Positions 1 through 60,830 of a stretch of DNA of 60,830 nucleotides are shown here, one piece after another. How positions within the stretch are numbered: position 1 is the stretch's first letter; every line of letters starts with the position of its first letter. Origin of the DNA: a virus; IMG/VR virus record IMGVR_UViG_3300042503_000802, positions 1 to 60,830 of that record, one strand, 5' to 3'. A program made the position numbers and the translations under genes. The notes beneath the pieces are model-generated. The model saw nothing but the letters and a program-made list of their open reading frames with translations, had not been told where the DNA came from and did not search any database.

Positions 1-174
1 GACGATGCGTTTACCGCATCATTTGGATATGGTGGATGTAATGATTGTGAGATTTCTAATATAACTCCAACCCCAACACCAACTAACACTGAAACACCAA
101 CAAATACTCCAACGAATACTAACACAACAACAATAACTCCTACTCCAACTGTAACCCCTACGAATACTAAATAG
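1..174 (+). CDS. C-terminal end of a Thr/Pro-tailed virion protein (partial)
   Basis: The reading frame is open from the first base and stops with TAG at 172-174, giving 57 residues of a longer protein. About 20 residues with a CNDCE motif are followed by a tail of TPTPT and NTPTNT repeats ending in lysine. The same low-complexity Thr/Pro stretches occur in the adhesins at 35745, 40069 and 55424, so this is probably the end of another fibre or adhesin whose body lies before the window. Its function cannot be told from this fragment. Confidence 0.75.
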   Translation, partial: DDAFTASFGYGGCNDCEISNITPTPTPTNTETPTNTPTNTNTTTITPTPTVTPTNTK

Positions 175-185
175 AACTATTTAGA

Positions 186-192
186 TATTTAT
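186..192 (+). promoter_or_regulatory. Putative late promoter -10 element (TATTTAT) of the portal gene
   Basis: TATTTAT starts 28 bases before the portal ATG and follows directly on the end of the preceding gene. It belongs to a set of thirteen such sites placed before start codons in this window. Confidence 0.5.
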
Positions 193-213
193 TGTTATAC
201 TTAAAATTGTAAT

Positions 214-2115
214 ATGGAAAATAATAATCAAAATCTAACAATTTGGCAAAGGTTATCCAAAACATTTGGACCGAACTCCTTATTGGGTCAAGATTTACCC
301 ACATACTCATTAGATAAAAAAGAGTTACTTAAAACTACAAATAAACAAGAGTATGAAAAGGAAAAATTACAGGCTCAACAATCCATGTATTTATCGGGTC
401 AATGGGCAAAAATTGAAAACAATCTTTATACTCAAGCAATTTACTATGAACCAACACGATTGGCGGCATTTTATGATTATGAATCAATGGAATTTACACC
501 TGAGATATCAACCGCATTAGATATATATGCTGAAGAATCAACAACTCCAAATCAAGATGGTTTTATTTTACAAATATATTCCGAATCAAAAAGGGTAAAA
601 GGTATTTTAACTGATTTATTTAATAATGTATTGGATGTTAATACCAATTTACAGATGTGGACAAGAAATACCTGTAAATATGGTGACAATTTTGTGTATC
701 TAAAATTAGACCCCGAAAAGGGTATTGTTGGTTGTATGCAATTACCAAACATTGAGATTGAACGATTAGAAAGAGGAATGGCAGCAAAATCAGTAAATGC
801 CGAAGTTGACCCAAAAGAAAAAGGGTTAAGATTCAAATGGAAAGTAAAAGACATGGAATTTAATAGTTGGGAGGTTGCTCACTTTAGATTACTTGGTGAT
901 GATAGAAAACTACCTTACGGAACTTCCATGTTGGAGAAAGCAAGAAGAATTTGGAAACAATTATTATTATCGGAAGATGCGATGTTAATCTATAGGACAT
1001 CAAGAGCACCTGAAAGAAGAGTGTTTAAAGTGTTTGTTGGTAATATGGATGATAAAGATGTTGAACCTTACGTACAACGTGTTGCAAACAAATTTAAGCG
1101 TGATCAAATCGTTGATAATAAAACAGGAAACGTGGATATGAGATTTAACCAAATGGCTGTGGATCAGGATTATTTTGTTCCTGTACGTGATGTTACACAA
1201 ACAATGCCGATTGAGACATTACCAGGAGCTCAGAACTTATCTGAAATAGCGGATATTGAATACATCCAAAAGAAATTAGTGACCGCATTACGTGTACCAA
1301 AAGCATACTTAGGGTTTGAGGAAGTGGTTGGTGATGGTAAGAACTTATCATTACAAGATATTCGTTTTGCAAGAACTATTAATAAAATACAAAAAGCAAT
1401 GATTGCAGAAATGAATAAAATTGCAATCATTCACTTATTTATTTTAGGTTTTGAGGATGATCTACAAAACTTTACATTAGGGTTAACCAATCCTTCGAAA
1501 CAAGCTGATTTATTAATGATTGATGTTTGGAAAGAAAAAGTATTATTATATAAAGATTTAGTGTCAGAAATACCTAATAGTTTGGCCCCAACTTCGGCAA
1601 CTTGGGCTAAGAAACATATTTTTGGTTTCTCAGATGAGGATATTAAATTAGACACACAACAACAAAGATTAGAAAGAGCGGTTGCCGCTGAATTAGCAAA
1701 TACCGCAACTGTTATTACACATACAGGTATGTTTGATGTTGTGGATAGATTATATAAATCTAAATCAGGTTCGACAGAAAATCCACCAGCAGGAGGAGCA
1801 CCTCCATCAGGTGGTGGTGGAGGATCATTCGGAGGTGGAGGATCATTACCTGACTTCGGAGGTGGGGGAGAAACTTCACCTGAACCTCCATTACCACCAT
1901 TAGGGGGTGAAGAAGTTGGTGGGGCACCTGAAGCTCCAGCGGCACCAGGGGCTCCACCTGAAGAAGAAACTTTACCTGAAGGAAAGAAAAATGATAACTT
2001 AAATATCTTACTAGAAAGTGATGATATTTATGGTGATAAGTACATTGATTTATCTAAAGGTAGAAATTCTTTAGGTTCAATTGAAAATGAACTGAGCAAA
2101 TTATTAAGAGATTGA
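214..2115 (+). CDS. gp20: Portal vertex protein, T4 gp20-like
   Basis: This 633-residue protein forms the dodecameric portal through which DNA is packaged and to which the neck binds. Typical gp20-family segments are visible: MEFTPEISTALDIYAEEST near residues 90-108, a YGDNFVYLKLDP strand near 155-166, and the RRIWKQLLLSEDAMLIYRTSRAPERRVF helical stem region near 248-275 (read here in shorter pieces: RRIWKQLLL, SEDAMLIYRTSRAPERR). The length is somewhat above T4 gp20 (524 residues) because of a Gly/Pro-rich linker at about 525-590, followed by a conserved-looking tail ending LLRD. The ATG at 214 follows a TATTTAT element. It lies in T4 order upstream of protease, scaffold and capsid genes. 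The identification is firm; the role of the Gly/Pro linker is unknown. Confidence 0.95.
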   Translation: MENNNQNLTIWQRLSKTFGPNSLLGQDLPTYSLDKKELLKTTNKQEYEKEKLQAQQSMYLSGQWAKIENNLYTQAIYYEPTRLAAFYDYESMEFTPEISTALDIYAEESTTPNQDGFILQIYSESKRVKGILTDLFNNVLDVNTNLQMWTRNTCKYGDNFVYLKLDPEKGIVGCMQLPNIEIERLERGMAAKSVNAEVDPKEKGLRFKWKVKDMEFNSWEVAHFRLLGDDRKLPYGTSMLEKARRIWKQLLLSEDAMLIYRTSRAPERRVFKVFVGNMDDKDVEPYVQRVANKFKRDQIVDNKTGNVDMRFNQMAVDQDYFVPVRDVTQTMPIETLPGAQNLSEIADIEYIQKKLVTALRVPKAYLGFEEVVGDGKNLSLQDIRFARTINKIQKAMIAEMNKIAIIHLFILGFEDDLQNFTLGLTNPSKQADLLMIDVWKEKVLLYKDLVSEIPNSLAPTSATWAKKHIFGFSDEDIKLDTQQQRLERAVAAELANTATVITHTGMFDVVDRLYKSKSGSTENPPAGGAPPSGGGGGSFGGGGSLPDFGGGGETSPEPPLPPLGGEEVGGAPEAPAAPGAPPEEETLPEGKKNDNLNILLESDDIYGDKYIDLSKGRNSLGSIENELSKLLRD

Positions 2116-2122
2116 TATTTAT
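2116..2122 (+). promoter_or_regulatory. Putative late promoter -10 element (TATTTAT)
   Basis: TATTTAT starts 20 bases before the ATG at 2136 and overlaps the end of the portal gene. The A-rich spacer has no Shine-Dalgarno sequence. Confidence 0.5.
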
Positions 2123-2135
2123 AATAAAAAAGATT

Positions 2136-2852
2136 ATGAAATTCGGTAAATTAAAATCAAAAATAGAAAACAAATTAGTTGAATCATACAAAAATGATAC
2201 AATTAAAACTGATATGTCTAAATTTAACTCTTTGGTGTTAAAGAATAAAAATGTTTCTAAACTTTTTTATCTATATGATGAATTAACAACGAATAAAGGT
2301 CTAAATGAATCCATTGCAAACGAATATATTAATCAAAGTATTACCGCTTATGAAAATTCAATAAACAAAATTTCACCAAAAGATTTAAAACCTTTAAATG
2401 ATTGGGTTGAGGGATCAGAATATGGTAATGAATATGATGTCGTTGATAATTTATTCTCAACGGGTATTACAAAGTTAGAAGAAAAAATTACAAGTAAAAA
2501 AACAATTTTGGAAACAATTACAAAATCCCCGAAAGAGAATAAAGAAGTTATTAATGTACCTTTAAAAACTATGGTGGGAATAGCAAACAAAACTATTAGT
2601 AATTACGTAAGTAATCTAAGTGAATCTGATCAGAAAAAATTAAAAACTATTTTGTCTTCTAATGAAGATGAATTAAAAGAAAAATATAACTCTTTAAAAG
2701 AGAGTGTAATCTCCAAGTTAGAGAAAATCCAAGAGAGTGAGCAAGATAAAGAAGTAGGAAATGCAATCAATGAAACAATTGAAAAAGTTAGTTCTGAATC
2801 ATTTGATAAGTTGACTTATTTAAAACTACAAGAATTAAATAATAATCTTTAA
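2136..2852 (+). CDS. Hypothetical helical protein after portal, possible prohead core component
   Basis: This 238-residue protein is rich in Lys, Glu, Asn and Ser and is predicted by eye to be mainly helical, with repeated Leu-spaced segments such as LKESVISKLEKIQESEQ near the C-terminus. The ATG at 2136 is preferred over an upstream TTG at 2112, because the ATG sits 20 bases after a TATTTAT element like those of its neighbours. The gene lies between portal and protease, where T4 has small core genes (67, 68), so a role in the prohead core is plausible but not shown by any recognised motif. Its 3' end overlaps that of the convergent bS21 gene by four bases. Confidence 0.8.
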   Translation: MKFGKLKSKIENKLVESYKNDTIKTDMSKFNSLVLKNKNVSKLFYLYDELTTNKGLNESIANEYINQSITAYENSINKISPKDLKPLNDWVEGSEYGNEYDVVDNLFSTGITKLEEKITSKKTILETITKSPKENKEVINVPLKTMVGIANKTISNYVSNLSESDQKKLKTILSSNEDELKEKYNSLKESVISKLEKIQESEQDKEVGNAINETIEKVSSESFDKLTYLKLQELNNNL

Positions 2853-3037
2853 TCGTTACTTTTAATTTTTTGACGATAAATAGCCTTATTAAGGATTTCT
2901 CTATTTTTAACAGACCTTTTAGTAAACTCTTTCCTATCATTTAGGTGAGAGTTTTGTCTTGTTTTAATCACCTTACTTTTCAGCTCTTTAAGGGCTCTTT
3001 CAATCCCCCCATTTTTGGTTACGTGTACTATTAACAT
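2849..3037 (-). CDS. rpsU: Small ribosomal subunit protein bS21
   Basis: The 62-residue product resembles bS21, a small basic protein of the 30S subunit that sits near the 3' end of 16S rRNA. Family features are the short N-terminal strand (MLIVHVTKNGG), the helix IERALKELKSKV, the DRKEFTKRSVK segment and a basic C-terminal helix with AIYRQK. The length fits Bacteroidetes bS21 (about 60-70 residues). It is the only minus-strand gene in the head module from 1 to 8150, wedged between portal and protease, and it meets the preceding gene tail to tail with a four-base overlap. Phage-borne bS21 genes are known in several aquatic phages. In Bacteroidetes, bS21 helps to hide the anti-Shine-Dalgarno sequence, so a phage copy could alter start selection; that role is inference. 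Confidence 0.85.
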   Translation of the reverse strand: MLIVHVTKNGGIERALKELKSKVIKTRQNSHLNDRKEFTKRSVKNREILNKAIYRQKIKSND

Positions 3038-3077
3038 AATATATTTTAAGATTTTATTTTATATTTGATATATATCA

Positions 3078-3085
3078 CAAAATTA
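3078..3085 (-). promoter_or_regulatory. Possible host-type promoter -7 element for the bS21 gene
   Basis: On the minus strand TAATTTTG matches the Bacteroidetes -7 consensus TAnnTTTG, 41 bases before the bS21 start. A clear TTTG -33 element is not seen (TTTA at about the right distance). In such A+T-rich DNA a chance match is quite possible. Confidence 0.25.
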
Positions 3086-3128
3086 ACTATTTTTTCATAA
3101 AATAAACATTGTATTATGGAAATATCAA

Positions 3129-3596
3129 ATGAAAAAAGGGAAAACCTCAAAACTGAGTGGATTTAGAAACTCAAAAATTACCTACGGAACAGTAGATTCA
3201 AAAAATTTCAAGTCATTGTATTTGAACCTCCAAACATGGGCGGAACCAAAAATAGAAGTAGAGAACTGGACAAGGCTCGTATTAAATATGAACCGATCAA
3301 TTAAACACTCAGTATTCAACCACATAGATAAACAAATGTTTGACGATAAGTTTATTGTGGATATGGATCTAAGAACAAGTGGATTATCACTAAAAAAGAA
3401 ATCATTTATGAATTTAGAAATTAATCTCTATCTTATTGATGAGGTGGATTTCAAAGATTTAAAACTCAAACGTAAATTAAAGGAAATTGTTAAGGGATTA
3501 TATAATGACGTATTACATAAGAATGATAATTTCAAATTTTACCTAACAAAAAATGGGAATGTTAAACCAATTAAAGTAAAAACCGAAAAAGTTTAG
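3129..3596 (+). CDS. Hypothetical protein
   Basis: A 155-residue basic protein that I do not recognise. It starts with a Lys/Ser-rich stretch and has alternating hydrophobic strands (SLYLNLQTW, LVLNMNRSI, FIVDMDLRTSGLSL, FMNLEINLYLIDEVD), which suggests a compact mixed fold. It ends just before the TATTTAT element of the protease gene, and lies in the head gene block, so a role in head assembly or in late expression is possible. An ATG at 3116 is out of frame and leads only to a short peptide. Confidence 0.75.
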   Translation: MKKGKTSKLSGFRNSKITYGTVDSKNFKSLYLNLQTWAEPKIEVENWTRLVLNMNRSIKHSVFNHIDKQMFDDKFIVDMDLRTSGLSLKKKSFMNLEINLYLIDEVDFKDLKLKRKLKEIVKGLYNDVLHKNDNFKFYLTKNGNVKPIKVKTEKV

Positions 3597-3603
3597 TATT
3601 TAT
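3597..3603 (+). promoter_or_regulatory. Putative late promoter -10 element (TATTTAT) of the protease gene
   Basis: TATTTAT starts 21 bases before the ATG at 3618, followed by TAATAAAAAAA and no Shine-Dalgarno sequence. The arrangement is almost the same as at 2116. Confidence 0.55.
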
Positions 3604-3617
3604 AATAAAAAAATACT

Positions 3618-4355
3618 ATGAGCGGTTATAAAATTTTAGGACCCCAAGATTCGGGTAAAGGTATTCTTATTGAATATGATGCGGGATATATTAATCCTAA
3701 TGAGGGTCGTAATTTAGATATATTAAAAGAGTCAAGAAATATGCTTGACCACTCTAAACCATTTGAATTTTATGCGGTATTACAGAAGTACAATACCCCT
3801 AATAGAAATGGTAGAGTTTATCCTGAGAAAATATTAAAGAGAGAGTCGGAAAACTACAAAAAGATGATTGAAAAGGGAACCGCTCTCTCTGAATTAAATC
3901 ACCCTGAATCATCATTGATTGATTTGGATCGTGTTTCTCACATTATCACAGAAGTATGGTGGGATGGTAATGTATTGTTAGGTAAAATAAAATTACTTAC
4001 AAGTCCTGGTTTTCATGAAAGTGGTATTGTTTCCACAAAGGGGGATTTAGCAGCAAACTATTTACGACAAGGAGTTACTTTAGGTATTTCTTCTCGTGGG
4101 GTAGGATCACTTAAAAAAGTGGGGGACCAAAATGAAGTACAAGATGACTTTGAATTAATTTGTTTTGACCTTGTATCTTCTCCGTCTACACCGGGGGCTT
4201 ATTTATTCTTAGATAAAAATGACCGATTAAAATATGAGGAGAATTTAGATGAGGATAAAAAAATGAATTTAGAAAGAGCAACTGGAATGGAATCCTCATC
4301 TATTGAGAAAACAAAAAGTTTAATGGATAAATTAAGTTCATTTCTTGACAAATAA
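3618..4355 (+). CDS. gp21: Prohead core protein protease, T4 gp21-like
   Basis: This 245-residue protein is a serine protease of the T4 prohead protease family (Peptidase S80). It matures the capsid by cutting scaffold, capsid and internal proteins after (I/L)xE. Expected motifs are visible: NRNGRVYP near 62-69, the catalytic His in SELNHPE (His95), and the catalytic Ser in LGISSRGVGS (Ser158/Ser159). The segment DLVSSPSTPGAYLF near 185-198 is also typical. The length is close to T4 gp21 (212 residues). It sits between portal and scaffold, as in T4. It would act inside the prohead before DNA packaging. The candidate cut sites in the capsid and prohead-type proteins of this window fit its known specificity. 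Confidence 0.93.
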   Translation: MSGYKILGPQDSGKGILIEYDAGYINPNEGRNLDILKESRNMLDHSKPFEFYAVLQKYNTPNRNGRVYPEKILKRESENYKKMIEKGTALSELNHPESSLIDLDRVSHIITEVWWDGNVLLGKIKLLTSPGFHESGIVSTKGDLAANYLRQGVTLGISSRGVGSLKKVGDQNEVQDDFELICFDLVSSPSTPGAYLFLDKNDRLKYEENLDEDKKMNLERATGMESSSIEKTKSLMDKLSSFLDK

Positions 4356-4392
4356 AAAAATAAGTTCTATGATTTAATAAAATTAAAAAATT

Positions 4393-4608
4393 ATGGAACA
4401 AGGAGAAAAGTATTTTGTGGCTAAAATCACATCAGATTTGTTAGACAGCGAATCAGGAAAGGTTAGAAAAGTTAGAGAAGAGAAGTTAGTTATGGGTTAT
4501 ACCCCTACTGATGTTGAGGCTAAAGTAACCAAAGTATATGAACATTACACAATGGATTGGAGAATTACTTCAATTACAGAAAGTAAAATTGATGAGGTTA
4601 TCGACTAA
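4393..4608 (+). CDS. Small DUF4494-like protein
   Basis: The 71-residue product resembles the DUF4494 family, small proteins of Bacteroidetes and their mobile elements. The shared pattern is an N-terminal strand (YFVAKITSD), a charged turn followed by EEKLVMGYTPTDVEAKV, and a C-terminal strand WRITSITESKIDEVI. The function of the family is unknown. It follows the protease gene by 37 bases and is closed off by a strong terminator, so it is probably cotranscribed with the protease. The family call is by pattern only. Confidence 0.65.
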   Translation: MEQGEKYFVAKITSDLLDSESGKVRKVREEKLVMGYTPTDVEAKVTKVYEHYTMDWRITSITESKIDEVID

Positions 4609-4632
4609 TTTTTAATTTAATTACATTTTATT

Positions 4633-4669
4633 AAAATGGGGGTATTTTTTAATATCTCCATTTTTTTTT
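4633..4669 (+). terminator. Rho-independent terminator after the protease unit
   Basis: A 14-base-pair stem (left arm 4633-4646, right arm 4651-4664, two G-T wobbles) with a TTTT loop is followed directly by a run of T. It separates the protease unit from the scaffold-capsid unit. Confidence 0.85.
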
Positions 4670-4711
4670 GCCTCATTGTTATAAAAATGTGAATTTTTTC
4701 AATTAACATAC

Positions 4712-4718
4712 TATTTAT
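4712..4718 (+). promoter_or_regulatory. Putative late promoter -10 element (TATTTAT) for scaffold and capsid genes
   Basis: TATTTAT lies 30 bases before the scaffold ATG and 43 bases after the upstream terminator. The capsid gene at 6219 has no such site in its own leader, so this promoter probably serves both. Confidence 0.55.
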
Positions 4719-4741
4719 ATTGTAAAAACAACAAAACTATA

Positions 4742-6187
4742 ATGAGCAAAGAAAAATCATTGGTTGAAGATACTTTCTTACAAATGAGAAATTTGGAAGA
4801 AGTTATTAACGAAAACGCAAAAGGAATACTTGCTTCTACAATGAAGGAAGAAATCAGATCATTAGTAAAAGAGTCCCTTAACGAGCAAGACGACGACGAG
4901 GAGATTGATGTAGATGCTGAGTTTGACGATACTGACGTATCTGATGATGATGTTGATAATTTCGACGACGGAGACGAAGATGGGCTATCTATTGATGCTG
5001 ACTTCGACGACGAAGACGAAGATGATGACACACTTGACCTAACGGGAGCATCCTCAGAAGACGTTTTAAAAGTTTTCAAGGCTATGGGACCTGAAGATGG
5101 TGTCATTGTTAAAAAAGAAGATGATATGATACATTTATCTGATGAAAATAACGATGTTGACTATTTTATCCAATTAAGTGAGTCCGAACAAGAGCAAGAT
5201 GAAATCGAAATGATGAAAAACGATGAGATTGGAGAATCTTGGATGGAAGAAGAGGATGGTACTACCGAAACAATCTATGAAATCATGTTAGATGAAGAAG
5301 ATGATGATGATGGTGAAGAATACTCTAAACACTTAGGTGGTGAAATGGAAGAGCGTTATCATATGGGTCGCAGACACCGTAATGACCCTGAAGATGAGGA
5401 TGAGGATCTTGATTTTGAAACAGATTGGTCTCAATTAGAAGAAGATTTAGATGAGGAATTTGTTATTGAATCAAAATCTAATTTCAAGGCAAAAGGAGTT
5501 GGTATGGGTAACGCATCAAAATTCAAATACGACAAAAAACCAAATCAAGGACAAGGTTTCAAAACAAAAATGAAACAAGGAACCAGAGGAGTTGGTATGG
5601 GTAAAGCGAAATTTGAATATAAGGAAGGTGAAAACATGGAGAAAGGTAAAAACACAACCGTTAAAAAAATGGAAACCAAAGAAGCGTCTCGTACGTTAGG
5701 TAATGGTTCTAATTTTAGAAAAGGTGGTTTACCTAAACCAAGAGCACATTCAAAAGCAAACACGGCAATTAAAAAAGAAAGTGTTGACAATAGAGAATTA
5801 CAAGTTCTTAGAGAAAAAAATGAAGAGTATAGAAATGCATTAAATGTATTTAGAGACAAATTGAATGAGGTTGCGGTATTCAATTCAAACTTGGCTTACG
5901 CTACACGTTTGTTTACAGAACACTCAACTACAAAACAAGAAAAAATCAACATCTTAAAAAGATTTGATAGCGTTGAAACTCTTAAAGAATCTAAAAATTT
6001 GTATAGAATTGTAAAAGACGAACTTTCAAACTCAAGTTCTAAGGAAAATAATACAATTAGTGAATCATTTGAACGAACTGTTGAAAAAACTCCATCATCT
6101 GGATCTGCAGTTAATTTAATTGAATCTAAAACTTATGAAAATCCTCAATTCTTAAGAATGAAAGATTTAATGTCAAAAATAAAATAA
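4742..6187 (+). CDS. Putative prohead scaffold protein, gp22 position
   Basis: The 481-residue product has the composition and position of a T4-type scaffold protein, located between protease and major capsid genes. Residues about 49-100 are almost wholly Asp/Glu, and a second acidic stretch spans about 180-240. A basic Gly/Lys-rich segment at about 245-345 carries two related repeats around KGVGMGNA and RGVGMGKA. The last 130 residues look helical and coiled coil-like (ELQVLREKNEEYRNALNVF). Scaffold proteins form the prohead core and are degraded by the protease; several (I/L)xE sites, such as SLNE near the N-terminus, are present. Direct sequence likeness to T4 gp22 (269 residues) is not obvious, so the call relies on composition and gene order. 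Confidence 0.7.
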   Translation: MSKEKSLVEDTFLQMRNLEEVINENAKGILASTMKEEIRSLVKESLNEQDDDEEIDVDAEFDDTDVSDDDVDNFDDGDEDGLSIDADFDDEDEDDDTLDLTGASSEDVLKVFKAMGPEDGVIVKKEDDMIHLSDENNDVDYFIQLSESEQEQDEIEMMKNDEIGESWMEEEDGTTETIYEIMLDEEDDDDGEEYSKHLGGEMEERYHMGRRHRNDPEDEDEDLDFETDWSQLEEDLDEEFVIESKSNFKAKGVGMGNASKFKYDKKPNQGQGFKTKMKQGTRGVGMGKAKFEYKEGENMEKGKNTTVKKMETKEASRTLGNGSNFRKGGLPKPRAHSKANTAIKKESVDNRELQVLREKNEEYRNALNVFRDKLNEVAVFNSNLAYATRLFTEHSTTKQEKINILKRFDSVETLKESKNLYRIVKDELSNSSSKENNTISESFERTVEKTPSSGSAVNLIESKTYENPQFLRMKDLMSKIK

Positions 6188-6218
6188 AAAATAAACAAAT
6201 AAAATAAAAACCAAAAAA

Positions 6219-8099
6219 ATGGGAGCATTATTAGAATCAGGTCTTGTTGGTAACATCGGTTTAAAACACCTTAAAGTTATCAAAGAAGATACTATTAACA
6301 AATGGGATAAATTAGGATTCCTTGAAGGTCTTAGAGGCCACCTAAAAGAAAACGTAGCACAGTTGTATGAAAACCAAGCTTCTTTCTTGATTAACGAAGC
6401 AACATCTGAAGGTTCTAACGGAGCGTTCGAAACAGTTGTTTTCCCTATCGTAAGAAGAGTTTTCTCTAAATTGTTGGCTAACGATATCGTTTCTGTACAA
6501 GCAATGAACTTACCGATCGGTAAATTATTCTACTTTGTACCTCGTATCCAAGGATATAATGGTGGTACTGCAAACGCATCAGGTGACCACTACGCACCAA
6601 TCGGAGCACCTAACGGACCTACAGCAGGTGGTACAGGTAACTCAGGACCAGGAGCAGGATATCCTGACAATGCAGGAGCATTCGGAAAAAATCTTTACGA
6701 TTTATTCTACGAAGGTGGTGAGGCAGGTTTAGATCCTCCAGGATTATTTGACTACTCTAAAGGTCGTTGGTCGGCAGTTACTGCAACTACAACTCTTCAA
6801 GCATGGTCAAGTGGATCATTAGTTGACGCAACTGTTGCTGGTGGTGTACCGGCAGGAGGAGTTCAAATTGCGGCAGGTAACCAAAGAAAATTAATTATTA
6901 AAATGTGTGGTTTTGCTGATACAGGAGCGGGTAAATTAATCGGACCTGATGGAAACGAAATGGATTCAGAATCTTTCCTTTCTGATCTTAAAATCTTTAC
7001 TAATTTAAGTACATTCTCTTCTTCAACTACTCCTTGTGATGTTGTAGGTGCAGGTGCTGGTGTTGCAGTTCCTCTATTATTTAGAGTTGTTACTCAACAA
7101 TACGGTAAAGGTATCGTTCAATACGGTAACACTGTGACTACAACTTGGCCAACTGATGGTAACGGTGGTTCATTCAAAAATATCTGTTCTGCAGATGGAT
7201 GTATCTACTTAGAAGTTGATTTATCTTGTCCAGTATGTGCTGATTGTGATTCTACATCTTTAGATGGTTACACAGGTACTACTATTTTCTCTGCGACTTC
7301 TGCAACTTCTTTCGTAGCTGTATTCAGAAGATATGAAGAAATGGAATTCGAAGATAAAATTGGAGAGGTTTCTTTCGATTTAGATTCAGTAACTGTTTCT
7401 GTAACCGAAAGAAAATTAAGAGCACAATGGTCTCCTGAGTTAGCTCAAGACGTTGCAGCATTCCATAACATCGACGCTGAGGCTGAGTTAACAGCATTGT
7501 TATCTGAGCAAGTAGCAGCAGAGATTGACCGTGAGATCTTACGTGACTTGAGAAAAGGAGCGGCTTGGAACTTACGTTGGGACTACAACGGATGGAGAAG
7601 AATTTCTCAAACTACATCTTACACTCAAAAAGATTGGAACCAAACTTTGATTACAGCAATCAACCAATTGTCAGCACAAATCCACAAATCTACATTGAGA
7701 GGTGGAGCTAACTGGATCGTTGTATCTTCTGAGGTTTCAGCAATCTTTGATGATTTAGAATACTTCCACGTATCTAACGCATCTCCTGAGCAAGATCAGT
7801 ATAACATGGGTATCGAAAGAGTTGGTACTTTAGCAGGACGTTACCAAGTGTACCGTGATCCTTACTTCCCACCAAACCAAGTTTTGATTGGACACAAAGG
7901 AACATCATTGTTAGACACAGGTTACATCTACGCACCGTATGTACCTCTACAATTGACACCTACAATGTACAACCCATTCAACTTCACACCTATCAAAGGT
8001 ATTATGACAAGATACGCTAAGAAAATGGTTAACAACCGTTTCTACGGACGTATCACAGTTGATGGAGTTAGAACATTCGACTTGAGAGAATTGAGATAA
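6219..8099 (+). CDS. gp23: Major capsid protein, T4 gp23-like
   Basis: This 626-residue protein builds the hexamers of the head. The C-terminal half has unmistakable gp23-family segments: ERKLRAQWSPELAQDVAAFH, AEAELTALLSEQVAAEIDRE, and GAAWNLRWDYNGW. The N-terminal arm contains FLINE-ATSE at residues 57-64; cutting after Glu60 would match T4 gp23, which is cut after Glu65. The protein is about 100 residues longer than T4 gp23 (521). The extra length lies in a Gly/Ala/Thr-rich region at about 105-370 with a Cys cluster (CPVCADC). The gene is followed by a strong hairpin. It has no TATTTAT in its own short leader and is probably cotranscribed with the scaffold gene. Confidence 0.97.
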   Translation: MGALLESGLVGNIGLKHLKVIKEDTINKWDKLGFLEGLRGHLKENVAQLYENQASFLINEATSEGSNGAFETVVFPIVRRVFSKLLANDIVSVQAMNLPIGKLFYFVPRIQGYNGGTANASGDHYAPIGAPNGPTAGGTGNSGPGAGYPDNAGAFGKNLYDLFYEGGEAGLDPPGLFDYSKGRWSAVTATTTLQAWSSGSLVDATVAGGVPAGGVQIAAGNQRKLIIKMCGFADTGAGKLIGPDGNEMDSESFLSDLKIFTNLSTFSSSTTPCDVVGAGAGVAVPLLFRVVTQQYGKGIVQYGNTVTTTWPTDGNGGSFKNICSADGCIYLEVDLSCPVCADCDSTSLDGYTGTTIFSATSATSFVAVFRRYEEMEFEDKIGEVSFDLDSVTVSVTERKLRAQWSPELAQDVAAFHNIDAEAELTALLSEQVAAEIDREILRDLRKGAAWNLRWDYNGWRRISQTTSYTQKDWNQTLITAINQLSAQIHKSTLRGGANWIVVSSEVSAIFDDLEYFHVSNASPEQDQYNMGIERVGTLAGRYQVYRDPYFPPNQVLIGHKGTSLLDTGYIYAPYVPLQLTPTMYNPFNFTPIKGIMTRYAKKMVNNRFYGRITVDGVRTFDLRELR

Positions 8100-8120
8100 T
8101 CAATTAAAAACCGAATACGA

Positions 8121-8149
8121 AAAAGGTCAGAGAAATCTGACCTTTTTTT
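8121..8149 (+). terminator. Terminator after the major capsid gene
   Basis: A perfect 11-base stem (AAAAGGTCAGA pairing with TCTGACCTTTT) with a GAAA loop is followed by T residues. It lies between two convergent genes and could also stop minus-strand transcripts of the gene at 8152. Confidence 0.85.
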
Positions 8150-8151
8150 AT

Positions 8152-8376
8152 TTATTCATTTTTTGATAATGTTCGTATGGCTTTAGAAATAACTTCGGAT
8201 TCACCTATGGTGAAAGCACCTCTTTGATGTGCAGATTTAACAGATTCAACCAAATAGTGTATTGCATGGTCTTTATCCATAGTCAATAATATCGCATCTA
8301 AATGGCTTTCATTTAATAGATCTATTGACCCAAATAATGTTCCAAATAATTTATTAGTTTCTTCATTTTTTTCCAT
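8152..8376 (-). CDS. Hypothetical small protein
   Basis: A 74-residue product that I do not recognise. It is acidic at the N-terminus (MEKNEETNK), then probably helical (LLNESHLDAILLTMDKDHAIHYLVESVKSAHQRG), ending in a short helix (ESEVISKAIRTLSKNE). It is divergent from the gene at 8399, with only 22 bases between the two starts, and convergent with the capsid gene. The ATG is the only plausible start. Function unknown. Confidence 0.7.
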   Translation of the reverse strand: MEKNEETNKLFGTLFGSIDLLNESHLDAILLTMDKDHAIHYLVESVKSAHQRGAFTIGESEVISKAIRTLSKNE

Positions 8377-8384
8377 ATTCCTAA

Positions 8385-8391
8385 TATTTAT
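8385..8391 (+). promoter_or_regulatory. Putative late promoter -10 element (TATTTAT)
   Basis: TATTTAT starts 14 bases before the ATG at 8399, in a 22-base gap between divergent starts. It points to the plus-strand gene. Confidence 0.5.
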
Positions 8392-8398
8392 TATAGTA

Positions 8399-9157
8399 AT
8401 GATAACCGATAATTTTATAAAGAAAATATTAAGAGAGGCGACTTCGGAAAAGTCAACTAGAGGATCATATGTTTCTCCTTTATTACCTGGATATAGACAA
8501 TTTGATAAAAATCAAATGGCCCCATTTACAGAATATGTGACTGATTGGGATGACGCATCTTTAGACCATGATAGTTTAGATGGTAAAATGTCAACAGACC
8601 CAAAAACAATTAAAAAGAAAGAAAAAATGGCGGAAAAAATTGCCGCTTATATGAAAAATAATCCCGATTCATTTGCGTGGGCTGACGATGCGGGTGTTAT
8701 GAATGAATTACCGGGAAAAAATACTGACGCAAAACCAATTAAAAATTTTAACACAAAAAAAACCGTAACTAAATTAGATGAATGGGATGAATTAAACAAT
8801 GATGTTATTTCTGAAGATTTAGCTGTTTGGTTTGGTACAAAGAAGAAACCAAAAGGATCTAAACAACCTAAAGGACCTTGGGTTGATATTTGTCGTAAAG
8901 TTGATGGTAAACATCCACCATGCGGAAGACAAGACACATCTAAAGGTTCGTACCCAAAATGTAGAGCTGCAGGTGTTGCAGGTAAAATGAGTGATTCACA
9001 AAAAAAGGCCGCTTGTCAACAAAAAAGAAAGGCTGAAAAAAATGACACACAAACAGGAAAGGGTCAAAAACCAGTTATGACTTCATACAAAACAAAAAAG
9101 GAATCCGTAGATTCCTTAGTTGATAAAATTTTATTTGAGATTAGAAATACGTTCTAA
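8399..9157 (+). CDS. Prohead-type protein with DUF5872-like basic C-terminal domain
   Basis: This 252-residue protein begins with a short amphipathic helix, NFIKKILRE, followed by ATSE. The LRE-ATSE junction (cut predicted after Glu13) matches the INE-ATSE junction of the capsid protein, so the N-terminus may be a capsid-targeting peptide removed by the phage protease. Residues about 140-215 resemble the DUF5872 family: WVDICRK, PPCGRQDTSKGSYPKCRAAG, VAGKMSDSQKKAACQQKRKA. That Cys/Lys-rich domain is known from T4-like aquatic phages and giant viruses, with no settled function. It could bind DNA in the head. The 3' end overlaps the convergent gene at 9131 by 27 bases. Confidence 0.8.
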   Translation: MITDNFIKKILREATSEKSTRGSYVSPLLPGYRQFDKNQMAPFTEYVTDWDDASLDHDSLDGKMSTDPKTIKKKEKMAEKIAAYMKNNPDSFAWADDAGVMNELPGKNTDAKPIKNFNTKKTVTKLDEWDELNNDVISEDLAVWFGTKKKPKGSKQPKGPWVDICRKVDGKHPPCGRQDTSKGSYPKCRAAGVAGKMSDSQKKAACQQKRKAEKNDTQTGKGQKPVMTSYKTKKESVDSLVDKILFEIRNTF

Positions 9158-9550
9158 AACCATATCTAACGAATGTGTTATCCTTGAGTTAACATCACTT
9201 TCTGTTTGAGTACGTCTTTTTTCTGTTTCAATATCAAATATGTAAATTAATCTTTGCCAATCTCTTTCAGATAATTTTACATTATAATTAAAAACATGGT
9301 TAGTTATTTCAACTCTACCATAATCCATTACAATAAAAATCCCAAATATATTATTTACAATGTATCTTTTTTGAGACATTGGTGCAATCATAAATTCTGA
9401 ATTAGGATTTGAAATTAACTTTAGACATATCTTAAAACAAGTTTTCTCATAAGAAACTATCTCTTCTTGATATGTTTTCATCATAGATGATCTTTTTGTC
9501 CAAAGAATCCATCTAACTTTTATTCTTTTTATTAATTTTTTTATCCACAT
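9131..9550 (-). CDS. Hypothetical basic protein
   Basis: A 139-residue product that I do not recognise. The N-terminus is very basic and Trp-rich (MWIKKLIKRIKVRWILWTKR), followed by Cys-containing helices (CFKICLKLI), a strand-rich middle (FGIFIVMDYGRVEI) and an acidic helical end (DMVLERISNLK). The ATG at 9550 is preferred over a TTG seven codons upstream. Its 3' end overlaps the plus-strand gene by 27 bases without a terminator. It is the last gene of the minus-strand block. The basic N-terminus could be a membrane-surface or nucleic-acid-binding helix, but nothing proves this. Confidence 0.65.
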   Translation of the reverse strand: MWIKKLIKRIKVRWILWTKRSSMMKTYQEEIVSYEKTCFKICLKLISNPNSEFMIAPMSQKRYIVNNIFGIFIVMDYGRVEITNHVFNYNVKLSERDWQRLIYIFDIETEKRRTQTESDVNSRITHSLDMVLERISNLK

Positions 9551-9568
9551 ATTTTTTAATTTATGGTA

Positions 9569-9576
9569 CAAAGATA
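9569..9576 (-). promoter_or_regulatory. Possible host-type promoter -7 element (TATCTTTG)
   Basis: On the minus strand TATCTTTG matches the Bacteroidetes -7 consensus TAnnTTTG, 19 bases before the ATG at 9550. No clear -33 TTTG is present, only T runs, so it may be chance. Confidence 0.3.
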
Positions 9577-9614
9577 TTTATAAAAATTAAATAAAAAAAT
9601 TTTTTATTAAATTA

Positions 9615-10181
9615 TTAGCAATAAGTCCCCGAACATTGTTTTTTACCGTCAAGACCCTTAATTTCTCCTTTACATACTTGTATTGCGTGTCCATTAGCAT
9701 AAGCACTTGGATATACGTCATATTTTGCTTTGGCCGATGCTTTACCTCTAGCACAAAGTGGTGTTCCTGTTTTTTTTCTTCCTTCATTCATCTGATATAA
9801 AGCCAATGCTTTATCAGGATCTTTTTCTGTCATCGCCAAATCATCAATAATATCATCTTCTTCTGACATTATCATATCTTTATCATCAATATTCATAGAC
9901 AATTCCATACCATCTTTTTTTGATTCATTCATAATGAAATCAAAAACTTGATCCATATTGTTTTTTGCTTCTGCAATATGATCTTGAGCCCAATCGTGAC
10001 CATTTTCTAAAATAGATTCAACCATTTCAGGATCTAAATCTAATAATAAATCACATTGTCTTCTCATTTGCTCTAAATTAGAAAAAAACATATATCTATT
10101 TCCTCTATCCTCATTTTCTCTAAGGATTTTTTTAATGATCATACTAAGATCAGATTCTTTTAGTTTAATTATTTTTTTCAT
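9615..10181 (-). CDS. Prohead-type protein with conserved Cys/Tyr-rich phage C-terminal domain
   Basis: This 188-residue protein starts with an amphipathic stretch, LKESDLSMIIKKILREN, which I have seen in similar form at the start of many proteins of aquatic T4-like phages. LRE at residues 20-22 fits the prohead protease site, so this may be a capsid-targeting peptide. The middle is acidic and helical (DKDMIMSEEDDIIDDLAM). The C-terminal 55 residues (GTPLCARGKASAKAKYDVY, PSAYANGHAIQVCKGEIKG, KKQCSGTYC) match a domain common in cyanophages and other T4-like phages, of unknown function. The gene lies three bases after the small gene at 10185. A role inside the head is inferred. Confidence 0.75.
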   Translation of the reverse strand: MKKIIKLKESDLSMIIKKILRENEDRGNRYMFFSNLEQMRRQCDLLLDLDPEMVESILENGHDWAQDHIAEAKNNMDQVFDFIMNESKKDGMELSMNIDDKDMIMSEEDDIIDDLAMTEKDPDKALALYQMNEGRKKTGTPLCARGKASAKAKYDVYPSAYANGHAIQVCKGEIKGLDGKKQCSGTYC

Positions 10182-10184
10182 AAT

Positions 10185-10379
10185 TTATCCATTTAATCCG
10201 TTACCCCCAAGGAGTACCATGTTTAATTGTACCACATCACCACCATCTTGAGAACTCCAAGTTGGATGAGGTGGGTTTACAGATACTACAGTAGAACCGG
10301 TGGCTCCCGTAGTACATATTTGAACACAAATCGTTGATAGTGTTCCAGCGCTTATTGTTGTTAATTCTCCGTCTCCCAT
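10185..10379 (-). CDS. Small hypothetical virion-type protein
   Basis: A 64-residue product without charged clusters, rich in Gly, Thr, Ser and Val, with two Cys in VQICTTG-like context. It has the look of a short beta-rich structural protein (GELTTISAGTLSTICVQIC, then GGNGLNG at the end). It lies between two virion-type genes on the same strand with gaps of 3 and 15 bases. No family is recognised. Confidence 0.6.
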   Translation of the reverse strand: MGDGELTTISAGTLSTICVQICTTGATGSTVVSVNPPHPTWSSQDGGDVVQLNMVLLGGNGLNG

Positions 10380-10394
10380 GACTTTTGTTTTTTA

Positions 10395-11858
10395 TTATTT
10401 TTTATTTACGATTTGAAACTTAATCTGTTTCTTATAAGTATTAACCTCACCACTACTTAACACTTTTATATCAATAAAATATTCGTTAGGTATTTTATCT
10501 CTTGTATCAAATATAAAGTAATATTCATTAGGGGTTCTATTAATTTTGGTCCAATCTTGTACTTGTACTTCAGTAGAACCTTCTTTCACATAAACTCTAT
10601 AAGAAGCATCTACTTTAAGTAAAAGTTGATTAGTTGTGTATGCCTTTTTAATGACCACACCTACTTTACGAACATCGGTATTTAATATTTTTTCATCTTG
10701 TTTAATACCATAAAAATCAAAACCATAAATTGATGGTTCCTGAGACAATGTACCAATCTGTAAAGATTTCTGTAATGGGTATATTGCAAACTCATTGGTA
10801 ACATTTGGTAACGGGAATCCATTCAAATAAAGGTTACTCCAAACATCATTAAATAAACAAGGTGTTTTATATCCAATCAGTGGGGGAATAACAACTTCAT
10901 ATATACCTTTTGCTCTACGACAAGTTGTTAAACCTGTTAACCCTGGTATAGCAGTACAAGAAGTATCTCTAATTTCCACAACAGGATCAAAATCCAAATT
11001 TTGGAAGTCACCATCTTCATAAACATAAAGATATAATTTGTTAACTTTACCTAATACAAATAAATTTCTATCATCCTCAATTAGGTCATCATAGTTTGTT
11101 TGTAAGAAAGGTTCGTAGAATGTTTGAGTATGTCTTGTAAAGAACCCCACAGAATACGTTCCGGTGGTCCCTGAGATGTTTTCTACTTGTGGTAGATAAG
11201 CAATACCCCAACCAACCGGATCACTAATAGAACCGTTTAATATTGAGTTGATTTCATTTGTCATATCAAACTCAATATTTTCATCCCCAAACTCAAAGTG
11301 TTGGGTATCTATAATTTGTAATTGATTATAATTAAATAATCCCGTATTAGTATTACTATATATTCCAGGTTCTTGCCAACTATCTATTGTTGTGGTTGCT
11401 GACCAATTTGATGGTCTATCTGAATAATTTTTATCTTCAAATACCACAGTTGTTGTTGGGATATAATCATACCCAACTCCCTCATCCCAATTTTGTGGGG
11501 TACCAGGTATTGTACTATTATTAAGTGGTATTCTAAATAAGAATAAATCAAATGATGTTGCCCTATATCTTCCTTGAGATGTTGACGTATTTAAGAAGTC
11601 CTTATCAAAATATGATGTGTTAGTCATATTTAAGGTATGTGTCATTGCTGACGTACATCCTGTTGATACTGTACCATCATTAATTTTTTGAGTTAGTAAA
11701 CTTAGATCAATATCAAAAATAAATCTGCTAAACCCTCTTGGGTTAACAATACCATCCTCACCATAATATAATTCCATTACAGGGTTTCTACCTGTATTTG
11801 TTAGATTATTATATATTATAGTGTTATTCCTACTAAAATATGAATTATTAATTGACAT
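10395..11858 (-). CDS. Putative virion structural protein, beta-rich
   Basis: A 487-residue protein rich in Asn, Thr, Tyr and Phe, with many alternating strands (FSRFIFDIDLSLL, YSVGFFTRHTQTFYEPFL, KLYLYVYEDGDF, YYFIFDTRDKIPNEYFIDI). The last 110 residues look like one or two immunoglobulin-like beta domains (SYRVYVKEGSTEVQVQDW). I do not recognise the family. It follows the gp5-like baseplate gene on the same strand and has its own TATTTAT element 20 bases upstream, so a role in baseplate or tail is likely. Confidence 0.75.
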   Translation of the reverse strand: MSINNSYFSRNNTIIYNNLTNTGRNPVMELYYGEDGIVNPRGFSRFIFDIDLSLLTQKINDGTVSTGCTSAMTHTLNMTNTSYFDKDFLNTSTSQGRYRATSFDLFLFRIPLNNSTIPGTPQNWDEGVGYDYIPTTTVVFEDKNYSDRPSNWSATTTIDSWQEPGIYSNTNTGLFNYNQLQIIDTQHFEFGDENIEFDMTNEINSILNGSISDPVGWGIAYLPQVENISGTTGTYSVGFFTRHTQTFYEPFLQTNYDDLIEDDRNLFVLGKVNKLYLYVYEDGDFQNLDFDPVVEIRDTSCTAIPGLTGLTTCRRAKGIYEVVIPPLIGYKTPCLFNDVWSNLYLNGFPLPNVTNEFAIYPLQKSLQIGTLSQEPSIYGFDFYGIKQDEKILNTDVRKVGVVIKKAYTTNQLLLKVDASYRVYVKEGSTEVQVQDWTKINRTPNEYYFIFDTRDKIPNEYFIDIKVLSSGEVNTYKKQIKFQIVNKK

Positions 11859-11871
11859 TATACTTTTTTAT

Positions 11872-11878
11872 ATAAATA
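11872..11878 (-). promoter_or_regulatory. Putative late promoter -10 element (TATTTAT, minus strand)
   Basis: On the minus strand TATTTAT starts 20 bases before the ATG at 11858, followed by ATAAAAAAG. It overlaps the end of the upstream baseplate gene. Confidence 0.55.
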
Positions 11879-13417
11879 TCAATTAATTCGGATATTTTGA
11901 TTTAGAATGTTATTTTCAGCGTTATTAATTGTTTCTTGAATTTTTCTACCCGAAACTCCCGCATTTGGGTATTCTTTAATTGGTGGTAAGCCAGGGAATG
12001 GATGTACGTGTGTTAACATGAAGTCAACTATCTGATTTAATAGATCCATAAGTTCTTCCCCCCTTACCATTGAGTTTGTTTTCTTATATATTTCTATTGC
12101 TAATTTAGGTTGGGGGATGCCATAAAGAGTGTCTTTTAAATCTATCTCAAATTTACCTTTGGATTTATTTGTTAATAAATATAATTTGTCACCACCTAAT
12201 ACTGAGTAAGTGACGGGTTGTACTAAATAGTCACGTTTTTCAATATCAATACTTTTAAGTTCAGGTAATATTCCTAATTTTTCGGGAGATCTTTTCCACA
12301 CTAATCCAAAACCTCTTTCATCATATGCGTAACTTAAAGATACTTTGTTGTTTAGTAACATTACTTTACTTGATTGTAATATATTGGATGATGCGTTTGC
12401 TAATGACGCAAATCCTGTGACAATGTATTCATAAGTTGTTTGATCAGGACCATAAAAAAACGGAAACTGATTACTAATCGTTTGATTTGGATACCCTAAA
12501 GATGGATCCCAAGAAATCTCACCTTCATTCACTCCTCTTATTAATTCATTAATAATAGTGGAGGCCTCACTTAACGATTTACCTATAAATGTAATTTCGT
12601 AAATGGGACTTATTGTTTGACCGGCAAGTAAATCAATACTTTGATTAATAACAGATACTTTGTAATTATCATTATTACCGGGTAATGAATACACACTTAC
12701 TTTACCATCATATGTTGTGGATACCGAATTTAAATTAGTTACCGACCATTGTACATATGTTTTTGTTGAGATGTCTTCAAACGTTTCTGAGGTAACCGTT
12801 TCAGTTCCATTATTAACATTCTCTAATTCAAAACTTGATATCTGTAAGAAACTTCTTAAATCGTTTCTAACTACAGGTATATTATTATTACCTGATGATA
12901 ATGTTTTACCCGCTCTTATTAAAACTTCATTTTCTTTTACAACAATATCAGCAGTTCCCCTACCTAAAACAGCATTATCTCCCGGTAATGGATAAACACC
13001 AGTTAATGAAACATTAACTTTACCTGTTGTTGGATCTATTGGTGAAAATGCTTGTTGTAATTTTTCACCACTCGCTAATACTGATTGGGCGTTATTATAA
13101 TCTTCTTTTTTATTATTCCATGGACGACTTATTGGTCCTTGAATATAAAATTTGTTTGCATCAATAGGTTCTGCCTTATTGGAATAGAATATATGAACAT
13201 ATTCTCCAACTTGGGGAATTTGATTAAAATAATAAGGTATTAATGGGGTAAAAATTAACGGGTCGTTTTGTTTCCACTTATCGGTTTTTGGGTTAAAGTT
13301 TTCAGGATATATAAATGCCTCTACCTCATCTTTAGGTTCAACCCTAATACGACCAATTAATAATGGGTCATCAATATCTTTGACCCTACCAAAAAATATC
13401 ATTTTATTATTTTCCAT
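11879..13417 (-). CDS. Baseplate protein with gp5-like OB-fold
   Basis: This 512-residue protein starts with an OB-fold of the T4 gp5/VgrG type: FFGRVKDIDDPLLIGRIRV at about 8-26, NDPLIFTPLIPYYFNQIP near 52-68, and QVGEYVHIFYSNKAEP near 70-85. In T4, gp5 sits at the baseplate hub and spike. No lysozyme domain is visible, as is usual in many T4-like phages outside the coliphages. The C-terminal part has KLYLLTNKSKGKFEIDL and the HVHPFPGLPP segment often seen in gp5-like proteins. It overlaps the small upstream gene by 11 bases. The OB-fold call is sound; hub against wedge position is not proven. Confidence 0.8.
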   Translation of the reverse strand: MENNKMIFFGRVKDIDDPLLIGRIRVEPKDEVEAFIYPENFNPKTDKWKQNDPLIFTPLIPYYFNQIPQVGEYVHIFYSNKAEPIDANKFYIQGPISRPWNNKKEDYNNAQSVLASGEKLQQAFSPIDPTTGKVNVSLTGVYPLPGDNAVLGRGTADIVVKENEVLIRAGKTLSSGNNNIPVVRNDLRSFLQISSFELENVNNGTETVTSETFEDISTKTYVQWSVTNLNSVSTTYDGKVSVYSLPGNNDNYKVSVINQSIDLLAGQTISPIYEITFIGKSLSEASTIINELIRGVNEGEISWDPSLGYPNQTISNQFPFFYGPDQTTYEYIVTGFASLANASSNILQSSKVMLLNNKVSLSYAYDERGFGLVWKRSPEKLGILPELKSIDIEKRDYLVQPVTYSVLGGDKLYLLTNKSKGKFEIDLKDTLYGIPQPKLAIEIYKKTNSMVRGEELMDLLNQIVDFMLTHVHPFPGLPPIKEYPNAGVSGRKIQETINNAENNILNQNIRIN

Positions 13418-13634
13418 TTCTTGATTTATACTCTTTTAATATTTTATTATACGCAAATTCTAATTTATCTAAATGTTCGGTCATTTTTATTAAACTTTCT
13501 TTAGTTAATTCAAAATCTTTTTTAACAAATTCCAAGGCAACCACCAAATCTTTATTAGATCTTGTTTTATGTTCTTTAATTATTTCCGCAATCTCACTAG
13601 CGGTAACTTTAATATTTTCACTATTGTATTCCAT
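13407..13634 (-). CDS. Small helical hypothetical protein
   Basis: A 75-residue, highly charged protein that is probably one or two long helices forming a coiled coil (ASEIAEIIKEHK, then FELTKESLIKMTEHLDKLEF). It lies between the 643-residue gene and the baseplate gene, 3 bases after the former and overlapping the latter by 11 bases, so the three are translated from one message. It may be an assembly chaperone or a connector, but no family is recognised. Confidence 0.65.
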   Translation of the reverse strand: MEYNSENIKVTASEIAEIIKEHKTRSNKDLVVALEFVKKDFELTKESLIKMTEHLDKLEFAYNKILKEYKSRNGK

Positions 13635-13637
13635 AAT

Positions 13638-15569
13638 TTATAATTTTTTTCCGTAAACTACTTGGGGTATTGTTATACCAATAGGTAAAACACTTAATGG
13701 ATCCACCGCAATTTGTACCTGACCATTTTTTGTTTCTTCTTCATCAATTGCCCCAATTATTGCATCTGCCGCAGCTAAAAATAAATTTGGACTTCCATCT
13801 GGCATAGGTCCTGTGGGTAATCCTAACTCATCAAATTTCTCTATAACTTTTAACATTGCTCTTGTTTTTGAAAACCCCGTTAAAACCCTACTTGCAACCA
13901 ACAAAGCATATGGTAAAGGTTTTTTTTGTGATTTTAGTGACTTTTCAACTAAACTTAAAACAGATAGTAAATCATCTATTACACTTTTACATTGTCTAAA
14001 ATCTGTTACCATTTTTGTTATTAATGCAACTAAAGATAAAACCAACAATGATTTTTTTACAATCGATTCATCTTTTATATCCGCCAATATTGATTGAGTT
14101 AAAGCAATAATATCGGCCTTTATTATGTCAAAAAGTATCTTTACAAAAAGTGCCATTACTTTAGATGCTAATTGGACTATGTATGTTTTAAATTTTTTCG
14201 CAAATTCCATTAAAGAATTAACCGAATCTACAGTGTCCTGACCTAATGATTTAGCCATAATCATTATTGGTAGAATTGTTTTTGGGGATAATATTGTCAT
14301 TAATAAAGCTCTTGGGTATTCTTTTAGGAAACTAAGATCTAAATTAAGACCCTTCCTTTCAAATGTTTTTGTAATATTTTCTGCCGCATTATTAATTTCA
14401 TTATTATTATTTGTACCAGGGTTAAATATTAAACTATCCAATGTGTCTAACACCGAATTCACCTCAACAGGTAATTTAACAGACCCACATTCCTCAAATT
14501 CAACAACACCTAATTTAATGTCAGAAACTACAGAATCAATATATCTTAAATCAACTTCAGTAAATTCAAAAAATGCATCGTCAACCACATCTGTTTGAGA
14601 TATTTTTGCAACACCGGAGACATCAATTTCTTTGGTTTCATCAAAACACATCCCAAATATACGTTTCATAACCATTAAAAATTTCGTAAAGTCAATCAGT
14701 TTTTTATCACCATCTTTTTTCTCTATTGAGATCGCACCTGTTAATTGATTTATTAAATTTGTGAATAAATACTTATAATCAATTATATCTATTGAGGAAT
14801 AATAATCTTTGAAGAACTCCGATACTTTATTAGTATTATTTGATCTTGGTTTTAAATCTATTTTAAAAAAGTTACCCACAACCAAGTTACCATTAATATC
14901 ATTATAATTTTCCACATAAGTTATATCAAATAAGTCCTGAGTAGATGGGCCTTTATAATCAACTCCGGCAAATGACGGTGAAGAATACGGTACGTTAATA
15001 TTTTGTATTCTATTATACAACTCTTTGTTCATTGAAAATGGAGTTGTATTATATGTTATTGGATCTTTTTCATAAGATACTTTACCAACCATATTAGATG
15101 GATCTTCTTTTAAAAGACCAACAAAATCAACGGCTCCCACTTTTATATAAAATGTGCTATTTGCGGGAAACTCTTGTTCTGATTCACACCCAACCGCCTT
15201 TACACCTAATTCTGAAACAATATCAAATATTTGAGGTTTTATTTGTTCAATTGCGGTAACAAATGTTTTTTTTAAATATTTTGTTGTTTTTGTGTCTCCA
15301 CTTTTTTGAGTTAGAAATTTAATTTCTAACATTTGATCAAATTGAGTTTTAAAATCTTTTTGGAATTTTTGTTTTGCCTTTTCTGCGGATGATAATTGTT
15401 TATTGGCGAATTTACCAAATTTACTTTCTAAACCACCACCCCAATCTTCAAATGAATCACCAGCTTTCTTTTCAAGTTTTTTAATATCTTTTTTTACTTG
15501 ATTATACTTTTGTTTTGTGGTTACTTCTTTCTTAATTTTTTTATATCCGTCATCTATATCTAATGGCAT
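13638..15569 (-). CDS. Large virion protein with hydrophobic helical C-terminal half
   Basis: A 643-residue protein. Residues 1-60 are Lys-rich and coiled coil-like. A middle region of mixed strands (about 100-370) is followed by a long hydrophobic helical part: LLMTILSPKTILPIMIMAKS near 424-443, VMALFVKILFDIIKADIIAL near 466-490, and SLLVLSLVALITKMV near 505-520. It ends with PIGITIPQVVYGKKL. It lies beside the gp5-like gene, so it is probably a baseplate or tail component. The hydrophobic helices might touch the host membrane or a tail tube lumen, but this is only inference. No family is recognised. Confidence 0.65.
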   Translation of the reverse strand: MPLDIDDGYKKIKKEVTTKQKYNQVKKDIKKLEKKAGDSFEDWGGGLESKFGKFANKQLSSAEKAKQKFQKDFKTQFDQMLEIKFLTQKSGDTKTTKYLKKTFVTAIEQIKPQIFDIVSELGVKAVGCESEQEFPANSTFYIKVGAVDFVGLLKEDPSNMVGKVSYEKDPITYNTTPFSMNKELYNRIQNINVPYSSPSFAGVDYKGPSTQDLFDITYVENYNDINGNLVVGNFFKIDLKPRSNNTNKVSEFFKDYYSSIDIIDYKYLFTNLINQLTGAISIEKKDGDKKLIDFTKFLMVMKRIFGMCFDETKEIDVSGVAKISQTDVVDDAFFEFTEVDLRYIDSVVSDIKLGVVEFEECGSVKLPVEVNSVLDTLDSLIFNPGTNNNNEINNAAENITKTFERKGLNLDLSFLKEYPRALLMTILSPKTILPIMIMAKSLGQDTVDSVNSLMEFAKKFKTYIVQLASKVMALFVKILFDIIKADIIALTQSILADIKDESIVKKSLLVLSLVALITKMVTDFRQCKSVIDDLLSVLSLVEKSLKSQKKPLPYALLVASRVLTGFSKTRAMLKVIEKFDELGLPTGPMPDGSPNLFLAAADAIIGAIDEEETKNGQVQIAVDPLSVLPIGITIPQVVYGKKL

Positions 15570-15571
15570 AA

Positions 15572-15940
15572 TTATTTCATTTTATAATTTTTATCATCAG
15601 AAATATCTTTATGTATTAAATTTTGGATTGTTTCGTCATCAAGATCCATATCGGATAAAGTAAAATCATCTTCTTTTTCCGTTGATTTTTGCCAAATTTG
15701 AGCCTGTAATTTTGATAGTGATAATTTTTTCTCAACACAATCATTAATAATTTTTTGTTGTTTTTCAATAACAGGTCCAATAAGAGTCATGTCTTCCGGT
15801 TCTTTCATCATTGTCAACATCTTGTTTTGTATTCTAATTGCAGTATTTCTTTGTTCTACTAATTCATTGTAGATTTCCTGCATTAAGGATAACATTGAGT
15901 CCTTAGTTAAATTAATTGTTTTTTTACTTGGTCTTGGCAT
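15572..15940 (-). CDS. Hypothetical helical protein
   Basis: A 122-residue protein, basic at the start (MPRPSKKTINLTK) and otherwise helical (MLSLMQEIYNELVEQRNTA, KQQKIINDCVEKKLSLSKL), with an acidic end (DDFTLSDMDLDDETI). It is preceded by a TATTTAT element only 11 bases before the ATG and followed after two bases by the 643-residue gene. It may be the first gene of the baseplate unit. Function unknown. Confidence 0.65.
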   Translation of the reverse strand: MPRPSKKTINLTKDSMLSLMQEIYNELVEQRNTAIRIQNKMLTMMKEPEDMTLIGPVIEKQQKIINDCVEKKLSLSKLQAQIWQKSTEKEDDFTLSDMDLDDETIQNLIHKDISDDKNYKMK

Positions 15941-15944
15941 ACTT

Positions 15945-15951
15945 ATAAATA
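15945..15951 (-). promoter_or_regulatory. Putative late promoter -10 element (TATTTAT, minus strand)
   Basis: On the minus strand TATTTAT starts 11 bases before the ATG at 15940. If it is a -10 element, the message would start only a few bases before the start codon. It lies just downstream of the sigma gene. Confidence 0.45.
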
Positions 15952-15960
15952 TTTGTTTTT

Positions 15961-16707
15961 TTATTTTAACAATTCCTGAACCATTTGAAAGTAAACTTTC
16001 TTATATCTTTTAATCGAAGTTCTTATTTCTTTCGTACTTAAATTTGTCATTTCCCTTAATTCAAACAAGATGACATTTTTGTTAAATTTATTATTACTTG
16101 TATCTAAAAATATATCATTATAATTTTCAAATATATCATATAACGCTTGTCCTAATTTAACTTCCTGTTCTGTGATTGCTTTCTCGCCCATTGAATCTTT
16201 TAGTTTTATTAAAAACTTTTTAATTATTTCTTCTGTTGTAAGAGTGTCGTCATCAATATGATATATCATATCAGGACTATGTTGTAAATCGGCAGATATA
16301 TCTTCATAGGATATTTTTCTATTGGTTTCTTTTTGATCTTTCATTATTTGACCCATCAAATAATTTTTACAAATAGTACCAAAATAAGAATAGGCCTTTT
16401 TTTCTTTTGCCGGTTTAAACTTATCGATTTTTGTCATTAAAAATGAATGTGTGTCTATATGAATTTCCTCAAAATTCATATCTTTCCTATATAACTTATA
16501 TCGTCTTATAATTGACGATATCATTTTGTCTAAGGGTATTCTTAAATAATTGTTATATATTCTATTTTTCTCATCCATTGTGGTTGCGGTTAGATATTCT
16601 CTAACCGCATTTTCCTCAACTTCATCAAAATAATTATTTGATTTTGGTTTTCTACCCTTCTTTTTCGATCCATCAATATTATCTAATACATTTTCATTTT
16701 CAGACAT
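15961..16707 (-). CDS. gp55: Late-transcription sigma factor, T4 gp55-like
   Basis: The 248-residue product is a small sigma70-family protein of the gp55 type, which directs host RNA polymerase to phage late promoters. The sigma region 2-like part is at about 55-138: LRIPLDKMISSIIRRYKLYR, a HIDTHSFLMTKIDKFKP segment, and AYSYFGTICKNYLMGQIMKD with the aromatic residues used for promoter melting. A basic N-terminus (KKKGRKPK) precedes it. The C-terminal helix (RTSIKRYKKVYFQMVQELL) is where gp55 proteins contact the sliding clamp, although no clear clamp motif is seen. T4 gp55 is 185 residues. It shares one base with the glycosyltransferase start upstream. It is the likely reader of the TATTTAT elements. 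Confidence 0.8.
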   Translation of the reverse strand: MSENENVLDNIDGSKKKGRKPKSNNYFDEVEENAVREYLTATTMDEKNRIYNNYLRIPLDKMISSIIRRYKLYRKDMNFEEIHIDTHSFLMTKIDKFKPAKEKKAYSYFGTICKNYLMGQIMKDQKETNRKISYEDISADLQHSPDMIYHIDDDTLTTEEIIKKFLIKLKDSMGEKAITEQEVKLGQALYDIFENYNDIFLDTSNNKFNKNVILFELREMTNLSTKEIRTSIKRYKKVYFQMVQELLK

Positions 16708-17513
16708 TAAATTTCTTGGGGTTCGTAATTTATTTCTCTTTGAGTATTAAAGAAATACTCCTTTTTGGCCGAATCTATCCAAAACTTAACTTCATCTTCG
16801 GAAAGACGATCTTCCCCATTTTTATAATTCCAAAAAATAGATCCTTCACGTAAGTTACTGTGTTTATAACCAATTTTTGGTACTGTCATAAATTTAACTG
16901 AATTTTGAGTCATTCTTAATAAAAATTCATAACCAAATGTTAATTTAAAATTACTTTTAATCATTCCATATTCCACAAAAAGATCTTTTCTAATTACCAT
17001 TCCCGCAATTTGGAAATTTTGATATGTGTGTAATGTTTCGTTTGTTAATACCCCCATTTCTTCAGAAATATTAGCCGCAAAAGTGGCTTCATTTGTGAAT
17101 CCAACAAATACACCTTTGTCGTCAACATCAACAACAATAGGTAAAAATGCCCCAACATTTGGATAGATGTCCATATAGTTTTTAACATTTTTAACCCAAA
17201 TGTTTGCATATTCATCATCAAATTCAAAAATAGTAATCCAATTAGATGTTGCCAAACTAACACCATGATTAATCTGATCTGCAAAATTTGCTTCTTTTGT
17301 CCAAGATTCTAATTTAACATTTAAGTCACCAAAGTCAAAATCTTTTAAAACTTTAGTTAATAAATTTTCATCTGTGTGTACGATAATTAATTCATCAAAT
17401 TGTTCTTTTTGTACTTTAATAGATTCAATTGCTTTATTTAAATATTCCTCAAAGAAACCAGACACCGCTGATTTAATTGGTAAAATTACTGAGATTGTGT
17501 TTTTATTTTTCAT
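16707..17513 (-). CDS. Glycosyltransferase, GT2-like (GT-A fold)
   Basis: A 268-residue enzyme with the GT2 layout: N-terminal NTISVILPIKSAVSGFFEEYLNKAIESI (in part), the ASN-type helix after it, and an acidic metal site FEFDDEY at about 96-102 in the place of DxD. A later GYEFLLRM segment corresponds to the usual ED-type acceptor region. It would transfer a sugar from a nucleotide sugar in the cytoplasm. It sits two bases after another glycosyltransferase gene and overlaps the sigma gene by one base. Donor and acceptor are not shown by the sequence. Confidence 0.75.
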   Translation of the reverse strand: MKNKNTISVILPIKSAVSGFFEEYLNKAIESIKVQKEQFDELIIVHTDENLLTKVLKDFDFGDLNVKLESWTKEANFADQINHGVSLATSNWITIFEFDDEYANIWVKNVKNYMDIYPNVGAFLPIVVDVDDKGVFVGFTNEATFAANISEEMGVLTNETLHTYQNFQIAGMVIRKDLFVEYGMIKSNFKLTFGYEFLLRMTQNSVKFMTVPKIGYKHSNLREGSIFWNYKNGEDRLSEDEVKFWIDSAKKEYFFNTQREINYEPQEI

Positions 17514-17514
17514 A

Positions 17515-18576
17515 TTATTCTATTGTTATAAATTTAGATAATTGGTCTTCAAAATTTTCAAGACGAGTGTTTATCATGTCACTAAATGTTTTAATAACTT
17601 CTTCATTGAATTTTGTTAAATCAGTGTAATTAGAAATTGTTTTTTCCATTTCGGTATATAATGCTGGATTTAAATTATCCTCTAACCAATTTTGAACAAC
17701 GTCCGCAATAACATCAGTCAACATATTAGGGTTATTAATCCAAATACCATTATCTTCGTTCATCCATTCTGGTACTAAATTAGGGACCAAACCAATTACA
17801 GGAATTCCCATTTTCATTGATTCCAATGGATATGTTCCAAATCCACTTGTTTGATCTACCCAAACTGATACAAAACTTTCATTCATTGCGTTTGCAAATT
17901 CACTTTCAGATAAACCTCTCATATCACGGAATGTAATCCATCTATATTGTGGGAATTTTGAATAAAATGTTTTAATTAAATTAACAGTATCTCTATGTTC
18001 TCTAGTGTGAATTGAAATAATTGTTTTTGGTGGGAATTCTTGTTTTTTAAACACATCTGAAATAACAGGTGTAATTACACTAGATGAGATGTTTCTCATA
18101 ACTGACCCAACATATTCTTTTTGTTTTTCAGAAGTTGTAATACATTTAAAGAAACCTAATTGAGACCATGTTTGACCAGGTTGTAATGTTTCAAATATGT
18201 GATCATAAGCTTGACACAACACAACTTTACCACAAGGTAATTTAGTAATTTGGTCCATAACAAAACCAAAAATTTCAGGAATGACAATTAGATCGTCAGG
18301 TGAAATTTCTAAGTTACTTCCCTCAATTGCTTTATGTGGTAATTCTGTCATATAGGTATCTCCTAACCAATCTGACACACCAAAGTATTCAGGTTTTTCA
18401 TGTAAGATGATCGGGTTGTATCCGTCTGTTTTAAGAGCCATTGCCATTTGATAAATGTATCTAATGGATGCTCTTGCATTACCTTTGGTATCTTGTACCA
18501 CAAAATAAATTCTTGAGGTTTTATCCTTCATATTTTGGATTGACCTCTCTAACTTTGATATTTGTTCTTGATTCAT
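17515..18576 (-). CDS. Glycosyltransferase, GT-B fold
   Basis: A 353-residue protein with features of GT4-type enzymes: IYFVVQDTKGNARASIRYIY near the N-terminus, a middle strand WITFRDMRGLSESEFANAM, and the donor-binding segment SGFGTYPLESMKMGIPVIGL near 245-264, which has the Glu of the E-x7-E motif region. It is followed at once by the GT2-like gene, and the two may act in sequence. An A-rich leader of four bases separates it from the upstream gene. Substrate unknown. Confidence 0.8.
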   Translation of the reverse strand: MNQEQISKLERSIQNMKDKTSRIYFVVQDTKGNARASIRYIYQMAMALKTDGYNPIILHEKPEYFGVSDWLGDTYMTELPHKAIEGSNLEISPDDLIVIPEIFGFVMDQITKLPCGKVVLCQAYDHIFETLQPGQTWSQLGFFKCITTSEKQKEYVGSVMRNISSSVITPVISDVFKKQEFPPKTIISIHTREHRDTVNLIKTFYSKFPQYRWITFRDMRGLSESEFANAMNESFVSVWVDQTSGFGTYPLESMKMGIPVIGLVPNLVPEWMNEDNGIWINNPNMLTDVIADVVQNWLEDNLNPALYTEMEKTISNYTDLTKFNEEVIKTFSDMINTRLENFEDQLSKFITIE

Positions 18577-18580
18577 ATAT

Positions 18581-18850
18581 TTATAATTTATTTATTATTT
18601 TTTTGAATAATAGTGTATTAAACGCAATTTTAAATGGTAGAGATGCTTCTGATGAATTCATCCCTAATTTTTCGTCTATCGTTTCATTTTCTGTCATTAT
18701 GGTTTCAATTAAATATTTAATTGTTTCATACTTAACAATATGGATATGATTTTCGGTTTCTCCCGTTGTCGTCATATCAGGGACAATTTTAGTATACTCT
18801 TCTATTACATCTAAATCAAGGTAATAGTGATCTCCAAATACTTTAAACAT
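18581..18850 (-). CDS. Small hypothetical protein
   Basis: An 89-residue protein that I do not recognise. It starts MFKVFGDHYYLDLDVIEEY, has a TETENHIHIVKY strand, and ends in a hydrophobic and basic helix (FNTLLFKKIINKL). The ATG at 18850 is preferred over a TTG two codons upstream; it overlaps the HAD-like gene by 8 bases. It lies between the HAD-like and glycosyltransferase genes. Confidence 0.6.
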   Translation of the reverse strand: MFKVFGDHYYLDLDVIEEYTKIVPDMTTTGETENHIHIVKYETIKYLIETIMTENETIDEKLGMNSSEASLPFKIAFNTLLFKKIINKL

Positions 18851-19496
18851 TTTCAATAATTTTTGTTAATTTATCTTCAAATTCTGATAATGATTTAATT
18901 GTGTGTTCGGATTCAACATTTTTATTAAATTCTGTTTCGTATTTTATCACTATCTTATTAGAAGGTTTATTTAATAATAGGTCAGGATTAGCGGTAAGTA
19001 AAATGTCTACACCATTCCACATATCATTTTTTGTTACTTCACTATAAAAAAATACTTTTTCAAGTAAACAACCAAATTTAGATAAGAAAAATAATGAAGA
19101 TGGTTTTGATCTACCTATTTCGTCCGACACAATCATTAAATCGTATTTATCTCTTAGGTTGTGATAAATATCATTTAAAATATTAAAAGTCATCATTTCT
19201 GTAGATGGTGCGTGGCCAAAAAGTTCCATTGTATATTCTTCATACATAAAACTATATAATTCATCTTTAGATGGGAAGGAAAAATGATCTAACAAATTTA
19301 ACGATGTAACATCACTTAATTTTTCATATTTAAATGGATCGTCTAATAGTGTAACCTCAGTATTACCTGAAAGATCCATTAAATACGTTGGGTTATTAGA
19401 TTCAATTTCATCAATTAAATGTTTTTCGTAAAGTTGCGTGAACTTACCAATGGTGTCTCTTAACACCCCATTAATCTCAATCCCTATTCTCATCAT
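18843..19496 (-). CDS. HAD-like protein with degenerate catalytic motif
   Basis: A 217-residue protein resembling HAD-superfamily phosphatases and 5'-nucleotidases. RIGIEINGVLRDTIG at residues 3-17 sits where active members have DxDGxxxD; here the first two Asp are Glu7 and Asn9. LMIVSDEIGRSKPSS near 117-131 resembles motif II and the Lys motif, and VDILLTANPDLL resembles motif IV. The nucleophile change suggests an inactive or altered enzyme. It overlaps the PhoH gene by 20 bases and the small gene downstream by 8. What it acts on is unknown. Confidence 0.6.
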   Translation of the reverse strand: MMRIGIEINGVLRDTIGKFTQLYEKHLIDEIESNNPTYLMDLSGNTEVTLLDDPFKYEKLSDVTSLNLLDHFSFPSKDELYSFMYEEYTMELFGHAPSTEMMTFNILNDIYHNLRDKYDLMIVSDEIGRSKPSSLFFLSKFGCLLEKVFFYSEVTKNDMWNGVDILLTANPDLLLNKPSNKIVIKYETEFNKNVESEHTIKSLSEFEDKLTKIIENV

Positions 19497-20214
19497 ACTT
19501 ACTAAGGATTTTACTAATTAATGGATTTCTTACGTTTTTAGCGTCTCTAAAATCATATACTCCAATATCTCTAACATCTTTAAATCTTTGGATTGCATCG
19601 TAAAGACCTGATTGTTTTTTGTCTTTATATCTATCAGTTTGTTCAAGGTCACCTGAGATAAAGAATTTACTGTTGAAACCAATTCTTGTTAACAAAAGTT
19701 TCATTTGATTTGGTGTTGAATTCTGAGCTTCTTCAAATACTAGTATTGAATTATCAATATTCATCCCTCTCATAAATGCTAACGCAAATACCTCAATAAC
19801 CTCAGCCTCTTTTAATTTTTCTCTAGCATCTTTACCAATAATTTTATTTAATAGATAGTATGATGGAAAAATGTATGGGTCTAATTTTTCCTCAAGGTTA
19901 CCCGGTAAAGAACCTAACTTTTCTTCGGCCTCAACCGCAGGTCTTACAATGATAATCTTCTCATATGAGTTATTTGGGTCCATAAGTAAATCAACCGCAG
20001 CTTTCATTGCAATGTAACTTTTTCCAACACCCGCAGGTCCTGACGCAACAGTTATCTGATTATTTTTTAATATGTTATAATACTCTTCTTGATGATCAGA
20101 TAAAAATTTGTTTTTTTGTTTTTTCTTAATAACTGAATTAATAAAGTCCTTTCTTGATATCAAAGGATTTGTTGTTTCTTCAGTTGTCTGAGGTGTTTTT
20201 CTTCTTGTTGCCAT
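19477..20214 (-). CDS. phoH: PhoH-like ATPase
   Basis: This 245-residue protein is a PhoH-family P-loop ATPase, found in many aquatic phages. The Walker A motif GPAGVGKS is at residues 59-66; IIIVRPAVEAEEKLGSLPG at about 88-106 is the family signature, and ILVFEEAQNSTPNQMKLLLT at about 157-176 contains Walker B. FISGDLEQTDR follows, as in other PhoH proteins. PhoH proteins have been linked to RNA metabolism, but the phage role is not settled. It is the first gene after the sugar operon's Gmd gene, 13 bases away, and overlaps the HAD-like gene. Confidence 0.92.
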   Translation of the reverse strand: MATRRKTPQTTEETTNPLISRKDFINSVIKKKQKNKFLSDHQEEYYNILKNNQITVASGPAGVGKSYIAMKAAVDLLMDPNNSYEKIIIVRPAVEAEEKLGSLPGNLEEKLDPYIFPSYYLLNKIIGKDAREKLKEAEVIEVFALAFMRGMNIDNSILVFEEAQNSTPNQMKLLLTRIGFNSKFFISGDLEQTDRYKDKKQSGLYDAIQRFKDVRDIGVYDFRDAKNVRNPLISKILSKYDENRD

Positions 20215-20227
20215 TAATTTTTATTTA

Positions 20228-21199
20228 TTATTTATTTAAGATATTTAACCAATATTCTATCATTTCGTCCAACATAGTTTCAAATGTATATCTTGGTGAC
20301 CAATTAGTGAATTCTCTTAATTTTTTTGAGTCGCCTTTAAGATCGTTAAGTTCTTCAGGTCTATAAAATTTCTCATCTTGTTTAATATATTTTGTCCAAT
20401 CCAATTCTAATTTATTAAAAACGTATTCAACTAGATCTTTAACCGAGTGGGATATACCTGTAGAACACACAAAATCATCCGACTTATCTAATTGTAAAAT
20501 CATCCACATTGCTTCAACATAATCCTTAGCATGACCCCAATCTCTTGTTGCGTCTAAATTACCCAACTTAAGTTCGTTACTTAACCCTAATTTAATTTTA
20601 ACGGCTTCTTTGCAAACTTTGTTAGTAACAAAATTTGTACCTCGTCTTGGTGATTCATGGTTGAATAATATTCCGTTAGAGATAAACATCCCATATGAAT
20701 TTCTATAATTACGGGATATATTATAACTAAAAACTTTAGCACATCCGTAAGGTGAAACAGGGCTCATTGGTGTTGACTCTCTTTGGTAACCGTCTTCATC
20801 AATATTATTACCAAACATTTCTGAAGATGATGCCTGATAAATTTTTATTTTTGGGTTAATTAATTTAACCGCCTCTAAAACATTTAATGTTCCTAAGCCA
20901 GTTACGTTTGCGGTATATATTGGTTGATCAAAAGATATTCTAACGTGAGATTGTGCCGCTAAATTATATATTTCGTCTGGGTTTATTTCACTTATAATCC
21001 TAATTAACGATGAAAGATCGGTTAGGTCGGCATAGTGAAATTTTATTTTTTCAAATACATTATCTAATCTAGATGTTTGATTTTCAGACACTGAATTTCT
21101 TTTTAAAGTTCCGTGAACCTCATAACCTTTATCTAAAAGAAATTCGGCTAAATATGAACCATCTTGACCATTTATGCCGGTAATTAATGCTTTTTTCAT
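20228..21199 (-). CDS. gmd: GDP-mannose 4,6-dehydratase
   Basis: The 323-residue product converts GDP-D-mannose to GDP-4-keto-6-deoxy-D-mannose, the entry point to GDP-fucose, GDP-colitose and GDP-perosamine. It is a short-chain dehydrogenase/reductase with the NAD(P) motif GINGQDGSYL (8-17), the SSSEMFG segment (124-130), the Tyr151-xxx-Lys155 pair, and RRGTNFVT and ATRDWGHAKDY typical of Gmd. The length is slightly short of E. coli Gmd (373). The gene is in one operon with ColD-like and GDP-fucose-synthase-like genes, and with three fucosyltransferase-type genes. The assignment is firm. Confidence 0.95.
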   Translation of the reverse strand: MKKALITGINGQDGSYLAEFLLDKGYEVHGTLKRNSVSENQTSRLDNVFEKIKFHYADLTDLSSLIRIISEINPDEIYNLAAQSHVRISFDQPIYTANVTGLGTLNVLEAVKLINPKIKIYQASSSEMFGNNIDEDGYQRESTPMSPVSPYGCAKVFSYNISRNYRNSYGMFISNGILFNHESPRRGTNFVTNKVCKEAVKIKLGLSNELKLGNLDATRDWGHAKDYVEAMWMILQLDKSDDFVCSTGISHSVKDLVEYVFNKLELDWTKYIKQDEKFYRPEELNDLKGDSKKLREFTNWSPRYTFETMLDEMIEYWLNILNK

Positions 21200-21200
21200 T

Positions 21201-21980
21201 TTATTTGTTAAGTAATTTATAGTTTAATTTAGAATTGGACAAAACACAGAAAGAAGATATATTAGATTTTGTACATATAAAATTTTTTGTTTTTGATAAT
21301 GTAAAAACACCGAATAGTAATTCTTTAATATGGTTATCTATATCTTCAACTGAATTATTAATTTTAAAAAAAGGTAAATTCATATCTTTGGAAGTAAACT
21401 CATCATATGTTATAAGTTTGTTTCCATATCTTTGTTTAAATTTATTTGTATCATATATGTTATCGCACATTAAAAAAATATTATCAAAATCATTAAATTC
21501 AATTTCATTAAAAATATCATGCATTTTTATAATATTATGGTGGGTACCTATATCGGTTGATCTTCTATGAACCCCAATTGTTGTATTAAAATTAATTTCA
21601 TGGTGTCTTTTACTAATTAATTCATTTAAAGTTTTATTAGGTATAAAAAACTTATTAATAACTTTTTCACTAATTAACCTAAGATCCTGATTATATTTTT
21701 CAAAACCATAACAATCAATATTTAAAATATTTTCAAATGATTCTATATTTTTATAAAGATGGTTATTTATTTTATAATCATTTTCATCTTGTGTTAAATA
21801 GATATCATATAAATTTTGATTACCATATCCCGGTATGTTAAATAAATCATGATAATATTTTATATCATCATCCCCATTTAATTTTATGAAGTTTACCATG
21901 TTTAAAACAGATTCTGTTAAATAAGAAAATAAACCTCTATACGCCTCTTTAGATCTGGCGGGTTTATACAATCTGTACAT
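21201..21980 (-). CDS. Fucosyltransferase-like protein (GT23/NodZ-type motif)
   Basis: A 259-residue protein with IGVHRRSTDIGTHHN at 135-149, which resembles the donor-binding motif of alpha-1,6-fucosyltransferases (HxRRTDKVGTE in FUT8 and NodZ). A second family-like stretch is NIFLMCDN (near 175) and LSKTKNFICTKSNISSFCVL near the C-terminus. It would take a GDP-deoxyhexose as donor, which fits the neighbouring Gmd. The ATG at 21980 is chosen over a GTG five codons upstream; it overlaps the ColD-like gene by 17 bases. The family call is by motif only. Confidence 0.65.
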   Translation of the reverse strand: MYRLYKPARSKEAYRGLFSYLTESVLNMVNFIKLNGDDDIKYYHDLFNIPGYGNQNLYDIYLTQDENDYKINNHLYKNIESFENILNIDCYGFEKYNQDLRLISEKVINKFFIPNKTLNELISKRHHEINFNTTIGVHRRSTDIGTHHNIIKMHDIFNEIEFNDFDNIFLMCDNIYDTNKFKQRYGNKLITYDEFTSKDMNLPFFKINNSVEDIDNHIKELLFGVFTLSKTKNFICTKSNISSFCVLSNSKLNYKLLNK

Positions 21981-23124
21981 TATTAATAATATCACAAATA
22001 ATATTTATATCTTTAGAAGTTAAATCCTGATGGTTAGGTATGTAAAATCCATACTCATTAATTAATTGACAATTAGGTAATGATACTTCTCCATAATTTT
22101 TAATCCACATAGGTTTTTTAGACATATCACCAGCAATTAAAGGTCTAACTTCAATATCATTATCAATTAATTTCTTTATAATGATTTCCCTATTTTTGTT
22201 TACAATTGGATATGCAAAATTTGAAATGAAATTATTCTCGGTATCTGTAATGTTTAATTGGTTATCATTTATAGTTGACCTATATAATCGAAAATTTTTA
22301 TTTCTTTTTTCAGTATAATTATCTAACTTGTCAATCGCTCTTAACCCAATAAATGCTTGTAGATCCGTTGATCTTAGATTAAATCCCGGTAAATAGAATG
22401 TATATAGTGAATCAAATTCACTAATTCCATTTTCGTTTCGTAATTTATTTTGGATTCTTTTTGGTAAATCTCTATCCCAACCGTGACTTCTCATCATCAA
22501 TAATGCATGATAAAAATCTGTGTCGTTAGTGTTTATAAAACCACCTTCAATAGTACTTAAATGATGACCAAAATACATAGAGAAAAATGATGCAAATCCA
22601 AAAGACCCTAAATATTTATTTTCATATTTAGATCCCATGCTCTCACATACATCTTCTAACAATATAACATCGTACTTCTCACAAAGATTTATTATTCTTT
22701 CCATATCGGGCACTAAACCTAATGGTGAAACCAAAATAAATGATGATGGGGAGTAATCAATAAATAAATTTTCTAAATGAGTTAAGTCACAAGATAGATC
22801 CTCTAAATTACAATCACATAATATTGGTTCCATACCCAATAACATTGGTGAGCTCACATCGGTTGCCCAACTTAAACCAGGGACAATAATTTTATTATTT
22901 TTTAGACGATTGGTGTGTTGTAATGCCGCTAAAGTTAAAAGTATTGCCGAAGACCCTGAGTTAACATAAACAGAATATTTTGTACCAATTTTTTCGGCCC
23001 ATTTTGATTCTAGATTCAATGTTAAATCACCTTTAGTTAAACGAGGTATTTCATCTTGTAATAACCATTCACATAGGGATTTTACATCATCTTTATTTAT
23101 TGTGTCATTAACTAATTTTATCAT
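21964..23124 (-). CDS. colD: Putative GDP-4-keto-6-deoxy-D-mannose 3-dehydratase (ColD-like)
   Basis: A 386-residue member of the DegT/DnrJ/EryC1 PLP family. The usual PLP-binding Lys in the FSFYxxK segment is replaced by His: FSMYFGHHLSTIEGG (181-195) with His187 and His188. That change marks ColD, which uses His as base to remove the 3-hydroxyl in GDP-colitose synthesis; E. coli ColD is 388 residues with His188. The PLP-contacting Asp lies in LLEDVCES (Asp158). NSGSSA near 55-60 is the phosphate-binding segment. It overlaps the reductase gene by 17 bases, and Gmd follows two genes away. The CDP-sugar homologue (E1, RfbH type) also has His, but it is longer and lacks the Gmd context. Confidence 0.75.
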   Translation of the reverse strand: MIKLVNDTINKDDVKSLCEWLLQDEIPRLTKGDLTLNLESKWAEKIGTKYSVYVNSGSSAILLTLAALQHTNRLKNNKIIVPGLSWATDVSSPMLLGMEPILCDCNLEDLSCDLTHLENLFIDYSPSSFILVSPLGLVPDMERIINLCEKYDVILLEDVCESMGSKYENKYLGSFGFASFFSMYFGHHLSTIEGGFINTNDTDFYHALLMMRSHGWDRDLPKRIQNKLRNENGISEFDSLYTFYLPGFNLRSTDLQAFIGLRAIDKLDNYTEKRNKNFRLYRSTINDNQLNITDTENNFISNFAYPIVNKNREIIIKKLIDNDIEVRPLIAGDMSKKPMWIKNYGEVSLPNCQLINEYGFYIPNHQDLTSKDINIICDIINNVQIV

Positions 23125-24019
23125 AATAATTATTATATACTATTTTTATTCCTTCCGTTAATGATAAGGGATTGAAATTAGGTAGTAAAGATTTTAATTT
23201 TTCTATGGATACGTCTTTTCTATGTTGTCCATTTGGTTTAGATAAATCCCAATTAATTTCTAAAAATTCTGAATCACATGAATTTAATGCAATATTAGCC
23301 ATATCTTTAATTGTTAAATTTTCATTTCCTGCAACATTAAAACTATCATAAATTTCATCAGAGATAACATGATAAATTATTTTGGCGAAATCATCGGCAA
23401 ACATAAATTGTCTTAATGGAGATCCATCTCCAAATAAAGTTATTGATTTTTCACCATTTTGTTTGGCGTCAAATATTTTCTTTACCAATGCCGTTATGAA
23501 ATGACTATTAGATTCATGATCTTTATCCCCAACACCATATAAATTACATGGAGTTAAGTATTGGTATTTAGTATTATACTGTTTGTTGTACGCATCTATT
23601 TGAACCGCTAAACTTCTTTTCGCATATCCGTATGAAAAATTAGTTAACGTTGGCGGACCTAAATGTAAATCTTCCTCTTTCATTGGATATGTCTCCATTA
23701 CATCAGGAAAAATACAAGTACTTAAAATACCGATAAATCTTTTTACATCCATTTTATATGCGTAATCAACTAATAATGTATTCATCATTACATTTTCAGT
23801 ATAATACTCCGCGGGTTTATTAATGTTATCTATAATTCCACCAACTTTTGCCGCCAAGTGAATAACGACATCCGGTTTATACTTTAGGTACATATTTCTA
23901 ACTCCCACTTCAGTAGTTAAATCAAAATCCTTTGATGATAAATAAATTGCCTCAGGTAGATATTTTTTTAAATATTTACCAACTAATCCAGATCCTCCTG
24001 TTACTACTATTTTATTCAT
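23108..24019 (-). CDS. GDP-fucose synthase / GDP-colitose synthase (ColC-like) epimerase-reductase
   Basis: This 303-residue protein belongs to the GDP-L-fucose synthase group: NADPH motif GGSGLVG (8-14), AAKVGGI at 56-62, LSTCIFP with Ser100 and Cys102, and the Tyr130-xxx-Lys134 pair in SYGYAKR. YGVGDKDHESNSHFI is also typical. Such enzymes epimerise C3/C5 and reduce C4. In fucose synthesis the substrate is the Gmd product; in colitose synthesis ColC does C5 epimerisation and reduction on the ColD product. The ColD-like neighbour favours colitose, but sequence alone cannot tell the two apart. It overlaps the GT10 gene by four bases. Confidence 0.85.
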   Translation of the reverse strand: MNKIVVTGGSGLVGKYLKKYLPEAIYLSSKDFDLTTEVGVRNMYLKYKPDVVIHLAAKVGGIIDNINKPAEYYTENVMMNTLLVDYAYKMDVKRFIGILSTCIFPDVMETYPMKEEDLHLGPPTLTNFSYGYAKRSLAVQIDAYNKQYNTKYQYLTPCNLYGVGDKDHESNSHFITALVKKIFDAKQNGEKSITLFGDGSPLRQFMFADDFAKIIYHVISDEIYDSFNVAGNENLTIKDMANIALNSCDSEFLEINWDLSKPNGQHRKDVSIEKLKSLLPNFNPLSLTEGIKIVYNNYYDKIS

Positions 24020-24804
24020 TTCACTATTTTTTTTATTTCGTTATCAACTCTTTCAAATAAATTACTACCATATTGAGCGGATTTAATAAAATTTTCCTCC
24101 ACATATTTTAAGTTAGAAAAATATTGATCTTCGGATAAATTGTTAACAACATCAATAATTTCTTCTATTGAATTAACAATTATAAAACCATTAAGGTTAA
24201 AATACTTTCCAATATTTGGACATCCCCAATATATAGGAATTGTTCCCGTTCTAAGGCAATCAATTAATTTTTCGGTGAACCAATTTTCAATTTGTAAATT
24301 TTCTGTACATATTGAAAACATATAATCTTTTAAAGCGTCCGTCTTATTTTCCACATAATTACAACATCTACCATAAATGTCCATTTTATTACCAATATTA
24401 TTTATTGTTAAATGTCTTAATTTATGACCTGGCAATTCATTTTTTGAAGATGCGATAATTGAAAGTAATTTATTTTTATCATGTATTTTTTGATCATCTA
24501 ATGGAATCCAACAATCCCCAAATGGGAAAACAACTGAGTTTGAACACTCATTTAATATTGTCGGGTCACTTGCAATAATAAGATCAAATTTATTTTTATG
24601 TTGTATTGGGAAACTTATATTATTTTCTCTTCTAGGTATTACTCCTTGACCCTCAATTTGCCAATAAATTTTATAATCGTAATCATTATGATTATAATGG
24701 TCTAAATTAATACCATATTGGTCTACGTATACAATAACTTTTTTTTCTAAATCTCCTAATTTATTTGGAATACCTCCTATTAGAGTTGGTTTAATTTCTT
24801 TCAT
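24016..24804 (-). CDS. GT10 family fucosyltransferase
   Basis: A 262-residue protein whose C-terminal half has the GT10 (alpha-1,3/1,4-fucosyltransferase) signature: YMFSICTENLQIENWFTEKL (161-180) and the following LRTGTIPIYWGCPNIGKYFN. GT10 enzymes use GDP-L-fucose and related GDP-deoxyhexoses. No membrane anchor is seen, so it would act in the cytoplasm. It overlaps the reductase and GT11 genes by four bases on each side, which suggests translational coupling. Confidence 0.88.
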   Translation of the reverse strand: MKEIKPTLIGGIPNKLGDLEKKVIVYVDQYGINLDHYNHNDYDYKIYWQIEGQGVIPRRENNISFPIQHKNKFDLIIASDPTILNECSNSVVFPFGDCWIPLDDQKIHDKNKLLSIIASSKNELPGHKLRHLTINNIGNKMDIYGRCCNYVENKTDALKDYMFSICTENLQIENWFTEKLIDCLRTGTIPIYWGCPNIGKYFNLNGFIIVNSIEEIIDVVNNLSEDQYFSNLKYVEENFIKSAQYGSNLFERVDNEIKKIVK

Positions 24805-25583
24805 ATCACAATCCAGTTTTTACAGTATATATCATTACTGTTTAAATGTTTATTTTTTTCACCAAACCATAATTTTGGTGATATGATTTTTTTATCTTCA
24901 TTTTTATTTAACCATGCCCCCCACCAAGAAAATGAAGAATTTGCAATAATATTGTTTTTACACATGGACATTAAATATAAATCCTGATAATCATCATTAC
25001 CCTCAATAAAAGTTTTATTTTTTATAAATGATAAATTTTCTTTACACCAATTTATATCATCCGAAAAAATTAAGTAATGAGAATCCTCACCAATAATTTT
25101 AATCGATTCTTTATAATATTCAATTGATTGTGGTGGATGATATTGATTTAATCTAACATAATCACCTCTTCTTACGTGTATAGAACAAGTATTGTGATTT
25201 AATATATCACCATATTTTGTTTCGAGTAAATTATTGGTTAAATCATCAATAGAAAAAATGTTAAGTATTTTTTCTTGGTTATTTAAAAAATATTTCTCAC
25301 TTTGAAAATACCCAACCATTTTTGTGTTATTATTAAATTTTGGTATGGCATTATAATTAAAAGATGGTTCTTTATAATGTGAATAAGATTCATTTAATGG
25401 TTGGAAATTTAATTTCCTAAAAATATTATTTTTATAGTTGTTTGGATTTGAATGTACAATTGTAATGTCATTTATATCTAGTATAAAATTTAAATTATCG
25501 TCAATTGATTTAGAATATGAAGATGCAATTTGAAATAAATAATTTCCCAATCCACCCATAAGTTTAACACTTACAAATCCCAT
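24801..25583 (-). CDS. GT11 family alpha-1,2-fucosyltransferase
   Basis: This 260-residue enzyme shows the GT11 motifs in order: GGLGNYLFQIA (10-20), HVRRGDY (136-142) for GDP binding, and NSSFSWWGAWL (215-225). It transfers L-fucose, or in some relatives L-colitose, in alpha-1,2 linkage. The length matches bacterial GT11 enzymes (about 280-300) minus a short stretch. It shares one base with the acetyltransferase gene upstream and overlaps GT10 downstream. Confidence 0.93.
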   Translation of the reverse strand: MGFVSVKLMGGLGNYLFQIASSYSKSIDDNLNFILDINDITIVHSNPNNYKNNIFRKLNFQPLNESYSHYKEPSFNYNAIPKFNNNTKMVGYFQSEKYFLNNQEKILNIFSIDDLTNNLLETKYGDILNHNTCSIHVRRGDYVRLNQYHPPQSIEYYKESIKIIGEDSHYLIFSDDINWCKENLSFIKNKTFIEGNDDYQDLYLMSMCKNNIIANSSFSWWGAWLNKNEDKKIISPKLWFGEKNKHLNSNDIYCKNWIVI

Positions 25584-26224
25584 TATTTTTTATTTAAAAG
25601 TTTAATTGGGACACCTACAAAAATTTCAGGGTTATCATCTAATAAAGATTTTACAACTGCACTTTGAGCCCCAAACATTTTATTACTACCAATTGTTAAC
25701 CTATCTCTTACTATTGATCCTGTACCAAATTCATTCATATCTCCAATATTACAATGTCCTGAAATATGAACACCGGGGTTAGTTGTCACAAAATCACCAA
25801 TAACTGTGTCATGACCTACTGTTGTATTTAAATTTAATGTCGTATAATTTCCGATACTTATATTTGTAGTTAAAATACATCCGGGTGAGATAATTCCCCC
25901 AACACCCAGCTTAATAGTGTTATCTAATATTTTGGCGTCTATATCAACAAAAGTTGGTGCGGGAATTAACCCACTATCTAATGCTTTTTGAACTAAAAGA
26001 TTTTTTATTTTAGGACTTCCCACCGCAACCGTAAAAAAGTAATTTGAATCAAATTTCCAATCTTTAACAACAGGATATGAAATTCCGGATATTACAATTT
26101 CATTTTGACCATCATTAAGATCATTAACAAAAATAAAATTTTTAATCTGAGGTTGAGATCTTTTTATATATAAAAAAAACTCTTTTGCTAAACCGGCCGA
26201 TCCTAAAATAACTAAAGTTTCCAT
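25583..26224 (-). CDS. NeuD/PglD-type sugar N- or O-acetyltransferase
   Basis: A 213-residue protein with an N-terminal Rossmann-like part (METLVILGSAGLAKEFFLYI) and a C-terminal left-handed beta-helix of hexapeptide repeats (about 100-195), including GNYTTLNLNTTVGHD with the catalytic His at about 129 region. This is the layout of PglD, NeuD and PerB. PerB acetylates the amino group of GDP-perosamine. It follows the aminotransferase gene by one base, so the two may together make an N-acylated amino sugar. Confidence 0.85.
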   Translation of the reverse strand: METLVILGSAGLAKEFFLYIKRSQPQIKNFIFVNDLNDGQNEIVISGISYPVVKDWKFDSNYFFTVAVGSPKIKNLLVQKALDSGLIPAPTFVDIDAKILDNTIKLGVGGIISPGCILTTNISIGNYTTLNLNTTVGHDTVIGDFVTTNPGVHISGHCNIGDMNEFGTGSIVRDRLTIGSNKMFGAQSAVVKSLLDDNPEIFVGVPIKLLNKK

Positions 26225-26225
26225 A

Positions 26226-27377
26226 TTAATTTAAATTTTTATTTGATAATATTACCATCTCAATAATATATTTAATATCATCATTTGTTAAAAACATATG
26301 TAATGGTAATGATATTACTTGTTCGGATAATTTATGTGAGTTTGGGCAAGAACCGTAATTACTTTTATACATTTTATATAACATATTGTCTCTATAATGT
26401 ACTCCAGGGTAAATACCATATCCATTTAAGAGTTCCATCATTTTATTTCTATTGTTAACAACAATTTGAAATAAATGTCTTGAAGGTTTAATGCAATCTT
26501 TGTGGGTAGAAATAAATTTAATATCTGTGTTTTTAAATCCTTCTTCATACATTTTACAAATTTCTCGTCTACGTGAATTATCTTCTTCTAAATATTTTAA
26601 ACCTACTAAGGCCATTGATGCCATAATAGAATTACCGTGATATTTAAATCCAACATCAACTAAATCATATTCCCATTTATATGTTCCTTTATCATTAGAT
26701 CTTTGATATGTATCCTTATCTATACCAAGCCAAGATAATTTTCGTACTAATGTATCGTAATCCTCATTTTTAAAACAGATCATTCCTGAATCCGCCGTAG
26801 GTAAATTTTTTACTGATTGGAAACTAAAAACTGACACGTCAACATTATGACCTACGTGTTTTACTTCTCCATCTATATTCATAAATGTCCCAGCCATATG
26901 AGCTCCATCAAGTATTAATTTAAGTTTTTTTCTTTTACATAAATTAATAATTTCATTTAATTGACCGGTATTACCTCCTATACCGACAAAAATAACCGCC
27001 TTTGTTTTCTTAGTTATTAAACTTTCAACCGATTTTGGATCTAAACATAAGTTATCATCAACATCCGCAAAAATAGGATTTAGATTTTCATAATTTATTG
27101 CGTGATTTGTGGAAACAAATGTCATAGGTGTTGTGATGATTTCATCACCATCATTCCATTTATTTGAATCTTTAAGTATTTTAATTGCCAAGTGAAGCCC
27201 AGATGTGTTTGAGTTTATAAAATGGGCGTGAGGTAGTTCAGTATATTCTTTCCATTTGGATTCAATCTCAACGGTTTTGAATCCAAGACCTGTCCATCCT
27301 TTATCTAAACATTCTGTTATATGTTCAATAATTTCATCATTTCTGAATTTAGGTACAAATAAATTTAAATTTTTCAT
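26226..27377 (-). CDS. Sugar aminotransferase, DegT/DnrJ/EryC1 family
   Basis: A 383-residue PLP enzyme with the normal catalytic Lys: VFSFQSVKNLPTADSGM (Lys190). Other family features are NSNTSGLHLA near 55-64, ITTPMTFVST near 81-90, and LILDGAHMAGT near 154-164 (Asp157). It differs from the ColD-like gene in keeping this Lys, so it should be a true aminotransferase for a keto-sugar nucleotide. A GDP-perosamine synthase role on the Gmd product is possible; a UDP- or dTDP-sugar substrate cannot be excluded. It overlaps the GT2 gene upstream by four bases if the longer start of that gene's neighbour is used, and lies next to the acetyltransferase. Confidence 0.85.
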   Translation of the reverse strand: MKNLNLFVPKFRNDEIIEHITECLDKGWTGLGFKTVEIESKWKEYTELPHAHFINSNTSGLHLAIKILKDSNKWNDGDEIITTPMTFVSTNHAINYENLNPIFADVDDNLCLDPKSVESLITKKTKAVIFVGIGGNTGQLNEIINLCKRKKLKLILDGAHMAGTFMNIDGEVKHVGHNVDVSVFSFQSVKNLPTADSGMICFKNEDYDTLVRKLSWLGIDKDTYQRSNDKGTYKWEYDLVDVGFKYHGNSIMASMALVGLKYLEEDNSRRREICKMYEEGFKNTDIKFISTHKDCIKPSRHLFQIVVNNRNKMMELLNGYGIYPGVHYRDNMLYKMYKSNYGSCPNSHKLSEQVISLPLHMFLTNDDIKYIIEMVILSNKNLN

Positions 27378-28069
27378 AGTTTATATTTTTTATAACAATA
27401 ATCTTTATCTTTTAAAATCATAGATTTACTATCATTTATTAGTTTAGTGCTCAAATTATGGTCCCCCATAACAATAATAATATTATGATCATTAACAACT
27501 CCCGGATATCCATATTTAATAAATAACCGATACCATAACTCACAATCAATCATATATGTAACATCCACATCAATTAGCTCTCCCTTTGGAATCAATCCAA
27601 CGCTAGGACATCCTATTGTATTTATACCGTCCAATAAATGAATTCCATTTCCATTTATTCTTGGTATTTTTGGGTTATAAAAAATATCAGTTCCCGATTT
27701 TAAATGTGTAAAACCATTAAGGACCCACTTATGGGTTTTAGTTAACAACATCATATTTCTTAAAACAGAATTATTATTAAAATAATCATCTTGATTCATT
27801 ATTTTAATAAATTCCCCACTTGAATTTAAAATTGCATTATTTGTATTGTGTGCGGGATATCCAATATTGTTTGAGTTTTTAATGTATTTTATTTTATCAC
27901 TTTTAAAATTATAAATTAAATTTTTTACATTGTCACCAGGTGAATGATCTGATACAATAATTTCATAGTCATTATAATCTTGAGATATACAAGATTGTAT
28001 ATTTTTACTTAATAAATGTAGGTTACTGCCATCACTATCATATGATGGTATACAAATTGAAACTTTCAT
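27374..28069 (-). CDS. Glycosyltransferase, GT2 family
   Basis: A 231-residue GT2 enzyme: MKVSICIPSYDSDGSNL at the start, DYEIIVSDHSPGD for nucleotide binding, NIGYPAHNTN, and the metal site in IKIMNQDDYF (QDD near 109-111). The start at 28069 is chosen because it begins directly with the first strand of the fold; an in-frame ATG six codons upstream is possible. It lies two bases after the GT25 gene and overlaps the aminotransferase gene by four bases. Confidence 0.85.
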   Translation of the reverse strand: MKVSICIPSYDSDGSNLHLLSKNIQSCISQDYNDYEIIVSDHSPGDNVKNLIYNFKSDKIKYIKNSNNIGYPAHNTNNAILNSSGEFIKIMNQDDYFNNNSVLRNMMLLTKTHKWVLNGFTHLKSGTDIFYNPKIPRINGNGIHLLDGINTIGCPSVGLIPKGELIDVDVTYMIDCELWYRLFIKYGYPGVVNDHNIIIVMGDHNLSTKLINDSKSMILKDKDYCYKKYKL

Positions 28070-28071
28070 AA

Positions 28072-28701
28072 TTATTTTATTAACCATTTATAATCAGTTA
28101 CTCTATTTTCAATATCACTAAAACTAACTCTCTGAGTTGCAATCATAGGATAAAATGAATAGACGTTTAACGTATTTTGTAACTCAACATAAATAACATC
28201 AAGAGCATTATCACGTTTTTTTATTCTATCATACACTTTACTAATTGATTTACCATTAATTGCAACACAATGAGTACTATATGTTTTATGTAATTTACAA
28301 ACTTTTTCATTAACTATAATTGGGGGTTTTACATTCATGTGAGTATTATGGTTGCCCCCAAAATATAACATATCCCAATCATCGGGTAACATTTTAAAAT
28401 AATCTTCCATATCAATAACTTGATGGTTAAATTCAACATCATCTTCTAAAATTAATATTGATTTATAATTATTTTCTAACGCTTCTTCTAGTATTTTCAT
28501 ATTAGTTAAAACTAATGCCAATCTTGATGGTGTAACAAACCCTGATATGACCTGTGGTAATTCTTTACCGTCAACAGCATTAAATTGATTAATATTTGTT
28601 AATCCGTATTTATTAAACTCTATAAGACATTCTTCCCATCTATCAGATCTTCTTTCTAAATTAATGCAAAATGTTTTATCAAAAAAATCAGTTATTTTCA
28701 T
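28072..28701 (-). CDS. Glycosyltransferase, GT25 family
   Basis: A 209-residue protein of the GT25 (LPS biosynthesis) family. INLERRSDRWEE at 13-24 and the metal site LILEDDVEF at 83-91 are characteristic, as are the LTNMKILEEAL helix and DDWDMLYFGG. GT25 includes beta-galactosyltransferases that modify lipooligosaccharide, and the collagen galactosyltransferase fold group. It overlaps the upstream two-domain glycosyltransferase gene by 14 bases. The link to collagen glycosyltransferases is noteworthy next to the collagen-like fibre in this window, though family membership does not prove such a substrate. Confidence 0.88.
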   Translation of the reverse strand: MKITDFFDKTFCINLERRSDRWEECLIEFNKYGLTNINQFNAVDGKELPQVISGFVTPSRLALVLTNMKILEEALENNYKSILILEDDVEFNHQVIDMEDYFKMLPDDWDMLYFGGNHNTHMNVKPPIIVNEKVCKLHKTYSTHCVAINGKSISKVYDRIKKRDNALDVIYVELQNTLNVYSFYPMIATQRVSFSDIENRVTDYKWLIK

Positions 28702-30079
28702 TTTTAAATATATTATTTTTAGACATTATATATTCATATAATTCTTTCGTATTTTTATTTGCTTCTGTTGACACGGTCCCATCTTTTTCGTGGTGATAGT
28801 AGGTAAACAATGGTTTTGGTATTCTTTTACCAACAAAACCATTATTCATCATTCTAACCCATAAATCATAATCTTCCCATCCTTTCATTTCCTCATCATA
28901 TCCTCCACACATTTCAAAAGATTCTCTTGTAAACATTGAACAATTAACAATAAATGGACCTTGTATTAATCTTTCTTTTGACCATTCAGGTCTATTCTCA
29001 ACCCCACTTATTTGACCAACATGATTTGTATCACAATATACAGGACTAATTTTTTTATCTTTTCTAATAATATTAACACAAGTTTGAATATATTCTGCGG
29101 AGATCATGTCATCAGAATCTAATGGTAAAATATATTCTCCATTTGAATTTTTTATTCCGTTATTTCTTGCGTTTGCCGGACCACCATTTTCTTGATTAAT
29201 AATTTTTATATTAGGGTGGTTAGATAGAGAATTTAATTTATTTATAATATATTCATCTGTAGACCCATCATTAACAATGATTAGTTCAAAGTTTTTATAA
29301 GTTGAGTTGAATACCGACTCAATAGATTTTTGAAACATTTTTCCATAATTATAAACTGGCATAATTACAGAGACCAAAGGAAGTTTTTTGTTTTGGGGAT
29401 TAACCGGTAGGTTATTCTCTAAAATATTAGGTAAGTGATCCTTATAATTTTCAATAAACTTTTCTCTATTTTTATTCCATTGATCGTTCGTCATACCTAT
29501 TGATAGGTGAGTAATTGGGATATTTGAAACTACACCAACCTTAACTCCGTTAATATGATTTTCAAATGAAAATGTGGTATCATAAAAGTGAAACCCCTCA
29601 ACTTCTTCATTGAATGTTGTAAATATTTTTTTCTTATTTATCATCATAAAAACACCATCAATAATAACGGTGTCAATAACTTTGTTTCCAAAAGGATCGT
29701 TATATGATGATAACCATTTTTTACCATTATGTTTGTGGTAAACCTGACCAACCATTTCAGAAGTAATTTCCCACCACATACCAGTAGAAGGATAGTATCT
29801 TGTTCCCGCAACTCCAAGAACCCCAAATTCAGGTCTCTTTGTGAAATGTTCAATAACTCTTTTTGCCCAATATGGTTTTTCAAATATTATATCGTCATGA
29901 CATAAAACAACAATATCATTTAAACTTTCGGACAAAATTTCATTATAAGTTGCAGATAAACATTTATCACCATTATTAATTTTCTCAATGATTTGGACAT
30001 TGTCTAAACCACAAGTTTCTTTTATGTGACTTATAAAATTTGGTTTTGTTGATTTTGTACTATATCCAATCGTAATCAT
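28688..30079 (-). CDS. Two-domain glycosyltransferase (GT2-like plus GT2)
   Basis: A 463-residue protein with two GT-A domains. The N-terminal half (about 1-215) resembles the Glyco_tranf_2_5 type, with VVLCHDDIIFEKPYW around the HDD metal site (61-63) and THLSIGMTNDQW. The C-terminal half (about 233-450) is a classic GT2: LVSVIMPVYNYGKMF, LIIVNDGSTDEY, GGPANARNNGIK, LPLDSDDMIS (321-324), and GWEDYDLWVRM as the acceptor-side motif. It could make a disaccharide unit. It overlaps the dUTPase gene by four bases (ATGA). Confidence 0.9.
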   Translation of the reverse strand: MITIGYSTKSTKPNFISHIKETCGLDNVQIIEKINNGDKCLSATYNEILSESLNDIVVLCHDDIIFEKPYWAKRVIEHFTKRPEFGVLGVAGTRYYPSTGMWWEITSEMVGQVYHKHNGKKWLSSYNDPFGNKVIDTVIIDGVFMMINKKKIFTTFNEEVEGFHFYDTTFSFENHINGVKVGVVSNIPITHLSIGMTNDQWNKNREKFIENYKDHLPNILENNLPVNPQNKKLPLVSVIMPVYNYGKMFQKSIESVFNSTYKNFELIIVNDGSTDEYIINKLNSLSNHPNIKIINQENGGPANARNNGIKNSNGEYILPLDSDDMISAEYIQTCVNIIRKDKKISPVYCDTNHVGQISGVENRPEWSKERLIQGPFIVNCSMFTRESFEMCGGYDEEMKGWEDYDLWVRMMNNGFVGKRIPKPLFTYYHHEKDGTVSTEANKNTKELYEYIMSKNNIFKNENN

Positions 30080-30684
30080 ATTCCTGTACTTCCAAACCCT
30101 TTATCCTCTCTATCTTTCGAGGTAACATTATCCACTTCAGTTAATTCAATCCATTTACCACAAACTACAGGTGTCATAACTGCTTGAGCAATTTTCTGAC
30201 CTTGTTTAATTTCTACGGGATTACTAGTCGTGTTAAACATTATAACTTTTATTTCACCAGTATATCCTTGATCTACAGTGCCGGGAGAATTTAAAACCAT
30301 CAATCCTTGATTTAATGCCAAACCACTTTTTGATCTAACTTGTATTTCATAATTTTCAGGTATATCAAAATGTATTCCCGTTGGGATCAAACCTCTACCA
30401 AAAGGTTTTAATGTGATTGATTCGGTAGAAAATAAATCCATTCCCGAATCTGTTTGGTATGCGTATGATGGGGATGTTGATCCTGAATTAGATTTACTAT
30501 AATGTAATTTAATTGTGGGTTGCATGGATTCCATTGCTCTTTCCAATTCCTCAACATCTAAACCAAATTCTTGGATTATGGAATCATAATCAATTTCTAT
30601 TTCACCATCATCATCTAACGCTGCCTCAAGAGTACTAACTCGTTTGAGCATTTCCTCAAACTCATCAACTTTATTATCGTTCAT
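30076..30684 (-). CDS. dut: dUTPase with N-terminal extension
   Basis: This 202-residue enzyme hydrolyses dUTP to dUMP and keeps uracil out of phage DNA. All five trimeric dUTPase motifs are present: DSGMDL (79-84), RSKSGLA (117-123), GTVDQGYTGEI (135-145), GQKIAQAV (162-169) and DKGFGSTG (194-201). The first 55 residues are an acidic helical extension (DEFEEMLKRVSTLEAAL) not found in standard enzymes (about 150 residues). It shares one base with the exonuclease gene and overlaps the glycosyltransferase gene by four, so it is embedded in the sugar operon. Confidence 0.95.
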   Translation of the reverse strand: MNDNKVDEFEEMLKRVSTLEAALDDDGEIEIDYDSIIQEFGLDVEELERAMESMQPTIKLHYSKSNSGSTSPSYAYQTDSGMDLFSTESITLKPFGRGLIPTGIHFDIPENYEIQVRSKSGLALNQGLMVLNSPGTVDQGYTGEIKVIMFNTTSNPVEIKQGQKIAQAVMTPVVCGKWIELTEVDNVTSKDREDKGFGSTGI

Positions 30685-31403
30685 TATTTTAATTGTTTTA
30701 ATTTTATGATTGCATCAATCAGAACCTCAACATCTCGTTCACAGTATTCCCCAATTTCTTTTAACATACCTTTGTTCCAATAACAATCATGAACTTTATC
30801 TCCCGTTACTTCCCCACCTTTTGGTGTTGGAATATCTAACGCCGAACACATTAAGTCCAATGATCCGATTGCGGTATATGCACCATATTGCCAAACATCT
30901 TTAGTATCAATTGCTTTGATCTCCCAAGGTTTAGTATCATATGATGGTAAAATTGATGATGGTTTTAATCCATTAATAATCATACGTTTAGCAATCATTG
31001 GAATATCAAAATTCTTTAAGTTATGACCACATAAATGGAAATCTAATTTACCACAACGATTTAACAATGTTTGAAGTTCACTTAAAAGTGTTTCTTCATT
31101 ATCGTTTGAGAATGTTTGTTTTTTAACTTCATTCTTATCTGTTACGAAAGCAACACTCACACAAACAATTTTAGCAAATTCAGGGACCAATGCGGTTCTT
31201 GTTGAGAAGATTAAATTCTTTCTTTCGTTTTCATTCTTACCAATCAATTGGTCTTCCGGAAATCTTTTTAAGAACCAATCAAAGTATTTGTCAAATTGTT
31301 CACCTAATCTTGGATATTCTTTTACACAAGTGTCATAATCTTTTGATATTCCAACTGTTTCAATATCAAGGAATAAAATTTTTGTAATTGGTACGTTAAT
31401 CAT
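30684..31403 (-). CDS. 3'-5' exonuclease, PolB-exonuclease-like (DEDDy)
   Basis: A 239-residue protein related to the exonuclease domain of family B DNA polymerases. Exo I is FLDIET (Asp13, Glu15), Exo II is GHNLKNFDIP (126-135), and Exo III is YCERDVEVL (Tyr220, Asp224), the DEDDy arrangement. It could proofread, trim DNA ends or degrade host DNA. It is three bases downstream of the GT-B gene and directly coupled to dUTPase, so two nucleotide-metabolism genes sit inside the sugar operon. Confidence 0.88.
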   Translation of the reverse strand: MINVPITKILFLDIETVGISKDYDTCVKEYPRLGEQFDKYFDWFLKRFPEDQLIGKNENERKNLIFSTRTALVPEFAKIVCVSVAFVTDKNEVKKQTFSNDNEETLLSELQTLLNRCGKLDFHLCGHNLKNFDIPMIAKRMIINGLKPSSILPSYDTKPWEIKAIDTKDVWQYGAYTAIGSLDLMCSALDIPTPKGGEVTGDKVHDCYWNKGMLKEIGEYCERDVEVLIDAIIKLKQLK

Positions 31404-31406
31404 TTT

Positions 31407-32621
31407 TTATTTAATTAAGGATTTGTAAAATTCTGCTCTTTCTTTTGTTACGTTATTAAGATCGTATCTATCTTTAACTGTTTCATATAATCGTTCACCC
31501 AAATCAACTATCATACTTGGGTTTTCTACTAATTTTTTTATATTTTTTGCCCAATCACTATGGTTGTTTGATTCATTTACTAATAATGCATTTCCATCCG
31601 TAAATTGACCTTGGTGTAATGCGTGTTTCAAATCAATCGTATATGGACCCACATTAGAAGCAATTAATGCTTTCTTATAGAATCCTGCCTCAATAACTTT
31701 TAATTGAGATTTCATTCTATTGAATATGTGGTTTTGGATTGGGGCCAATGAGATATCAAATTTAGCGTAGTTTTTTGCGTAAGTTGTAACAGGTCTTGTC
31801 CATACTCTTACATAGTTTTCATTTTCCCACCCAAAAAATTCTTTTTCTTCAAACTTACTTAAGAATTCCTTATATTTTGGTGTTACAATTTTATAATTGT
31901 CGGTGAAAATTTCTTCATATCTTGCCCAAACAGTTTCCTCAGGTTTAATTGCTCTTTGTGTCTGTTGACCTGTTTCCTTATTAATTTCCGTAACCGTACC
32001 TCTTGTATCAAAACCACAAACATAATATTGTAATTTATCTTGTAGTGGAGATAATTTTGAAACAAACCCACTCATCAATTTTAAATCGTGAAGGTGAGAT
32101 GACCCACCTAACCAACCAACTCTTATTTTGTCAGATGATAATGTTTGTTCATTGAACTGTGGATCTTTCGGGTTAATGGCGTTAGCAAATACCTCAACAT
32201 TTTTATTATATTTTCTAATCTCATCTGCAAATAATTTAGTTGTAGTTGTAACATAAGATGCAACCTTTAAATTATCCATAATTTTTTGATGAATTTTATT
32301 TTGTATAATTAATTGGTGTATTGGGTGTTCTTTTGTCGGTAACCAATAATCATCAATATCAACAATTACTATAATACCATTTGATTTTAACCACTCAATC
32401 AATTTTGGTGTCTCTTCATACGTCTGCCCAATATTTCTATGTACGTGTACAATTTGATATTTTTTCCAATAGTTTTGATCCATAACTTTTGGTTCGTAGT
32501 CAATGTCTATATGAAAATCTTCAGGATACATATTTTGTAACATAACATGGGGGTCAACTGACCTAAACTTTCCTACACCAGATTTGTCACTTGGGAGAAC
32601 TAATACATTAATTTTTGTCAT
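31407..32621 (-). CDS. Glycosyltransferase, GT4-like (GT-B fold)
   Basis: A 404-residue protein. The N-terminal domain has INVLVLPSDKSGVGKFRS and IVHVHRNIGQTYEETPK; the C-terminal domain has IRVGWLGGSSHLHDL, a FDISLAPIQNHIFNRMKSQL (partly) and KVIEAGFYKKALIASNVGPY segment typical of donor binding. It would use a nucleotide sugar in the cytoplasm. The start at ATG 32621 is preferred over an upstream non-ATG start 11 codons earlier. It is the first gene of the sugar operon, after a terminator. Confidence 0.8.
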   Translation of the reverse strand: MTKINVLVLPSDKSGVGKFRSVDPHVMLQNMYPEDFHIDIDYEPKVMDQNYWKKYQIVHVHRNIGQTYEETPKLIEWLKSNGIIVIVDIDDYWLPTKEHPIHQLIIQNKIHQKIMDNLKVASYVTTTTKLFADEIRKYNKNVEVFANAINPKDPQFNEQTLSSDKIRVGWLGGSSHLHDLKLMSGFVSKLSPLQDKLQYYVCGFDTRGTVTEINKETGQQTQRAIKPEETVWARYEEIFTDNYKIVTPKYKEFLSKFEEKEFFGWENENYVRVWTRPVTTYAKNYAKFDISLAPIQNHIFNRMKSQLKVIEAGFYKKALIASNVGPYTIDLKHALHQGQFTDGNALLVNESNNHSDWAKNIKKLVENPSMIVDLGERLYETVKDRYDLNNVTKERAEFYKSLIK

Positions 32622-32680
32622 AATAAAATATAAATTTATTAGAAATATAATCAATTAATAGATTAATATCAACCCCAAAA

Positions 32681-32711
32681 ATAAAAAACCCCAAACTCAA
32701 AGAGAATGGGG
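32681..32711 (-). terminator. Rho-independent terminator after the virion unit 35694-32736
   Basis: On the minus strand CCCC (32711-32708) pairs with GGGG (32692-32689) through an imperfect stem, followed by TTTTTT at 32688-32683. It separates the virion unit from the sugar operon. Confidence 0.7.
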
Positions 32712-32735
32712 AAATAAATTAAATTATGAATTGTT

Positions 32736-33329
32736 TTATTTGGAAACTTTTTTAACTCTAACAATCTTACCCTCAAAGATATGGTCACCAACTCTGAATT
32801 TAAAAAGATCATTACTTTTTGATTCTGATTCAACAAGTAGACCGTTCTCTTTTAAAACTTCTTCCATTGTTTCTCTAATAATATTTTTTAAATTATTGTT
32901 GGTTGGGATACTTTCGTTAATTTGTTGTTGTGGTTTACGTTGTTGAATGGTGTCTCCCTTCGCATTTGTATTCATTAATCTTGATGCCTTTTCAACTAGT
33001 TCATTAGATAAAACAGAACCCGTGGAAACACCCATATTTGGTTGTTGTATTGGATGTTCCATCATTAATTTTTTAATTTCATCGGGTAATCTTGAATTAA
33101 GAATTCTATCTGATGTTGGTAATTCTGTATTAATTTTAGTTGGTGCCGTATTTGTTTCTGATAACAAATCGGGTGGTAAATTATAATTGGCTTGTACTGG
33201 TGAAAATTCTTCTACCATAGGTGAAGACAATACATTACCTTGAGTTTGATTTCTGCTCATACCATTATGTTTATCCATAATTTGTTTAGAAATCATTAAT
33301 TTTTGTATTAAATCTTGTTCTGCTCCCAT
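32736..33329 (-). CDS. Hypothetical virion-type protein
   Basis: A 197-residue protein that is largely disordered by composition (Asn, Gln, Pro, Ser, Thr-rich, about 20-145), with a helical segment LKNIIRETMEEVLKENGLL at about 148-166 and a small beta-rich end FKFRVGDHIFEGKIVRVKK. The helix resembles the IIKKILRE segments found at the start of other proteins here, but lies near the C-terminus. It is the last gene before the terminator. No family is recognised. Confidence 0.65.
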   Translation of the reverse strand: MGAEQDLIQKLMISKQIMDKHNGMSRNQTQGNVLSSPMVEEFSPVQANYNLPPDLLSETNTAPTKINTELPTSDRILNSRLPDEIKKLMMEHPIQQPNMGVSTGSVLSNELVEKASRLMNTNAKGDTIQQRKPQQQINESIPTNNNLKNIIRETMEEVLKENGLLVESESKSNDLFKFRVGDHIFEGKIVRVKKVSK

Positions 33330-33332
33330 TTT

Positions 33333-33986
33333 TTATTTTATATTATTTATTACTAAATCTTGTGACTGACGAATTAAATCTTGTATTTGACTTCTGAAGT
33401 TATCTCTATCTTCGGGTGTTAATTTTCTATTTAATCTTCTTTCTAATTCTTGATAAATTTGTCTATAAGATTCTGCCGCCTTAGATAGATCAACATTTAC
33501 CAAATATTCTTCTCCTTCTTTTTGAATAATATTGTTTATCATTGAATTAACAACAGTAGCAACAATATCATTTATTGAGCTTTCTATTGTTGGTTCCACT
33601 CCTTCATCAAAAACAGCGTTAATAATAACTCTGTTCATACTTCTGTCACCTCTTGGGTTATATCCGGGTCTTGGTGAATCAAAATTTTCACCTGATGGTT
33701 TGTAAGTTAATATCTTATCTAACCTAAATAATCTCCATCCCGGTAAAGGTTGTTCTCCTTTATATGCGGTGTGAGACGCTCCTTCTAAATCCCAAGCCCT
33801 TAAAACAGGGTTATCGGCTTTACTATACCCAAAACATACAGGTTCAATTAAACGCAAACCTTTACCTCCTGGTTCATCACCATCATAGTACACCACAATT
33901 TTTTGTTTCTTTTTAATTGTGTCTGTAACTGAATTAACGGCAACTACCTCAAGAATAATATCTTTTAAAGTATTGTAAAGTTTCAT
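33333..33986 (-). CDS. Protein with WYL-like domain
   Basis: A 217-residue protein. Residues about 22-95 have the WYL-domain pattern: KKQKIVVYYDGDEPGGKGLR, LIEPVCFGYSKADNPVLRAW, and WRLFRLDKI at the end. WYL domains are ligand- or nucleic-acid-sensing SH3-like folds, mostly in regulators. The C-terminal half is helical (SYRQIYQELERRLNRKLTPE). The N-terminus MKLYNTLKDIILE resembles T4 capsid-targeting peptides (MKTYQEFIAE) and ends in (I)LE. It shares one base with the gene upstream. A role in the virion or as a regulator carried in the head is speculative. Confidence 0.6.
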   Translation of the reverse strand: MKLYNTLKDIILEVVAVNSVTDTIKKKQKIVVYYDGDEPGGKGLRLIEPVCFGYSKADNPVLRAWDLEGASHTAYKGEQPLPGWRLFRLDKILTYKPSGENFDSPRPGYNPRGDRSMNRVIINAVFDEGVEPTIESSINDIVATVVNSMINNIIQKEGEEYLVNVDLSKAAESYRQIYQELERRLNRKLTPEDRDNFRSQIQDLIRQSQDLVINNIK

Positions 33987-34273
33987 TACGCCGAAGGAGT
34001 TGTATATGGTTTGTTAGCTTGATATTCATTTACTTTAATACCATTTTTTCTCTCAAGGGCATCTATTGAAGATCCTCCATTAACGGTATCTAAAAATACA
34101 CCAGTACCTTTTCCTAATTCATCACCATCGGCAATTGCATCAGGGTTAGTTGAAGAGTATTTATTCGTATCTTTATAATCATTCTTTGGGAATAATTTTG
34201 ATCTTTGTTGTACGGCAATTTGAGACAACTCATTATCCGGTTGACTAAAATTAAGTGGTTCTGTAACTGGCAT
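33986..34273 (-). CDS. Small hypothetical virion-type protein
   Basis: A 95-residue protein with little regular hydrophobic pattern, rich in Asn, Asp, Gly, Ser and Pro (MPVTEPLNFSQPDNELSQ, GDELGKGTGVFLDTVNGGSS). It is probably a small structural or linker protein. It shares one base with the WYL-like gene and follows the upstream gene by one base. No family is recognised. Confidence 0.6.
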   Translation of the reverse strand: MPVTEPLNFSQPDNELSQIAVQQRSKLFPKNDYKDTNKYSSTNPDAIADGDELGKGTGVFLDTVNGGSSIDALERKNGIKVNEYQANKPYTTPSA

Positions 34274-34274
34274 A

Positions 34275-34742
34275 TTAAATTATTTTTTTCATTATGTCGT
34301 TTATCCTTCTTAAGGCTTCTGTGATTTTTATATCATCATTCACATCTTTATGTGATTTCACATCTCTATTCATATTTGACAACCATCCCATGTCATCAAT
34401 AAGATCGTCATTAACATCGTCAGGCATAACATCATTTGTTATTTCGGGAGTTGTTGTTCCTCTTCTTAAACCATCTATTGTTTGAGTTACCCAACTTCTC
34501 ATATAATCACCACCATTTAAAATATATGGTGCGGATTCTTTTTCTCCGTCATAATAGTTAAACCAATTTTCAATTCTTTCTAATTGTTGGAAAGACGCTT
34601 GTCCTCTATCTCTTAAAAATTCATTTCTTTTATGACCTTCTACTGAAGCGTCAGAATTAGGTACCTGATCAAAACATTGTCCTAGATATTCTAAAAGTTC
34701 TTTAGGTAGTGGTATCATTTTACCGTATAATTCCTTATTCAC
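34275..34742 (-). CDS. Hypothetical protein, conserved-looking
   Basis: A 155-residue protein that I do not recognise by name. It starts MNKELYGKMIPLPKELLEYL, has a helical middle (QASFQQLERIENWFNYYDG), a Trp-containing GGDYMRSWVTQTIDGLRRG segment, an acidic stretch (DDVNDDLIDDMG), and a C-terminal helix (ITEALRRINDIMKKII). It overlaps the 319-residue gene upstream by eight bases. It lies in the virion-type unit, so a head or neck role is possible. Confidence 0.65.
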   Translation of the reverse strand: MNKELYGKMIPLPKELLEYLGQCFDQVPNSDASVEGHKRNEFLRDRGQASFQQLERIENWFNYYDGEKESAPYILNGGDYMRSWVTQTIDGLRRGTTTPEITNDVMPDDVNDDLIDDMGWLSNMNRDVKSHKDVNDDIKITEALRRINDIMKKII

Positions 34743-35694
34743 TTTGTCTAAAATGTTTAAATAGTTTATTCAATGATATACCTTCTTTTTCTGCAATTTT
34801 TTTAATTGATTCAATGTTTCTCATTAATATTTTACTAATTGGAGATTTATCCTCATCCTCTTCTTCTTTTGTTTTTTTTACGAAATCATTATCGTTACTT
34901 TTTTTACCAACTATTATTTCATCAATCATTTTGGTCATCTTTTGTTTTTCTAATTCGGCCAATCTTCTTTTAGTGAAACAATCTTCACATTCACCGTGTT
35001 CCTTTTCATCTTCTAGTTGATCGTCTAACTCAGGATCAAAACCTAAAACTTCCAATCTTTCATGTCTTTCACAATCATCTTCTATCCCTAAATCAATTAA
35101 TACTTCATCCGCTTTCTCATATGTTGAAACATCTTCTGTTTCATCATAAGCAAACGTAGGTTTCAAATTATATTCATCTAACATTTTTTCATCATCTTTT
35201 TCTTCAGATTCACCATAGTAAACTCTATAACCTCTAACGGCAGGGTTATTTGTTTGTCTTGTGGCAATAACCGTTTGGTCCATTGTTTTTCTTGGATGCA
35301 TGCCTAAATCTAACATTGGTGTTGATTTTCCAATCATAGACCCATCAGAATTTACTAATTCATCAATCTCACCTCCCGATTTTTTTTCTTTGTGTTTTTC
35401 AGGAATTTTACTATTTAATTTAATTCCTAATTTTTTACTTAGTTCAACAATAAATGGAGTGGCGATGGTAGCACCGGGTAAAATTTGAATAACAATTAAA
35501 GGAATTAATTTTAAAAGGTCTTGTGATTGATCTTTTATAAATTGTACATCCTCATTATCTAATTTAAACTTTTTATCCTTTTTATACTCTTTCGCCGCTG
35601 ACATCAATATCTTAACCAACAATCTAGTTTCTTTCGCCTCACTAGTTGCCGCGTTTTTGTATTTTTTAAGTTCGTCAGTAATTTTACTCATCAT
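34735..35694 (-). CDS. Hypothetical protein with LETM1-like hydrophobic segment
   Basis: A 319-residue protein. The N-terminal third is basic and helical; DLLKLIPLIVIQILPGATIA at about 65-84, followed by TPFIVELSKKLGIKL, resembles the LETM1-like segment of ribosome- or membrane-linked proteins. The middle holds a Cys/His group (DDCERHERLEVLGF, HGECEDCFTKRR). The C-terminal part is acidic then ends in a helix (IAEKEGISLNKLFKHFRQ). The double ATG at 35694 and 35691 makes the exact start uncertain. A TATTTAT element lies 21 bases upstream. Function is unknown. Confidence 0.65.
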   Translation of the reverse strand: MMSKITDELKKYKNAATSEAKETRLLVKILMSAAKEYKKDKKFKLDNEDVQFIKDQSQDLLKLIPLIVIQILPGATIATPFIVELSKKLGIKLNSKIPEKHKEKKSGGEIDELVNSDGSMIGKSTPMLDLGMHPRKTMDQTVIATRQTNNPAVRGYRVYYGESEEKDDEKMLDEYNLKPTFAYDETEDVSTYEKADEVLIDLGIEDDCERHERLEVLGFDPELDDQLEDEKEHGECEDCFTKRRLAELEKQKMTKMIDEIIVGKKSNDNDFVKKTKEEEDEDKSPISKILMRNIESIKKIAEKEGISLNKLFKHFRQSE

Positions 35695-35708
35695 AAGTAT
35701 TTTTTACA

Positions 35709-35715
35709 ATAAATA
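35709..35715 (-). promoter_or_regulatory. Putative late promoter -10 element (TATTTAT, minus strand)
   Basis: On the minus strand TATTTAT starts 21 bases before the ATG at 35694. A second copy, in plus orientation at 35728, serves the divergent gene, so each start has its own element pointing the right way. Confidence 0.6.
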
Positions 35716-35727
35716 CTTCGTTTGCTG

Positions 35728-35734
35728 TATTTAT
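35728..35734 (+). promoter_or_regulatory. Putative late promoter -10 element (TATTTAT)
   Basis: TATTTAT starts 17 bases before the ATG at 35745. It is one of two oppositely directed copies in a 50-base divergent gap. Confidence 0.6.
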
Positions 35735-35744
35735 TAAAAAAAAG

Positions 35745-38700
35745 ATGGCACAACAGAACATTAATCAATATGTGTACTCGAAACTAAAAATAAGTTTTGC
35801 GTTGGATTCGTCAGATATGTCTTTAGCGTCTGATGAGGTGGACTACAACCAAGAGGTTGTGTTTTCCCCGTATCTTATTGCACAAACATATGGTAATAGA
35901 TTACCTGTTTATTATGATTTAAATAGTTCAAACACCAGACAAAATTTAACACTCACTTATGGTCAATATGATTTTAGAAATTTAGTTGTTTCTGAAAACT
36001 ATTATAACCCCGATAATTTAGATCTTACTTGTTTTAGTGCTCAAAGTGCTTGTGATATAGGTTTAGTCGGAATGGACAATGGTTTGGTAACATCTTTAGT
36101 TGGTCAAACAATCACATTTACTAATGGATTATTTAATCAAACTGAAAAATTCCAAAGAACTTATTTTGATAGAAGAATGAAGATGTTCCAAGTTACGGGA
36201 TATACTTCGCAATATAATAGATTTTCAGGTATCTCTAAAACTACATTATATGAAATAGAAAGTGCAACAGAACCAAATGTTGGAAAGTTTCATAAGTTAT
36301 ATGGTGGGTTTTATCAAGGGTTTTACAAATTATTTGGTTATGATTATGAAGTTTTACCTGAAAGAACCAACAAGGGTTGGTCAGTTGAAATGTTATTGAA
36401 ACCGAGAATTTTAAACGACAAAATTATTTCAACGGGAGAAACAACACTTAATGAAATTTATCCCGATAATAAAAATACTTTTTTCTATTTAGGTACGAGA
36501 GCGGAAAATAAATTTTATCATCACGCTGATGGTCACCCAAAATGTTTCACGGGATATACAAGAGTTACTTCTGATTTAGCAGATTGTTTAGTAACTTGTG
36601 CTTGTTGTAATACAGGAGTAACAAATAGTAGATGTATATTTGTATATCCACCAAGATCTGTTGATGGAATTCATGATTACCACCTTAATTATGGATGTGA
36701 CGTTTGTAAAGAACAAAAACGTTATTGTGGTTGTGATTGTGGTGAGGAACCTTGCGGTACTTGTGGATGGGAATGTAAAACTCACCCATGTGCATTAATA
36801 ACAGGTGTTACACCAACACCAATGCCAATTGTACCATTATTGTGTAAACCATGTGAACCAAGTCCTACCCCAACACCTACCCCAACACCTACACCTATTT
36901 ATTGTGAAACCACACCGGTATGTGAACATGAATGTCCTGATTGTGATACGTGTGATGAATGTATCGATTGTATTACTTGTGCAACCACAGGGTATACCTC
37001 AATAGAAGATACTTGTGAAAAAGATCCTTTATGGGATTCATTGTCTAACGCATTTTCTGTTAAATTTTCAGGGGATCCAAGAAACCCAAGAATATGTGTA
37101 AAAGCATTAAGATTTACCGGTGACTGTGTTACAACAGGAAGTTGTGCTACAACAGGTATAACACATATGACAGGATACACAATCGACACATATTGCTCTC
37201 CAAATGGGATATATGATTATTGTTTAACAAAATGTAATGAATTTTTTGATGTTGAAAAATGGTTGATGGTTGATGTCGTTTGGAGACGTTATACTTGGTT
37301 AGATACTTGTGATCTACAATGGAGAGGAGGGTTAGGAGATATAACAGAAATAAAATATTTGGATTCATTAGTAAATGATACCACAAAATTAATAAAACCT
37401 CCGTACACTCACGAAAATTGTAGTATTGATCCTGAACAAATAGAATTAGTAAAGCTTAACCAAAAATGGTTAAATGATTTAGAGTTTAGAATGGGTAGAT
37501 TAAAAATCTACGTAAATGGAAAACCTTTCTTTACGATTGAAAACTTTGAGGAAATTATACCAAGACCATTAGATACTGATAAAGAAAGACAAATTGGTGT
37601 ACCTTTTAATATATCTTGGGGTGGGGGAACTCAAGGGTTACGAGAAAATTTAGTTTTCTCATCTTGTACTTTACCTTACACTGATTATATTCAAGACCCC
37701 GAATTATTCCCACCGAATGTTCTTAGTGGGACAACATTGGCAGGAATGAGAACTAATATATTATTAGAACAAAATTTTGGTGGTACTTTTGAAGGTGGCA
37801 TTTCACAATTCAGAATGTATATTGATCCATTAGATGCGTCTGAAGTAAAACACAATTTCAAAATATTAAAAGACAGATTCAATATGTTCGACCCTGACTG
37901 CCCTGATTGTAATACTTACATTTGTCCTGTGGATAATTTTATTTCAGATATTATTATAACACCAACACCAACCCCAACAAATACTCAAATTGTTAGCCCA
38001 ACCCCAACAAAAACACCAACTAATACTCCAACTCCAACAATTACACTATCACCAAACAACACAAATAATTTATGTGGACCACCATGTGGGTTAGGGTTTG
38101 ACACATATAGTTCAAATACGGTTGGTCAATTAGTTGTGGGTAGTATAACAGGTGGTTGTGGTTCTATTACATCATATGTTATTTATTGGTACGATTCTTT
38201 AGGTAATATCCAACTTGTAAGTGGATTTGGACCTTTGATTGCTGGTTTCACACCATACACTGTTACACACCCATTAACAGGTGCAGGATCGCCACCTTTA
38301 CCGGCCGGACAATATACCCCAGTTCTTCAAGCAATTATAATTAATGGTATAACATATACTTCAACAGGGGCAAGTGGTACAACAGAGGCCAATTTGGATT
38401 GTTTTACTAATCTTGATATAACAGTACAATCTTTTAGTTGTGAAAATTGTACAGAAGTTGGTCATTATAAGTGTAGAAAATCATATATTACCTCTCCAGG
38501 TTCTTTAGTTCCCGCTGGTACTTTATCCACAACATTTGCTTTGGATCCTACACAACCTTATTTTGCATATGCATTCAAAGGTGAGTCAATTCCTGACACA
38601 TTAAAAATAACATTTGTAAACCAAGACGGAACTAACTATAATAGTCCTATTGTTGTTGAATATTTAACAACCGGTCAATCTGTTCCGGGAGACAGTGACT

Positions 38701-40034
38701 TATCTGTTAATACAATACCTAAACGTTTAGAAACGGGTCAAGCCCCATCCTATTATGCAAAACCAATCAATTTGAGTAATTTCGTTATTAATAATGGTGA
38801 TTATTTAATATTAGAAGTAATACCAAATTCAGGTATAACACAAACTAGTTGGGATTTATATTTTACTTGTTTAGAAAGTTTTGACTGTGATACTTGTTTA
38901 TCAACTAATACACCTTTCAAAATATCGGCATCAACACTTACTTTTTCTGCGGATCCAATTTGTAATATTTTAAATGTAAAAGGTACGGTTATTGGTTGTC
39001 CTTCATACGATAACGAAGACATTTTCAAATTCATGCATTCCGTAACAAATCAATACTTACCAACATTTAATAGTTCAGACGGTACCGCATATTATCCATA
39101 CTCAACTTACTACGCTCTTGGAGGTTTTAATGGTAATAATTTTACCTCATTTAACCCGAACTGTAGTGGTGTTGGTTATGGTCCACCATCAAATTGTCAG
39201 GCAACAGGTAATACCATTAATGTCACAAAAGTAGGATCAATAATAACAATAACTTGTTCATCTATAAGTGATCGTGACGTTTATTATAACAGTTATATAT
39301 CAACGTATAATTCAACAGGTTGGTCACCTACCCCACCTTTACCAACAACAATTCAATATTATACATACATTGTATTCCGACATATTATTCCTTTATCATC
39401 AATAAGTACTTGTGGTGATAATCAATATACTGTTACCAATTATAATATACACCCAACCTCAGTTGTAACCACAGGAGGTGGTCCGGGAGCATACACAATG
39501 ACAATTAATTTGGCAAATATAACAAATCAATATCCATTAAACAATTGTAATAATTGTTATGCAATTACTGATTCTTACACCCAAATAATAAACAATTCTG
39601 TTTCTTCACCAAATATAAATACCACCACAAACAATGGGTTAAGGTTTGACAATCCATTTGCTAATTACGTAAAAATTAATAGTTATACCCCATCACAACC
39701 TTTGGGTTATTTTGGTGGGGCGGGTTTAAGCATACCATATTATTCAACACAAACAATACCATATTCAGGAAACCCTCTTACGGTTATACCAAGTTTATCG
39801 GCAACTACTTGTGATTTTGGTTGGATGGATTTTGTGAATTTTATAAATCCAAATGGGTTAAAAGAGGTACAATATTTCACTAAAAGTTTTGGGTCATATT
39901 GGATACAACCTACCGACCCTAATAACCCAACATATTTTAACTTATGGGACTCATGGCCAAGTGGTACTTTAATATATGAGGTTAACGCATCTTTCCCTAA
40001 TGGAAATATTGTTGATCCGAATTATTTCATATAA
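35745..40034 (+). CDS. Large adhesin-like virion protein with Cys-rich and Thr/Pro segments
   Basis: A 1429-residue protein. The N-terminal 250 residues include KLYGGFYQGFYKLFGYDYEV and WSVEMLLKPR, which look like a LamG/concanavalin-like sandwich; later strands of that fold (GRLKIYVNGKPFFTIENF near 582-600, FNISWGGGTQG near 623-633, GISQFRMYIDPLDASEV) appear only after an insert at about 265-430. The insert is very rich in Cys (CGCDCGEEPCGTCGWEC, CPDCDTCDECIDCITC) and has a TPTPT linker. A second Thr/Pro stalk at about 739-772 leads to several beta-rich C-terminal domains with further Cys pairs. It is probably a tail-associated adhesin. Attachment site and ligand are unknown. Confidence 0.75.
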   Translation: MAQQNINQYVYSKLKISFALDSSDMSLASDEVDYNQEVVFSPYLIAQTYGNRLPVYYDLNSSNTRQNLTLTYGQYDFRNLVVSENYYNPDNLDLTCFSAQSACDIGLVGMDNGLVTSLVGQTITFTNGLFNQTEKFQRTYFDRRMKMFQVTGYTSQYNRFSGISKTTLYEIESATEPNVGKFHKLYGGFYQGFYKLFGYDYEVLPERTNKGWSVEMLLKPRILNDKIISTGETTLNEIYPDNKNTFFYLGTRAENKFYHHADGHPKCFTGYTRVTSDLADCLVTCACCNTGVTNSRCIFVYPPRSVDGIHDYHLNYGCDVCKEQKRYCGCDCGEEPCGTCGWECKTHPCALITGVTPTPMPIVPLLCKPCEPSPTPTPTPTPTPIYCETTPVCEHECPDCDTCDECIDCITCATTGYTSIEDTCEKDPLWDSLSNAFSVKFSGDPRNPRICVKALRFTGDCVTTGSCATTGITHMTGYTIDTYCSPNGIYDYCLTKCNEFFDVEKWLMVDVVWRRYTWLDTCDLQWRGGLGDITEIKYLDSLVNDTTKLIKPPYTHENCSIDPEQIELVKLNQKWLNDLEFRMGRLKIYVNGKPFFTIENFEEIIPRPLDTDKERQIGVPFNISWGGGTQGLRENLVFSSCTLPYTDYIQDPELFPPNVLSGTTLAGMRTNILLEQNFGGTFEGGISQFRMYIDPLDASEVKHNFKILKDRFNMFDPDCPDCNTYICPVDNFISDIIITPTPTPTNTQIVSPTPTKTPTNTPTPTITLSPNNTNNLCGPPCGLGFDTYSSNTVGQLVVGSITGGCGSITSYVIYWYDSLGNIQLVSGFGPLIAGFTPYTVTHPLTGAGSPPLPAGQYTPVLQAIIINGITYTSTGASGTTEANLDCFTNLDITVQSFSCENCTEVGHYKCRKSYITSPGSLVPAGTLSTTFALDPTQPYFAYAFKGESIPDTLKITFVNQDGTNYNSPIVVEYLTTGQSVPGDSDLSVNTIPKRLETGQAPSYYAKPINLSNFVINNGDYLILEVIPNSGITQTSWDLYFTCLESFDCDTCLSTNTPFKISASTLTFSADPICNILNVKGTVIGCPSYDNEDIFKFMHSVTNQYLPTFNSSDGTAYYPYSTYYALGGFNGNNFTSFNPNCSGVGYGPPSNCQATGNTINVTKVGSIITITCSSISDRDVYYNSYISTYNSTGWSPTPPLPTTIQYYTYIVFRHIIPLSSISTCGDNQYTVTNYNIHPTSVVTTGGGPGAYTMTINLANITNQYPLNNCNNCYAITDSYTQIINNSVSSPNINTTTNNGLRFDNPFANYVKINSYTPSQPLGYFGGAGLSIPYYSTQTIPYSGNPLTVIPSLSATTCDFGWMDFVNFINPNGLKEVQYFTKSFGSYWIQPTDPNNPTYFNLWDSWPSGTLIYEVNASFPNGNIVDPNYFI

Positions 40035-40049
40035 AATAATTCAGGAATG

Positions 40050-40056
40050 TATTTAT
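40050..40056 (+). promoter_or_regulatory. Putative late promoter -10 element (TATTTAT)
   Basis: TATTTAT starts 19 bases before the ATG at 40069, in the 34-base gap after the preceding gene. Confidence 0.55.
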
Positions 40057-40068
40057 ATGTAAACGAAG

Positions 40069-43000
40069 ATGAGTCAAACCATATTAATAAGTAGTATTAC
40101 ATTCAATGGTCAAATTGCAACCATTTTATTCAAACCTGATAATGACAATGTTGTTATTAATTTGGGTAATCATCTTTTACCATATTTGTTTGATTCATCA
40201 TTATTAAATCCACCAAGAGAAATATATGGTACGTACACAATTTTAGTTTTAGGTACTGATGGAAGTTGTAATACGGATTGTCCGAATATAATGCAAGTTG
40301 TTAGACCTACACCTACACCAACACCGACTCCTACAATTACAAGAACACAAACACCATCAGTTACTCCAACTGTGACACCTACTTTAACCGTTGATCCATG
40401 TAAAATACCAACCCCAACTCCAACAACTACATCAACACCAACAATAACTCCAACTAATACTCCGACACCAAGTGAAACTTGTACAAACCCATGTGGATGT
40501 CCTCAACCAAGTAAAACTCCAACTCCAACCAAAACACCGAAAATAAGTCCTACACCAACATCTGGATTATGTTATCCAACACCAACATCCACTCAAACAC
40601 CTACACCGACCTTATCATTCCCTTTTGCAACTCCAACAAATACACCAACAAATACAAACACTCCAACTAAAACCGCGACTTTAACACCAACAAATACACC
40701 GCCATCGCCAACACCAACATCAACACCTATTTGTCCGTCTTGTACAACCGCCGGATTGTTACCACAATCGGGTAATTCCGTAACATATAATGGTGTAACA
40801 ATTTACGCCTCAAGTACCGGTTGTGTTAGATCGTACCCAAATTCTGGTCTTGGGATGGGGTGTCCACTCCCTCCCCCTATTTCAAGTATTAACACTATTT
40901 GGTTAGGAAATTGCACCCCCGGTCCTGTCGGTCCATTTACATATACATTATCGTTCAGTGTACCTGTAAATGATATTGTAATAAGATTATATGGATACGA
41001 TTCTGGTACAACAATTGTAGAATCATTTACATTTACAACAAATACCGGTAGTGGGATTCCCTCAATATCATCTTGTAACTATTGTTGCGCAATTATTAGC
41101 GGTAATACAATAACGGCAGCATATACTTCACCAACTTGCTCTCCTTTTACCCCTTTAGGTACCGCCGGAAATGGTATTTTTAAAATATCTAATTCAACCT
41201 CTTTCACAACATTAACCGTTGTGGGTCCCGGAGGACTTGGTGGTACTTATATGGATATATGTACAGATTCAATTCAACCATCAATACCTGTATTGTCATG
41301 TAATTCAAGTGTTGTACCTCCAACAACAATAAATGGAATAACAATAACCGATTCGTTTACCGGTTCAGTTGGATTACACGCAAATCCATTTACTAGTTGT
41401 GGTAATGTTACAACTCCCGCAAATTCAAGATGGTTAGGTCAAAATGGTCCATTTAGTTATACAATGAATTTTAGTTCTCCTGTAAATAATATTACAATAT
41501 TTTTAACGGCAACAGGACAACTTAACAATGAAAATTTTGTTTTCACTACTAATACAGGTACGGGAATACCAACAATTTCATCACCATCAAGTTGTTTTAC
41601 GACAATATCAGGAAATCAAATTCTTTCCGGTGCGGGAGCTCCTATTACCGGAGGTGGGGGTAAATTCTTAATACAAAATTCTGTCAACTTTACATCACTT
41701 ACAATAACAGGTAGTGGTGTTAGTAGCGGTTCTTTATTATCAATATGTACAGATTCATTCCCTGTTAATTCTGTGTCTTTTGTTTTATTTGCAACATATT
41801 CATCTGGTTCGGTATCCTCTCTCTATGAATTATACATGGATCAACCTCTTGAAAAAGATATTATTTTAATTTTAAGAAATTATATATATTTAACATCGGG
41901 AGACCCAATTCAAATTGATACGTCAATATCCATATTGGCAGGAGAAACTAATGGGTCTATTATTCAAATAACCGATACTGATTATTCTCTACTGAATGGT
42001 GAATCAGTATTTGACGATTTTAGTATTATTTACGATGGTGAAATGTCATTCTCAATTGACACTTCTTATGTTTTTAATCCTCCAATTGTAACACCAACAC
42101 CAACCAACACCCCAACAGTAACTTCAACTATTACACCAACCCCAACAATAACTTCCACCAATACTCCAACAACAACTCCAACTAATACACCAACAAACAC
42201 AAGCACAATTACTCCAACAAATACGCCAACTATAACATCAACAAATACTCCAACAAATACGCCAACTATAACATCAACAAATACTCCAACTAATACACCC
42301 ACCCCCACAATAACTGAAACTCCAACTAACACTCCAACTAACACACCTACACCAACAGTAACTAATACACCAACTTTAACAACAACACCAACTAATACCC
42401 CAACATTAACATCAACACCAAACTTGGTCACATCCGGATTAATTATACGATTAGACGCGTATGATGAGTTAAGTTATTCGGGTTCAGGAACGAACGTTGT
42501 TAACTTACAAACACCAGGAACGTATGACCACACATTAACAGGTGCAACCTACACAATTCTTAATGGAATAAAATGTTTTGATTGTACGACAGGAACTAAT
42601 AAGGTTGTTGTAAATGGAACAGGCCCTACCTTACCAACATCGGGATATACATATATTACTTGGTCTAGATTAGATTCAGACAATATCGCATCATTTAGAA
42701 CACTACTTACCACAAACACACCTATATACACGCCAATTACAATTCCTAATGGAACAAATACGTTGGGTTATTGGGATACTGAATTTAGAAGTTCTGGATA
42801 TGATTTATCTGGTCAAACTGATCTTTGGGTTCAGTACTCAGTGGTCGGGGATAGTTCATCACAAACATTCTACATTAATAATATAGAAGTCGGTGATCCT
42901 ATTTCTTTTGGTGCGGGTGGTACCACACATTGGACTTGGGGTAATAATCAGGGACCAAGTCAACCATTTGGATATGTTGCCAATATGTTTTTCTATAATA

Positions 43001-43866
43001 GACAATTATCACTTTCTGAAATAACTCAACAATATAACTTCTTGGCCCCAAGATTTATTGAAGTAACACCTACTCCCACACCAACAAATACCATAACATC
43101 AACCCCAACAGTAACACCAACTATTACTAATACTAATACTCCCACTAACACGACTACACCGACACCAACCGGTACTCCAACAAACGAACCTGTTTTAAGA
43201 AATATTGTTTTATATTATGACCCAAGTAATTTATCAAGTTACCCTGGTACTGGTACAACAATAAATGATTTATCAGGAAATGGATTAAATGGTTCAATGT
43301 CGGGTATTACATATACATCACCATATTTTTCATATAATGGAACTTCATCACAAGTTAGAGTTGATGATAATACATTATTAGAACCAGGAAGTGGAGATTG
43401 GACTATGGAAGTGTGGGTTAATCAATCGGTTTTAGGTAATGATGTTGTACTTGGAAAATTTGATAATGGAGGGTTAACTATAGATGTAAGTTATAGTATC
43501 AGAACAACTAATACCACATACTACGCTCAATTAGGTTCAGGTAGTGGTGCTGGGTCAACGTTATTTGTTAATAGTACAAACTACGTTGGAACGATTGGTA
43601 CTTGGTATCAGATAGTTTATGTGTTTACTAATGTTTCGTCTAATACACTTGAAACATTTGTAAATGGTGTAAGTATAGGAAGTGTGAGCCATAGTTTGGC
43701 AAGTATACTAAACACGGATAACCCACTTTACATTGGTAGTTACAATGGTGGTGAGTATTCTCAATGGTTTGATGGAAAAATTGGTATTACTCGTTTATAT
43801 AATACGGCACTTACCTCATCAGAGGTATTACAAAACTATAATGCCGATTATAGAAAATATATTTAA
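40069..43866 (+). CDS. Multidomain adhesin with Thr/Pro stalks and two LamG-like domains
   Basis: A 1265-residue protein made of modules joined by Thr/Pro/Asn stalks. Residues 1-77 form a small beta domain. Stalks lie at about 78-222, 674-786 and 999-1040. Between the first two are tandem related domains (about 223-411 and 412-565), each with a [13 protein letters not shown]- or [13 protein letters not shown]-like strand and an ICTDS ending, then a third domain. After the second stalk comes a LamG-like domain ([18 protein letters not shown] to [18 protein letters not shown]). The last 225 residues are a second one ([41 protein letters not shown]). LamG-type domains bind glycans. It is likely a host-recognition fibre or head decoration. 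Confidence 0.8.
40300..40735 (+). repeat. Thr/Pro-coding low-complexity repeat
   Basis: Irregular repeats of ACA/ACT/ACC and CCA/CCT/CCG codons with AAT inserts encode TPTPT and NTPTNT stretches. The same kind of repeat occurs at 42088-42425, 43064-43188, 36812-36900, 55532-55875 and 59-170. Confidence 0.85.
42088..42425 (+). repeat. Thr/Pro-coding low-complexity repeat
   Basis: A stalk-coding stretch of TPTNTPT type within the 1265-residue adhesin gene. A 36-base segment with ACGCCAACTATAACATC at its core occurs twice in tandem near 42220-42290. Confidence 0.8.
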
Positions 43867-43886
43867 TTGTAATTCTATATTTCAAC

Positions 43887-43893
43887 TATTTAT
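43887..43893 (+). promoter_or_regulatory. Putative late promoter -10 element (TATTTAT)
   Basis: TATTTAT starts 12 bases before the ATG at 43899, in a 32-base gap. Confidence 0.5.
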
Positions 43894-43898
43894 AGGAT

Positions 43899-44207
43899 AT
43901 GACACAAATCCAAATAAATTCCATAACGGGATCAGCATATCCGTATACTCTTTACGCTTGTGACGTTTATGGTAATCAATGTGTTTTAATTGCCACCATA
44001 CCTTCTACAGCAACATTTCCATTAATCATTACATTACCACCACAATTTAATGGTGCCCCTGCGGTTGGATTAAAAATGATTGACTCTGTTGGTTGTGAAT
44101 TATTCGGTATAATCTATTGTCAAGGTATTACTAAGGGTAAAATATTTGAGGATGGTGAAATATTCTTGTATATGGATGCGGAGATTTTCATTTTCCAAGA
44201 CCAATAA
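43899..44207 (+). CDS. Small hypothetical virion-type protein
   Basis: A 102-residue beta-rich protein (MTQIQINSITGSAYPYTLYA, CVLIATIPSTATFPLIITLP, LFGIIYCQGITKGKIF, and a closing EIFLYMDAEIFIFQDQ). The strand pattern suggests a small sandwich. It sits alone between two giant adhesin genes, with its own TATTTAT element, so it could be a connector or assembly factor for the collagen-like fibre. No family is recognised. Confidence 0.7.
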   Translation: MTQIQINSITGSAYPYTLYACDVYGNQCVLIATIPSTATFPLIITLPPQFNGAPAVGLKMIDSVGCELFGIIYCQGITKGKIFEDGEIFLYMDAEIFIFQDQ

Positions 44208-44219
44208 TCATTTTTACGA

Positions 44220-44226
44220 TATTTAT
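44220..44226 (+). promoter_or_regulatory. Putative late promoter -10 element (TATTTAT)
   Basis: TATTTAT starts 22 bases before the ATG of the collagen-like fibre gene. Confidence 0.55.
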
Positions 44227-44241
44227 TAATAAAAATATATA

Positions 44242-47200
44242 ATGGGATTTCAACGACTGACGGATAGGACAATTGCCACAGGTGTATCACTTAATGATTT
44301 AATACATATCGTTATCACTGGTGACACGTCCCAAAATCCGGCAGGATCTTCTTATAAAGCAACAATCGCACAAGTAGGTGCGGCAATCTCAAGTGTTGGC
44401 ACATCAGGTACTAATGGTACATCAGGTACAAATGGAACCAGTGGTAATAATGGAACATCAGGAACAGACGGAACATCAGGGACAGATGGTACTTCGGGTT
44501 CTGATGGAACTTCCGGATCTAACGGAACAGATGGTACTTCAGGTACTAATGGAACGAATGGGACGAATGGATCAGATGGAACTAGTGGTTCATCAGGATC
44601 TTCCGGAACTGACGGTTCTTCGGGAACTAATGGATCTTCCGGAACGAACGGTTCTTCAGGTACCAACGGAACATCAGGTACTAATGGGACATCGGGAACT
44701 GATGGAACAAACGGATCCTCAGGAACTAATGGTACCGACGGAACTTCAGGTACAAATGGTACTAATGGAAGTTCTGGAACAAATGGGACGGATGGGTCAA
44801 ACGGAACCAACGGAACTTCAGGGACTAACGGAACTTCAGGGACTAACGGTACTTCAGGAACAGATGGTACGAGCGGAACAGATGGTACAAGCGGAATTTC
44901 AGGAGTAAACGGAACTAGTGGTACAAATGGTACTAGCGGTACAGATGGTACAGATGGTACAGATGGTAGTTCAGGAACAAATGGTACTAGTGGAACAGAT
45001 GGAACTAGCGGTACCGATGGGACAAGTGGAACTAACGGAACAGATGGAACTAGCGGTACTAATGGAACTAGCGGAACAGATGGAACAAGCGGTACAGATG
45101 GAACAAGCGGTACAGATGGAACAAGTGGTACAGATGGAACAAGCGGTACAGATGGAACAAGCGGTACAGATGGTACGGATGGTTCAAGTGGAACTAATGG
45201 TACAAACGGAACTAGTGGTACCGATGGAACAAGTGGTACCAATGGAACAAGTGGTACAGATGGAACTTCAGGTACGGACGGAACTTCAGGAACAGACGGA
45301 ACTTCAGGAACAGACGGAACTTCAGGAACTAACGGTACAGATGGAACAAGTGGTACTGATGGAACAAGTGGTACTGATGGGACTTCAGGGACAAATGGAA
45401 CAAATGGTACTAGTGGAACTGATGGAACAAGCGGAACAGATGGAACTAGTGGAACTGATGGTACTTCAGGAACGGACGGAACTAGCGGAACTAATGGTAC
45501 GGATGGAACTTCAGGGACTAATGGTACGGATGGAACTTCAGGGACTAATGGTACAAATGGAACTTCAGGAACAAATGGTACTAACGGAACAAACGGAACG
45601 AATGGTACATCGGGAACAAACGGTACTAATGGAACGGATGGAACGTCAGGAACTAATGGTACCAATGGAACGTCAGGAACTAATGGTACCAATGGCACTA
45701 GCGGTACAAATGGAACTAATGGTACAAATGGAACTAGCGGAACTGATGGCACAAGTGGAACTAACGGAACTGACGGTACTTCAGGAACTGACGGTACTTC
45801 AGGGACAAGCGGAACAGATGGTACTAATGGGTCTTCAGGGACTGACGGGACAAGCGGAACAGATGGAACAAATGGGTCTTCAGGAACAAACGGCACGGAT
45901 GGTTCAAGCGGAACAGATGGTACTTCAGGTACTGATGGAACAAATGGATCTAGCGGAACCGATGGAACGAGTGGTACTTCAGGTACAGATGGAACTAGCG
46001 GCACTGATGGTACAAATGGTAGTTCGGGAACTGATGGAACAAATGGTTCAAGTGGAACGGATGGGACTTCAGGTACAAATGGTACAAATGGTACAGATGG
46101 AACTTCAGGAACCAACGGTACAGACGGAACATCAGGTACTAATGGAACGGATGGTTCAAGCGGAACAAATGGAACAGATGGTACTTCAGGTACTAACGGA
46201 ACGGATGGTACAAGTGGAACAAACGGAACGGATGGAACTTCAGGGACAGATGGAACATCGGGAACTAATGGTACTAATGGAACGAACGGAACAGATGGTA
46301 CGAGCGGAACTAATGGAACAGATGGTACAAGCGGAACTAATGGAACAGATGGTTCAAGCGGAACTAATGGAACAGACGGAACTTCGGGGACAGACGGAAC
46401 GAGTGGGACAGATGGAACTAGTGGAACAAACGGTACAGACGGAACTTCGGGGACTAACGGGACAGATGGTACGGACGGAACTAGCGGAACTAATGGTACG
46501 GATGGTAGTTCGGGCACAAACGGTACAGATGGAACTTCAGGAACAAACGGAACGAATGGTACTGACGGAACTAGTGGTACTGACGGAACTAGTGGAACTG
46601 ACGGTACTAGTGGAACTGACGGAACTAGTGGGACTGACGGAACTAGTGGAACTAATGGTACTGACGGAACTAGTGGAACGGATGGAAGTTCAGGAACAGA
46701 CGGAACTAGCGGTACAAACGGTACGGATGGAACTTCAGGTACGGATGGAACGTCAGGAACGGATGGAACGTCAGGAACGAATGGTACAAACGGAACTAAT
46801 GGTACCGATGGAACTAGCGGTACGGATGGAAGTAGTGGTACAGATGGAACAAGTGGTCTTTCAGGTGTTGATGGTACTGATGGAACTAGTGGTACTGACG
46901 GAACTGATGGGACTTCAGGAACAAACGGAACAGATGGTACTAGCGGTACTGACGGAACTAATGGAACGTCGGGAACTGACGGAACTTCAGGAACAAACGG
47001 AACAGATGGTACTAGTGGTAGCGACGGAACCAGCGGAACTAATGGTACGGATGGGTCAAGTGGAACAAATGGTACTTCAGGGACTAATGGTACAGACGGA
47101 ACATCAGGAACTAATGGAACAGATGGGTCAAGTGGTACTAATGGAACTTCAGGAACCAACGGAACAGATGGTACGAGCGGAACAGATGGCACGAGCGGAA

Positions 47201-50200
47201 CAGATGGCACGAGCGGAACAGATGGTACAAGCGGAACAAACGGTACAGATGGTACGAGCGGTACAGATGGCACGAGCGGAACAAATGGTACGAGCGGAAC
47301 AGACGGAACGAGTGGGACAGATGGAACTAGTGGAATATCCGGAGTAAATGGGACTTCAGGTACCAATGGAACAAACGGATCCTCAGGAACCAATGGAACA
47401 AACGGAACAAACGGTACAGATGGAACATCAGGAACCAATGGTACAAATGGAACTTCAGGAACAAATGGAACCGATGGAACATCAGGTACAAACGGAACTA
47501 ATGGAACATCAGGTACAAACGGAACTAATGGTACAGATGGTTCAAGTGGAACAAATGGGACTGACGGAACTTCAGGTACTAATGGTACAGATGGTTCAAG
47601 TGGAACAAATGGTACAGATGGTTCAAGTGGAACAAATGGTACGAACGGAACGGATGGAACGGATGGAACTTCAGGAACAAATGGAACTGACGGGACTAGT
47701 GGAACAAATGGTACGAACGGAACGGATGGGACTTCAGGAACCAATGGAACAAACGGAACCTCAGGAACAAACGGAACCTCAGGAACAAATGGTACAAACG
47801 GTACGAATGGAACTAACGGGACCTCAGGTACGAATGGAACTTCAGGTACGAATGGAACAAATGGTACGAACGGAACGGATGGAACTTCAGGTACAAACGG
47901 ATCCTCAGGAACCAATGGTACTGACGGAACAAACGGTACGAATGGAACTAATGGGACAGATGGTACAAGTGGTACTAACGGAACAAATGGAACTTCAGGT
48001 ACGAATGGTACTAATGGAACATCGGGAACTAATGGTACGAACGGTACTAGCGGTGTTAATGGTATTTCAGGTGGTGCTGTTTATTTCTTTAACGAATCAG
48101 TAACACAAACCCCTTATAAAGAATTTTCACCAATACCGACATCAGGGTCGCAACAAACAGTTACGGTTACTATTGCGAATGGTGTAACATCAACTATTCA
48201 ATCATATTTAACACCCTCAACTTATCCGAATGTATCAACCATACCTGCGGGAATTTGGTCTTTCTTCTTACACGCGTATAAAGAAAACAATAATGCAAGT
48301 TTTGATATATTCTGTGAAGTTTATTCAAGAACAACAGGTGGGACTGAAACTTTATTATTTTCAACAGACCCAGCACCTGTAACAACAAATTCACCAAACC
48401 CATCAATGGTATTATCTGATGGATTTCAAGGAGGATTTTCAATCAATACAACAGATAGGATATTTGTTAAAGTTCGAGCTACAAATACCTCAAATCAATC
48501 ACATACAATTACTTTCGTAACCGAAGGTACAACTCATTATTCATATGGTCAAACTACGTTAGGTATAATTAATGGAACAAGTGGTTCTTCAGGAACTAGC
48601 GGTACTAATGGTACGAACGGAACTAATGGGACTTCCGGTACTAATGGAACCTCAGGTACGAACGGAACTAACGGTACTTCAGGTACGAATGGTACGAATG
48701 GATCGTCAGGTACTAATGGAACAAACGGAACATCAGGAACAAACGGTACTTCAGGAACAAACGGTACGAATGGTACAAACGGAACTTCAGGGACTAACGG
48801 AACTAATGGTACGTCGGGGACTAACGGTACTAACGGTACTAATGGAACTTCGGGTACGAATGGTACGAATGGAACTTCAGGTACAAACGGAACGAATGGT
48901 TCAAGTGGTACCAACGGTACTTCAGGGTCAAGCGGTACTGATGGAACATCAGGAACCAATGGTACAAATGGTACGTCAGGGACTAACGGAACTAATGGAA
49001 CTTCGGGTACCAACGGGACTAGTGGAACAAACGGTACGAATGGAACAAACGGTACGAATGGAACTAACGGAACTTCAGGAACAGATGGAACTAACGGAAC
49101 AAATGGTACTAATGGTACGTCAGGTACGAATGGAACCAACGGTACTTCGGGTACTAATGGAACTTCAGGAACAAATGGGACTAACGGTACTTCAGGTACA
49201 AACGGAACTAATGGTACTAGCGGTACGAATGGAACAAACGGTACTAGCGGTACGAACGGAACATCGGGAACAAATGGTACTAACGGAACTAATGGAACGT
49301 CAGGAACAAATGGAACAAACGGTACGAGCGGAACGAACGGAACTAATGGTTCAAGTGGAACCAACGGAACTTCAGGAACCAATGGTACAAACGGTACTAA
49401 TGGTACAAATGGAACTTCAGGTACAAACGGAACGAATGGAACTAATGGTACAAATGGAACTAGCGGTACGAATGGTACAAGTGGTACGAACGGAACTAAT
49501 GGTACTTCAGGTACAAACGGAACGAATGGAACTAACGGGACATCAGGGACAAATGGTACTTCAGGTACGAATGGAACTTCAGGAACTAACGGAACCAATG
49601 GTACTTCAGGTACAAATGGAACAAATGGTACGAGCGGGACCAACGGAACTTCAGGAACCAATGGTACAAATGGTACTTCAGGAACAAATGGAACGTCAGG
49701 AACTAATGGTACTAACGGAACATCAGGGACGAATGGAACAAATGGTACTAACGGAACTAGCGGAACGAATGGTACTTCAGGGACTAATGGTACTAACGGA
49801 ACAAATGGAACTAACGGTACTTCAGGTACAAACGGAACTAATGGGACAAATGGTACGAATGGAACGTCAGGAACAAATGGTACGAACGGAACGAACGGAA
49901 CTAATGGTACTAGTGGAACAAATGGTACGAACGGGACATCGGGAACAAACGGTACTAATGGAACTAATGGAACGTCAGGAACGAATGGTACAAATGGAAC
50001 TTCAGGTACAAATGGAACTAGCGGCACAAATGGAACAAACGGAACATCGGGTACGAATGGTACATCAGGAACTAACGGTACTAATGGAACGAATGGGACT
50101 AGCGGTACTAACGGAACATCGGGTACTAATGGTACTAACGGTACTTCAGGAACAAACGGAACATCAGGAACTAACGGTACAAATGGAACTAACGGTACTT

Positions 50201-53200
50201 CAGGTACAAACGGAACTAATGGGACCTCAGGCACAAACGGAACAAATGGAACTAGCGGTACAAATGGTACGAATGGATCGTCAGGAACTAATGGGACTTC
50301 AGGTACAAATGGTACAAACGGATCATCAGGAACCAACGGTACTAATGGAACTAGCGGAACAAATGGCACATCGGGTACTAATGGAACTAACGGTACTTCA
50401 GGTACAAACGGAACATCAGGTACAAATGGAACCAATGGAACTAACGGTACGAATGGTACTAGCGGAACAAATGGTACTTCAGGTACGAACGGTACGAATG
50501 GGACAAATGGTACTAACGGATCATCAGGAACAAACGGTACAAATGGAACCAATGGGACATCAGGTACAAATGGTTCAAGTGGTACTAACGGAACTTCTGG
50601 AACAAATGGTACGAATGGAACAAACGGTACGAGCGGTACAAATGGGACTTCAGGAACAAACGGCACTAGCGGTACAAATGGAACGAATGGTACTAACGGA
50701 ACAAATGGTACTAACGGCACGTCGGGAACAAACGGAACATCAGGTACTAACGGTACAAATGGAACTAATGGAACGAATGGTACAAATGGAACTTCAGGTA
50801 CTAACGGAACAAATGGTACCAACGGTACTAATGGAACTAGCGGTACAAACGGAACAAATGGAACCTCAGGAACTAATGGTACAAACGGAACAAATGGAAC
50901 TTCAGGGACGAATGGTACGAACGGTACTTCAGGAACCAACGGAACTTCGGGTACGAATGGAACGAATGGAACGAATGGAACGAATGGTACAAACGGAACT
51001 AGCGGAACCAACGGAACAAATGGTACAAATGGAACCTCAGGAACAAATGGTACAAACGGAACTAGCGGAACAAATGGTACTTCGGGAACCAACGGTACTA
51101 ATGGTACGAATGGAACAAATGGTACAAATGGAACTAGTGGAACGAATGGTACTAATGGAACTAGCGGAACAAATGGTACGAATGGAACTAGTGGAACCAA
51201 CGGTACGAATGGAACAAACGGGACAAACGGAACTAGCGGAACAAATGGAACAAACGGGACAAACGGAACTAGCGGAACAAATGGTACGAATGGAACTTCA
51301 GGAACCAATGGAACAAACGGAACCTCAGGAACAAATGGTACAAACGGTACGAATGGAACTAACGGGACCTCAGGTACGAATGGAACAAATGGTACGAACG
51401 GAACGGATGGAACTAGCGGTACTAACGGTACTAACGGAACAAATGGTACGAATGGAACTTCAGGAACTAATGGTACAAACGGTACTAATGGAACTTCAGG
51501 TACAAATGGAACCTCAGGAACAAATGGAACCAATGGATCATCAGGAACCAATGGTACGAACGGAACAAATGGAACTAGTGGGACTAACGGAACATCAGGT
51601 ACTAATGGGACCAACGGTACAAATGGAACTAGCGGTACTAACGGAACTTCGGGAACAAATGGTACGAATGGAACTAACGGAACATCCGGTACAAACGGAA
51701 CAAATGGTACGAATGGAACTAACGGAACATCCGGTACAAACGGAACTAATGGAACATCAGGGACAAATGGTTCAAGCGGTACCAACGGTACTAATGGTAC
51801 GAGCGGGACCAATGGAACTAACGGTACAAATGGAACTTCGGGAACCAACGGTACTAACGGTACAAATGGAACCAACGGCACTTCAGGAACAAATGGAACG
51901 AATGGTACAAGCGGTACTAATGGAACAAACGGGACTAACGGAACTAATGGTACATCAGGAACTAATGGTACAAATGGGACTTCAGGAACTAACGGTACTA
52001 ATGGAACGAATGGAACTTCAGGTACTAACGGAACAAATGGTACTAGCGGCACGAATGGAACAAATGGTACAAACGGAACCTCAGGTACTAACGGAACAAA
52101 TGGTTCAAGTGGTACCAACGGGACATCGGGGACAAATGGAACTAACGGAACTTCAGGTACAAACGGAACCAATGGAACTAATGGTACTAATGGAACTTCG
52201 GGGACAAATGGAACAAGTGGAACGAACGGTACAAATGGAACTTCGGGTACGAATGGAACAAACGGTACAAATGGAACTAATGGGACTTCGGGTACTAATG
52301 GAACAAATGGTACTAGTGGAACAAATGGTACTTCGGGAACTAATGGTACAAATGGATCGTCAGGTACTAACGGAACAAATGGAACCAACGGTACGAATGG
52401 AACATCTGGTACGAATGGTACTAACGGAACAAATGGAACGTCAGGCACAAATGGTACTAGCGGAACAAACGGAACAAATGGTACGAACGGTACTAATGGT
52501 ACATCAGGTACGAATGGAACTAATGGGTCATCAGGTACAAATGGAACTTCAGGTACAAACGGAACGAATGGAACATCAGGTACAAATGGAACTAGCGGAA
52601 CGAATGGAACTTCAGGAACTAATGGAACTAATGGAACTTCGGGTACTAACGGGACAAATGGAACATCAGGAACAAATGGGACATCAGGAACAAATGGTAC
52701 TAATGGAACTTCAGGTACTAATGGAACATCCGGTACTAACGGAACTAACGGAACGAACGGTACTAGCGGAACTAATGGTACGAACGGTACTAGCGGAACT
52801 AATGGTACATCGGGTACGAATGGAACTTCAGGGACCAACGGGACAAATGGTGCTAGCGGAACAAATGGAACATCTGGAACTAACGGAACTTCAGGTGTAA
52901 GTGGTTTAAATGGGACTAATGGTACCTCAGGAACAAATGGTTCAAGTGGTACCAACGGTACTAATGGTACATCAGGTACGAATGGTACTAGTGGAACAAA
53001 TGGAACTAACGGGACTTCAGGTACGAACGGAACATCTGGAACTAACGGGACTTCAGGAACAAATGGTACGAATGGAACGTCAGGAACAAATGGTACGAAT
53101 GGAACGTCAGGAACAAATGGAACTTCGGGTACGAATGGGACTAATGGTACTAATGGTACTTCAGGTACGAATGGAACAAATGGTTCAAGTGGAACTAATG

Positions 53201-55413
53201 GGACTTCAGGAACAAATGGTACGAATGGAACGTCAGGAACAAATGGAACTTCGGGTACGAATGGGACTAATGGCACTAATGGTACTTCAGGTACGAATGG
53301 AACAAATGGTACTAGCGGAACTAACGGAACTTCGGGAACAAATGGTACTAATGGAACTAGCGGAACAAATGGAACGTCAGGAACAAACGGTACAAATGGA
53401 ACGTCAGGAACAAATGGAACTAGCGGTACGAATGGAACAAATGGAACTTCGGGAACAAATGGTACTAATGGAACTAGCGGAACAAATGGAACGTCAGGAA
53501 CAAACGGTACAAATGGAACGTCAGGAACAAATGGAACTAGCGGTACGAATGGAACAAATGGAACTTCAGGAACAAACGGATCAAGTGGTACAAACGGGAC
53601 TTCGGGGACAAATGGTACAAATGGAACCAATGGAACCTCAGGTACTAACGGAACGAATGGTTCAAGTGGTACAAACGGAACTTCAGGAACAAATGGAACC
53701 AATGGGACTTCAGGTACTAACGGAACAAATGGAACTTCGGGCACAAATGGTACTTCGGGTACTAACGGTACTTCAGGAACAAATGGAACGAATGGTACTA
53801 GCGGAACAAATGGTACATCAGGTACTAACGGAACTAGCGGTACAAATGGTACCAACGGTACAAATGGAACATCAGGAACCAACGGTACTAATGGAACTTC
53901 AGGAACAAATGGAACCAACGGTACTTCTGGTACAAACGGCACAAATGGAACTTCAGGAACTAACGGAACATCAGGAACCAATGGTACTAATGGAACTTCA
54001 GGAACCAATGGTACTAATGGAACGTCAGGTACAAACGGAACAAGTGGAACAAATGGAACTTCAGGAACCAATGGTACTAATGGAACTAGCGGTACTAACG
54101 GAACATCAGGAACCAACGGTACTAACGGAACATCAGGAACCAACGGTACTAACGGAACATCAGGAACCAACGGTACTAATGGAACTTCAGGAACGAATGG
54201 TACTTCAGGAACGAATGGTACAAACGGAACAAGTGGAACCGATGGTACTAGCGGAACCGATGGAACATCGGGAACTAACGGAACCAATGGAACGTCAGGG
54301 ACTAACGGTACTAGTGGAACAAACGGAACATCAGGGACTAACGGAACAAATGGTACATCAGGAACTGATGGGACATCTGGTGTAAGCGGAGCTGCCGGAA
54401 CATCAGGTACTAATGGTACTAATGGGACATCAGGTACAAATGGAACTAATGGAACCAACGGTACTAATGGGACATCAGGTACAAATGGAACTAATGGAAC
54501 CAACGGTACTAATGGGACATCAGGTACAAATGGAACTAATGGAACAAATGGTACGAACGGTACTAATGGGACATCAGGTACAAATGGAACTAATGGAACA
54601 AATGGTACGAACGGTACTAATGGGACATCAGGTACAAATGGAACTAATGGAACCAACGGTACTAATGGAACTTCAGGAACAAATGGGACCAACGGAACAA
54701 ACGGAACTAATGGAACTTCAGGAACAAATGGTACAAATGGAACAAACGGAACTAATGGAACTTCAGGAACAAACGGTACATCAGGTACCAATGGTACTAC
54801 CGGAACAAATGGTACATCAGGTACAGGATTTACTTCAATTTCTCCAACAACAGATAATAACATATTAACCGCTAATGGAACCGCAAATTCGGCAAACTCA
54901 GAACCTAACTTAACATTTAATGGAATAACAAACCTACTAAATGTTACGGGAAGTGCAACAATATCAGATCACTTCCAAGTTACAAGAACATCAGGATATT
55001 ATACAATCAACACTGATCCTGTATCAAGATTAGCGTCAAATGGTGACCATTATGGTGAATTATTATCTATTGGTGATGTAGGATTTAGTCCCGCCGTTGG
55101 ACAAGTTAGATATTTATCATCATCCAACACTTGGTTGTCGGCAGATGCGGATAGCGCATCTGCATCAAGAAACTTACTTGGTATATGTACTAATGCAGTG
55201 GCTTATAACAGAGGTATGTTAGTAAGAGGTTACTTTAAAAATACGTCTTGGTCATTTACTATTGGTGCTCCGGTTTACCTATCGACCGCAGGAGATACTC
55301 TAACATCCACTCAACCAACGGGAACCGCCGATATTGTGAGAGTTTGCGGATACGCAATTGCAACTGACGAAGTTTACTTTAACCCTTCACAAGATTGGAT
55401 TGAGTTAGTATAA
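44242..55413 (+). CDS. Giant collagen-like tail fibre protein (3723 residues)
   Basis: A 3723-residue protein. Residues 1-52 are an N-terminal attachment-like domain ([20 protein letters not shown]). Residues 53-1277 are Gly-x-y triplets of [13 protein letters not shown] type. About 1278-1444 form a non-repeat beta domain ([18 protein letters not shown] to [12 protein letters not shown]). Residues 1445-3527 are again Gly-x-y, now almost only GTN and GTS. The last 196 residues resemble a C-terminal domain common in aquatic phage fibres ([46 protein letters not shown]). Gly at every third residue suggests a trimeric collagen-like helix. Thr is at x and Asn, Asp or Ser at y, with almost no Pro. 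It is likely a very long host-contact fibre. Confidence 0.9.
44398..48072 (+). repeat. Collagen-like Gly-Thr-Asp/Asn/Ser repeat, first block
   Basis: Nine-base units GGN ACN (GAY, AAY or Ser codon) run without a frame break. Asp is frequent. Synonymous codons vary freely between units. Rare breaks of the pattern are GISGVNG near 44890 and 47335 and GLSGVDG near 46855. Confidence 0.95.
53335..53568 (+). repeat. 117-base tandem direct repeat within the fibre gene
   Basis: Two adjacent copies (53335-53451 and 53452-53568) encode 39 residues each and differ only in the last base of the unit. This is much closer than the general repeat background, so it is a recent in-frame duplication. Confidence 0.85.
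54415..54657 (+). repeat. Tandem 45/54-base repeats within the fibre gene
   Basis: Five adjacent units of 45, 45, 54, 54 and 45 bases each start GGTACTAATGGGACATCAGG and share nearly all bases. The 54-base units add one triplet group. They mark recent unit expansion close to the C-terminal domain. Confidence 0.85.
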
Positions 55414-55423
55414 TTTATTTAAT

Positions 55424-56122
55424 ATGCCAACAGTAAGTAAAGTTAATGACGTTTTATGTGCTAATATCAGCAAAGTTGATGATATACTTAAAGCAAATGC
55501 AAGTAAAATGGATGACATTGATTTCTGTTCACCAACACCAACAGTGACACCAACAAGAACACCGGGAGGAAGTCCTGTACCAACACAAACTATGACACCA
55601 ACAAGAACCGCAACTCCAACAAGAACACCACCTAATACGCCGACTAATACACCAACTAATACACCAACAAGAACTGTAACACCAACGACGACCCCAACAA
55701 AAACACCACCTAGTACACCAACAATGACACCTACACCAACAAGAACTCCTCCGGCAACACCGGCATCAACACCACCCGTTACTCCATCAAATACCTCGGC
55801 TCCAACGGCAACACCAACGGCAACATCGGCCGGATCAAGTCCAACGCCAACACCAACTCCGACTCCAACACCTTGTGTTGAAGTTTGTTGTGAAAGAGAA
55901 TTATGTTATGGTCCGGAATGTGGGGAAGCTTGTTCTTGTAATACAACGGCAGTATATTACCTACACTTACCTTGTGGTGGTACGTGTAATTTGGCAAATG
56001 CCGATGGAATATTTGATGATAATCTTTGTAAAATTCCGGCGAGAGATGCCTTTTATAGTGACGGAACTGATTGTTACTATTGGGACGGATCCTCTACACT
56101 AGCATATCAAGGTCCTTGTTAA
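55424..56122 (+). CDS. Thr/Pro-stalked protein with Cys-rich C-terminal domain
   Basis: A 232-residue protein. Residues 1-36 hold three related heptad-like units ([32 protein letters not shown]). Residues about 37-150 are a Thr/Pro/Ser stalk. The last 80 residues contain about a dozen Cys ([20 protein letters not shown] and [14 protein letters not shown]), probably in disulfides or metal sites, and end in [15 protein letters not shown]. It follows the fibre gene by 10 bases and ends before a terminator. It may cap or anchor a fibre. No family is recognised. Confidence 0.7.
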
Positions 56123-56152
56123 TAAAAAACCCCCACTTTTTAGGTGAGGGTT
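56121..56152 (-). terminator. Terminator after the three-domain enzyme gene
   Basis: On the minus strand AACCCTCAC pairs with GTGGGGGTT (one mismatch) around a seven-base loop, followed by TTTTTT. It lies between two convergent genes; in plus direction it lacks a good T run. Confidence 0.75.
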
Positions 56153-56157
56153 AAGGA

Positions 56158-59085
56158 TTATTTTCTATTATCAATATAGATAATTATTTCGTCATACCAT
56201 TCAAGAAATCTTTCGGTCCACAATTCCCATTTGATATCAATATTATCAACAGAGAATATTTGGTAATTATCAAAGTTAGGTAATACATTATCTCTAAAAT
56301 GTCTGAATTTTTCTCTACTTTCATCCGTTCTTAAGTGCCACTCACCTGAAATCTTTTTAACATTATTCTTAATGAATTCAACGTTTTCATCTCTAAAGAT
56401 TTCATATTCACCACTTTCACAATCTGTTTTTAAGAAATCAATTTTTTCAATTCCATAAAGATCCAATAGTTTTTTAAAATTTATAGATTCCATATGTGTT
56501 TCCCCACCAAAAAGTTCATTAGATTCAACAATCCCGTTTGTAAAACCAATACCTTTATTTATTTGTGTTACAGGATAACCTAAGGTGTTTTTAACTAAAG
56601 TTTTAAATTCGGAGGTACTTGGTTCAATACAGAATACGTGCTTTGGTTTTTTATGTAAAATTGATTTTGTAAAAGGACCAACACTTGATCCAATATCAAA
56701 TACAATATCACCTTCCTCAACCTCAAAAAATCTTTCATAAACCTTATCAATAAAAATTTCATTGTACATAACTTCTTTATGATATTGGGCATTAATGATA
56801 TCTGTATTCATCCAACCCCAATCAAAAACAGGAAGATTTTCTTTTTTAAGAATTTTATTTATTTCAGAAATAACCATTTGAGATGTAATTTGTTTTGTAC
56901 ATTCAAACATTCTATTGGTACCTTTATGTAATGGACACCAATTCCAATCTCCCGCATCTAATTTTTCCGAATTAAAACATCCGTGACAAACATTTTCATT
57001 AATAACTCTATATGTGTCTAAAGTTGTTTCTGCCCATTTCTCACTAAATCCTGATATTAAAACTATCGGTAATTCACAAGCCCACGCTAACCAAGATAAC
57101 CCTGATCCCAAACCAATAAAGAATTCGCAAGTAACAAGATCATTAATTACTTTTTGTAGGTCACCCCCTTCAAAAATAGTTACTCCTTTTGGGTAATGGT
57201 TATTCATATACCCATCCCCCTCTTTAGAATAAATCATACATTCGTATCCTAAATTTATAAGATAATCAATAACTTCTTGCCATCCATTTGGGTTATTCCA
57301 ATATTTTGACTGCGCCGTTGAGTGAAATCCAATACCGACTTTTTTCTTTTTTGGAACATTTGGTAATTTAAGTTTTGGTTTTATCTCATTATATTCAAGA
57401 CCTAATATATCTGTTGCGGTTTTTTGTAATGGTTGTTTTTTATAATCATTTGGTGTCATATTATAATTTACGGAACCATCTTCATTATAGAACCACCCTA
57501 TTCTATATTGGGCATGAATATTCATAACAACATTTCCCGGATCAACAAATTCAATATTTGGATATTGATCAACAAATAGTTGGTTCATAAATGTCGAGAC
57601 AATTAATTCGCATTTATGTTTTAATCTAAATTCCTCAACATAAGGAATCCAAGCCATTGTATCCCCTAATGATTTTGATCCGAACGATATATAAACTCTT
57701 TTTCCTTCTAAGTTAATTTTATTTTCATAAATCAATTCATCATTTTCCCACACCTCTGTTCTCCAATCTGTATAATATTCTCTATTTAATTTAATCCAAC
57801 TATTAATTGATAACGTATTACTATAAATAAGATTGTCATCACCATCAAACATTTTAATTAAAAACTTATTTTCACTTTGACCTCTAAATTCAAAAAATGG
57901 TTGACACACATAATGTTGTGTATAAATGTAATCATTTTTAATTGGTTCGTTATGTCTTATTTGTTCATTTAGAACAATACGATACATTGACAAAAGGTTA
58001 TCACCAAAATCAGTATCGTTTGGTATGTCATATGTGTGTTCATTATTAATAAGTTTAACTAATTGTTTTGAAATGTCTTCGATCTCACCACTAATTGGTT
58101 TAATGTATTTATCAAACATTCCCATATATTGTGGTAGATTTCTTGTTAATATTTTCATACCATAGTTAATAGATTCTCTAATAACCAAAGGATTACATTC
58201 CCAAGTTGAATTAAACATTAAAACATCGGAGGCTTGCATAAATTTATCAACATCATTTCTTTCACCCCATACTTTAACATTTGATGGTAAGTTCTTCATA
58301 ATCGGACCCCAATAGTCCTCAAAGTTTGGTGCTTGATTTCCAATAAAATGGAATTGAATATCAGGATTAGATTCAACCAAAGTTCTTGCGACCTCAACAC
58401 CCTCACCTTGATTTTTACCACTTGTCCATAATCCCACATTTAATACGTGAGTTTTAAACATATCCAAACCAAGTTCTTCTCTAACTTTTATTTTATGTAT
58501 AAGAGGTAATTGTTTGAAATCACCATAGATTTCATTTTCCGCTAAGATAGGTGTTACTTTGTTTTCATATGGATATGTTGATAGAAATTTCATTGGGGGG
58601 GTATCTTTAAAAGAAACCTCCATATGATATGGTGTTACAAGAGAATAAGCGTCAGGATGTAATTTTTTATCTGATAGTGGGTTAAACCAAATATTATGAC
58701 ACGTCTCAATAATTCTCCAAGTTCTATCGTTAGAGTAAATTTGGTTTAGTAGATCAATTGGAACTTTATTAAACGATTCAAATCCATCAATCATTTCTTC
58801 TGAATGAAGAATATCAATCTTATTGTTTTTTAAGATGTCAATCAACATATTTTTTTTGTCAACCTCATCAGTTCCGCCTAACGTGAAGAAGTGATTATTT
58901 CCTAATAATTTTATAATTTGATCTCTTTGTACAACATATGTTGAACTGAATTGAGAGTATTCAACTAAAAATATCTCAATCTGATCTTTATATTCTTGTA
59001 ATGATTGAATTCTTTTTAAGACGAATTGAGGCATACCCCCTGTTGATAGGTGGGGTGTTAAGTATAATAATTTAATCTTTTCCAT
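56158..59085 (-). CDS. Three-domain enzyme: GT-B, TibC/BAHT-like O-heptosyltransferase, FkbM-like methyltransferase
   Basis: A 975-residue protein. Residues about 1-385 are a GT4-like domain (LLYLTPHLSTGGMPQFVLKR, NVGLWTSGKNQGEGVEVA, FNSTWECNPLVIRESINYGM). Residues about 455-760 match the autotransporter O-heptosyltransferase (TibC/AAH) family: VYISFGSKSLGDTMAWIPYV, FHSTAQSKYWNNPNGWQEV, FFIGLGSGLSWLAWACELP, and a four-Cys site CHGC...GDWNWCP...FECTK (Cys700, 703, 717, 729) that binds iron in TibC. Residues about 780-975 are FkbM-like (VFDIGSSVGPF, DFLKTDCESGEYEIF). ATG 59085 is preferred over a TTG seven codons upstream. TibC-type enzymes put heptose on Ser of adhesins. The gene lies between fibre genes, so these are likely substrates, by inference. 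Confidence 0.85.
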   Translation of the reverse strand: MEKIKLLYLTPHLSTGGMPQFVLKRIQSLQEYKDQIEIFLVEYSQFSSTYVVQRDQIIKLLGNNHFFTLGGTDEVDKKNMLIDILKNNKIDILHSEEMIDGFESFNKVPIDLLNQIYSNDRTWRIIETCHNIWFNPLSDKKLHPDAYSLVTPYHMEVSFKDTPPMKFLSTYPYENKVTPILAENEIYGDFKQLPLIHKIKVREELGLDMFKTHVLNVGLWTSGKNQGEGVEVARTLVESNPDIQFHFIGNQAPNFEDYWGPIMKNLPSNVKVWGERNDVDKFMQASDVLMFNSTWECNPLVIRESINYGMKILTRNLPQYMGMFDKYIKPISGEIEDISKQLVKLINNEHTYDIPNDTDFGDNLLSMYRIVLNEQIRHNEPIKNDYIYTQHYVCQPFFEFRGQSENKFLIKMFDGDDNLIYSNTLSINSWIKLNREYYTDWRTEVWENDELIYENKINLEGKRVYISFGSKSLGDTMAWIPYVEEFRLKHKCELIVSTFMNQLFVDQYPNIEFVDPGNVVMNIHAQYRIGWFYNEDGSVNYNMTPNDYKKQPLQKTATDILGLEYNEIKPKLKLPNVPKKKKVGIGFHSTAQSKYWNNPNGWQEVIDYLINLGYECMIYSKEGDGYMNNHYPKGVTIFEGGDLQKVINDLVTCEFFIGLGSGLSWLAWACELPIVLISGFSEKWAETTLDTYRVINENVCHGCFNSEKLDAGDWNWCPLHKGTNRMFECTKQITSQMVISEINKILKKENLPVFDWGWMNTDIINAQYHKEVMYNEIFIDKVYERFFEVEEGDIVFDIGSSVGPFTKSILHKKPKHVFCIEPSTSEFKTLVKNTLGYPVTQINKGIGFTNGIVESNELFGGETHMESINFKKLLDLYGIEKIDFLKTDCESGEYEIFRDENVEFIKNNVKKISGEWHLRTDESREKFRHFRDNVLPNFDNYQIFSVDNIDIKWELWTERFLEWYDEIIIYIDNRK

Positions 59086-59121
59086 ATCGTTAAAAATAAC
59101 AACCAAGTTTAAAAGTTAAAG

Positions 59122-59128
59122 TATTTAT
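59122..59128 (+). promoter_or_regulatory. Putative late promoter -10 element (TATTTAT)
   Basis: TATTTAT starts 21 bases before the ATG at 59143, in the 57-base gap between divergent genes. Confidence 0.55.
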
Positions 59129-59142
59129 AAAATAAAGATTAA

Positions 59143-60830
59143 ATGCCAAATTCAATAAAATATAGTGCGACGGCCCAAACATTGGCTCTTAAAAAGGGTG
59201 ACTTTTGGATTGGTACGAATGATGTAGGAAAAGGACCTACAAGTACCTCAGGTTATTGGAATGGTATCTCACCTCCTCGTGGTGGATATACAATATATCT
59301 TAATAAGACATCCAATGGTCCATCAATATATGTACCATCGAACGACACTCAATTAATTGATTTAACTAACAAAATTGCAGGTACAAATTATACAACAGCG
59401 AATGAATGTTTAAATTATTATATTACTCAAACAGATAAATTCTTACTAGATAAAGATTATGATGCGGTTATCACTAATGGATTAGTATATTTAGTCGACA
59501 GTAGTTGTGTTTCATCATACCCTAAAAATGGATCCACACTTTACCCATTAATGAATAGTGGTAGTGTTGGAAATGGTACTTTGTCTAATGGTACGTCTTG
59601 GAATAGTACCACGGGGACATTTTCTTTTGATGGTACAGATGATTTAATTTCAATTGCGAACTCCAATAATTTTAATAATATAACTTGGTCCGCGGGTATA
59701 ACAATTGCGGTTTGGTATAAGATAGATGCTCTTACAGATTTTAATAGTCAATTTAGGTGTATGATTGGAGTTGCGGGATCTGGTAGAAGTTTTAATTTTT
59801 ATTTATATAGTCCAACAAATAACCCATCACAATTATATTATCATTTTAGTTCTAATTATGCCGGTGGAGTATCTAATGCCGTAACTGTAAGTACCACAAG
59901 ATATCATTTAGGGGTTATAACAATTACCCCCCAAGCTCAAATATATTATCACGATGCAATATCAGCAGGATCTTTTGCTGGAGGAACTCCATATTATGAT
60001 ACTAATGGAGGTACTCAGTATTTAGGTAGAGGTGATAATATGTGGAAAGGTAACATATATAGATGGGCAATTTACAACCGAGCTTTATCTCAAACAGAAA
60101 TCACACGAACATTAAGAAATAGTGGGCCATCATTTTTCAATACTTGTAAAACTTGTAAAGATATTATAGACACATTTCCACAACTTGCGGGATATGACGG
60201 ATTGTATTGGGTTTATCCTGGTGGACCGACCTCATCACCATATCAAGTTCATTGTGATATGACAACTGATGGTGGAGGGTGGACGCTAATCGCTAGAAGT
60301 GCCCCATCAGTAAACTTAGATGGTGAAAACTGGGGTTGGAAAGGTGGTACGGTAGGTAATATAAATGATTTTTCTAAGGCATATCAATTAGGATGGGGAG
60401 AAATATGGGACGGAAATGCAACGTTTACCTCTTTCATTTTTGGTAACCAAAGAACTAACGTGGATAATAGTTGGGGTCCGTTTATTTATAAAGTATCTTC
60501 CATAAACTACTCAACATTTTTTGGTTCCGATACTCAACAATCATACACTAATTCCACAATAAAAAGTAACACTGCTGTTTACGGTACAACGGATTATCCA
60601 GGTATGCAAGGGGCAGTTGGATATACAACAACAGGTACAAATAATAATATTTACTATATGAGAGATTGTTGTGGTTATGCAGGGTATGGAGGAGGATGGG
60701 GTGGAATGGCTACTGTTTATTGTGGTGCCGCCTTTTATTATTCAGGTGCTTGGTGTGGTGGAGAAACAACAACCGGTGGAGTGTATGACTTTGGAACATA
60801 TGTCTCAAACGGATTAACTTATGGGGGAAC
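59143..60830 (+). CDS. Adhesin with LamG-like and fibrinogen-like domains (partial, runs off the window)
   Basis: The frame is open from ATG 59143 to the last base (562 codons, no stop). After an N-terminal part (MPNSIKYSATAQTLALKKGD), residues about 105-325 form a LamG-like domain (GTFSFDGTDDLISIANSNN, ITIAVWYKIDALTD, WKGNIYRWAIYNRALSQTEI). Residues about 330-562 resemble a fibrinogen-related domain: TCKDIIDTFPQLAGYDGLYW, VYPGGP, VHCDMTTDGGGWTLIARS, and a later GYAGYGGGWGGM segment. Both domain types bind glycans. It is likely a receptor-binding protein. The ATG follows a TATTTAT element. Confidence 0.8.
   Translation, partial: MPNSIKYSATAQTLALKKGDFWIGTNDVGKGPTSTSGYWNGISPPRGGYTIYLNKTSNGPSIYVPSNDTQLIDLTNKIAGTNYTTANECLNYYITQTDKFLLDKDYDAVITNGLVYLVDSSCVSSYPKNGSTLYPLMNSGSVGNGTLSNGTSWNSTTGTFSFDGTDDLISIANSNNFNNITWSAGITIAVWYKIDALTDFNSQFRCMIGVAGSGRSFNFYLYSPTNNPSQLYYHFSSNYAGGVSNAVTVSTTRYHLGVITITPQAQIYYHDAISAGSFAGGTPYYDTNGGTQYLGRGDNMWKGNIYRWAIYNRALSQTEITRTLRNSGPSFFNTCKTCKDIIDTFPQLAGYDGLYWVYPGGPTSSPYQVHCDMTTDGGGWTLIARSAPSVNLDGENWGWKGGTVGNINDFSKAYQLGWGEIWDGNATFTSFIFGNQRTNVDNSWGPFIYKVSSINYSTFFGSDTQQSYTNSTIKSNTAVYGTTDYPGMQGAVGYTTTGTNNNIYYMRDCCGYAGYGGGWGGMATVYCGAAFYYSGAWCGGETTTGGVYDFGTYVSNGLTYGG

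What the first reader, a model, noticed from the sequence alone, without database searches (positions are those of the whole stretch)
56158..59085. Single protein joining a GT-B, a TibC/BAHT-like O-heptosyltransferase and an FkbM-like methyltransferase
The middle part carries the four-Cys iron site and WNWCP segment of the autotransporter O-heptosyltransferases, which glycosylate Ser in bacterial adhesins. Here it is fused to two further enzymes and set between phage fibre genes. I know of no described phage enzyme of this layout. It could build, attach and methyl-cap a glycan on fibre proteins.
Basis: partly seen in the sequence, partly recalled or inferred. Interest (0 to 1): 0.8.

Follow-up and report, generated by a model that had tools for sequence, protein, structure and literature searches.

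The report
Phage sugar-attaching enzyme for collagen-like fibres
This phage gene joins two sugar-transferring enzymes and a methyl-transferring enzyme in one protein, and comparison across many phages and some methane-eating bacteria indicates that it decorates giant serine/threonine-rich collagen-like fibres with sugars, a job not previously reported for this enzyme family.

Summary
Confirmed: one 975-aa ORF (ATG 59085 to 56158, minus strand) joins a GT4 GT-B enzyme (about 1-370), a TibC/AAH-like module (about 388-750; TIGR04414 287 bits, cut-off 200) and an FkbM-type methyltransferase (about 755-975). The four iron-binding Cys, catalytic Asp and three of four sugar-contact residues are intact. 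It is not unique: close relatives in uncultured phages share the layout, and others fuse the module to different partners. Microcystis phage Mel-JY01 has GT4, methyltransferase and TibC parts in another order, filed as 'methyltransferase FkbM'.

New: the phage modules form, with methanotroph enzymes, a clade apart from autotransporter heptosyltransferases. It lacks the Arg that reads adenine in ADP-heptose and goes with Ser/Thr-rich, proline-free Gly-X-Y repeats: 23/50 phage contigs with such repeats have the module against 0/44 with Pro-type collagen; 9/10 bacterial members lie near such a gene against 0/69 other homologs. In the window the candidate acceptor is the 3,723-aa ORF two genes away (1,104 triplets, Thr at X in 94%).

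Most likely it primes, extends and methyl-caps an O-glycan on that fibre. That the sugar is heptose is doubtful; no activity has been shown.

The parts
56158..59085 (-). Fused enzyme gene, 975 aa: GT4 - TibC-like - FkbM-like (stop codon included)
57976..59085 (-). GT4-type GT-B glycosyltransferase part, residues about 1-370; EX7E motif E296-E304 and K224
   Evidence: PF00534/PF13692 over cut-off; motif residues invariant or nearly so in relatives
56836..57924 (-). TibC-like module, residues about 388-750; D475, T590, K594, W665, four Cys; V646 in place of the adenine-contact Arg286
   Evidence: TIGR04414 287 bits, PDB 4rap/4rb4, residue mapping
56161..56835 (-). FkbM-type SAM methyltransferase part, residues about 751-975; DIGSSVGPFT glycine-rich motif
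   Evidence: PF05050 over cut-off, TIGR01444 just under
44242..55413 (+). Candidate acceptor: 3,723-aa fibre ORF with 1,104 Gly-X-Y triplets ([12 protein letters not shown]), no proline in the repeats
   Evidence: clade-wide pairing of enzyme and such repeats
55424..56122 (+). 232-aa Thr/Pro-rich (mucin-like) ORF with Cys-rich C-terminus between the acceptor and the enzyme; second possible acceptor
   Evidence: no Pfam or PHROG match
16707..32654 (-). Sugar genes possibly serving the pathway: GMD-like 20228-21199, epimerase 23108-24019, DegT 21964-23124 and 26226-27377, GT10 24016-24804, GT11 24801-25583, GT25 28072-28701, several GT2/GT4 (interspersed with unrelated genes)

Best explanation
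The gene encodes a fused fibre-glycosylation enzyme of a T4-like phage. Made in the infected cell, its TibC-like module transfers a first sugar onto Thr/Ser hydroxyls of the phage's own Ser/Thr-rich, proline-free Gly-X-Y fibre protein (44242-55413) before the virion is finished; the GT4 part adds a further sugar; the FkbM-like part O-methylates and so caps the glycan. The dense glycans would keep a proline-free triplet fibre extended, soluble and protease-resistant, or shape its adhesion. Shown here: the three domains, intact TibC catalytic and iron-site residues, conservation of the fusion, a separate clade from the autotransporter heptosyltransferases, loss of the adenine-contact Arg, and clade-specific association with S/T-rich Gly-X-Y genes in phages and in bacterial chromosomes. 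Inferred: the acceptor, the order of steps, the sugar (heptose not assured; a GDP-activated donor is possible), and the benefit to the fibre.
For: Three HMM matches over cut-off; TibC by sequence and fold; D110, T226, K230, W305 and the four Cys conserved. Contigs chosen by an S/T-rich triplet DNA pattern: 23/50 have the module; contigs chosen by a Gly-Pro pattern: 0/44 (Fisher 4e-8). Random Gly-X-Y contigs: 3/10 S/T-rich against 0/70 others. Bacterial members of the clade: 9/10 near a G-[ST]-x repeat gene, seven of them within 8-127 bp, against 0/69 of the other homologs. Window acceptor 1,104 triplets, Thr at X in 94%. Isolate Mel-JY01 has module and S/T-rich repeats about 3.5 kb apart. Precedent: SgtA beside BclA3 puts GlcNAc on Thr of collagen-like repeats (PMC7157674).
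Against: No activity or glycan data. 27 of 50 S/T-rich contigs show no module (fragments, or another enzyme). Association counts are not corrected for phylogeny; most bacterial pairs are Methylococcaceae. The module's known acceptors are beta-helical, not Gly-X-Y. FkbM match is weak (TIGR01444 just under cut-off). The nearby 232-aa Thr/Pro-rich protein is an alternative acceptor.
Confidence: 0.66

Rival explanations
1. Host-surface modification: the fused enzyme alters host LPS or another surface glycan, for example to block superinfection, as proposed for glycosyltransferases in the tail-fibre region of pelagimyophages.
For: That is the published reading of such genes (PMC7029224). The window has GT2, GT10, GT11, GT25 and GDP-sugar genes typical of surface glycans.
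Against: The TibC family modifies protein (PMC4358343). The module tracks a protein repeat type in phages and, as directly adjacent genes, in bacterial chromosomes, which LPS modification does not explain.
Confidence: 0.13
2. A true O-heptosyltransferase of the known kind that uses ADP-heptose on beta-strand-loop fibre or baseplate proteins, or on the 232-aa Thr/Pro-rich protein; the Gly-X-Y repeat is not its substrate.
For: TIGR04414 equivalog score well over cut-off; lectin-like fibre genes also flank the gene; Thr/Pro-rich ORF next door.
Against: Adenine-contact Arg286 replaced in 36 of 37 phage modules, and its Ala mutant was inactive or nearly so in TibC (PMC4358343). gmhA-like genes in only 2 of 44 module-bearing phage records, though the host could supply ADP-heptose. 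The repeat association is left unexplained.
Confidence: 0.12
3. Hitch-hiking: the module and S/T-rich repeats travel together in the same large-phage lineages without acting on each other.
For: Many carriers are large phages from freshwater metagenomes; the counts were not corrected for phylogeny.
Against: The pairing recurs as directly adjacent genes in chromosomes of Methylococcaceae, a Polaromonas MAG and the deep branch L429, which still has the Arg; fusion partners and gene order vary between phages while the pairing persists.
Confidence: 0.07

Closest known systems
TibC / AAH, bacterial autotransporter heptosyltransferases (BAHT, TIGR04414; PDB 4rap, 4rb4)
   Same: Fold, catalytic Asp, Thr/Lys/Trp contacts, four-Cys iron finger, hydrophobic tip of the beta-hairpin thumb, profile score over cut-off
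   Different: Separate clade; adenine-contact Arg286 lost; fused to GT4 and FkbM; partner gene is an S/T-rich Gly-X-Y protein, not an autotransporter
Microcystis phage Mel-JY01 WWT39291.1 ('methyltransferase FkbM', 1,226 aa)
   Same: GT4, methyltransferase and TibC-like parts in one protein, S/T-rich Gly-X-Y repeats nearby, module 50% identical
   Different: Order GT4-methyltransferase-TibC; methyltransferase of another PHROG family
SgtA with BclA3 of Clostridioides difficile
   Same: Transferase gene directly beside a collagen-like gene; sugar on Thr/Ser of the triplets (PMC7157674)
   Different: Works alike by genomic logic only: acceptor repeats are GPT with proline, donor is UDP-GlcNAc; homology to the window enzyme was not tested
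Synechococcus phage DSL-LC02 WJZ48257.1
   Same: FkbM gene, 46% identical to the C-terminal part, beside a collagen-like gene and a mannosyltransferase gene between tail-fibre genes
   Different: No TibC-like module; FkbM fused to radical SAM/SPASM domains

Membership tests
BAHT / TIGR04414 autotransporter O-heptosyltransferase | Profile score over the curated cut-off | tested here: met
   287.4 bits against 200
BAHT / TIGR04414 autotransporter O-heptosyltransferase | TibC fold | tested here: met
   4rap/4rb4 by phmmer and as top Foldseek hits; model quality moderate, pLDDT 69.7
BAHT / TIGR04414 autotransporter O-heptosyltransferase | Catalytic Asp110 and contacts Thr226, Lys230, Trp305 | tested here: met
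   D475, T590, K594, W665
BAHT / TIGR04414 autotransporter O-heptosyltransferase | Iron finger of four Cys | tested here: met
   C700, C703, C717, C729, invariant in 37 phage and 79 bacterial rows
BAHT / TIGR04414 autotransporter O-heptosyltransferase | Arg286 that contacts adenine of ADP-heptose | tested here: not met
   V646; Arg in 1 of 37 phage modules, in 68 of 79 bacterial homologs
[quoted passage not shown]
   Tyr-Met in the window and most phage modules, Phe368 invariant in phages; lost in a few relatives
BAHT / TIGR04414 autotransporter O-heptosyltransferase | Pairing with an autotransporter gene | tested here: not met
   No autotransporter in the scanned neighbours; Gly-X-Y, Laminin_G and Fibrinogen_C ORFs instead
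BAHT / TIGR04414 autotransporter O-heptosyltransferase | Heptose transfer to Ser, dodecamer | not testable with these tools
   Needs biochemistry
Collagen-clade TibC-like transferases (group described here) | Falls in the clade that pairs with S/T-rich Gly-X-Y genes | tested here: met
   46-row side of the tree, support 100/98, holds the window; pairing in the window and across the clade
GT4 glycosyltransferases | GT4 profile and EX7E motif | tested here: met
   PF00534 37.4 bits, cut-off 26.4; E296 to E304 in the sequence
FkbM methyltransferases | FkbM domain profile | tested here: inconclusive
   PF05050 27.5 bits over 22.7 but TIGR01444 35.9 under 37.7; relatives L004 and L002 score better

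The most novel reading that the evidence does not exclude
A separate, previously unrecognised clade of protein O-glycosyltransferases, spread over phages and some bacterial chromosomes, is dedicated to Ser/Thr-rich proline-free Gly-X-Y proteins; it changed its donor when the adenine-contact Arg was lost (perhaps to a GDP-sugar), and phages fuse it to interchangeable extending and capping enzymes to make heavily glycosylated collagen-like fibres in which glycans take over the stabilising role of proline.
Probability: 0.4. Interest if true: 0.85.

Novelty: new variant of a known kind. Interest (0 to 1): 0.72.

Why it matters
Glycosyltransferases in phage tail-fibre regions are usually read as modifiers of host LPS. 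A protein-O-glycosyltransferase clade that tracks a repeat type gives a concrete enzyme-substrate pair to test, in an isolated phage (Mel-JY01) and in cultured methanotrophs. It could explain how giant proline-free Gly-X-Y fibres (1,104 triplets here) are stable, would show that some virion fibres are large glycoproteins, and would offer a tool enzyme for glycosylating collagen-like materials.

Tried and rejected
A genome-contig scan with the full-length alignment found nothing; with the module alone it worked. ADP-heptose pathway: no gmhA match in the window and only 2 gmhA-like matches in 44 module-bearing records. TATAAATA (T4-type late promoter) upstream of the gene at 59129-59122: count in the window is not above chance, not used. 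Papers holding both 'collagen-like' and 'heptosyltransferase': one, unrelated; none names Mel-JY01. Chimera or frameshift artefact rejected: the fusion is conserved in independent contigs. Long ORFs over the repeat in other frames (48549-54863 minus, 48572-52900 plus and others) are by-products of the 9-base period, not genes. Stray runs of 8-9 Gly-X-Y triplets were not counted; the random control used at least 15, and the bacterial count with at least 4 G-[ST]-x triplets was applied equally to both clades. One call failed for too many handles.

Full report
What is there. The window is an uncultured virus record with a portal, head protease and major head protein at its left end; the major head protein is nearest to an uncultured megaphage, Microcystis phage Mel-JY01 and Flavobacterium immuto phages, and matches T4-like phages widely. 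On the minus strand, ATG 59085 to stop 56158, lies a 975-codon ORF. Its three parts match GT4 (PF00534, residues 201-350), TIGR04414 hepto_Aah_TibC (406-745, 287 bits against a cut-off of 200) and the FkbM methyltransferase domain (PF05050, 858-932). By sequence it hits TibC in the PDB at E 1e-64; the AF2 model (pLDDT 69.7, pTM 0.43) puts TibC first by fold.

Active site. Aligned with TibC, the catalytic Asp110 (D475), Thr226 (T590), Lys230 (K594), Trp305 (W665) and all four iron-binding Cys (C700, C703, C717, C729) are present and invariant. One feature does not hold: TibC Arg286, which contacts adenine, is said to explain the preference for ADP-sugars over guanine nucleotides, and whose Ala mutant lost or largely lost activity (PMC4358343), is V646 here. 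There is no gap between this column and the next conserved block, so it is not an alignment slip.

Distribution. 114 stretches in IMG/VR encode relatives; the 80 kept fall into 35 clusters. The closest share the full GT4-TibC-FkbM layout (L002, L003, L004, L015, L018, L022, L025); others have GT4-TibC (L016, L020, L030, L078), GT2-TibC (L068), methyltransferase-TibC (L058), FkbM-sugar transferase-GT4-TibC (L023) or a stand-alone module (L038). The TibC-like module is the constant part and its partners vary. No PHROG family matched the module. The isolate Mel-JY01 carries GT4-methyltransferase-TibC, 1,226 aa, annotated 'methyltransferase FkbM'.

Acceptor in phages. Many loci carry, near the module, an ORF of Gly-X-Y triplets very rich in Ser/Thr and nearly free of proline. 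To test this without starting from the module, contigs were collected by DNA pattern alone. Of 80 random Gly-X-Y contigs, strong module matches were found in 3 of the 10 S/T-rich ones (one cut by the contig end) and in none of 70 others; one weak 20.9-bit match (L152) was not counted. Of 50 contigs of at least 20 kb found by an S/T-rich triplet pattern, 23 have a TIGR04414 match (22 over the cut-off); of 44 found by a Gly-Pro pattern, none (Fisher 4e-8). Two of the 23 (G084, G108) are contigs also met in the module search. In long module-bearing contigs the repeat lies within about 5 kb in 12 of 17 (the expectation of 4.5 assumes two 6-kb repeat genes per contig, and distances were read by hand). 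Five contigs without a near repeat have one elsewhere.

Acceptor in bacteria. The module alone finds 79 loci in bacterial genomes. A tree of 86 rows (midpoint root) separates, with support 100/98, a side of 46 rows with all phage modules but one (L037), the Methylococcaceae and a few others, from the autotransporter heptosyltransferases including TibC. The Arg is absent on that side except in its deepest row, L429; on the other side it is kept in all but two rows. On the first side 9 of 10 bacterial rows lie within 5 kb of a G-[ST]-x repeat ORF, seven of them 8-127 bp away; on the other side 0 of 69 (Fisher 5e-11). Examples: a pure (GTS)17 protein beside the Methylomicrobium gene; a GTT/GTS protein with a signal-like N-terminus just upstream in a Methylococcaceae MAG; an SGTSGTAG protein with a lipobox-like start beside L429. 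L429 suggests that the pairing is older than the loss of the Arg. Rows are not independent (most are Methylococcaceae; L421 and L422 carry fused genes and may be viral contigs in MAGs), so these P values overstate the strength.

In the window. The candidate acceptor is the 3,723-aa ORF 44242-55413: 1,104 triplets, GTN 585, GTS 332, GTD 120, GSS 45; X is Thr in 94%; no proline in the repeats. A 232-aa Thr/Pro-rich ORF lies between it and the enzyme gene, whose stop is 36 bp away; on the other side a fibre-type gene begins 37 bp from the ORF's outermost start. The sugar genes at 16.7-32.7 kb are of the GDP-sugar kind (GMD-like, epimerase, DegT aminotransferases, GT10, GT11). Among 44 module-bearing phage records 11 have a strong GMD-like match and 2 a gmhA-like match. 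Together with the lost Arg this makes a donor other than ADP-heptose plausible, not shown.

Mechanism. Shown: domains, residues, clade, association. Inferred: the TibC-like module primes Thr/Ser in the triplets, GT4 extends, FkbM methyl-caps. A precedent for a transferase gene beside a collagen-like gene is SgtA with BclA3, O-GlcNAc on Thr in GPT repeats (PMC7157674). Rivals: host LPS modification, the usual reading of such genes (PMC7029224); true heptosylation of another fibre protein; shared ancestry without function. The bacterial chromosome pairs speak most strongly against the first and third.

Membership and novelty. It should not be filed as an autotransporter heptosyltransferase: the Arg and the partner gene were tested and not met, although the profile cut-off is passed. 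It most likely works like a protein O-glycosyltransferase of that fold. Searches of the held papers found no account of TibC-like enzymes in phages or with collagen-like partners; papers outside that library may exist. Rated a new variant of a known kind.

Noticed in passing
window 55424-56122: 232-aa ORF with a long Thr/Pro (TPT) stretch and a Cys-rich end, mucin-like, between the Gly-X-Y fibre and the enzyme gene; no family match.
   Followed up: partly
window 44242-55413: The Y position is Asn in 592 triplets, so GTNGT gives hundreds of formal N-G-T sequons; a cytosolic N-glycosyltransferase could in principle use them.
   Followed up: no
L423 6917-7780, L425 6878-7759, L427 9181-9882, L428 6850-7800, L424 9118-9426, L429 9168-9575: Bacterial, secreted-looking Gly-Thr-Ser/Ala repeat proteins directly beside a stand-alone TibC-like gene, mainly in methanotrophs.
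   Followed up: yes
L023 7802-12163: Single 1,454-aa phage protein joining FkbM, a DXD sugar transferase, GT4 and the TibC-like module.
   Followed up: partly
L083 9485-11635 (Synechococcus phage DSL-LC02): FkbM fused to radical SAM and SPASM domains, beside a collagen-like gene; another possible fibre-modifying enzyme.
   Followed up: no
L037 647-1777: The one phage module that keeps the adenine-contact Arg and falls on the autotransporter-heptosyltransferase side of the tree.
   Followed up: partly
window 16707-32654 (-): Sugar cluster with GMD-like, epimerase, two DegT aminotransferases, GT10, GT11, GT25 and GT2/GT4 genes, interspersed with PhoH, dUTPase and a PolB-like exonuclease gene.
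   Followed up: partly
window 10395-15569 (-): Three ORFs of 487, 512 and 643 aa without any Pfam or PHROG match.
   Followed up: no
window 59143-60828: ORF joining a Laminin_G_3 lectin-like domain and a Fibrinogen_C domain, running off the window end.
   Followed up: no
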